This document shows, piece after piece, positions 1 through 34,338 of a stretch of DNA of 34,338 nucleotides. How positions within the stretch are numbered: position 1 is the first letter of the stretch; every line of letters starts with the position of its first letter. Source of the DNA: Actinomycetota bacterium (GTDB lineage: Bacteria > Actinomycetota > Rubrobacteria > Rubrobacterales > Rubrobacteraceae); contig CADDYV010000037.1 of assembly GCA_902810695.1 (NCBI GenBank), positions 1 through 34,338 on the forward strand, read 5' to 3'. The notes beneath the pieces were generated by a model, which was not told where the DNA came from, did no database searches, and saw nothing but the letters and a program-made list of their open reading frames with translations. The position numbers and the translations under genes are program-made.

Positions 1-135
1 GTGTTAATAGAGGTGGTATGCGAGATGCGTCCCTCCTGGAGGGGAGGTCACTACTCGATGAGAGATGTGGTTGAGGGTCTTGCTGCGCTTGTAATCGAGA
101 CGTTCGCCGAGCAATCCGCTCGTGCTTATGGATAG
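1..135 (+). CDS. Possible 3' end of a gene cut by the window start (unrecognised)
   Basis: The frame starting at base 1 stays open for 44 codons and ends with TAG at 133-135. The residues (for example a stretch reading RPSWRGGHYSMRDVVEGLA) look protein-like, with an alternating helical pattern near the end, but I do not recognise a family. No start is visible because the window begins inside it. A reverse-strand frame over the same bases is also open, so the coding strand is uncertain. Confidence 0.2.
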   Translation: MLIEVVCEMRPSWRGGHYSMRDVVEGLAALVIETFAEQSARAYG

Positions 136-218
136 CACCCAACCTGCGTCCGCCAGGGTCCCAAAAGGGCCATACCGAGGCTTCGAACATTGACTCAAAG
201 TGCGCGATTGAGGCTAAC

Positions 219-241
219 GTGTGGAAGACCGCCTCCCACAC
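219..241 (-). terminator. Hairpin downstream of the SDR gene, weak terminator candidate
   Basis: On the minus strand an 8-bp stem (arms at 234-241 and 219-226, one G-U pair) encloses a 7-base loop, about 33 bases after the SDR stop codon. There is no run of T after it, so an intrinsic terminator is only possible. The rest of 139-274 shows no convincing gene. Confidence 0.25.
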
Positions 242-274
242 CAGGGTACCCAGATTCTCGGTTTAGTTTCTCCT

Positions 275-1024
275 TCACCAGGCGGTCCAGCCGCCGTCCA
301 CCAGGAGCGTGTGCCCGGTGACCAGCGCAGCAGCGGAACTCGCGAGGTAGACCGTGGCTGCCGCGACGTCCTCCACCTCGCCAACATTTCCCAAAGGGAT
401 GCGAGAGAGGACTCGCTGACGCCATGTGGGATCTTCGAGGGTGCTTCTCGTCAGCTCGGTGGCAACGAAGGTGGGGGCGACAGCGTTCACGGTTATCTGA
501 TGCTGCGCTAGCTCGATGGCGAGCACCCTGGTCAAAGCCACCATCCCGCCTTTGCTGGCGCCGTAGGCCGAGCGCTCCTCGATCCCCACTACGCCCGCCT
601 GCGAGGCGATGTTGATGATGCGTCCGCTTTCTCCGCAGTCAACCATGTGCCGTGCCGCAGCCTGAGCGGCGAAGAAGGCACCTTTCAGGTTGGTATCCAT
701 CACGCTGTCCCAGCTTTGCTCGTCAACATCGAAGACCCCCTGGGGAATGTTCACGCCGGCGTTGTTAACCAGGATGTCCAGCCGACCAAACTCGGAAGCG
801 GTGCGATCTACACCCGCCCGTACAGACGGAATATCGGTTACGTCCATGACTACCGGAAGGGATTGCAACCGCTTGGCTACCCGATTGGCGGACTCTGGAT
901 CACGGCTCGTACCGACAACAATAGCGCCGGCCTCCTTGAGCGCCTCCGCGATCCCGGCGCCCAAACCACGGCTCGCGCCGGTGACCAGGGCTACCTTGCC
1001 GTCGAGCCGGAACGAGATGCTCAT
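275..1024 (-). CDS. Short-chain dehydrogenase/reductase (SDR family)
   Basis: A 249-residue classical SDR, a cytoplasmic NAD(P)-dependent alcohol or ketone oxidoreductase. The Rossmann glycine motif TGASRGLG is at 15-22, NNAG at 87-90, and the catalytic Ser141, Tyr154 and Lys158 (YGASK) are in place, so the enzyme should be active. The C-terminal substrate loop ends in the usual TGHTLLVDGG stretch. It resembles FabG, gluconate 5-dehydrogenase and similar paralogues, which cannot be told apart by motif. The ATG follows a GAGGCGAG ribosome site. It starts 6 bases after the stop of the thiamine-diphosphate enzyme and is the last gene of the cyclase-TPP-SDR operon, so it probably interconverts a hydroxy and keto intermediate of that pathway rather than serving fatty acid synthesis. 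Confidence 0.9.
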   Translation of the reverse strand: MSISFRLDGKVALVTGASRGLGAGIAEALKEAGAIVVGTSRDPESANRVAKRLQSLPVVMDVTDIPSVRAGVDRTASEFGRLDILVNNAGVNIPQGVFDVDEQSWDSVMDTNLKGAFFAAQAAARHMVDCGESGRIINIASQAGVVGIEERSAYGASKGGMVALTRVLAIELAQHQITVNAVAPTFVATELTRSTLEDPTWRQRVLSRIPLGNVGEVEDVAAATVYLASSAAALVTGHTLLVDGGWTAW

Positions 1025-1030
1025 CTCGCC

Positions 1031-2719
1031 TCAAACGACCCTCTCCACTACCGATTCGTAGTAGGTAACGGGTGCGGCAGTCTCCTTATCCACCATTACC
1101 TCGACCACAGCCGGTTCTCCCGATCCGATGGCCTCGCGCAAAGCGCCCGGGAATTCGCTTGCCTCTGTCACCCTCCTGCCGAACCATCCGAAGGCCCTCG
1201 CGACATCCGCATAATTGACATCGTAGAAGTCGTTGACGGCACTGACTTCCGTATCGAAGAGATACTTCTGAATGTGGTACTCGAAGGCCAGGGAGTTGTT
1301 ATTCAAAATGACAACGACTACCGGCAGATCAAGGCGCCTGGCTGTCTCCATGTCGCCGATGTGGTACCCGATCCCCCCGTCCCCGATAATCGCCACCACA
1401 AGGTCTTTGGGGCGCGCTATCTGTGCTCCCAGGGCGGCTGGTAGCGCCCAGCCCAGCGACCCCCCGGTGCGGATGAAGTTGTTGCCCGGCGATTTGACTT
1501 CGTACAGCGCTCCGGCCCAGGCCCCCATGTACCCGGTGTCGGCAACAACGACGTCCTGCGGCCGCAGGGCCTCTTGCAGCGCCTTGAACACCGCGTAAGG
1601 CGCGATAGCTCCCGGCTGGCTCTTTTTCGCCGCTTGCGTGTATGCCCCCCGCCATGCTGCGGTCCTGGCTCTGGCATGTTCCAGCCATTCGCCGTGTCCG
1701 GGACCCACTTCCCTATCCCCACCGGTCGCGTATTCCAGCATGGACGCCAGGGCTGCCCTGGCATCCGCCTCGATGGAAACCTCCTCCCGGTAGGCGGTTC
1801 CCAGCACGGTGGGATCTATGTCGATGTGGATTATCTTGGTCTCGGGTGAAGGAATCCGGAACGTGTCAGTGGCCAGCGCACCTAAAGTGCAACCTACGGA
1901 CAGCACCGTATCGGCCCCGGAGACTATGTCGTTGGCGGACTTCCTGGAATATCTGCCCACTACCCCCACGGCGTTGGGGTGGGTCTCCGCGATAGAGCCC
2001 TTCCCACCCATGCTTGTGGCTACCGGCAAACCCAGTACCTCAGACAGCCTGGTGAGTTCCTCCCACGCTCCCGAGCTCACCACCCCCGCACCGGCCACCA
2101 TCGCCGGTCTGTCCGCCTCCGCCAACAGCTTGCAAGCTTTCTCGATGTCCTCGGGATCAGGTAGTGGTCTCGTTGCCGGAAATCCCATAAACCGCGGCTC
2201 GGCGTAGATCGGTGAGTCTCCCGCTTCAGCGGCGAACATGTTGGCGGGAACGTCAATATGGGCGGGTCCAGGATTACCCGACACCGCCGCCCGGATGGCG
2301 CTGCGCAGGATCTCTGCGGACCGCTCGGGGCGGAGAATCTCCGCATTCATCTTGGTGATGGACTCAAAGAGGAGCTTCTGGTCGATCTCCTGGTACTCGG
2401 ACTTGTAGCGGGTATCAGAGCGGATCGAACTGGTGATAGCTATAACGGGAGAGCCCGCCCAGTAGGGGTCCACGATGCCACCTACCAGGACCGCCGCACC
2501 TGGTCCGAACTGGCCGTAGGCGAACGCGGGCTTGCCCGTCAATCTGGCGTAAGCATCGGCCATGTAGACCGCGGACCTTTCGCTTCTGGCGAGCACCATC
2601 TGGATACCGGCGTCGCGCAGTGCTATCCACAGATCCTGGTCCCCACCTGTGAGCAAGAAGAAATGCCTCGTATCATAAGCCTTCAGCGTCTGGGCTATAG
2701 CTTGCGCAACCGAACCCAT
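1031..2719 (-). CDS. Thiamine-diphosphate-dependent enzyme, acetolactate synthase/decarboxylase-like
   Basis: A 562-residue protein with the three-domain layout of the acetolactate synthase and benzoylformate decarboxylase superfamily: N-terminal pyrimidine-binding domain (about 1-170) with the activating glutamate at Glu47 in ARSERSA, a central domain (about 190-325), and a C-terminal diphosphate-binding domain with the Mg-TPP motif GDG at 446-448 through NNN at 473-475. Members make or break C-C bonds next to a carbonyl, often decarboxylating 2-keto acids or hydrolysing cyclic diketones. Here it sits between a cyclase-family hydrolase (89-base gap) and an SDR (6-base gap), so a catabolic role in the shared pathway is more likely than branched-chain amino acid synthesis; no small regulatory IlvN-like gene is nearby. 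The exact substrate cannot be read from sequence. Confidence 0.88.
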   Translation of the reverse strand: MGSVAQAIAQTLKAYDTRHFFLLTGGDQDLWIALRDAGIQMVLARSERSAVYMADAYARLTGKPAFAYGQFGPGAAVLVGGIVDPYWAGSPVIAITSSIRSDTRYKSEYQEIDQKLLFESITKMNAEILRPERSAEILRSAIRAAVSGNPGPAHIDVPANMFAAEAGDSPIYAEPRFMGFPATRPLPDPEDIEKACKLLAEADRPAMVAGAGVVSSGAWEELTRLSEVLGLPVATSMGGKGSIAETHPNAVGVVGRYSRKSANDIVSGADTVLSVGCTLGALATDTFRIPSPETKIIHIDIDPTVLGTAYREEVSIEADARAALASMLEYATGGDREVGPGHGEWLEHARARTAAWRGAYTQAAKKSQPGAIAPYAVFKALQEALRPQDVVVADTGYMGAWAGALYEVKSPGNNFIRTGGSLGWALPAALGAQIARPKDLVVAIIGDGGIGYHIGDMETARRLDLPVVVVILNNNSLAFEYHIQKYLFDTEVSAVNDFYDVNYADVARAFGWFGRRVTEASEFPGALREAIGSGEPAVVEVMVDKETAAPVTYYESVVERVV

Positions 2720-2808
2720 CTCTCACACTCCGTTCCATAATCGCCGCCAAACACTTGCCGAGAACGTTCCTTGGCACCGGCCGGAACGACCCGACCAACT
2801 GCCTCTCT

Positions 2809-3495
2809 CTACTCGTCCAACAATGCGACTGCTCGAACCGGCGAGCCGGTGCCGCCGCGGATGCGCAGCGGAAATCCCACAAACGTAAACCGCTTACCGA
2901 CTAGTCGATCGAGATTCGCCAGGTTCTCGTAGTGCGCGATTCCCTGCTCCCGGCACATCATGTGGCACGGATAGGTGCGACTGATTGGATTGTCCGGACT
3001 CGGCGTATCCACACCGAAGATCTTGATTTGTTTCTCCGCGATCCAGTAGCTTCCCGACTCGTCAAGCCCCGGATACTGGCTGAGATAATCCGGGGACCCA
3101 TGCAACCGGTTGTAGGTGCCCGTGTAGAGTAGCAGCACGTCGTCCTCCCGTACCTCCACACCGGCTGCCGCCTCCTCGAGATCCCGGTCGGATATGTAGC
3201 TCTGGGGTTTCTTGTGGGAGAGGTCCAGACACGTGCCATCCCCATAGAATAGCCCCAGGTCCATCCGATCTATGGTCGGAGCGTCCTCCCGAGGATCGAG
3301 GTGGCTTATGGCATCCACATGCGTTGGGCCGTGGTCGCTCATCAGCAGACCCTTGGATCTGTAGGAGAACCCGCCCTCGAAGTTCTTCACCGTCTCCTCG
3401 TGCAAGTGGTGGTCCCAGATCACCGTCTTCAGGTGCCCGGGATACACGTACATCCCCTGGTAGATCTCCTGAGTAAGATCGATCAGCTGCGCCAT
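2809..3495 (-). CDS. Cyclase family protein (kynurenine formamidase-like metal hydrolase)
   Basis: A 228-residue protein of the cyclase/KynB-like fold. The metal-binding signature is clear: HGPTHVDAISH at 55-65, giving His55, His59, Asp61 and His65. Family members hydrolyse amides, formamides, lactones or cyclic diketones, as in kynurenine formamidase and isatin hydrolase. I chose the ATG at 3495 because its product begins directly with the conserved strand (MAQLIDLTQEIY); an in-frame GTG at 3519 adds eight residues but has no ribosome site. It is first in the minus-strand operon and lies about 105 bases from a divergent promoter/operator region at 3601-3633. In this setting it may open a ring or remove an amide after oxidation. 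Confidence 0.85.
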   Translation of the reverse strand: MAQLIDLTQEIYQGMYVYPGHLKTVIWDHHLHEETVKNFEGGFSYRSKGLLMSDHGPTHVDAISHLDPREDAPTIDRMDLGLFYGDGTCLDLSHKKPQSYISDRDLEEAAAGVEVREDDVLLLYTGTYNRLHGSPDYLSQYPGLDESGSYWIAEKQIKIFGVDTPSPDNPISRTYPCHMMCREQGIAHYENLANLDRLVGKRFTFVGFPLRIRGGTGSPVRAVALLDE

Positions 3496-3600
3496 AACTC
3501 CCTGCTTCCCCAACCGCACTCACGACCGGCCTCGTCGGGCATCTCCCGCCCCCAGCGGCCAGTCTACTTTCCCCACAGCAAACGCCACACCTGCAACATC

Positions 3601-3633
3601 AGTGTAGACAAAACGAAACGCCTTGTCTAGTAT
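3601..3633. promoter_or_regulatory. Divergent overlapping promoters with TetR-type operator
   Basis: A 25-bp inverted repeat is centred at 3617: arms TAGACAA (3605-3611) and TTGTCTA (3623-3629), inner CG pairs, and a central AAA. On the minus strand a promoter can be read: -35 TAGACA at 3629-3624, 17-bp spacer, -10 TACACT at 3606-3601, facing the cyclase operon. On the plus strand -35 TAGACA (3605-3610), 17-bp spacer and -10 TAGTAT (3628-3633) face the flavin oxidoreductase gene. The operator therefore sits between -35 and -10 on both strands. Nearly the same site occurs at 10041-10073 beside the TetR gene. Confidence 0.75.
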
Positions 3634-3720
3634 TTATGGAGGTGGTAAGGTTGATCCCCGGAAAAGGCGAGCGGGGTAGAATTGCGGGCCGTGATGCGGC
3701 TCCGGGCAGGGGAGGGTATC

Positions 3721-4224
3721 GTGACGGAGGTTGTCAGCATAATCCTACCGGGCAACGAGGGGGCCTTCACGGTCGGGGAACGGAGCAGGATATCTACCAT
3801 CTCCGAGCTGGACCCCTTTCACCGGCGGCTGGTCGAGGGTCCCTTCACCGCTACTGTGGCGACCTACGATGCCGCGGGCAGGGCCCGGCTCACCCCGATG
3901 TGGTGGAACACCGATGGCACGTACATACACCTGAACACCAGGCGGGGACGTCTGAAGTGGAAGAACCTCACCGAACGCCCGGAGGTCTCGATACAGGCCA
4001 TTGACCCCGAGGACCCGTACCATTGGATCACGGTCTACGGCACCGTCGCGGACGTCATCGACGAGGAAGACTCCGAGCGAGGACACCTGGCGACCGGGAG
4101 CATCGACGACCTTGCCGAGCTCTACCTCGGCCAGCATCCCTACCCCTTCCGGGAGGAAGGAGAGGTCCGGGTGCTGTTCCTCGTCCGCCCGGACAAGATC
4201 GTCACCTTCGGCGTCCCCTACTAA
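3721..4224 (+). CDS. Pyridoxamine 5'-phosphate oxidase-like split-barrel flavin/F420 protein
   Basis: A 167-residue protein of the PPOX-like split beta-barrel superfamily, which binds FMN or F420 and often reduces or oxidises small molecules. Typical features are the barrel strands around 42-72 (a TATVATYD stretch, then TPMWW), and a basic RRGRLKWKNL segment at 74-83 that usually contacts the cofactor phosphate. The GTG at 3721 is preferred because GGGGAGGG lies four bases upstream; earlier in-frame TTG (3682) and ATG (3694) codons lack such a site. It is transcribed away from the cyclase operon from the shared TetR-type operator, and its stop is three bases from the converging FAD monooxygenase stop. 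FMN versus F420 use cannot be decided here. Confidence 0.8.
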   Translation: MTEVVSIILPGNEGAFTVGERSRISTISELDPFHRRLVEGPFTATVATYDAAGRARLTPMWWNTDGTYIHLNTRRGRLKWKNLTERPEVSIQAIDPEDPYHWITVYGTVADVIDEEDSERGHLATGSIDDLAELYLGQHPYPFREEGEVRVLFLVRPDKIVTFGVPY

Positions 4225-4227
4225 AGC

Positions 4228-5424
4228 TCAGGACATCGAGCTGTCTCCCACCTCGTATAGCCCGTAGGGCAGGGGGTCGCCCACCTTCCAGCAACCCTCG
4301 AACTGCGAGCGGCGTCCGGCCTCGCGGGTGCGCGCCAGGGTCTTCCTGCCGAGCTGGAGCTGGCCTGGTTCCCACCACCTGAGCGCGGCTTCGACGTCGC
4401 CGCCCGCCTCGCGAACCGCCTCGCCGAGCTTCCAGGCGTCTTCTGCGGCCTTGGCGGTGCCCACAGCAGCGTGCGGGCGCAGGGCGAAGGCGGCATCCCC
4501 GATCAAGCAGACCCTCCCGAACGCCATGCGCGGCACCTCGATGTCGAAGATGACCTGCACGAAAGGTTCTTTGGTACCGAGCACCACTTCTGCGAATGGT
4601 GGCGGTAGCACGGACTCAGCGGTCTTGCGCAACTCGTCGACGTGGGCCTCCCGCACCTCACCAGGCCCCAGCGATACCTCGTGCCGCACTCCCTCCCTGT
4701 CGGACAGAAGACTGTCGAGCTCGGAACCCTCCGCGACGTTGCGGTACCAGACCCAGTTGATCAGACGTCCTTCCGGCTCCAGCTCTCCGCCCGCACCCGG
4801 TATCGGGTAGGCCAGGATGTGGCTGTATGGCATCACGTGGTAGGTGATCGCCTCGCGCAACGCTTCAAACGTCTTATGGGTAAGCTCGGATTCCCTGAGC
4901 GTCCCCCGCCACCCCACGTACCCCGCGTACACGGGACTTACCTCGGGGAGAAGGAGCCGGCGTCCGGTGGAGCGGATCCCATCCGCGCACACCAGCAGGT
5001 GGCACCGCTCGCCAGGCCCGTCCGCGAGGTGGACGGTCACCCCTTCGGAATCTTGCTCGAAGCCGATCATCTCTTTGCCCAGGTGGTAGCACTTCTTCTC
5101 GAGACATCCCAACAGTCCGCGGTATAGCGCGTTGTAGGAGGTAACCCGGTAGCTGCAGGGCTGCTGGTCGGCGGTTTGCCCGTCCCGGTCCATGTAGCGC
5201 AGCCAGCGTGCGAGAATGCTTATCCCGGCGACGCTCAGGACATCGTTCTCGACGAAATAGCGCACCGTCGCCGGATGCAGAACGATTCCGGCCCCCTGGC
5301 CCTCCAGCGGCGTCTTGGACCGCTCGTACACCTCGACCTCGCACCCGGCATCGCGCAGCCACAGAGCCGCGTTCAACCCGCCCAGAGACCCTCCCGCTAC
5401 GATGGCGCGTGGCCCCGCGCTCAC
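4228..5424 (-). CDS. FAD-dependent aromatic hydroxylase, 2,6-dihydroxypyridine 3-monooxygenase-like
   Basis: A 398-residue class A flavoprotein monooxygenase. The N-terminal FAD-binding GGSLGG motif is at 11-16 with the ribose-binding acid at Glu34, a CADGIRS (DG) motif follows mid-protein, and the GDAAFALRP motif starts at 309. As I remember the family, segments such as YAGYVGWRGTL, LAYPIPG, WYRNVAEG and RPHAAVGTAKA closely follow 2,6-dihydroxypyridine 3-monooxygenase of nicotine-degrading Arthrobacter, so a hydroxylated pyridine or similar heteroaromatic substrate is plausible. It would use NAD(P)H and O2 in the cytoplasm. It starts with GTG, lies 34 bases after the VOC gene, and is last in the molybdenum-hydroxylase operon, so it probably acts on the product of that hydroxylase. 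Confidence 0.87.
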   Translation of the reverse strand: MSAGPRAIVAGGSLGGLNAALWLRDAGCEVEVYERSKTPLEGQGAGIVLHPATVRYFVENDVLSVAGISILARWLRYMDRDGQTADQQPCSYRVTSYNALYRGLLGCLEKKCYHLGKEMIGFEQDSEGVTVHLADGPGERCHLLVCADGIRSTGRRLLLPEVSPVYAGYVGWRGTLRESELTHKTFEALREAITYHVMPYSHILAYPIPGAGGELEPEGRLINWVWYRNVAEGSELDSLLSDREGVRHEVSLGPGEVREAHVDELRKTAESVLPPPFAEVVLGTKEPFVQVIFDIEVPRMAFGRVCLIGDAAFALRPHAAVGTAKAAEDAWKLGEAVREAGGDVEAALRWWEPGQLQLGRKTLARTREAGRRSQFEGCWKVGDPLPYGLYEVGDSSMS

Positions 5425-5458
5425 CTTGCCAGCCTCGAACTACGGCCCGGGATGTCCG

Positions 5459-5944
5459 CTAACGTCCGGTGGTCTGCTCTTCGCGCCGCTTCAGATAGAG
5501 GGTTGCCCGAAGGGCGTCTCCGGTCTGCGGTTCGGGTTGCGGCTGGATGTCCGGGACAACCGAACGGTCTATCGTGCTGATGTCGGGCCAGTCGATCTCC
5601 ACCATGTTGCCCGCCGGGTCCCGGATGTACATCTGCACCGCGCCGTCCGGCAGCTCGTATACCTTCGAGAAGAACCCCTCCTTCTCCCGGATGCCGAGCT
5701 CCTGCGCCTTCTGGTAGGCCGCCTCGAAATCGTCGACGTTTATCCCGAAGTGGTGACCCTTGGGGGCCGGGTCTTCACTCTGGAAGAGGTGGAGCTGAAG
5801 GTCGCCCAGCCGCAACCACCGGACCGGGAAGGGAAAGTTCGGGGAGGGGATCTCCTCCATCCCGAAGACCTCGATGTAGAAGCGCGTCGACTCCTCGAGG
5901 TCGTGGGCGTGTACGCTGACGTGGTTGAGCCCCGTGGCTTTCAC
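5459..5944 (-). CDS. VOC superfamily protein (glyoxalase/dioxygenase fold)
   Basis: A 161-residue vicinal-oxygen-chelate protein with the paired beta-alpha-beta-beta-beta modules: LNHVSVHAHDLEEST at the N terminus and a second module ending in DPAGNMVEID near 109-118. Possible metal ligands are His8, His65 and Glu116, as in glyoxalase I, fosfomycin-resistance proteins and type I extradiol dioxygenases. A tail of about 40 residues after the second module is polar and probably disordered. The GTG start has AGAGGAGA upstream. It lies between the Mo-subunit gene (25-base gap) and the FAD monooxygenase (34-base gap). Ring cleavage or isomerisation of a hydroxylated intermediate is possible; the family is too broad for a firm function. 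Confidence 0.82.
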   Translation of the reverse strand: MKATGLNHVSVHAHDLEESTRFYIEVFGMEEIPSPNFPFPVRWLRLGDLQLHLFQSEDPAPKGHHFGINVDDFEAAYQKAQELGIREKEGFFSKVYELPDGAVQMYIRDPAGNMVEIDWPDISTIDRSVVPDIQPQPEPQTGDALRATLYLKRREEQTTGR

Positions 5945-5969
5945 GCAATCTCCTCTCGATAGCTCGCGT

Positions 5970-8405
5970 TCAACTGCTGCTTTGGGCTTGTGCCGCCTCT
6001 ATCCACCCGAGGATCCGCTCGGGCGTGGCAGGCAGCTCCCTGACCCGTACGCCCAGGGGCCTCAGGGCGTCGTCGATGGCCGAGGATATCGCCGCCGGGG
6101 CCATCATCCGCCCGCCTTCCCCGGCACCCTTGATCCCGTGCACCGTGTACGGTGAAGGCGTCTCGTGGTGCCCGACGACTACCTCGGGAACGTCGAGGGC
6201 GCTCGGGATCAGGTAGTCCTGGTAGCTGGAGGTGAGAAGCTGGCCGCTCTCGTCGTAGACGAACTCCTCCAGAAGCGCCGTACCGAGCCCCTGGGCGATC
6301 CCCCCGATTATGTGGCCGTTCAGCGATCGGGGGTTGACCACCGTGCCGGCGTCGTGCACCGCCGTGTATCTGAGGAAGCTGACTTTACCGGTTTCGATGT
6401 CGACCTCGACCACGGGTATGTGGCAGGCGTGGCCGACGAACGGGTAGAAGACCCCCAGGTTCTTGCGATCCTCGGAGGGCATCGTGGTGTAGGGGTGGTC
6501 GTAGACCTGATCCGCCTCCAGCCCGCTCTCTATCTCGTCGGGGAGGCTGTGCTTGAAGAGGTGGGCCGCCATGGCGATCTCCGAGAGCTCCTTGCGCCTA
6601 TCCGGGCTGCCCTTGACCGCAACGCCTCCCTCGCTCCACTCCAGGTCCCCCGGTGCGGCCTCGAGCAGATGCTCGGCGATCTTGAAGGCTTTGTCTTTGA
6701 TCTTCTTCGAAGCCCCCTGGACGGCGCCTGCGATCATCACCGTAAACCGGCTGCCTCCGGGGCCTGTTGCCGGAAGCCCCTGGTTCGTCCCGGAGTAGAC
6801 TACGTTCACCTGGGAGGGCTCCACGTCGAACTCCTCGGCCACGAGCTGCGCGACCATCGTCTCCGGGCTGTTGCCCCAGAAGGCGCACGAGTACAGCGTG
6901 GCCGTGATGTTGCCCATCGCGTCCACATCCAGCGTCACGCTCTCGGGCATGCTCGTCACCGGGGCCGCCGGCTCATCGAACCAGAACCAGAACTCGGTCG
7001 CGGAGAAGACGCTGCGCTCCTGAGCGGTGCAGATCCCGATCCCGACGTAGCGTCCCTCTTCCTCGCGCAGCCGCCTCTGCTCCTCGCGCCAGGATTCGTA
7101 GTCGGAGAGCTCCAGCGCCTTGTCCAGCACCCCCTCGTAGTTGCCCGAGTCGTAGAGGTTGCCGTTGGGGATGAAGTACGGGAACTGATCCGGCTGTATA
7201 AAGTTCTTGCGTCTCAGCTCTACCGGGTCCATCTCCAGTTCTCTGGCCATGAGGTCCACCATGCGCTCCAGTACCCAGTTTTGCACCTCCGAGCCGAAGC
7301 CCCTGTAGGCTCCCTGCTGGCACTTGTTGGTCAGCACCGCGTGCAGTTCGTACTGCAGGCTCCCGATACGGTAGGGCCCCACGGCCTGCGCCAGGGCGTT
7401 TCCGTGGTGTCCGACCCCGAACTGTATGTAGGCGCCGTAGTCGTCCACCACCTTGACCCGCAGGCTCTTGAGGATCCCACCCCTCGTGGCCGCAAGCTCG
7501 ACCTGGTATGTGCGATCGGAGCCGTGGTGGTCGCTGTTGCTGATGTTGTCCACCCGGTCCTCTATGAACTTCACCGGCCGACCCGTGTGCTTGGCGAGCA
7601 TCCCGGCGATGATGGCAACCTTCACCGCCCAGAACTTGGAGCCGAAGCTCCCTCCTGCCGGGTGGGGATGGATATCCAGCCTGTTGGACGGCACCTTCAG
7701 GGTGTTGGCCACCATGAACAGGTAGCTGGTGAAGGTCAGCGAGTTGACGTGTATGGTCATCATGCCGCTGCCGGGATCGAAGTTGCCGATGGCGCCTACC
7801 GTCTCCAGCGGCTGGCCGCTCGATCGGTGCCACCGCAAGTGGTCCGAGACCACCACGTCGGCTCCCTCGAAGTCCCTATCCACCTCGCCGAAGACCATAG
7901 TCTTCTCGTAGGCGATGTTGGAGCCTAAAGCGTCGTGCACCAGCGGCGAGTCGGGTTCCATGGCTGCCTCGGGGTCCACCACCGGCGGAAGCGGCTCGTA
8001 CTCGACCTCCACGAGATCACAGGCATCCTCGGCTACGGCCCGGCTCTCGGCCACCACCGCCGCAACCCCCTCGCCGACGTACCTGACCTTGTCCTTCGCG
8101 AGACACCGCCACTCATGCCGGGTGGGATCGGGGCCGAAATCCGGCATGGGGTTGCACAACTCCGCCGCCTCCTCTCCGGTGACGACCGCGGTCACCCCTG
8201 GCAGACGCCGCGCCGCCTCCACGTTCACGCTCTTTATGCGCGCGTGGGCGTGCGGGCTCCGCACGAGGGCGGCGTGCAGCATCCCCGGCAGCCGCATGTC
8301 GTCAATGTAACCGCCCCTGCCTAGCAGGAGCCTGGGATCCTCGATGCGCTGGATCGACTTCCCCACCCACTTGCGCTCGGCGCTCTCTTCGCGAGTCTCT
8401 ACCAT
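5970..8405 (-). CDS. Molybdenum hydroxylase large subunit (xanthine dehydrogenase family)
   Basis: An 811-residue molybdopterin-binding subunit of the xanthine oxidase family, which hydroxylates carbon next to ring nitrogen (or aldehydes) with water-derived oxygen. It has the a/b hammerhead domain (about 20-140), the GGSFGSK motif at 251-257, the active-site loop AYRGFG at 366-371 and the catalytic glutamate, Glu763, within GAGEGG (760-765). The loop is not the CSFR loop of true CO dehydrogenase, so a CoxL name would mislead. It has no 2Fe-2S or FAD domain of its own; those are separate upstream genes. The ATG is preceded by AAGGGGA. As part of a three-subunit enzyme beside a dihydroxypyridine-hydroxylase-like gene, it is likely to hydroxylate an N-heteroaromatic ring. 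Confidence 0.93.
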   Translation of the reverse strand: MVETREESAERKWVGKSIQRIEDPRLLLGRGGYIDDMRLPGMLHAALVRSPHAHARIKSVNVEAARRLPGVTAVVTGEEAAELCNPMPDFGPDPTRHEWRCLAKDKVRYVGEGVAAVVAESRAVAEDACDLVEVEYEPLPPVVDPEAAMEPDSPLVHDALGSNIAYEKTMVFGEVDRDFEGADVVVSDHLRWHRSSGQPLETVGAIGNFDPGSGMMTIHVNSLTFTSYLFMVANTLKVPSNRLDIHPHPAGGSFGSKFWAVKVAIIAGMLAKHTGRPVKFIEDRVDNISNSDHHGSDRTYQVELAATRGGILKSLRVKVVDDYGAYIQFGVGHHGNALAQAVGPYRIGSLQYELHAVLTNKCQQGAYRGFGSEVQNWVLERMVDLMARELEMDPVELRRKNFIQPDQFPYFIPNGNLYDSGNYEGVLDKALELSDYESWREEQRRLREEEGRYVGIGICTAQERSVFSATEFWFWFDEPAAPVTSMPESVTLDVDAMGNITATLYSCAFWGNSPETMVAQLVAEEFDVEPSQVNVVYSGTNQGLPATGPGGSRFTVMIAGAVQGASKKIKDKAFKIAEHLLEAAPGDLEWSEGGVAVKGSPDRRKELSEIAMAAHLFKHSLPDEIESGLEADQVYDHPYTTMPSEDRKNLGVFYPFVGHACHIPVVEVDIETGKVSFLRYTAVHDAGTVVNPRSLNGHIIGGIAQGLGTALLEEFVYDESGQLLTSSYQDYLIPSALDVPEVVVGHHETPSPYTVHGIKGAGEGGRMMAPAAISSAIDDALRPLGVRVRELPATPERILGWIEAAQAQSSS

Positions 8406-8417
8406 TGTGCTATCCCC

Positions 8418-8957
8418 TTAGGCTTCCTGGTTCGTTCTGGAGGAAGTTGCTGGCTCGAACGGCTGCCCCTCTGCGACCGAAGAGCCGCGCAGGCGCTCGG
8501 CGGCGGCGAGGACCGCCTCCACGATGTACTGATAGCCGGTGCACCGGCAGAGGTTGTTCGCCAGGCCCTCGCGCACCCACTCCGCCGTAGGCTCAGGATT
8601 TTCCTCAAGCAGCTCGTAGGCGCGCACGAGCATTCCCGGTGTGCAATAGCCGCACTGCAGCCCCTGCTTTTCCCGAAAAGCCTCTTGAAGCGGGTGCATC
8701 TGACCGTCGGTAGCCAGGCCCTCGACAGTCATGACCTCTGCCCCATTTGCCTGTACCGCCAGAACGAGGCAGGACCGCACGCTCACCCCGTTCATCAAAA
8801 CGGTGCAGGTCCCGCAAACCCCGTGCTCGCAGCCGATGTGGGTGCCGACCAGACTGAGGTCCTCGCGCAGAAACTCAGCCAGGTATTTCCGGGTCTCCAC
8901 CTCCGCCTCATAGGGAGTGCCGTTGACCACCACGGCTATCCGCCGATGTTCGCTCAT
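8418..8957 (-). CDS. 2Fe-2S subunit of the molybdenum hydroxylase
   Basis: A 179-residue small subunit that passes electrons from the Mo centre to FAD. The plant-type ferredoxin domain holds Cys43, Cys48, Cys51 and Cys63, and the helical domain holds Cys102, Cys105 (QCGYCTPG), Cys137 and Cys139 (CRCTGY), so both clusters should form. The open frame continues far upstream, but the ATG at 8957 has AAAGGAGA ahead of it and gives the normal family length. It overlaps the stop of the FAD-subunit gene by four bases (ATGA), a sign of translational coupling, and is 12 bases before the large-subunit gene. The C-terminal 20 residues are polar and not conserved in the family. Confidence 0.93.
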   Translation of the reverse strand: MSEHRRIAVVVNGTPYEAEVETRKYLAEFLREDLSLVGTHIGCEHGVCGTCTVLMNGVSVRSCLVLAVQANGAEVMTVEGLATDGQMHPLQEAFREKQGLQCGYCTPGMLVRAYELLEENPEPTAEWVREGLANNLCRCTGYQYIVEAVLAAAERLRGSSVAEGQPFEPATSSRTNQEA

Positions 8958-9829
8958 GGACGCTCTCCTTTCGCACGGCTTACGGCCAGTTCGAGTGCCC
9001 GCCGGACATAGACCCTGGCGAGCTTGAGGCGATAGGCTGCCGAACCTTTTACATCCGGTAGAGGATGAAGATCCGAGGTCGCCTCCGCGGCGGCTTCCTC
9101 GAAGAGCCCGTCCGAGGGAACGTTGCCTCTCACGAGATCCTCCGCCCGAGAAGCGCGTACCGGGGTCTGGTCCACCCCGCACAGCGAGATGGCTACCCGA
9201 TCTATGCTCTCTCCATCCAGATGCACCAGAACGGCGGTTCCCACCAGAGCGTAGCTTCCGTGCTTCCGTTGAAACTCGAGAAAAGCATGCCCTGTTCCGT
9301 CCGGCCATCGCGGCAGCCGAACCTCGGTCAAAAGCTCATCCGGCGAGCACGCGTTGGTGTACGGGCCCCGGAAGAAATCCCCCGCAGATAGCGTGCGCTG
9401 ACCGTCTGCGCCGGTAAGCACCACCTCGCCACCTGAGGTGAGAACTACCGCCGGAAGCTCTGAAGCCGGATCCGCATATGCGACGCTCCCTCCCACCGTC
9501 CCGCGATTGCGAACGGAGGGGTGGGCGACGTTCTTTACCGCCTCCACGATCAGTGGCGAGTGCCTGGCCGCTTCCGTCGAGCGTTCTAAGGCCGACTGCC
9601 GGGTGCGGGCTCCAATTGCCAGAGTCCCGTCATCCACCCGGATGTAGTCCAGCTCGCTCACCGGGTTGATGTCAATGAGATTCTCGGGTTTAACCACCCG
9701 AAAATTCATGAGCTGAAACAGGCTCTGCCCGCCCGCGAGAATCCTGCCCTGACTGCCGAGTTCGGCAAGCAACCCCACCGCTTCCTCCGTAGTCGAGGGC
9801 GCATGGTAATTAAAAGGAGCCGGTTTCAT
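8954..9829 (-). CDS. FAD-binding subunit of the molybdenum hydroxylase
   Basis: A 291-residue medium subunit of the CoxM/xanthine dehydrogenase FAD type. The two FAD-binding motifs are AGGQS at 32-36 and TVGGS at 111-115, the latter followed by ADPASELP. It takes electrons from the 2Fe-2S subunit and delivers them to an acceptor. It is the first of the three enzyme genes and shares ATGA with the 2Fe-2S gene. Its ATG overlaps the stop of a small upstream frame as TGATG, so it may be translated by coupling from that frame. The promoter of this operon probably lies at 10041-10069. Confidence 0.92.
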   Translation of the reverse strand: MKPAPFNYHAPSTTEEAVGLLAELGSQGRILAGGQSLFQLMNFRVVKPENLIDINPVSELDYIRVDDGTLAIGARTRQSALERSTEAARHSPLIVEAVKNVAHPSVRNRGTVGGSVAYADPASELPAVVLTSGGEVVLTGADGQRTLSAGDFFRGPYTNACSPDELLTEVRLPRWPDGTGHAFLEFQRKHGSYALVGTAVLVHLDGESIDRVAISLCGVDQTPVRASRAEDLVRGNVPSDGLFEEAAAEATSDLHPLPDVKGSAAYRLKLARVYVRRALELAVSRAKGERP

Positions 9830-9993
9830 CAGATCACCCCACCTTCGCCGGATTCCGCCAGAGCTATCATGCTACCACCCGCCGAGCAGATACCCTGCCC
9901 GCAGACCACACTCCACCAACACGCCCTTTCATCCCTGCATCCAAGACCAACAAGCAGCACCGGCGGAGCCGAAAACGCTCTAACTACCTTCAT
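9829..9993 (-). CDS. Possible small Cys-rich protein or leader peptide before the Mo hydroxylase
   Basis: A 54-residue frame with no family I recognise. Its ATG at 9993 has GGAAGGAA seven bases upstream, and its TGA stop overlaps the ATG of the FAD subunit (TGATG), the usual form of coupled genes. The N-terminal third is hydrophobic (APPVLLVGLG), followed by four cysteines at 19, 25, 31 and 36. It could be a small metal- or thiol-binding accessory protein, or a leader peptide whose translation opens the next gene. The case rests on the ribosome site and the overlap only. Confidence 0.4.
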   Translation of the reverse strand: MKVVRAFSAPPVLLVGLGCRDERACWWSVVCGQGICSAGGSMIALAESGEGGVI

Positions 9994-10040
9994 TCGATGT
10001 TCCTTCCCTACCAAAACCACCCCCACGTGGCTGGCTAATC

Positions 10041-10073
10041 AATATACATAAAACGAAACGTTTTGTCTAGTAA
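10041..10073. promoter_or_regulatory. Divergent promoters with TetR-type operator beside the regulator gene
   Basis: The palindrome AAAACG-AAA-CGTTTT is centred at 10057, with looser outer pairs to 10045 and 10069. On the minus strand -35 TAGACA (10069-10064), a 17-bp spacer and -10 TATATT (10046-10041) face the molybdenum-hydroxylase operon; this is a good sigma-70 match. On the plus strand a weaker -35 (TACATA, 10045-10050), a 17-bp spacer and TAGTAA (10068-10073) face the TetR gene 22 bases downstream. Over 26 aligned bases (10050-10075 against 3610-3635) only three differ from the other operator. Confidence 0.78.
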
Positions 10074-10094
10074 TTCTTCTGCTAGACTCTTTGC

Positions 10095-10721
10095 GTGGAG
10101 AAATCTGCGAAAACCGGTGTCAGGGCGCAGGGCCGGCCGCGCAGCGAGAAAGCGAGGCAGGCGATTCTAGCGGCGGCTATAGATCTGCTCGAGCGCGACG
10201 GGTTTGGCGCGGTGACGGTGGAGGCTATAGCGGCGCGAGCCGGGGTGAGCAAGGCGACCGTCTACCGCTGGTGGCCGAACAAGGCTGCGGTTGTGACCGA
10301 GGGCTTTCTGGAGTTCACCGCTCCGCAGATCGGCTTTGTAGACACGGGGGATGTGCGGGAGGATCTCAGGCAGCACATGCGCAAGCTCGGGCGCATGCTT
10401 GCAAGCGGCAGCGGGCGTACCATCGGGGCTTTAATCGCCGAGAGCCAGGCCGATCCAGAGGTAGCCGAGGCGTTTCGCAGCCGCTGGATCGCGGCGCGCC
10501 GGACAGAGATAAAACCGGCCCTGCGACGTGGCATGGAGCGCGGTGAGCTGCGCTCTGGTCTGGATCTCGACACCGCGATCGACGCCCTTTATGGGCCTAT
10601 CTATTACCGGCTTCTCACGGGCTACGCCACGCTGAGCGACGACTTCGTGAACACCTTGGCCGACTACGTCATGCGTGGAATCTGCGCCTCCAACAGCTCC
10701 CAAGATGGTAGGGGAGAATAG
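10095..10721 (+). CDS. TetR/AcrR family transcriptional regulator
   Basis: A 208-residue regulator. The N-terminal helix-turn-helix (about 25-70) contains VEAIAARAGVSKATVYRWWPNK, broken here as VEAIAARAG then VSKATVYRWWP, a standard TetR recognition region. The all-helical C-terminal ligand domain ends with a GPIYYRLLTGY segment typical of the TetR_C_33-like group. The GTG start is used. It is divergent from the molybdenum-hydroxylase operon across the palindrome at 10045-10069, so it probably represses itself and that operon. The second copy of the palindrome at 3605-3629 extends its likely regulon to the cyclase operon and the split-barrel gene. The inducer is presumably a pathway compound. 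Confidence 0.92.
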   Translation: MEKSAKTGVRAQGRPRSEKARQAILAAAIDLLERDGFGAVTVEAIAARAGVSKATVYRWWPNKAAVVTEGFLEFTAPQIGFVDTGDVREDLRQHMRKLGRMLASGSGRTIGALIAESQADPEVAEAFRSRWIAARRTEIKPALRRGMERGELRSGLDLDTAIDALYGPIYYRLLTGYATLSDDFVNTLADYVMRGICASNSSQDGRGE

Positions 10722-10741
10722 GCGGTGAACAGCTTCTCACG

Positions 10742-11040
10742 CTACCAGAATCCCTCTATTAGAGCGTTTATCATAGTGTTTGAGAGCAGGTGGTAGCTAC
10801 GGTGTTTGAAATAGCCCTGTGCATCGCTCGCCCTCATCGCCTCAAGATCCCAGAACCCGTCACTTCCAGGAGAGCCCCTGGGGGTACACGCCCTGGCCCT
10901 TCTCAGAGTAGCGCCTTTATCTTGGCGAAGGCTTCTTCTATGGGGTTTAGCTCCGTAGAGTAGGCTGGTAAGTAGAAACGCTTTCCATCTAAGCTCCCGG
11001 ATACCAGAGCACACCAGAGGCACACCTCAAGAAGAATTCG
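10742..11040 (-). pseudogene. Remnant of an IS630-type transposase C terminus, frameshifted
   Basis: Reading the minus strand, one frame gives RFYLPAYSTELNPIEEAFAK (10980-10921), the hallmark C-terminal DDE segment of IS630/Tc1-like transposases, and then stops at TGA (10905-10903). A second frame picks up at about 10914 with LRRARAC and later ASDAQGYFKH, which is the usual transposase C terminus, and ends at TAG (10744-10742). A missing base near 10905-10914 joins the two. Upstream of 10985 the similarity fades. There is no start, no catalytic N-terminal part and no clear terminal repeat, so it is a dead fragment. It fills most of the gap 10722-11089; nothing else is seen there. Confidence 0.75.
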
Positions 11041-11089
11041 TCTCTCAAACACACCCACACTCCGTCTCCATTGTATTTGCCTGGTGAGC

Positions 11090-11125
11090 TCAGCGAGTAT
11101 GATTGGTATGGAGACGACTCGCTGA
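11090..11125. repeat. 9-bp perfect inverted repeat over the end of the GH4 gene
   Basis: TCAGCGAGT (11090-11098) and ACTCGCTGA (11117-11125) are perfect reverse complements separated by 18 bases. One arm carries the TGA stop of the GH4 gene. No T-run follows on the minus strand. It could be a weak terminator hairpin or a trace of the neighbouring insertion. Confidence 0.4.
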
Positions 11126-12418
11126 CCGGATCCCCTCTGGCAAAGCGTCGCCGTGGGCCTCTATAAGCTCATCTACCAGATGATGCAACTCCGATAGAGA
11201 CAGTACGCTCGGAGCATGCCGGTCGAGCATCGCCGCGTGGTAGAGGTGCTCCCTTCTCCCTTCCAGTGCCGCCCTTACCGTCAGTTCCTGCACCGTAACG
11301 TGCGGCAGACACATCCCCGCAAGCTGCACTGGAAGCTCTCCCGCGTGGCAGGGCCTGAGACCCGTTTTATCTACCGCTACAGGAACTTCCACACAGCAGC
11401 CTTGGGGAAGGTTCTCTATGAGATGGTCATTGCGGACGTTGCCGTAGATAAGGCGCGGCTCTCCGGTGATCATGGAGTGGATTATCAGCGAGCCATACTC
11501 CACGCTGCGCTCCAGCGGGAAGCTCTCCCCAGCAAGCAGCTTGCGGCGGGTGCTCTGATACTCCTTGAGGTTCTCCTCGCTGCGCCTTATGTACTCATCT
11601 ACCGGAACATCGTACTCCTCTATCAATTCCTCCTCTCTGAGGAAGTAGGGGGTGTACTCGGCGTTGTGCTCGCTAGATTCGGTCACAAAGTAACCGAGGT
11701 GGCGCATAAGCTCGAAGCGTACCTTGTCTCTGGCGTAGATCTTGGGGTCATCCATCGCCTTAAACAACAGCGGGTAGGCATCTTCCCCATCCACTTCGAG
11801 GCGGGTCATCCAGGCGATGTGGTTTATCCCCAAGCACTCATAGAGCAACTTCTCACAGGCAACTCCGATGTAGGAGGATATCTCCTGCGCCGTGTAGGGC
11901 ACACTGTGGCACAACCCCACCACCTCTATCTCCGGGAATGCCTCATAAAAAGCCCAAACAAGCATGCTCATTGGGTTGGTGTAGTTAAGGAGAACAGCTT
12001 CCGGGCAAAGCTCTCTCATATCCTCGCCCAGACTCAGCATGAAAGGTATCGTCCTCAAGCCCCGGAAGATCCCCCCGATACCCAAAGTGTCAGCGATGGT
12101 CTGCTTGAGACCGTACTTCTTGGGGATAGAGAAGTCCAGCAGAGTCGCCTCGTGCATCCCGATCTGGACCATGTTTATGACGAAGTCCGCGCCTTCGAGG
12201 GCTCCGCGCCGATCGGTGTGCTCTTCCACCCTGGCACCGGCTCCGAGCTGCTCAGAGGTCCAGCGGGCCATCATCCCGGCGGTCTGCAGGCGCTCGGGGT
12301 CTATATCGTGCAGGGAGATGGTTGCTCCGTGCAACTCAGGGAACTCGAATATGTCGGTGAGCAGGTTCTTGGTGAAGACCACGCTCCCTGCTCCAATGAA
12401 CGCTATCCTGGTAGTCAT
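11090..12418 (-). CDS. GH4 family glycosidase, alpha-galactosidase type
   Basis: A 442-residue GH4 enzyme. This family uses NAD and a divalent metal in a redox-elimination mechanism. The N-terminal Rossmann motif is GAGSVVF (9-15), followed by DIDPERL (38-44), NYTNPM at 145-150, the metal-binding cysteine in CHSV at 170-173, and NH at 199-200. CHSV is, as known for GH4, the signature of alpha-galactosidases rather than phospho-glycosidases (CNVP or CDMP). The ABC importer in the same operon fits, since it delivers unphosphorylated sugar. The ATG is only two bases after AGGAGG, unusually close. It is the last gene of the operon, 7 bases after its paralogue. Its last eleven residues are polar and run into the inverted repeat beside the transposase remnant. 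Confidence 0.9.
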   Translation of the reverse strand: MTTRIAFIGAGSVVFTKNLLTDIFEFPELHGATISLHDIDPERLQTAGMMARWTSEQLGAGARVEEHTDRRGALEGADFVINMVQIGMHEATLLDFSIPKKYGLKQTIADTLGIGGIFRGLRTIPFMLSLGEDMRELCPEAVLLNYTNPMSMLVWAFYEAFPEIEVVGLCHSVPYTAQEISSYIGVACEKLLYECLGINHIAWMTRLEVDGEDAYPLLFKAMDDPKIYARDKVRFELMRHLGYFVTESSEHNAEYTPYFLREEELIEEYDVPVDEYIRRSEENLKEYQSTRRKLLAGESFPLERSVEYGSLIIHSMITGEPRLIYGNVRNDHLIENLPQGCCVEVPVAVDKTGLRPCHAGELPVQLAGMCLPHVTVQELTVRAALEGRREHLYHAAMLDRHAPSVLSLSELHHLVDELIEAHGDALPEGIRSASRLHTNHTR

Positions 12419-12425
12419 AACCTCC

Positions 12426-13760
12426 TCAGATCCGTACTTTCTCGAACTCCGGCAGCCAGTGAGCCTGCGCCTCCAGCATCTCGTCCACCATCGAGTGGAT
12501 CTGGGGCAGGGTACAGACGGCGGCTGTCAAGGGGTCCATCATCACCGCGTGGTGTACCGCCTCGACGCTTCCGGTCAGCGCTGCTTCCATAACCAGCTCC
12601 TGCACGTTGATGTTGGTGCGGTTCAGGGCGGCAAGCTGGGCGGGCAGTTTTCCGACCCTGGTGGGCTGGATGCCGCTCCCGTCAACCAGGCACGGCACCT
12701 CGACGCAGCAGCCTTCGGGAAGGTTTTCGATCAGGGAGCGATTGGGCACGTTGCCGTTGATGCTTAGGGGCCTGTTCGTTTCTATAGCCTCCATGATGTA
12801 CGAGCCGTACTCGGGGGTGCGGTGGGACGGGACATCCGCGGCTTTCCACCACTCTTTGCGCTGGGACTCTTCGAGTGCGCTCTGGCAGTGGCGCAGATAC
12901 CCTCCGGTACGCCCGAAGTCGAACCACCCATCGTTCTCGTTGTCGAAGAGAGGAATCAACTCCTCCTCGACCATCCGCTCGCTCTTGCGGAAGTACGGCA
13001 CGTACTCGCTGGCGTGTCCGCTGGACTCGGTGACGAAGTAGCCCAGAGAGCGCATGAGCTCGATCCTCACCGGCTCCTGATGGTAGATATCCTCTCGCCC
13101 GGCGGCTTCCTTTATGGCAGGGTAGAGATCGTGCTTCCCGAGACGGAACTGCAGGAAGAAAGCCTGGTGGTTGATCCCGGCGCACAGGAAATTGACCTTG
13201 TCGTAAGGCACTCCAACCCATCCCGCCAGCATCTCGGAAGTACCCTGCACGCTGTGGCACAGCCCCACGTGCGGACGGCCCATAGCCCTGTCCACCGCCC
13301 AGCAGTTGGCCGCCATCGGATTGACGTAGTTCAGAAGAAGTGCATCCGGCGCAAGCTCATCCATCTCCCGGCACAGTTCCAGCAAGACCGGGATGGTTCG
13401 CAGGGCACGGAACACACCCCCCGGCCCTAGAGTATCGCCCACGCACTGCTCGACCCCGTATCTCTTGGGAATCTCGATGTCCAGCTCGTAGGCATCGAGT
13501 CCGCCCTGCTGGAAGGTGGTTATCACGTAGTCGGCGCCGCGCACCGCCTCCCGCCGGTCGGTGGTAGCCTCCACCCGAGCCGCAAGATCCCGGCTCTGGA
13601 CGATACTTTGGACCAGGTTTCGAGCCTGCTTCAATCTCGCTGGATCTATATCCATCAGCGAAATGGTGCTCTCCTGTAGCGCAGGCGCGAGCAGGATGTC
13701 GCTGCACAGGTTGCGGGTAAACACGAGGCTTCCCGCCCCGATCAGTGCGATATTGGCCAA
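12426..13760 (-). CDS. GH4 family glycosidase, second paralogue
   Basis: A 444-residue GH4 enzyme with the same plan as its neighbour: NAD-binding GAGSLVF (8-14), DIDPARL (37-43), NYVNPM (144-149), CHSV (168-171) and NH at 197-198. The CHSV signature again points to alpha-galactosidase-type activity on unphosphorylated substrate. The two proteins share layout and many blocks (for example IPKxYG and GGxFRxLRTIP) but differ widely elsewhere, so they are old paralogues and probably have different aglycone or sugar preferences, not a recent duplication. It begins with TTG, five bases after AAGGGG, and lies 27 bases after the second permease. Confidence 0.9.
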
Positions 13761-13787
13761 TACAACCCCTTTCTAGAGATTAGTCTG

Positions 13788-14645
13788 CTACTTCAAGCCG
13801 GTGCTGGCGATGCCCTGGACGAAGTAACGCTGGAACAGAACGAAGATGATCAGTATCGGGATGATAGAAACTAAAGCCATGGCCATGAGGTAGGGCCAGT
13901 TTGTACCGTAGGGTCCCTGCATCAGGTTCAGCCCGAGGGGAACCGTGTAGGCGTGCTGGCTCTGCAGCGCCACTATCGGCCACTCGAAGTCGTTCCAGCG
14001 CCACATGAAGGTGAAGATCACCAGCACCGCTATCGCCGGTTTGGAGAGCGGCAGGATGATCTTGCGGAAAATGGTGAACTCGCTCGCCCCATCGAGCCTC
14101 GCAGCTTCTATCAGGTCGTCGGGAATGCTCATCATGAACTGACGAACCATGAAGATCCCGAAAGCCTCGGCTGCTCGGGGGAAGACGACTCCCCAGTAGC
14201 TATCAACCCAGCCCAGCTTGCTGATGATGAGAAACTCGGGGACGATGATGGCTTGGATCGGGATCATCAGGGTGCTGAGCATCGCAAAGAAGATGATGTC
14301 CCGCCCCCAGAATTTGTATTTGGCGAAGGTGTATCCTGCAAGCAGGTTGATAAACACGGTGATTATCACCGCGATGATCGCGATCGCAAAAGAGTTGATG
14401 TACCAGTGGGTAAAGGGCATCGAGTTCCAGGCTTTGCTGAAGTTGCTCCACTCCCACTGGGTGGGCCACAGGTGAATCTGCCTGGAGAACACCTCACCTT
14501 TGGACTTGAGGGCGGTAGCGAACATCCAGTAGAGCGGGAAGAGCATGACCAGCGCGCCGATAGCGGCCACGATCCAGCGGATAGTGTCGGATGCCCTGCT
14601 CGCGCCTGATGCTTTGCTAAAGCGTTTGGCACCTGTCATATTCAT
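13788..14645 (-). CDS. Sugar ABC transporter permease (MalG/CUT1 type)
   Basis: A 285-residue inner-membrane permease with about six predicted helices. The ABC-interaction loop is present as IEAARLDGASEF followed by ILPL (about 190-210 from the chosen start). The ATG at 14645 is preferred because GGGGAGAG lies just upstream; a longer frame would overlap the first permease gene by 37 bases and add an atypical N-terminal tail. It pairs with the MalF-type permease upstream to form the translocation channel. No ATPase gene is in this operon. Confidence 0.9.
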   Translation of the reverse strand: MNMTGAKRFSKASGASRASDTIRWIVAAIGALVMLFPLYWMFATALKSKGEVFSRQIHLWPTQWEWSNFSKAWNSMPFTHWYINSFAIAIIAVIITVFINLLAGYTFAKYKFWGRDIIFFAMLSTLMIPIQAIIVPEFLIISKLGWVDSYWGVVFPRAAEAFGIFMVRQFMMSIPDDLIEAARLDGASEFTIFRKIILPLSKPAIAVLVIFTFMWRWNDFEWPIVALQSQHAYTVPLGLNLMQGPYGTNWPYLMAMALVSIIPILIIFVLFQRYFVQGIASTGLK

Positions 14646-14662
14646 AAAAACTCTCCCCACCG

Positions 14663-15652
14663 CTAGTAAGTTGACTCGCCCTGGCGGGAGATCCGCCACT
14701 GCACTACCGTGAAGATCAGGATAAGCAGATAAACGACTACTCCCATCGCACAGGCGTATCCCAGGTCCGAGTTCTGAAATGCCTGCTCGTAGATGTACTG
14801 GACGAGCACCGTGGTCGAGAATCCGGGACCGCCACCGGTCATTACATAGACTATGTCAAAGACTTTAAAAGAGAAGATGACGTTGATTATGAGTATCAAA
14901 AACGTCGTGGGCTTAAGAAGCGGCCAGGTTACGTGCCGGAACTGTCCCCAGACGGTAGCGCCATCAACCTTCGCGGCATCGTAGTACATGCTGGAGATTG
15001 ACTGGAGCCCGGCGAGGTAGATCACCATGCAGAAACCCACCCGGATCCAGAGCGTCATGATGATCAGGGTAGGCATCGCCCAGGTAGACGATGAGAGCCA
15101 GTGAATAGTGCCCACCCCAAACCTGCCCAGCACCTCGTCAACGATTCCGTAGTTGTCGTTGAAGAGCCACTCACCAACCAGGGCGACTACCACGCCGGAT
15201 ATAACCACCGGCATGAAGTAGATGCTGCGCAAAAGACCGCGAGCCGGAAGCTTCCGGTTGAGCAGCAGCGCGACGGCAAGGCCGAGCACCATACTGGTGG
15301 GTACCGTGCCTATGGTGTATACGACGGTGTTGCGCAGCGATTGCCAGAACTGATGGTCGTGGACCATCTCCGAGTAGTTCGAGAATCCGTTGAACTGGGA
15401 GGTGCCGATCAAACTCCACTGGTGAAAGCTCACGTAGAAAGCGAACAGCAGCGGAATAAACATGAAGACGGCGAAGACAAGCAGGTTCGGCGTGATGAAG
15501 ATGTATGGGATTATGCGTTTCTGGTGTCGGCTCCACCAGCCTGCCTGCTTCTGCGGCGGTCTGTTAGAGCGGGTTGGTTGCTCGTTTTGTCGAAGAGCGG
15601 TTTCCACACCACTCTCTCTGGAACTGAAACCGAGCCCGGGCCTCTCAGCCAC
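14663..15652 (-). CDS. Sugar ABC transporter permease (MalF/UgpA type)
   Basis: A 329-residue permease with a 45-residue basic cytoplasmic N terminus and about six membrane helices. The cytoplasmic coupling loop reads YYDAAKVDGATVWGQF, the EAA-loop variant usual in CUT1 sugar importers. The GTG start at 15652 has GGAGCG six bases upstream and overlaps the stop of the binding-protein gene by eight bases, so translation is probably coupled. With the binding protein and the MalG-type partner it should import an oligosaccharide or glycoside for the two GH4 enzymes. Confidence 0.9.
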   Translation of the reverse strand: MAERPGLGFSSRESGVETALRQNEQPTRSNRPPQKQAGWWSRHQKRIIPYIFITPNLLVFAVFMFIPLLFAFYVSFHQWSLIGTSQFNGFSNYSEMVHDHQFWQSLRNTVVYTIGTVPTSMVLGLAVALLLNRKLPARGLLRSIYFMPVVISGVVVALVGEWLFNDNYGIVDEVLGRFGVGTIHWLSSSTWAMPTLIIMTLWIRVGFCMVIYLAGLQSISSMYYDAAKVDGATVWGQFRHVTWPLLKPTTFLILIINVIFSFKVFDIVYVMTGGGPGFSTTVLVQYIYEQAFQNSDLGYACAMGVVVYLLILIFTVVQWRISRQGESTY

Positions 15653-16970
15653 TGAGGACGCTCCGTATCCCGCTCGCGATGTTCTTCGCCGTTTTCTCCG
15701 GCGACTGGCTTGAGGTAAACATCAGGTCGAGCTGATCTTCCAGCTTGCTCTCGATATTCTGGAAGGAATTGAACGTTTCCACCGACACCATGTCCTGCGG
15801 TATCGTCTTCGACTGCTGGACGAAGCGGTTCATCGTCTCGGGGCGGTAGGGGTAATTGAGGCCCTCCTTCACCAGGCTCTTGCGAATCGGGATGAACTGC
15901 GAGTTGGTGCAGAAATACTTCATGTTCTTCTTATCCACGACAAACTTGATGAAGTCTGCTGCGACGTCCGGGTTCTGGCAGTCCTTGGTTATGGTCAGAG
16001 CGTTTCCGCCGAGGTCTGAGGCCAGACCTTTGTCCCGGATCATGTAGGTCGCATCCCACTCCGAGTCCTTCATGTTGTCCTTGAGATAGGCCATCATCCA
16101 GTCGCCGTGGAGCATCATCCCCACGGTTCCGCTGGCGAAGAGATCCGCCGCAGTCGTACTCTGGGTTTGCTTGACCGTGTTGTCGGGCGGAATAAGGCCC
16201 TCCTCAAACCACTTCTTGGTCCACGCGAGAGCCTCTATACCAGCCGGGCTGTCTATCGCGGGCTTTTTCAAGTCATTACTGAGGAGCTTGCCTCCATGCT
16301 GGTAGAGAACCGGCAACCAGCGATATCCGGTCGTGGGTCCCTGGAAACCAAACGAGAAAGCGTACTTGGCACCGGTCTCGTTCTTGACCCTGTGAGCTAT
16401 CTTGGTGAAGTCATTCCAAGACCAGCCCTGCTGGGGGCTCTTTGGGAAATTGCTGATTCCGAGTTGTTTGAAATACTTCTTGTTGTAGAAAACACCGAAG
16501 GTATCGGTGTGATGCGGCAGGGCGTACGGCTTGCCTTTGTAGCTGATCGCCTGCCAGAACTGCGGCTCGAACGCGCTGGAATAGCCTTTTGGTATATAAG
16601 GCGAGAAATCCACCAGCGCCCCCTGCGACTTGTATATTCCCACCTGCTGCCAGGTTATCCGCTGGATGTCGGGAGCCTTGCCACCGGCCAACCGGGTCTG
16701 GAACCACTCGTTGAAGTCGCCGTTGGGGACGATCTGCACGTTGATGGAGACGTTCTTGTGCCTGGCTTCGTATTCCTTTGCCAGATGCTTAAAACTGTGC
16801 GTGTCGCTCGGGATATTCCAGGTAAAGAAGGTAAGGTTGACCTTGCCGTTCGAGCCCTGGCTTCCTCCGCCGCATCCGGCGAGACCCAGAGCAGAGGCTC
16901 CGGCAAGGGCTCCTCCACTCACCTTCAGAAAGTCTCTCCGGCTGTACGTGCGGGTGTCGAATATCTTCAC
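15645..16970 (-). CDS. ABC sugar-binding lipoprotein with Tat signal
   Basis: A 441-residue extracellular solute-binding protein of the CUT1 cluster. It opens with a twin-arginine motif (SRRDFLK at 10-16), a hydrophobic Ala/Gly/Leu stretch and a lipobox LAGC with lipidated Cys33, then a Gly/Ser linker, so it is exported folded and anchored outside the membrane. Later segments such as DFSPYIPKGY and GTVGMMLHGDW are typical of the family. The GTG start has AAAGGAGGAAGG directly upstream. It is the first gene of the importer-GH4 operon and divergent from an AraC regulator, across a gap of about 100 bases that must hold both promoters. Confidence 0.92.
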   Translation of the reverse strand: MKIFDTRTYSRRDFLKVSGGALAGASALGLAGCGGGSQGSNGKVNLTFFTWNIPSDTHSFKHLAKEYEARHKNVSINVQIVPNGDFNEWFQTRLAGGKAPDIQRITWQQVGIYKSQGALVDFSPYIPKGYSSAFEPQFWQAISYKGKPYALPHHTDTFGVFYNKKYFKQLGISNFPKSPQQGWSWNDFTKIAHRVKNETGAKYAFSFGFQGPTTGYRWLPVLYQHGGKLLSNDLKKPAIDSPAGIEALAWTKKWFEEGLIPPDNTVKQTQSTTAADLFASGTVGMMLHGDWMMAYLKDNMKDSEWDATYMIRDKGLASDLGGNALTITKDCQNPDVAADFIKFVVDKKNMKYFCTNSQFIPIRKSLVKEGLNYPYRPETMNRFVQQSKTIPQDMVSVETFNSFQNIESKLEDQLDLMFTSSQSPEKTAKNIASGIRSVLSG

Positions 16971-17056
16971 ACCTTCCTCCTTTCCTGCTACCCTCTTCGG
17001 TAATGATATGAGTAACTTTTTCGTAAATCTTCCGGAAATGGGCCGAAATATTCCCG

Positions 17057-17062
17057 TATACT
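17057..17062 (+). promoter_or_regulatory. Possible -10 element of the AraC-family gene
   Basis: TATACT lies 10 bases before the GTG start of the regulator, following CG as in the araB upstream region. No good -35 is seen, which would fit an activated promoter. A TTCCGGAA palindrome at 17030-17037 is close by. The short distance to the start implies a nearly leaderless transcript. Confidence 0.3.
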
Positions 17063-17072
17063 AAGGTTCAGG

Positions 17073-17960
17073 GTGGTAGACGAGAGCGTCAAGGCTGATC
17101 TCGATGAGGTACCGGGATTCAGGATCTGGTACGGATGGCCGCCTGCTTCCATGCCCCCGCACTGGCACGATCAGGTAGAGATCAACTACGCCGTCGGGGG
17201 GAGCCTTACTTACCTGCTCGCCGGGTCGGTGGTCGAGGTTCCACCCGAGAGGTTGTCGCTGTTCTGGGCCGGGATGCCGCACAGCGTCGTGAACAAGACC
17301 GGGATAGAGATGTTCTACTGGATCTACGTGCCGCTGGTGTGGGTCCTGCGCCTGGGACTGCCAAACCCGTTCATGAGGCGCCTGATGACCGGCGATCTGA
17401 TCGTTGACGCCGATCCTCTGGAGGCGGATCGCGCAACGCTCGACCGGTGGAGCGATGAGCTGCCCGATGCAGACCTCAGCCGCAGACACCTGATCATCCG
17501 GGAAGTCGAAACCCGATTGATCAGGTTCGCGCTGGCCCAGAAGAGCGAGGACAACAACGATCATGCCACCTATGAAGAGGGGCCGGTGCAGAAAGTCAGT
17601 GAGATGGCCCGCTTCATCGCCGAAAACTACGCGAGGCCACTACGACCGGGCGACATAGCCCGGCACGTCGGGCTCCATCCCAACTACGCGATGACTCTAT
17701 TCCGGCAGCACTGCGGGATGACCCTGAACACCTACCTCACGCGGCTCCGCGTCTGTCAGGCGCAGTACCTGCTCATCTCTACCAACCGGGATGTCTCGCA
17801 GATCGCATTCGATACCGGTTTCGGCTCCATCAGCCGTTTCTACGAAGCCTTCAAGGCGATGGGCGGACATACACCCCGGCAATACAGGATGCAATCCGCT
17901 CCGTGGGAATATGGGCCGAGATCCCCGTTCAACCCGTGCTCCGACTCACTCCCTGGCTAG
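17073..17960 (+). CDS. AraC family transcriptional regulator of the GH4/importer operon
   Basis: A 295-residue regulator with an N-terminal cupin-like sensing domain (PPHWHDQVEINY near 29-40, with the usual His-x-His and Glu) and a C-terminal pair of helix-turn-helix motifs (about 180-275), including IARHVGLHPNYAMTLFRQ and IAFDTGFGSISRFYEAFK. This arrangement is that of sugar-responsive activators. The GTG start at 17073 is divergent from the solute-binding protein, so the likely target is that operon. Its stop overlaps the converging aldehyde dehydrogenase stop by four bases, leaving no space for a separate terminator. Confidence 0.92.
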   Translation: MVDESVKADLDEVPGFRIWYGWPPASMPPHWHDQVEINYAVGGSLTYLLAGSVVEVPPERLSLFWAGMPHSVVNKTGIEMFYWIYVPLVWVLRLGLPNPFMRRLMTGDLIVDADPLEADRATLDRWSDELPDADLSRRHLIIREVETRLIRFALAQKSEDNNDHATYEEGPVQKVSEMARFIAENYARPLRPGDIARHVGLHPNYAMTLFRQHCGMTLNTYLTRLRVCQAQYLLISTNRDVSQIAFDTGFGSISRFYEAFKAMGGHTPRQYRMQSAPWEYGPRSPFNPCSDSLPG

Positions 17961-19330
17961 GGTGATATCAGGAGCGTCCTGCTCTCGGTATAGAACTGCC
18001 TGGCAGCCAATCCCTGCTCCCTGCTAGATCCTATCCCCGATCCCTTCGAACCACCGAAGGGGGTATGGTAATCCACCCCGGCGGTGGAGGCGTTGACCCG
18101 CACCAGGCCTGCTTCCAGCCGCTCTCCTATCGTCATCGCCTCTTCCAGATCTTCGGTGAACACAGCAGCGGCAAGCCCGTAGCGCACTTCGTTGGCAATC
18201 TTTACCGCTTCTTCTGCCGAGGAAGCCCGAAGCAGCGTGCTCACGGGGGCAAAGACCTCTTCTTTTGCCAGAATGCTTCCGCGATCCTCGATCTCTACCA
18301 GCGTGGGAGCGAGATAGAATCCTTCTCCGTCGAGAGATTGACCTCCCGTTAGCTTCCTGCCTCCCCCTTTTTCGAGGGCTTCTAAAGCCGAGGCGCGAGC
18401 TTCGTCTTCGATCAGAGGTCCCACCTGGCAGCTTTCCTGCTCCGGATCAACGACCCCCATCTGCTCTACCGCCGAGATGAGCCTCTCGCGCAACTCCTCA
18501 TATACGGAGTCCTCGACGATGACGCGGCTGGTGGCGGTGCACTTCTGCCCGGCGTAACCCATCGCGGCGTAAGAGATGGTTTTGGCCGCCCGATCCAAGT
18601 CGGCATTAGCCAGAACGATCGAGGGGTTTTGCCCGCCCATCTCGCACTGCACCCGCGCTCCCCTACCCGCAACTTCTCTGGCAACGCTTTTGCCTACCCC
18701 GGCAGATCCCGTGAACGATACAGCAGCCACCTCTGGATGCTTTACCAGCGGCTCTCCTGTCTCCGCATCTCCCAGAGCAAGCTCGAAGGTTCCTTCTGGC
18801 AGGTATTTGTCTGCGATCTCCTTTATCCGGTGGGCTATCGCGGTAGCCTGGGGAGCGGGCTTCAGAACCACGGTGTTGCCGTAGCCGAGCGCGGGGGCGG
18901 CCTTCCACAGAGGAATAGCTATCGGGAAGTTCCAGGGAGTGATAAGCGCGCACACTCCCAGAGGGTATCTGCGAGCTATCAGCCAGTCTTTGGAAGATGT
19001 GCTCGCCGGATAGGTTTCGCCATCCGGGGCGAGGACCATCTGGGAGTAGTAGCGCAGGATGGAGATAGCTCTTCTTACCTCGCCATGGGCCTCGGTTACG
19101 GGCTTTCCTACCTCCCGGACTACGAGGCTAGAGATCTCCTCAAAGAGCTGCTCTATCTCATCGGCTATGTTGCTCAGCGCAGTGCCACGCGAAAGGGCGG
19201 TCTGCTCGCGCCACTCGGGGAAGGCTCTGTGCGCGCGGGATACAGCTTCCTCGACGCCTTGCTCTCCCGACTCCTCGTACTCCCCGATCACCTCCGAAGG
19301 TTTGTGCGGGTTGATGCTCTTGAACGCCAA
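17957..19330 (-). CDS. Aldehyde dehydrogenase (succinate-/ketoglutarate-semialdehyde type)
   Basis: A 457-residue NAD(P)-dependent aldehyde dehydrogenase. Catalytic residues are in place: Asn134 in PWNF, Glu230 in CEMGGQNP and Cys264 in GQKCTA; FTGSAGVGK (206-214) binds the cofactor. It is close in style to succinic-semialdehyde, 2,5-dioxovalerate and glyceraldehyde dehydrogenases. The TTG start has AGGAGG seven bases upstream. As the last gene after an aldonate dehydratase it could oxidise alpha-ketoglutarate semialdehyde (pentose route) or glyceraldehyde (non-phosphorylated hexose route). The sequence alone does not separate these. Confidence 0.9.
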   Translation of the reverse strand: MAFKSINPHKPSEVIGEYEESGEQGVEEAVSRAHRAFPEWREQTALSRGTALSNIADEIEQLFEEISSLVVREVGKPVTEAHGEVRRAISILRYYSQMVLAPDGETYPASTSSKDWLIARRYPLGVCALITPWNFPIAIPLWKAAPALGYGNTVVLKPAPQATAIAHRIKEIADKYLPEGTFELALGDAETGEPLVKHPEVAAVSFTGSAGVGKSVAREVAGRGARVQCEMGGQNPSIVLANADLDRAAKTISYAAMGYAGQKCTATSRVIVEDSVYEELRERLISAVEQMGVVDPEQESCQVGPLIEDEARASALEALEKGGGRKLTGGQSLDGEGFYLAPTLVEIEDRGSILAKEEVFAPVSTLLRASSAEEAVKIANEVRYGLAAAVFTEDLEEAMTIGERLEAGLVRVNASTAGVDYHTPFGGSKGSGIGSSREQGLAARQFYTESRTLLISP

Positions 19331-19351
19331 CGGGCAACCTCCTCTTCGTTG

Positions 19352-20509
19352 TTAGCGGCTTGTCCTTTCACCGCGCTTCTCCCAGCCTTCCGCGAACAGG
19401 TTGAAGTGCACGTCCTGCTTGGGATGGGCCTCTACCACCGACTCGTCGAGTTCGACGCCGAGGCCCGGACCGCCGGGCAGCGGGAAATACCCGTCCTCGA
19501 CCTCCGGCAGGCCTGGGGCCGTCTGCTTGACCCACGGATCGGCGAAGTCGTTGAAGTATTCCTGGATCTTGAAGTTCGTGGTCGAGGCTGCCAGATGGAG
19601 CGCCGCTGCGGTGTTGATCTGACCTCCCACGTTATGCGGAGCCATCGTCACGTAGTAGCAGTCGGCCCAGGCGGCGAGCTTCTTGGTCTCAAGAAGGCCC
19701 CCGATGTGGCTTATATCCGGCTGTATGACGTCCGCGGCCTGCAGCTCGAAGAGCTCCCGGTACTCTATCCTCTGGTGGATGCGCTCGCCGGTAGCGACGG
19801 GAATGCCGACCTTGTCCGTGACTTTCTTCAAGGCTTTGAGGTTCGTCGGTGGCACCGGCTCCTCGGCCCAGCTTATCCCGTAAGGTTCAAGCATACGTAC
19901 CATCTCAACTGCTGTGGCGGGCGAGAAGCGGCCGTGCATCTCCAGCAGGATCTCCCGTTCCGGCCCTATGGCGTCGCGCACCGCCTCCACCAGCCCCACG
20001 GTCTTCAGCTTCTCCTCGCGCTCCAGCTCGTAGTGCCCGGGGCCGAACGGATCTAGCTTCATGGCCCTGTAGCCTCGCTCGACGACTTTTCTGGCCGCCT
20101 CGTGGAACTCTTCGGGCTCCCGCTCGACCCGGTACCAGCCGTTGGCGTAGGCTTTGATCTTCTCGCGGACCGGCCCGCCGAGCAGGTTGTAGACGGGCTG
20201 GTCAAGGGCCTTGCCCACGATGTCCCAGCACGCCGTCTCGAAGGCGGCGATGCCGCTGCTCATCACCTCTCCCGCTCTGGAGAAGTCGTCGCGGCCCATC
20301 TTCTTCACCAAATTTTCGATCCGGAAGGGATCGTGGCCTATGACGTGGCGCGGGGCGGCCTCGTTTATGTATCCCAGCAGCGCCTCGGTGTGGTTGACCA
20401 TCCTGGCTTCGCCCAACCCCGAAAGTCCCTCGTCGGTGTGCACCCGCACGATGGTCAGGTTCCGCCATTCGGTGCCGACCACGAAGGTTTCTACGCGGGA
20501 AATCTTCAT
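19352..20509 (-). CDS. Enolase-superfamily sugar-acid dehydratase, galactonate dehydratase-like
   Basis: A 385-residue mandelate racemase/muconate lactonizing enzyme family member. The N-terminal capping domain (about 1-125) is followed by the barrel. Metal ligands are Glu190 (in EMHGR), Glu216 (AEEP) and Glu242 (GERI); His192 and His292 (APHN) match the catalytic pair of D-galactonate dehydratase, where the first ligand is usually Asp. It should dehydrate an aldonate to a 2-keto-3-deoxy acid. It overlaps the U32-like gene by ATGA and lies 21 bases before the aldehyde dehydrogenase. Galactonate or arabinonate are the likeliest substrates, given the GH4 and ara genes nearby. Confidence 0.87.
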   Translation of the reverse strand: MKISRVETFVVGTEWRNLTIVRVHTDEGLSGLGEARMVNHTEALLGYINEAAPRHVIGHDPFRIENLVKKMGRDDFSRAGEVMSSGIAAFETACWDIVGKALDQPVYNLLGGPVREKIKAYANGWYRVEREPEEFHEAARKVVERGYRAMKLDPFGPGHYELEREEKLKTVGLVEAVRDAIGPEREILLEMHGRFSPATAVEMVRMLEPYGISWAEEPVPPTNLKALKKVTDKVGIPVATGERIHQRIEYRELFELQAADVIQPDISHIGGLLETKKLAAWADCYYVTMAPHNVGGQINTAAALHLAASTTNFKIQEYFNDFADPWVKQTAPGLPEVEDGYFPLPGGPGLGVELDESVVEAHPKQDVHFNLFAEGWEKRGERTSR

Positions 20510-21447
20510 ACAACCTCCTTCTCTACGGCGGGTATGCCCGCAAAGTTCACATCTTCTGCGGTAGCCACGGCCTCCGGGTAGTAGCGTCTGAGCATCGAGA
20601 GCCCGATCTCCGCCCGCCTGACCCTCTCATGGCCCAGAGCTATCGCCGTGGGCTCCAGGTGCGTCCCCGAGGGGTAGATGTTCGGGGCGTTCCGCAGACC
20701 GAACTTCACGAACACCGGCGAGCAGACGCGCACGAGCTCCGGTATCTCGTAGTGCCTGACGAACCCGCCGAAGTCGTCGGGCACCTCCACGTAAACGTCC
20801 AGCGGCAGACTCGTCGCCGCCCGGATCGCCGCGAGCTGTCCCAGCGAGAGGTCCGTCGGGACGTTGTACGTATCGGCTCCGAGTTCCTCCATCGCCCTCA
20901 CCGCCGCGGCGTTGGCCGCCGAGAGCTGCACCGAGACCTTGACCACGAGATCCTGTGGAAGCTCGCCTCTGGCTTTGAGGTCCCGGAGCACGCGCAGGAG
21001 TCCCACGTCCGCGACCAGCACGCCGCGCAACCCGAGGTCCACGCCCCGCAACACATCCTCCAGCGCGTAGGCGAGCTGATCCTGGCCCCGGTGCTGGGCA
21101 CCGAGCACCTTCCCGGCAGCCGAGCCCGCAGCCGCCCCGGTCTCCCAGGATGCCCTGGGACCGACGAACAGCGAGAGCTCTATCTGCGTCTCGCGTGCCA
21201 TGTGGCACATCTCCAGAATCTCCGAGTCCGTGAGCAGCATGATCCCGGACCCCTGCGAAACCCGGTGGATGTGGACCTCGCGCCTTCGCGCCTCATCCAG
21301 CACCGCCTCCAGAACCCGCGGCCCCTCCACGCTTGGGATCTCCACCCGGTACTGCGCCCCATCGGGAAACCGCTTTTCGGAGTCGAGCAGTTCTCCCGGA
21401 TCCCGTTCCGGCAGCCCGAGCCCGAACAGCATCTCTCTCGCCCTCAC
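20506..21447 (-). CDS. U32-like TIM-barrel protein of unknown function
   Basis: A 313-residue protein that resembles proteins annotated as U32 family peptidases, with barrel-like alternation of strands and helices (GLRGVLVADVGLL, LVVKVSVQLSA, PLDVYVEVP). The Cys-containing U32 signature (GxxC followed by GxC) is missing, and there is no protease context, so a peptidase role is doubtful. It sits between a lactonase-like hydrolase (GTGA overlap) and an aldonate dehydratase (ATGA overlap), which ties it to sugar-acid catabolism. A lyase, aldolase or dehydratase acting on the keto-deoxy acid would fill the missing step. I cannot assign residues for such a reaction. Confidence 0.75.
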   Translation of the reverse strand: MRAREMLFGLGLPERDPGELLDSEKRFPDGAQYRVEIPSVEGPRVLEAVLDEARRREVHIHRVSQGSGIMLLTDSEILEMCHMARETQIELSLFVGPRASWETGAAAGSAAGKVLGAQHRGQDQLAYALEDVLRGVDLGLRGVLVADVGLLRVLRDLKARGELPQDLVVKVSVQLSAANAAAVRAMEELGADTYNVPTDLSLGQLAAIRAATSLPLDVYVEVPDDFGGFVRHYEIPELVRVCSPVFVKFGLRNAPNIYPSGTHLEPTAIALGHERVRRAEIGLSMLRRYYPEAVATAEDVNFAGIPAVEKEVV

Positions 21448-22286
21448 GCCTCCTCCTTCACGTAGTAGTAAAGCTCTCCCGGACGCAGGAGATGATAGTG
21501 GCGGTCCGGGTTGCGCTCGTAGAGATAGTCAACGAAGTACGCCGGGTTCTCGGTGTTCGGCGGGATGAGATCGTAGTGCGTCGGGATCGTCATTCTGATG
21601 TCGAGCGTCTCGGCAAGTTCGGCCACCTCGCGAAATCCAGTGTTCCCCACTATGTCCTGGGCAGTACGGAAGTAGTCGCGGCCGTTGATCGGCATGAACA
21701 CCACATCAATATCCCACCGTCTCAGCGTGTCGAGCAGACCGTCGTAGATAACGGTGTCGCCGGAGTGGTAGACGGTTATGCCGTTCCACTCGATAACGTA
21801 GCCGAGATAGGAATATCCGCGCTCGGGATCGTACTCCAACCCGGTGTGCGCAGACGGGATGGCCGTAACGCTGGCTCCCCCGACCGTAAATTTCCTGTCC
21901 ACCTCGGGGATCTCGGTTCGCTCCGGTTCTATGCCGGCCTGGGAGAGGTCGCAGGTGTGCGGCGCGTAGAAGCGTGCCTCCTGAGAGGACTTCGCCAGAG
22001 GCCCTAGCGTCTGTGGGTCGAAGTGGTCTATGTGGACGTGGCTGATAAGCACGCCTGCGGCGTTGGTGATATCTGCGGGGTCCACGGGTGGCGGGAAGTT
22101 GCGTTCTATGTGCCCTCCCGAGCCGTCGTTGTCGGTGAGATATGGGTCTACGTAGATCGCGCCTTCCGGTCCCCTGATAATGACCCCTGCCTGCCCCAGC
22201 CCATAGAAGCCCAGGCTGTTTGGCTGGACTTCGAGTTTGTCTACGCGCTCGACCAGGCTCCCGCTCCGTGGTGACACTTCCCTCAT
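21444..22286 (-). CDS. Metallo-beta-lactamase-fold hydrolase, UlaG-like (possible sugar lactonase)
   Basis: A 280-residue MBL-fold protein. The metal motif SHVHIDHFD gives His83, His85, Asp87 and His88; later ligands are the His in SAHTG, the Asp in HSGDT and His in PTHYD. It resembles the UlaG group (L-ascorbate-6-phosphate lactonase) more than beta-lactamases. Being first in an operon with a sugar-acid dehydratase, it may open an aldonolactone, the step before dehydration. It overlaps the U32-like gene by four bases. Its start is preceded by GGAAAGGAGG. The 123-base gap upstream holds an inverted repeat at 22351-22366. Confidence 0.85.
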   Translation of the reverse strand: MREVSPRSGSLVERVDKLEVQPNSLGFYGLGQAGVIIRGPEGAIYVDPYLTDNDGSGGHIERNFPPPVDPADITNAAGVLISHVHIDHFDPQTLGPLAKSSQEARFYAPHTCDLSQAGIEPERTEIPEVDRKFTVGGASVTAIPSAHTGLEYDPERGYSYLGYVIEWNGITVYHSGDTVIYDGLLDTLRRWDIDVVFMPINGRDYFRTAQDIVGNTGFREVAELAETLDIRMTIPTHYDLIPPNTENPAYFVDYLYERNPDRHYHLLRPGELYYYVKEEA

Positions 22287-22350
22287 TCCTCCTTTCCCGA
22301 ACCAGACTCCAGTATTATCTGGTGTTATCCGGGCCCGCCCTCTCTCATGG

Positions 22351-22366
22351 TTGGTTATCGTACCAA
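22351..22366. promoter_or_regulatory. TTGGT-n6-ACCAA-type inverted repeat upstream of the sugar-acid operon
   Basis: TTGGT (22351-22355) and ACCAA (22362-22366) form an inverted repeat with a 6-base spacer, 65 bases before the metallo-hydrolase start. It contains ATCGTACC (22357-22364), which also occurs inside the 32-bp repeats at 23265 and 29337. It may bind the AraC-family regulator of this locus or a GntR-like protein encoded elsewhere. Confidence 0.4.
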
Positions 22367-22409
22367 TTTGCAGAATCCGCGTACGTTGAAATCCGCTTCC
22401 GACAGGGAC

Positions 22410-23240
22410 TCACTCTGTATTGACGTGCATCTGCGCATAGAGGCGTCTGAAAGCGAGCGGCGCCATGCCCTCGTGTCGCCTGAAAATCCTGCGAAAGTAC
22501 CGCACGTCTTTGAATCCGCAAGCCCGAGCTATCTCTTCGACGTTGCGATCGCTCTCGATCAGCATCCTGCGCGCGTGCCGGACGCGGCGCCAGTGTATCG
22601 CCTGGGTAGGAGTGCGTTTGTACGCCTTGCGGTACACCCGTCCGAGATAATCCGGGTTGCATCCGAGGTTATCCGCCAGAACCGAAGTACACAGCGATGG
22701 CGCATGAAAGTGCGTGCGGATGTATGCGTCCGCCCTTCCTGCCAGAACGGCAGCGTTGTTCTCAAGAGCGTTTTTCGCCGGTTCGGAGCCGGACACCTCA
22801 CAGAGCATCAACATCACCAGCAGGCTCGCCGATACAGGGCGCAGCCCCCCTTCCTCCTGGTCATCCAAAAAACGCCGGAATACCTCCGAGAGATGGTTCG
22901 GTCGGCTCACCGTCGCGTGCTGCGGGACAGATATCACCCGCTCCGTCACCCTGTCCCGCCCATCCTCGATGACGAAATGCACCCAGTAGAAAGAGAGGTC
23001 AGACGGGTACGGCCTCGTCCCCACATGCCTGCGCCCCGGCCACAAGAGCAGCGATTGTCCGGCCTCTACCTCAAAGACTCGCTCCTCCTCCCGGATCCCC
23101 AGTGCTCCCTCGCGAACGAAGATCAACTCGTGCGATCCGATCACGCGGTCTGGATGTACTCCCTCTCCCCGCGAGACGAACAGACCGGCGTTTTCCGCCC
23201 TGAGAGGCAAACCAGTATTCAACTCCAGCGACCGCGCCAC
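22410..23240 (-). CDS. AraC family transcriptional regulator
   Basis: A 276-residue regulator. The N-terminal half is cupin-like (SHELIFVREG, then GQSLLLWPGRRH), and the C-terminal half has the AraC double helix-turn-helix: LADNLGCNPDYLGRVYRK and IARACGFKDVRYFRRIFR (about 190-265). The GTG start follows AGGAGG ten bases upstream. It is divergent from the sodium symporter, with the first 32-bp repeat in the gap (23265-23296), and it precedes the metallo-hydrolase operon on the same strand. Its likely targets are the symporter, itself, the sugar-acid operon, and through the second repeat the downstream importer. Confidence 0.92.
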   Translation of the reverse strand: MARSLELNTGLPLRAENAGLFVSRGEGVHPDRVIGSHELIFVREGALGIREEERVFEVEAGQSLLLWPGRRHVGTRPYPSDLSFYWVHFVIEDGRDRVTERVISVPQHATVSRPNHLSEVFRRFLDDQEEGGLRPVSASLLVMLMLCEVSGSEPAKNALENNAAVLAGRADAYIRTHFHAPSLCTSVLADNLGCNPDYLGRVYRKAYKRTPTQAIHWRRVRHARRMLIESDRNVEEIARACGFKDVRYFRRIFRRHEGMAPLAFRRLYAQMHVNTE

Positions 23241-23264
23241 CCTCCGCTAACCTCCTCTGAAACC

Positions 23265-23296
23265 TCGGAATCGTACCCTTTTTCTACGCGATTATC
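23265..23296. promoter_or_regulatory. 32-bp regulatory repeat, copy 1 (symporter/AraC gap)
   Basis: The stretch beginning TCGGAATCGTACCC and ending GATTATC is found again at 29337-29368 with one difference (base 23289 C against T). It lies between the divergent AraC and symporter genes. A weak inverted repeat AATCG (23269-23273) to CGATT (23289-23293) is within it. The remaining bases to 23419 show no gene. Placement ahead of two transporters suggests a shared activator site. Confidence 0.65.
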
Positions 23297-23419
23297 ACGT
23301 TGATTGCAAGCGAGAAGCGGAACAAAATAGCGCCGAATTGAATGCAAGTGACCAGACACGGCTTGAACAAAAGCTCTGGCAAGCTTGGTGTAGGCAACCG
23401 CATAGGAGAAAAGACTGAT

Positions 23420-25072
23420 ATGCAGAGCCTGGCCTTACTCCAGACCACCAAGGTTTCCGTCAGCCAAAGCTGGGTGGATTACCTGATCATCGGTATCTAC
23501 TTCGTTTTCGTGCTGGGGATAGGTGCCCTTTTGAGAAAGCGGATGCGCTCCTCGGAGGATTACTTCCTCGCCGGACGCTCGCTGCCTAGCTGGGTTACGG
23601 GGCTTGCTTTCCTCGGAGCGAATCTCGGTGCGCTGGAAATTCTCGGTATGGGAGCCGGGGCTGCGGAGTACGGGATCATGCAGGCCCATTTCTACTGGAT
23701 AGGCGCCATTCCGGCGATGGTGTTCGTGGCGCTGTTCATGATCCCCTTCTACTATGGAAGCCGGGTGCACTCGGTACCGGGCTACCTCAAGCGACGTTAC
23801 AACGAAGCTACCCGTGGGTTCAATGCCATTTTGTTCGCGATCTTCATGATCCTGATGAGCGGGATCAACATGTACGCGATGGCGATAGTGTTCAAGCTGC
23901 TTCTGGGGTGGTCCATAACCGGAAGCATCCTGCTCTCGGCGGCGATCGTTCTGGCATACGTCCTTCTGGGCGGGCTCTCCTCTTCGATCTACAACGAGGT
24001 TTTGCAGTTCTTCCTCATAACGCTCGGTCTCATTCCGTTGGTCGGCATAGGTCTGATGGACTCGGGAGGATGGTCAGGACTAAAACAGAGAGTGGGCAAG
24101 CCAGGATTCTTCCACCTGTGGGCTGACACGGGAAGCACCCACAACCCGATGGCCGTCCACTGGTACGCGATAGTCCTGGGTTTGGGGCTGGTAGTCAGCT
24201 TCGGTTACTGGTGTAACGACTTCCTGGTGGTGCAGAGGGCGCTTGCCGCGGAGGATCTCGCGGCCTCCCAGCGCACCCCGATCATTGCGGCCTTCCCCAA
24301 GATCCTCTACGGCATCCTGGCCATCTTCCCCGGCCTGATAGTCCTGACGTTCCTACCGAAGTTGGGCACCACCTCGTCGGTAGCCAATTCATACAACATG
24401 GCCGTTCCTTACGCGATGGCCCACTACTTCCCGACCGGGTTGTTGGGGATAGGGCTGACCGCTCTAATGGCATCTTTCATGAGCGGGATGGCGGGCAACG
24501 TTACCGCCTTCAACACCGTTTGCACCTACGATATCTACCGCTCTTACGTGCGCGGGGATGCCTCTGATCGCCACTACCTGTACGTGGGCCGGGTTATAAC
24601 CATCGCGGGGATCGTGCTCAGCATAGCCACAGCTTACGTCGTTCTGCAGTTCGCCAGCATCATGGACTACGTCCAGCTTCTGCACTCGATCTTTCTGGCT
24701 CCCCTGTTCGGTACGTTCCTGCTGGGCATGTTCTGGAAGCGGACCACCCCGTGGGGCGGCTTTGCGGGACTCTTCTGCGGAACGTTCGGCGGTCTCGGGC
24801 TCTACATACTGGAACTGCTTAAGGTCATCTCCTACGGAAGTCCCATGGCAGGCAACTTCTGGCGGGCCCTGTGGGGCTGGTTGATCTGCGTTGGGGTCAC
24901 CATAATTGTCTCTCTATTCACCCAACCCAAACCAGAGGAAGAACTCAAAGGGCTTGTGTGGAGCCTGACGGAGAAGAAACAGGCCGAGAAACAGCCCTGG
25001 TACAAGAACCCCTGGGTCCTGGGTGCCCTCGCCCTCGCCATCGCCATTGTCCTGAACGTTATCTTCTTCTAG
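23420..25072 (+). CDS. Sodium:solute symporter (SSS family)
   Basis: A 550-residue membrane transporter with some 13 hydrophobic helices, using the sodium gradient to import a small solute. The SSS hallmark SSEDYFLAGRSLPSW is at about 44-58. I prefer the ATG at 23420, which has AGGAGA eleven bases upstream, over an in-frame ATG at 23342 without any ribosome site. The next gene is a two-helix membrane protein 17 bases away, then the araBDA genes on the same strand, so arabinose or a related sugar is the natural guess for its substrate. Other SSS proteins carry sugar acids, amino acids or acetate, so specificity is open. Confidence 0.92.
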   Translation: MQSLALLQTTKVSVSQSWVDYLIIGIYFVFVLGIGALLRKRMRSSEDYFLAGRSLPSWVTGLAFLGANLGALEILGMGAGAAEYGIMQAHFYWIGAIPAMVFVALFMIPFYYGSRVHSVPGYLKRRYNEATRGFNAILFAIFMILMSGINMYAMAIVFKLLLGWSITGSILLSAAIVLAYVLLGGLSSSIYNEVLQFFLITLGLIPLVGIGLMDSGGWSGLKQRVGKPGFFHLWADTGSTHNPMAVHWYAIVLGLGLVVSFGYWCNDFLVVQRALAAEDLAASQRTPIIAAFPKILYGILAIFPGLIVLTFLPKLGTTSSVANSYNMAVPYAMAHYFPTGLLGIGLTALMASFMSGMAGNVTAFNTVCTYDIYRSYVRGDASDRHYLYVGRVITIAGIVLSIATAYVVLQFASIMDYVQLLHSIFLAPLFGTFLLGMFWKRTTPWGGFAGLFCGTFGGLGLYILELLKVISYGSPMAGNFWRALWGWLICVGVTIIVSLFTQPKPEEELKGLVWSLTEKKQAEKQPWYKNPWVLGALALAIAIVLNVIFF

Positions 25073-25089
25073 GAAAGGAAGCGGCAGTT

Positions 25090-25368
25090 ATGTCCGGAGA
25101 AAGTGAGCACAGGACCGAAGAAGCCCTGGAACTTGGCAGTGGTCCTTCCCTGCTGATCGGGTTCTACATCTCCGCGATCTTGCTGATCTTCGGGGTGATA
25201 CTCGTCCTGTACGGGATATTAGGTCCTGCGAGTCAGGCCCATAAGAGCCTGGGGATCAACGTGAATCTGTGGTGGGGCCTGTTCATGGTGTTTTTGGGCT
25301 GCGTGATCATGGGAACGAGCTGGGCTTCGCCCCGGCGTCGCGCTATCCAGCGCTCGCGGCATCCATGA
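25090..25368 (+). CDS. Small two-helix membrane protein, possible symporter partner
   Basis: A 92-residue protein not recognised as a named family. Two membrane segments are evident: about 21-43 (LLIGFYISAILLIFGVILVL) and about 58-78 (rich in Trp, Leu, Phe). The N terminus is acidic and the C terminus basic (PRRRAIQRSR), so both ends are probably cytoplasmic. AAGGAAG precedes the ATG, 17 bases after the symporter stop, so the two are likely co-translated. Small helper subunits are known for some SSS transporters (DUF485 and DUF4212 types); this may be an analogue. Confidence 0.75.
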   Translation: MSGESEHRTEEALELGSGPSLLIGFYISAILLIFGVILVLYGILGPASQAHKSLGINVNLWWGLFMVFLGCVIMGTSWASPRRRAIQRSRHP

Positions 25369-25420
25369 AGGTGTTGCCATTTCCCCGGTGAGCCGGATCC
25401 AGGCTCTCTGCGTACCACAA

Positions 25421-25456
25421 GTGGTTTCGAAATCACACAGAACAAAAACGTATACT
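25421..25456 (+). promoter_or_regulatory. Operator-like palindrome and -10 element of the ara operon
   Basis: GTGGTTTCGAAATCAC (25421-25436) is a 16-bp palindrome with seven of eight pairs matching and a central CG, the form of a LacI-type operator. TATACT at 25451-25456 is a possible -10, 24 bases before the araB start; GGAGGT sits at 25471-25476. No LacI gene is in the window. Confidence 0.5.
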
Positions 25457-25480
25457 TGATAGGCGTAAAAGGAGGTACGC

Positions 25481-27178
25481 ATGAGGGATAGAGAGATAGG
25501 TGAAGCGTATACCGTCGGGATAGACTTCGGTACAGAGTCGGGAAGGGCGGTAGTGGTTCGGGTACGGGATGGCGAGGAGCTGGCAAGCTCGGTCTGCCAG
25601 TATCCGCATGGAGTAATAGACCAGTCATTACCCGAGAGCGGCAAGACGCTGCCGCCGGAATGGGCATTGCAGGACCCGGACGACTACCTGACCGTACTGA
25701 AAACCGCTGTTCCGCAAGCCGTACAGAAAAGCGGCGTGGACCCGGATTCCATCGTCGGGATCGGGATAGATTTCACCTCCTGCACGATGATGCCTACCAG
25801 GGCTGACGGTACTCCGCTGTGCACCCTGCCCGAATGGCGGGAGGAACCGCACGCCTGGGTCAAGCTCTGGAAGCACCACGCCGCCCAGCCGCAGGCGGAT
25901 GAGATCAACGATCTGGCCGAGAAAACCGGGCAACCCTGGCTCGCGCGCTACGGGGGCAAGATATCCTCGGAGTGGTTCTTTGCGAAGACGCTCCAGATCC
26001 TCGAAGAGGCTCCCGAGGTCTACAGAAACGCCGACCGCCTCATCGAAGCGGGTGACTGGCTGATCTGGCGCCTCTGCGGTGTCGAGACCCGCAATACGTG
26101 CACGGCCGGATACAAGGCCATCTACCAGGACGGCTACTTCCCGGACAACGAGTTCCTAAAAGAACTGCATCCAGAGCTGGAAGGCGTTGTAGATAACAAG
26201 ATGAAGCGGGAGCTTCTGCCCCTGGGCGCGAAAGCCGGCGAGCTCACCGAGGAAGCAGCTCGCTGGATGGGTCTCAACCCGGGGATTGCGGTAGCCGCAG
26301 CGAACGTAGACGCCCACGTGTGCGTGCCTGCGACGGGAGTTACCGGGCCGGGCCGGATGGTCCTGATCACTGGCACGAGCAACTGCCACCTGATGGTCAG
26401 CGAGCATCTCGGAGAGGTGCCGGGAATGTGCGGGGTGGTCGAAGGCGGAATCATCCCCGGTCTCTACGGCTACGAGGCCGGCCAGAGCGGAGTCGGAGAC
26501 ATCTTCGGCTGGTTCGTCAAACACGCGGTGCCTCCCGAGTACCACGAGGCCGCCCGGAAAGCCGGGACCGACCTGCACAGTTATCTCGAATCCGAGGCGG
26601 CCAAACAGAAACCCGGGGAGCACGGCCTGCTGGCACTCGACTGGTGGAACGGCAACCGCTCGGTACTGGTAGACGTCAGTCTGAGCGGCCTGCTCGTCGG
26701 GGCGACGCTGGCGACCAGGGCACCGGATATCTACCGGGCGCTCATCGAGTCCACCGCCTACGGCACGCGCATCATCATCGAGGCTTTCGAGGAGAGCGGC
26801 GTGCCCGTCAACGAGCTGGTCATGGCCGGGGGCCTCCTCAAAAACGAGCTGCTCATGCAGATCTACGCCGACGTTACCGGCTACCCGCTACACGTCATAG
26901 GCAGCGAGCAGGGACCGGCGCTCGGGAGCGCCATGCACGCAGCCGTCGCCGCAGGAGTCTACGAGAATATCCAGGCGGCGGCGGAGAAGATGGGCAAGGT
27001 GCGCGAGAACGTCTACCATCCGATCGAGGAGAACCAGCGCACCTACGATACGCTCTACCGCGAGTACCGGACCCTGCACGACTACTTCGGCCGCGGGGAG
27101 AACGACGTGATGAAGCGGTTAAAGGCCATTCAGAGACAGACCAAGGAAGGGAGCCGTGAAGCTACAAGCCTTACGTGA
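25481..27178 (+). CDS. araB: L-ribulokinase
   Basis: A 565-residue FGGY-family sugar kinase, the usual length for ribulokinase. It phosphorylates L-ribulose with ATP in the second step of arabinose breakdown. The N-terminal phosphate-binding GIDFGTESGRAVV starts at about 13, followed by GIGIDFTSCTMMP, WREEPHAWVKLWKHHAA and GGKISSEWFFAK, all characteristic of AraB rather than xylulokinase or glycerol kinase. The C-terminal ATPase lobe has GTSNCHLMVS and MAGGLLKN. The ATG follows AGGAGGT. It is followed by araD and araA, which supports the assignment. It overlaps araD by 23 bases. Confidence 0.93.
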   Translation: MRDREIGEAYTVGIDFGTESGRAVVVRVRDGEELASSVCQYPHGVIDQSLPESGKTLPPEWALQDPDDYLTVLKTAVPQAVQKSGVDPDSIVGIGIDFTSCTMMPTRADGTPLCTLPEWREEPHAWVKLWKHHAAQPQADEINDLAEKTGQPWLARYGGKISSEWFFAKTLQILEEAPEVYRNADRLIEAGDWLIWRLCGVETRNTCTAGYKAIYQDGYFPDNEFLKELHPELEGVVDNKMKRELLPLGAKAGELTEEAARWMGLNPGIAVAAANVDAHVCVPATGVTGPGRMVLITGTSNCHLMVSEHLGEVPGMCGVVEGGIIPGLYGYEAGQSGVGDIFGWFVKHAVPPEYHEAARKAGTDLHSYLESEAAKQKPGEHGLLALDWWNGNRSVLVDVSLSGLLVGATLATRAPDIYRALIESTAYGTRIIIEAFEESGVPVNELVMAGGLLKNELLMQIYADVTGYPLHVIGSEQGPALGSAMHAAVAAGVYENIQAAAEKMGKVRENVYHPIEENQRTYDTLYREYRTLHDYFGRGENDVMKRLKAIQRQTKEGSREATSLT

Positions 27179-27806
27179 GGAGGTAGCCAGCCTGCACCAG
27201 GAGCTGCCGCGCAACGGCCTGGTCGCGTGGACCAGCGGGAATCTGAGCGGACGAGATGCCGACTCGGGCCTCGTGGTTATCAAGCCGAGCGGCCTGAAGT
27301 ACGGGGAGCTTACGCCGGAGTCTATGGTGATCGTCGACCAGGACGCAAAGCTCGTCGAGGGCGAGTACAAGCCGTCCTCGGATACGGCCTCGCACTGCTA
27401 CATCTACCGCCAGATGCCGGAGGTTGGCGGAATAGTACACACCCACAGCCCCTACGCGACCGCCTGGGCTGCGGTGGGAAAGGAGATCCCCTGCTTCCTC
27501 ACCGCGATGGCGGACGAGTTCGGGGGCCCGATACCCTGCGGCGGCTTCGCCCCGATAGGCGGAGAGGAGATCGGACGTGAGGTCGTCCGGACGCTCGAAG
27601 GACAGACCTCGCCGGCGGTCGTGATGCAGAACCACGGAGTCTTCGCCGTCGGGAAGTCTCCGGAGGAGGCGATCAAAGCCGCAATCATGTGCGAGGACGT
27701 GGCGCGGACGAGTTTTCTCGCGACGCAGCTCGGGACGCCCGTGCCGCTCTCTGACAAAGACATCGCGAGGCTCCACAAACGCTACACCACAGAGTACGGC
27801 CAGTAA
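27156..27806 (+). CDS. araD: L-ribulose-5-phosphate 4-epimerase
   Basis: A 216-residue class II aldolase/epimerase fold protein that turns L-ribulose 5-phosphate into D-xylulose 5-phosphate. Zinc ligands are His95 and His97 (HTHSPYA) and His160 (QNHG); Asp76 in the SSDTASH segment matches the catalytic region of AraD, and TSGNLSGR (26-33) binds phosphate. It is somewhat shorter than the E. coli enzyme at the C terminus. The GTG start lies inside the end of araB with AAGGAAGGGAG upstream. Fuculose aldolase is the alternative within the family, but the araB-araA context favours AraD. Confidence 0.88.
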   Translation: MKLQALREEVASLHQELPRNGLVAWTSGNLSGRDADSGLVVIKPSGLKYGELTPESMVIVDQDAKLVEGEYKPSSDTASHCYIYRQMPEVGGIVHTHSPYATAWAAVGKEIPCFLTAMADEFGGPIPCGGFAPIGGEEIGREVVRTLEGQTSPAVVMQNHGVFAVGKSPEEAIKAAIMCEDVARTSFLATQLGTPVPLSDKDIARLHKRYTTEYGQ

Positions 27807-27828
27807 TCTAACCACCGGGAGGCAAGAT

Positions 27829-29223
27829 ATGGCGGGGAAACCGAAGATAGGGCTGCTCGGGATCATGCAGGCCCTCTACGATGAGATGCTACCGGGCATC
27901 ACCGAGCGGCAGGCAGGCTACGCGAAGGAGGTCGCTTCACACCTCGGCGACGTCGCCGAGGTGCACTTCCCGAGACCCGCCCGCTCCCGGCAAGACATCG
28001 AGGAGATAGTGGAGAGCTTCGAGCGGGAGAAGCTCGATGGGATCATGATCGTCATGCTCACCTACGGCCCTGCGATGCGCGCGACCCGCGTCCTGGCGAA
28101 CACGAAACTACCCTTGATGCTCGCCAACATCCAGCCCGAACCCCACGTCACTGCGGAGTGGGACATGGGGGACATGACCTACAACCAGGGAGTCCACGGG
28201 GCGCAGGACACCGCGAACGCGCTCGTCAGGGCCGGAGTGCCCTTCCGGGTGGAGAGCGGGGACTGGCGATCTGATGAGTTCAAGACGGCCTTCGAGAACT
28301 GGGCGCGGGCTGCGGCGGCGATCACCGCCTGGCGGCGGCTCAGGGTCGCCATCTTCGGCTACGCGATGAACGGCATGGGCGACATCCGGGTGGACGAGAC
28401 GGCTATGCTGCGCGAGCTGGGTCCGGAGATCAACTTCCTCCCCACCGGCGACATCTACCGCGCGATGCAGGAAGTCCCTGCTGAACAAGTCAAAGCCGCC
28501 ATGGGCGAGGAAGACCAGCTCTTCGAGATCGACGATGCGCTGGACGGTGAGGAGCGCGAGGATTCCGTGCGGATGCAGCTCGCCATCAAGAGGGTTCTGG
28601 ACTCCGGCGGGTACGGGGCCTACTCGACACACTTCGACGCCATCGGGGAGGATGGGCGCTTCTCCCGGCTGCCCTTAGCCGCCGCCTCGAACCTGATGGC
28701 CGAGGGCTACGGGTACGGCGCCGAGGGAGACGCCTGCAGCGCGGCACTCGTATCGGCAGGACACATCCTTGCAGATGTCGCCCATTTCACCGAGATGTAC
28801 GCCCTGGACTTCGAGCGGGATGCTGTTTTGATGAGTCACATGGGCGAGGGAAACTGGCGGGTTGCAAGAAAAGACGAGAAGCCCCGCCTCATCCACAGAG
28901 AGCTCGGGATCGGCAGACTCGGGCCGCCGCCCACGGTTCTGTTCCGCATCCAGCCCGGCCCCGCCACCATCGCCTCGCTCGCCCCGCTCTCCGACGGACG
29001 TTTTCGCCTCGTTGTCTCCGAAGGCGAGGTCATAGACAGTGAAGTGTTGCCAGCTCTCGAAATGCCCTACGGTTTCTTCAGGCCGGAGTCAGGCGCCAGA
29101 GAATGCCTCAACGGCTGGCTCGAAAACGGCGGCACCCACCACGAAGTCATGACCCTGGGAACACACGCCGAACGTTGGCGTTTGTTCGCCAAATTGCTGG
29201 GCATCGAGTTTAGCCAGGTTTAG
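27829..29223 (+). CDS. araA: L-arabinose isomerase
   Basis: A 464-residue sugar isomerase that converts L-arabinose to L-ribulose with a divalent metal. It has the Rossmann-like N-terminal domains (KIGLLGIMQALYDEM, then MIVMLTYGPAMRA) and the C-terminal metal-site region with EMYALDF, MSHMGEGN and GTHHEVMTLG, which supply the Glu and His ligands expected for the AraA/FucI fold. It is shorter than E. coli AraA (500 residues). The ATG has GGGAGG six bases upstream, 22 bases after araD. The gene order B-D-A differs from the classical araBAD. No araA-like paralogue is nearby. Confidence 0.85.
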   Translation: MAGKPKIGLLGIMQALYDEMLPGITERQAGYAKEVASHLGDVAEVHFPRPARSRQDIEEIVESFEREKLDGIMIVMLTYGPAMRATRVLANTKLPLMLANIQPEPHVTAEWDMGDMTYNQGVHGAQDTANALVRAGVPFRVESGDWRSDEFKTAFENWARAAAAITAWRRLRVAIFGYAMNGMGDIRVDETAMLRELGPEINFLPTGDIYRAMQEVPAEQVKAAMGEEDQLFEIDDALDGEEREDSVRMQLAIKRVLDSGGYGAYSTHFDAIGEDGRFSRLPLAAASNLMAEGYGYGAEGDACSAALVSAGHILADVAHFTEMYALDFERDAVLMSHMGEGNWRVARKDEKPRLIHRELGIGRLGPPPTVLFRIQPGPATIASLAPLSDGRFRLVVSEGEVIDSEVLPALEMPYGFFRPESGARECLNGWLENGGTHHEVMTLGTHAERWRLFAKLLGIEFSQV

Positions 29224-29272
29224 GAACGAACTTCCGCCGAGCATGTAACGCTTATTAGAGTTTGATCGTTGG

Positions 29273-29291
29273 CCGGATCTCCAGGATCCGG
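29273..29291 (+). terminator. Hairpin after araA, possible terminator or attenuator
   Basis: CCGGATC (29273-29279) and GATCCGG (29285-29291) form a perfect 7-bp stem with a 5-base loop, 50 bases after the araA stop. No T-run follows, so intrinsic termination is uncertain. Confidence 0.35.
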
Positions 29292-29336
29292 TCGCGTATA
29301 GATGTGCCCGGGCGAATCTCCACAACCACTTTGAAG

Positions 29337-29368
29337 TCGGAATCGTACCCTTTTTCTACGTGATTATC
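29337..29368 (+). promoter_or_regulatory. 32-bp regulatory repeat, copy 2 (upstream of second ABC importer)
   Basis: Thirty-one of 32 bases match copy 1 at 23265-23296, in the same orientation relative to the downstream transporter gene; a few more bases (ending TTG) also agree. It lies 85 bases before the binding-protein start. It likely brings the importer-GH31 operon under the same regulator as the symporter. Confidence 0.65.
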
Positions 29369-29452
29369 GTATTGTGCTCCCGCAGAACCGTATCACAATA
29401 GAAATGATCGAACCGGGTGATAGACGTCGAAGATTACACGCACAGGAGAGGA

Positions 29453-30748
29453 ATGAGTGGAGAGGGACACGCGGGAGAACGCCAGTTCAGCCGCAGGGAT
29501 TTCCTGAAGCTTGCCACCACCGGTGTTGCCGGAGTTGGTCTCATGGGGACGGCGGGCTGCGGAGGAGAAGGAAGCAGCAGTCAGAGCAACGGCAAGGTCA
29601 AGCTGCAGTGGTGGGATTACTGGAGCATTCCGAGCCAGGTCAAAGGCCAAAAGGCTTTGCTAAAGCGTTACATGAAAACGCATCCCGCTGTCACGGCGAT
29701 CGATACTCAATACGTTCCCTTCGCGAACATGGATCAGAAGCTGTTGCAAGGCGCAATTGCCGGAAAGGTGCCGGATATTGCGCAGATCGACGACGCATCA
29801 CAACAATCTCTGGCCGCGACAGGTCTATGCGCCGACATAACAGATCAGATTAAATCTTGGGGGCAGGTCAACGAGTTCCTCAAAGCTCCCTGGGAGATCT
29901 GCAGATTGAACGGCAAATACTATGGTGTACCGTGGACAAGCAACTGTCTTGTGCTCTGGTACGACAAGGATGCCCTCAAAAAGGCCGGGGTAAAACCACC
30001 CAAAGACTGGGGCGAACTCAAGGAAGCGGCCAGGAAGCTCACTACCAGCAAACGTTCTGGTCTGGCGTTGAGCGCCATTCACAGCGAGGAAGGGACCTTC
30101 CAGTGGTTACCCTTCCTGTGGCAATCCGGTGCGGACATCCCGAACATAGACAGCCCGGGAGGCAGGGCCGCTCTGCAACTATGGGTTGACATGTTCAGAG
30201 ATGGCAGCATCTCGCACGGCGCTTTGAACTGGACCCAGCCGGACGTCGCGGAACAATTCATACACCGCCGCACGGCCATGATGATCAACGGCCCCTGGGA
30301 GATCCCATCTGTCAAAGAGGGCGCCCCTGACCTCAACTGGGGTGTTGCTCTGCTGCCAAAAGGCAAACAACGCGCTTCCATCTATGGCGGAGAGAACCTC
30401 ATGATAACCACCGGCAGCAAATATCCAGGTACTGACTGGGACTTGATCCGCTGGATCAAGGAGCCAGAAAACGACAAGTTCTTTCAGAAATTGACCGGTA
30501 ATCTACCCAGCCGCAAGAGTGAGCTGAGCGAGGATTACTGGCAGAAGGATCCGGTACGAAGCGTGTTCGCTCAGCAGCTTCTGGTGGCCAAGCCGAGGGC
30601 CTACGGACCCAAGTACGCCCAGATCTCAAACGTCATCCAGGATGCAATGCAATCGGCGATTACCGGTCAAAACTCGGTAGCAGTGGCGTTATCCCAGGCA
30701 CAGAAGGAGATAACCCCGCTGCTACCAGAACCGATGAGGAAGAAGTAG
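29453..30748 (+). CDS. ABC sugar-binding lipoprotein with Tat signal (second importer)
   Basis: A 431-residue CUT1-type solute-binding protein. The twin-arginine motif SRRDFLK (13-19), a hydrophobic stretch and Cys36 in TAGC mark an exported lipoprotein, with a Ser-rich linker before the mature domain. I chose ATG 29453 (AGGAG four bases upstream) over the GTG at 29417, which has no ribosome site and would lengthen the signal N terminus. Later family features include WNxxWEICRLNGKYYGVPW-like and MMINGPWE segments. It is distinct from the binding protein at 15645, so the two importers probably take different sugars. The two permease genes and a GH31 enzyme follow. Confidence 0.9.
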   Translation: MSGEGHAGERQFSRRDFLKLATTGVAGVGLMGTAGCGGEGSSSQSNGKVKLQWWDYWSIPSQVKGQKALLKRYMKTHPAVTAIDTQYVPFANMDQKLLQGAIAGKVPDIAQIDDASQQSLAATGLCADITDQIKSWGQVNEFLKAPWEICRLNGKYYGVPWTSNCLVLWYDKDALKKAGVKPPKDWGELKEAARKLTTSKRSGLALSAIHSEEGTFQWLPFLWQSGADIPNIDSPGGRAALQLWVDMFRDGSISHGALNWTQPDVAEQFIHRRTAMMINGPWEIPSVKEGAPDLNWGVALLPKGKQRASIYGGENLMITTGSKYPGTDWDLIRWIKEPENDKFFQKLTGNLPSRKSELSEDYWQKDPVRSVFAQQLLVAKPRAYGPKYAQISNVIQDAMQSAITGQNSVAVALSQAQKEITPLLPEPMRKK

Positions 30749-30750
30749 CT

Positions 30751-31692
30751 ATGGTTACCCAGAACAGAAACCCGGCTCGACTCAAGGGAATATGGCGCGG
30801 CAAGGATCAGGGAAGAGTGCGCAGGCTCGGCGAATATCTCTTCGTCGCTCCCGCGGTGGTTTTTATCGTGCTGCTGATGATCTACCCCTTGATCTACAAC
30901 CTCTACCTCAGCGTTCGCGATGTGAATGTGGGAACCTTTCTGTCCGGTAATGCTCCCTTCGTGGGGTTGCAGAACTACGAACAGGTGCTTGGCGACCCGA
31001 CTTTTCGCCATTCGCTGCTCATCTCTTTCGTGTTCACCGGCGCCTCTTTGTTATTCCAGTTCATCATCGGCTTTGCGCTGGCATTGTTCTTCCATCGTCC
31101 CTTCCCGGGCAACGGAGTAATGCGGTCGCTTTTGCTGCTGGGTTGGCTTCTGCCCCTGGTGGTGTCCGCCAGCGTCTGGAAGTGGCTTCTGGATGGCGAC
31201 TACGGTGTGGTCAACTACCTGCTGCAAAGCCTGGGTCTGGTGCACGGTCGCCAGTACTGGCTCACCAACCCCGACACAGCGCTCGGCGGCGTCATAGGAG
31301 CCAACATATGGCTCGGGATACCGTTCAATGCTGTCCTGCTGCTCGCCGGTCTGCAGGGCATCTCCGAATCGCTCTACGAGGCCGCCAAGGTGGATGGGGC
31401 GGGAGGCTGGCAGCGTTTCCGCTACATCACACTCCCGCAGATGCGCCCGGTGTCGCTTACCGTTCTGCTCCTCGGCTTCGTCTACACCTTCAAGGTATTC
31501 GACGTGATCTTCATAATGACCGGGGGCGGTCCGGCAACCGCGACTACTACGCTGCCCATACTCACCTACAACCAGACCTTCCAGTTTTTCACCTTCGGCA
31601 CCGGAGCAGCAACGGCTACCTTACTGTTGATCATCTCGCTAACACTGTCCGTCGCTTATCTGTTGCTGATTCGCAGGGAGGAGGCAACCTAG
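30751..31692 (+). CDS. Sugar ABC transporter permease (MalF type, second importer)
   Basis: A 313-residue permease with about six membrane helices and a short basic N terminus. The coupling loop reads YEAAKVDGAGGWQRF followed by LPQM, matching the EAA loop of CUT1 permeases, which contacts the ATPase. It starts two bases after the binding-protein stop, with GAGGAAG upstream, and its stop is one base before the next permease start. Confidence 0.9.
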   Translation: MVTQNRNPARLKGIWRGKDQGRVRRLGEYLFVAPAVVFIVLLMIYPLIYNLYLSVRDVNVGTFLSGNAPFVGLQNYEQVLGDPTFRHSLLISFVFTGASLLFQFIIGFALALFFHRPFPGNGVMRSLLLLGWLLPLVVSASVWKWLLDGDYGVVNYLLQSLGLVHGRQYWLTNPDTALGGVIGANIWLGIPFNAVLLLAGLQGISESLYEAAKVDGAGGWQRFRYITLPQMRPVSLTVLLLGFVYTFKVFDVIFIMTGGGPATATTTLPILTYNQTFQFFTFGTGAATATLLLIISLTLSVAYLLLIRREEAT

Positions 31693-31693
31693 T

Positions 31694-32536
31694 ATGAGCA
31701 CCCTTGGCAGCCTGCATCGCCGAGGCTACGGCAAGACGCTAGCAGGTATCCTGATCATGGCGGTGTACCTTTTCCCGGTCTACTGGATGGTGGTCACCTC
31801 CCTGAAGCCCTACAAGGAGATCTTCGCCGTTCCTCCCAAGATATTCCCCGATCCGGCGACATTCGGCCCATACATCAGCACGGTCATCAACGACCCCGAC
31901 GTGCACAGGGCCATTGCTAACAGCGTGATCATCAGCGTCGGTGCCATGTTGCTCACGCTGGTTTTGGGCGTGCCGGCCGCCTACGCCCTGGCGCGTTTGC
32001 GGCTGCGTTTCACCGGGGTGGTGTTGCTCGCATTGCTGGCAAGCCAGATGCTACCGGCAATAAACCTCTCGGTGCCGCTGTTCGTCTTGTTCAAATACAT
32101 CGGGCTGATCAACACCTATCCAGGGCTTATTCTGGCTGATACTACGTTCGTCCTGCCTTTCTCCATAATCATCCTGCGGCCCTTTTTCCTGGGTATACCA
32201 GGAGAGCTGGAGGACGCCGCGATGGTAGATGGTTGTTCACGGCTGGGAGCATTCTGGCGGGTGGTACTGCCGCTCGCGATACCGGGTTTGCTCACCGTAG
32301 GGGCCCTGGCGCTCGTGCTGGTTTGGGGTGAATTCGTGTTCGGTCTGACATTGACTATCTCTAATAACATGCAGCCCATCACGGTCGCCCTCAACCGGTT
32401 TATCGGCCAGTACGGTACGCAGTGGAACAAGCTCATGGCCGTCTCCACCACGGTTGCGCTGCCGGTTGTTTTGCTCTTCGCAGGGGCGCAGCGCTACATC
32501 GTCAGCGGCCTCACCGCCGGGGCAACCAAAGAATAG
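31694..32536 (+). CDS. Sugar ABC transporter permease (MalG type, second importer)
   Basis: A 280-residue permease, about six helices, with a family N terminus (LFPVYWMVVTSLKP) and the loop ELEDAAMVDGCSRLGAFWR then LPLAIPG. Loop Cys is unusual but the key Gly and acidic residues are kept. GGGAGGAGG lies upstream of the ATG. As with the first importer, no ATPase follows; a shared MsiK-like ATPase elsewhere in the genome is the likely partner. The 79 bases to the next gene hold a short GAAGC/GCTTC hairpin without a T-run. Confidence 0.9.
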   Translation: MSTLGSLHRRGYGKTLAGILIMAVYLFPVYWMVVTSLKPYKEIFAVPPKIFPDPATFGPYISTVINDPDVHRAIANSVIISVGAMLLTLVLGVPAAYALARLRLRFTGVVLLALLASQMLPAINLSVPLFVLFKYIGLINTYPGLILADTTFVLPFSIIILRPFFLGIPGELEDAAMVDGCSRLGAFWRVVLPLAIPGLLTVGALALVLVWGEFVFGLTLTISNNMQPITVALNRFIGQYGTQWNKLMAVSTTVALPVVLLFAGAQRYIVSGLTAGATKE

Positions 32537-32615
32537 AGCAAGCATCACCGAGAGCCAGAAGCCCGGCTTCCAACCGAGGGTGTTTTCAATACAGCTTGAA
32601 AGGAGTAGAAAAAGA

Positions 32616-34338
32616 GTGCAGCACAGACCGCCTTTGATCCCTTACGACTCGTTCGCTTTCGCCGCGGAGCCTCCCGAATTCCCGGCTCGATACAGCGGCG
32701 ATTACGGGAGCACCGAATACGTAACTAGGGCTGAGATCAGGAGCGAGAGCGAGCGTGGGGTCGTACTTTCCGGCGCGACAGCCAGCGGCGAACCGGTGAC
32801 GATAACACTGAGCGTCGTCGCCCCTGGAGTGGTTCGGGTACTGCTGGAATGTGAGCGGGACCCGGACCGGGTAACGCTGGCAAGATATGCCCCAGACCGG
32901 GCGGTCGAAGCGTCGGTAGAAAAGTCCGGCGGTTCGGTTACGCTGGTGTCTGACGACATTGCGGTACATGTCAACCTGGATCCCTTTCACATAGCCTTCC
33001 ACGGGCCGGGCGGTCGCCGCATCCTAGATCAAAACTACACCGAGACCAACGTACAGGACAATCCGACCACGCTGCCGTTCGGCTACAGCAAGCTGGATGG
33101 GCAGCGAGTAGCCTTCCACGACACCTTCACCGCCGAACCAGACGAGCACTTCTACGGCTTTGGCGAGAAGTTTACCGGCTTCGACAAGCGTGGCCAGAGG
33201 CTTGAGATGTGGCACTACGACGCCTACGGAGCACACACCGAGCGGGCCTACAAGAACATACCTTTTTTCGTAAGCACCCAGGGATACGGCATCTTCGTGG
33301 ACAGCATCACCCGCGTGAACTTCGACATGGCTGCCTCGAACAACTCGACCTTCAACATCGTCGTTCCAGATACTGCGCTCGACTATTACGTGGTAGCCGG
33401 GCCGGATCCAAAGACCATAATCTCTCGTTACGCGGGGCTCGTCGGCCTGCCCACCCTGCCACCGAAGTGGGCCTTCGGGCTGTGGATGTCCTCGGGGTTT
33501 CAGCGGGACAGCTCCGAAGCCGTGCTGGAGAGAGCCCGTGCCATCCGCGACCACGACATTCCGTGCGATGTACTGCACCTCGACTGCTACTGGCAGCGCC
33601 ACGGTCGCTGGTCGGAGATGCTCTGGGACAAGGAAATGTTCCCGGATCCGGAATCCATGATCCGGGAAGTCAAAGAGATGGGCTTCAAAGTTTGCCTGTG
33701 GATCAACCCCTACCTCGGCATCGAAAGCGAGCGTTTCGATGAAGCCGCAGAGAAAGGCCATCTGCTGAAGACTACAAAGAGAGAACCCTACGTGGCAGAG
33801 CTGTGGTCTGCCTTTCACCCGCCTGTGGGAATCGTGGACTTTACCAACCCGGAAGCGGTGGAGTGGTTCAAGGACCTGCTGCGACCGCTGCTGCGCCAGG
33901 GAGTGGATGTTTTCAAGACAGACTTCGGCGAAGGCGTACCGGCCGACGCGGTCGCCTACAACGGGATGAGCGGCGAGAAACTGCATAACCTCTATCCGCT
34001 ACTCTACAACGATGCAGTTGCCGAAGTAACCAGGGAAGAAACCGGAAGAACCCCTCTGGTATGGGGACGCTCAACCTACGCTGGCGGGCAGCGCCACGCC
34101 GCTCAGTGGAGCGGAGACCCGAACTGTACCTACACGGCTATGGCTTCGACACTGCGGGGCGGACTCAGCATGGCGGTGTGCGGGCACGGCTTCTGGAGCC
34201 ACGACATAGGTGGATTCCACCGCAAGCCCACCCCAGATCTCTACACACGCTGGGCGCAATTCGGCCTCCTCTCCCCGCTTTCCAGGGCCCACGGCATGAC
34301 CACGCGCCTGCCGTGGGACTATGGAGAGGAGGCATCGC
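32616..34338 (+). CDS. GH31 glycosidase, alpha-xylosidase type (3' end outside the window)
   Basis: 574 codons are visible, open to the window end. It starts at GTG 32616 with AAAGGAG ten bases upstream. GH31 retaining enzymes use an Asp nucleophile: Asp436 in KTDFGE. The acid/base is Asp501 in WSGD, preceded by RSTYAGGQ (485-492), and FWSHDIGGF follows (526-534). KTDFGE and the RSxxAGGQ segment are the pattern of YicI-type alpha-xylosidases rather than alpha-glucosidases. There is no signal peptide, so it acts in the cytoplasm on sugars brought in by the preceding importer, perhaps isoprimeverose or other xyloglucan fragments. Roughly the C-terminal beta domains are missing from view. Confidence 0.9.
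   Translation, partial: MQHRPPLIPYDSFAFAAEPPEFPARYSGDYGSTEYVTRAEIRSESERGVVLSGATASGEPVTITLSVVAPGVVRVLLECERDPDRVTLARYAPDRAVEASVEKSGGSVTLVSDDIAVHVNLDPFHIAFHGPGGRRILDQNYTETNVQDNPTTLPFGYSKLDGQRVAFHDTFTAEPDEHFYGFGEKFTGFDKRGQRLEMWHYDAYGAHTERAYKNIPFFVSTQGYGIFVDSITRVNFDMAASNNSTFNIVVPDTALDYYVVAGPDPKTIISRYAGLVGLPTLPPKWAFGLWMSSGFQRDSSEAVLERARAIRDHDIPCDVLHLDCYWQRHGRWSEMLWDKEMFPDPESMIREVKEMGFKVCLWINPYLGIESERFDEAAEKGHLLKTTKREPYVAELWSAFHPPVGIVDFTNPEAVEWFKDLLRPLLRQGVDVFKTDFGEGVPADAVAYNGMSGEKLHNLYPLLYNDAVAEVTREETGRTPLVWGRSTYAGGQRHAAQWSGDPNCTYTAMASTLRGGLSMAVCGHGFWSHDIGGFHRKPTPDLYTRWAQFGLLSPLSRAHGMTTRLPWDYGEEAS

Follow-up and report, generated by a model that had tools for sequence, protein, structure and literature searches.

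A U32-like barrel protein without the U32 cysteine signature, encoded in sugar-acid operons, is a candidate sugar-acid catabolic enzyme

The window analysed here, a stretch of 34,338 nucleotides, corresponds to contig C37 in a genome of 3.6 Mb that is 98% complete and has its closest relatives in the Rubrobacteraceae. An operon in it encodes, in this order, an MBL-fold hydrolase, a U32-like protein, an enolase-superfamily dehydratase and a KGSADH-like aldehyde dehydrogenase (ALDH), with an AraC-type regulator on each side (Table 1). The U32-like gene begins with GTG and shares four bases with each of its neighbours: its start overlaps the end of the hydrolase gene (at 21444) and its end overlaps the start of the dehydratase gene (at 20509). 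An earlier note on this DNA had described the gene as locked by such overlaps between a lactonase-like hydrolase and an aldonate dehydratase, and both junctions were confirmed.

Table 1 Positions in the window of the operon, its regulators and the residues discussed in the text
Feature	Position	Strand	Basis
AraC-family regulator, convergent at operon end	17073..17960	+	HTH_18 and AraC_binding
Aldehyde dehydrogenase, KGSADH-like	17957..19330	-	Best NCBIfam match AlphKGSA_gudD
Enolase-superfamily aldonate dehydratase, galactonate/gluconate dehydratase-like	19352..20509	-	MR_MLE_C, 229 bits
U32-like cluster-less TIM-barrel protein, 313 aa (subject)	20506..21447	-	ORF, Pfam, AlphaFold model
Codons of the E221-R231 motif	20755..20787	-	
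Codon of Lys170	20938..20940	-	
MBL-fold hydrolase, possible sugar lactonase, upstream partner	21444..22286	-	Lactamase_B_2/B_3; weak UlaG and metal-dependent hydrolase matches
AraC-family regulator, upstream of operon	22410..23240	-	HTH_18 and AraC_binding

Both enzymes downstream of the U32-like gene were assigned by best match. The dehydratase scored highest against the NCBIfam gluconate and galactonate dehydratases (312 and 292 bits, under the equivalog cut-offs of 750 and 311), and the ALDH scored 449.7 bits against AlphKGSA_gudD, under the cut-off of 770 yet above every other ALDH type. Beyond the upstream AraC regulator, the + strand carries genes for a sodium/solute symporter, a ribulokinase, a class II aldolase/epimerase-family protein (best match L-ribulose-5-phosphate 4-epimerase) and an L-arabinose isomerase-like protein. 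The operon is flanked by a pair of neighbouring GH4 glycosidase genes and by two sets of carbohydrate ABC transporter genes that are homologous to each other (11090-13760 (-), 13788-16970 (-) and 29417-32536 (+)). A three-subunit molybdopterin aldehyde oxidoreductase is encoded at 5970-9829 (-); for two subunits the best matches, under the cut-off, were glyceraldehyde dehydrogenase models, and for the large one they were CO-dehydrogenase models.

The family of the U32-like protein was examined with sequence profiles and a structural model. Pfam Peptidase_U32 (PF01136) matched residues 137-220 only (38.6 bits against a gathering cut-off of 22.4), the match stopping before the Cys signature, and 68 of 72 relatives matched it at E ≤ 1. 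A profile of the 72 relatives aligned with three canonical U32 proteins over 166 columns, residues 29-221 (hhalign 95.3%, E 2.1e-8), whereas against five DHDPS homologues hhalign gave 1.2%, i.e. no profile relationship. PF01081 (KDPG/KDG aldolase) had no match in the window protein at E ≤ 0.01 and was absent among the families of the 72 relatives (E ≤ 1); no relatives turned up in a PDB sequence search, whether the query was the protein or an initial profile built on it. The 72-row alignment gave an AlphaFold model (pLDDT 90.6, pTM 0.90) that is an eight-stranded alpha/beta barrel. Fold searches with it returned the U32 structure 5d88 (Z 14.9, 186 residues, rmsd 3.0) in a crowd of TIM barrels with similar scores, including class II aldolases, RuBisCO-like proteins and CutC, so the fold gives no verdict on the chemistry. 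The protein is a true but remote TIM barrel of the U32 superfamily. The comparison with DapA-type dehydratases and KDG aldolases that the earlier note proposed thus came out in favour of U32, and a DapA/KDG-aldolase relative was rejected on the two hhalign values.

In canonical U32 proteins of related genomes, beta5 carries H-x-S-T-Q, and E-V-F-V-H-G-A-M-C...G-R-C follows beta7. In the U32-like family the His before S-x-Q is replaced by Lys170, invariant in 72/72 relatives, and the canonical HGAMCxSxSGxC is replaced by E-x-P-D-D-x-G-G-x-x-R (E221-R231). No column of the 72 relatives exceeds 33% Cys and the four-Cys [4Fe-4S] motif is absent; the missing signature was therefore borne out, and the Cys part of the U32 metal/Cys site, whose presence by structure the earlier note had named as evidence against its own reading, is absent by sequence. 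The Glu of the E-V-F-V-H-G stretch aligns with Asp217 and, on our reading of the motif, would be E162 of TrhP. The four-Cys motif occurs in 8 of 10 U32 families, and UbiU/UbiV require the cluster and its Cys residues for activity (PMC6747719); E162, C170 and C177 are essential in TrhP (PMC6599085), a set of which the U32-like family lacks the Cys residues. Cys-less U32 groups are already on record, for example PepU32#5, as cited in PMC6747719. The losses make a hydroxylase or peptidase activity of the UbiU/UbiV or TrhP type unlikely. Remote homology would favour a function as in other U32 proteins, but the gene context is that of sugar-acid catabolism, and we regard such a function as highly improbable.

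The residues invariant in the alignment are R34, E36, R62, E90, D147, K170, S172, N195, D217, D224, R231 and K248. Lys170 sits on beta5 and Lys248 on beta8, and beta6 (193-195) ends with Asn195. The DHDPS/NAL aldolase-dehydratases carry their Schiff-base Lys on beta6 (PMC9795676), where the U32-like family has none. No His is invariant in the 72 rows (His263, in 64/72, was the best position counted), and the resemblance to class II aldolases, with their His ligands, is one of fold only.

The family was found in Actinomycetota, Chloroflexota, Bacillota, Armatimonadota and Deinococcota, with relatives at about 35% (sister clade) to 85% identity, and in about one in ten genomes of each of three sampled groups (30/296, 20/251 and 24/248). 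Gene context was compared at 60 loci, non-redundant at 90% identity and in part from metagenome assemblies; genes were called with a simple program and enzymes named by similarity. A sugar-acid dehydratase lay within 8 kb on the same strand in 34/60 loci, a set in which 12/60 have less than 3 kb of flank on one side. These partners belong to non-homologous families (MR_MLE, IlvD/EDD, a divergent IlvD/EDD type of 720-800 aa, and UxaA), and the partner type switches at least seven times on the U32-like tree, suggesting that the family tracks an activity rather than a single inherited pair. The overlap with the dehydratase gene recurs in relatives (e.g. 4507-4510 in L005 and 8945-8948 in L008) and in Rubrobacter would suit an accessory protein of the first dehydratase, such as a chaperone or a binding or regulatory subunit, with no catalysis of its own. 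The swapping of partners between non-homologous families argues against this, as do the invariant charged residues lining the barrel, which resemble an active site, and we consider an accessory role very unlikely.

The divergent IlvD/EDD-type dehydratase repeatedly adjoins the U32-like gene (L018:3419-5584, L067, L074, L080, L099-L103); the L080 protein, the one scanned against NCBIfam, fell far under all cut-offs. The sister clade (about 35-42% identity) is encoded just downstream of a panB-like gene (ketopantoate hydroxymethyltransferase, named from sequence, without Pfam) at L054:6083-8045, L055:6338-8174 and L056:925-2863; it retains Lys170 and Lys248 but has changes at E221 and in the P-D-D motif. 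The Enterobacter chuandaensis plasmid NZ_CP097174.1 encodes a 31% relative (L119:8977-9915), annotated as a 'U32 family peptidase', in a cluster with genes for an aminotransferase, an M14 peptidase, an iron-containing redox enzyme and an MFS protein, which differs from the sugar-acid context.

Other frequent neighbours of the U32-like gene are GntR/IclR regulators, SDR or Zn-ADH dehydrogenases, sugar ABC or TRAP transporters and lactonase-like genes. Tight coupling to the first dehydratase could also mean a step before the 2-keto-3-deoxy acid, with the protein acting on the sugar or sugar acid as a lactonase, epimerase or isomerase; most Rubrobacter genomes already encode candidates for the downstream steps. 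Against this, another lactonase-like gene (MBL, SGL or amidohydrolase) lies within 8 kb in 17/60 non-redundant loci, an aldose epimerase gene also adjoins the U32-like gene, and the gene occurs in TRAP-transporter loci, whose import substrate is probably the acid itself. An earlier step is improbable on this evidence, and a lactonase role unlikely.

To take a sugar to 2-ketoglutarate, a dehydrogenase, two dehydratases acting in turn and KGSADH are needed, often together with a lactonase. A KGSADH-like ALDH gene lay within 8 kb on the same strand in 16/60 non-redundant loci. It directly follows the U32-like gene in L041, L043, L080, L082, L104 and L105, and in L040 the gene is directly followed by that of an ALDH from the same cluster; the ALDHs near the gene in L025, L064, L104 and L105 exceed the KGSADH equivalog cut-off. 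The L105 operon consists of SDR, GH4, aldose epimerase, IlvD (sugar-acid type), U32-like and KGSADH genes. This leaves the second dehydration, to alpha-ketoglutaric semialdehyde (KGSA), for the U32-like gene. The window's set of MR_MLE, MBL hydrolase and U32 genes recurs in Thermomicrobium roseum DSM 5159, where the U32-like gene is TRD_RS11835 (WP_012642555.1).

The other pathway enzymes were then counted genome by genome, with p-values that are indicative only because shared ancestry and genome size are ignored. In the Rubrobacteraceae KGSADH (E ≤ 1e-150) was present in 9/10 genomes with the U32-like gene and 1/16 without (Fisher p 3e-5); for the KdaD-like FAH dehydratase the figures were 9/10 and 0/16 (p 3e-6), a count that omits the window's own genome, which has no KdaD-like FAH. 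In the Paenibacillus order the KdaD-like FAH was found in 19/22 genomes with the gene and 4/16 without (p 2e-4), and the FAH protein of a member of this order had 2q18, a 2-keto-3-deoxy-D-arabinonate dehydratase, as its nearest PDB entry. Several Rubrobacter genomes have an FAH-KGSADH pair side by side, 8-23 kb from the U32-like operon. Near this pair a protein of 910-955 aa is encoded (L124:1943-4675, L129:11029-13824, L130:7439-10306), the L124 copy with galactarate/altronate dehydratase domains and the L129 and L130 copies UxaA-like (about 34% identity). Two Streptomyces-like genomes checked had no KGSADH at E ≤ 1e-150, and G754 and G603 have a DHDPS gene beside KGSADH, elsewhere than the U32-like gene.

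The earlier note saw no aldolase or second dehydratase in the pathway. For the window this held at the level of the genome, in which PF01081 was not found and none of three FAH homologues is KdaD-like at E ≤ 1e-45; it did not hold for most relatives, which have a KdaD-like FAH and KGSADH, often in the same cluster, and the argument from a missing second dehydratase is weakened accordingly. The window genome is one of the few with the U32-like gene where the known type of second dehydratase was not found. Apart from the best DapA-like protein it encodes two further DHDPS homologues, one with an MFS transporter and a GntR regulator as neighbours and the other between uvrB-like and ammonium-transporter genes, and with these the missing step may possibly be supplied from elsewhere in the genome. 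A co-occurring KDG aldolase, which the note named as counter-evidence, was likewise found in part: PF01081 is absent from the window genome and from R. taiwanensis, and homologues are present in 19/24 genomes carrying the U32-like gene. As general rules, replacement of the FAH dehydratase by the U32-like protein was rejected since the two co-occur, and a missing aldolase was rejected on the 19/24 count.

The main rival to a dehydratase is an aldolase of a new family, cleaving the 2-keto-3-deoxy acid to pyruvate and an aldehyde in a Dahms-type or Entner-Doudoroff-type branch. The aldonate dehydratase is repeatedly adjacent and KGSADH not always; galactonate-type dehydratases and hexose/pentose transporters are also found with the gene; a DHDPS gene directly adjoins it at one locus only, L018; and a TIM barrel with invariant Lys residues, in two genomes without PF01081, would suit such an enzyme. 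An aldolase branch would not be expected to be so strongly coupled with KGSADH and the FAH enzyme, most of the genomes counted have PF01081 homologues already, and the protein shows neither a DHDPS profile relationship nor a conserved class II His site. We regard an aldolase as rather unlikely.

It is highly likely, overall, that the U32-like protein is a sugar-acid catabolic enzyme, neither peptidase nor hydroxylase, and it probably acts on a 2-keto-3-deoxy sugar acid as a so far unrecognised enzyme. The more specific assignment as the second dehydratase yielding KGSA is tentative and falls short of probable. On this reading a U32-superfamily barrel, having lost its [4Fe-4S] cluster, would now serve as an enzyme in non-phosphorylative sugar-acid catabolism. 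The neighbouring aldonate dehydratase would produce the 2-keto-3-deoxy acid, the U32-like protein would remove a second water to give KGSA, and the ALDH would oxidise KGSA to alpha-ketoglutarate; a Schiff base with the 2-keto acid could form on Lys170 or Lys248. We infer the reaction, its stereochemistry and the role of the lysines. The partner switches, the adjoining KGSADH, the L105 operon and the KGSADH co-occurrence in the Rubrobacteraceae were counted for a dehydratase. Counted against it were the KdaD-like FAH in most genomes with the gene, so that the second dehydratase is not always missing, the DHDPS-KGSADH pairs in G754 and G603, the many loci with no nearby KGSADH, the position of both Lys residues off beta6, and the window ALDH score below the KGSADH cut-off. 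The D- and L-series of 2-keto-3-deoxy-pentonates require separate stereospecific dehydratases, FAH and DHDPS respectively (PMC7374468), which makes coexistence with the FAH type compatible with a dehydratase. Where the D-series FAH enzyme is present, the U32-like protein may serve another stereoisomer or substrate, e.g. L-2-keto-3-deoxy-pentonate, and an L-series role would account for both the FAH co-occurrence and the common KGSADH.

The earlier note had proposed a sugar-acid lyase or dehydratase mislabelled as a peptidase. The sugar-acid link, seen in many lineages, and the absence of the Cys signature stand, and the 'peptidase' label is very probably wrong; the lyase or dehydratase chemistry is a matter that fold searches cannot decide. 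Nothing tying U32 to sugar acids, galactonate, mandelate racemase, KGSA or sugar-acid dehydratases was found in the literature, subscription papers and preprints being outside the scope. If the proposal is true, at least five phyla have misnamed 'U32 family peptidase' genes in their sugar-acid operons, and the U32 barrel has switched from cluster-dependent hydroxylation to a different chemistry. The assigned reaction would fill non-phosphorylative pentose and hexose pathways in Rubrobacter, Thermomicrobium, Paenibacillus and Streptomyces-like genomes and give the Weimberg/Dahms toolbox one more enzyme.

Among known systems, the Peptidase U32 proteins (TrhP, RlhA, UbiU/UbiV and B. subtilis YrrN/YrrO; PDB 5d88) share with the U32-like family the TIM barrel, the homology over residues 29-221 and an S-x-Q...N pattern after beta5 (Q in 38/72 U32-like rows); the U32-like family differs in having no Cys motif, Lys for His at beta5, its own E-x-P-D-D-x-G-G-x-x-R and a place in sugar-acid operons. 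PepU32#5 (Kimura et al., cited in PMC6747719) is, from that citation, likewise a U32 domain without conserved Cys. The L-2-keto-3-deoxy-pentonate dehydratase of the DHDPS family and KdgD are also TIM barrels, and share the proposed role of converting a 2-keto-3-deoxy acid to KGSA, but they are separated from the U32-like protein by the hhalign value of 1.2% and by its invariant Lys residues on beta5 and beta8 instead of beta6. The D-2-keto-3-deoxy-pentonate dehydratase of the FAH type (Sulfolobus KdaD, PDB 2q18) has the pathway in common and relatives that co-occur with the U32-like gene, whereas the U32-like protein belongs to an unrelated family.
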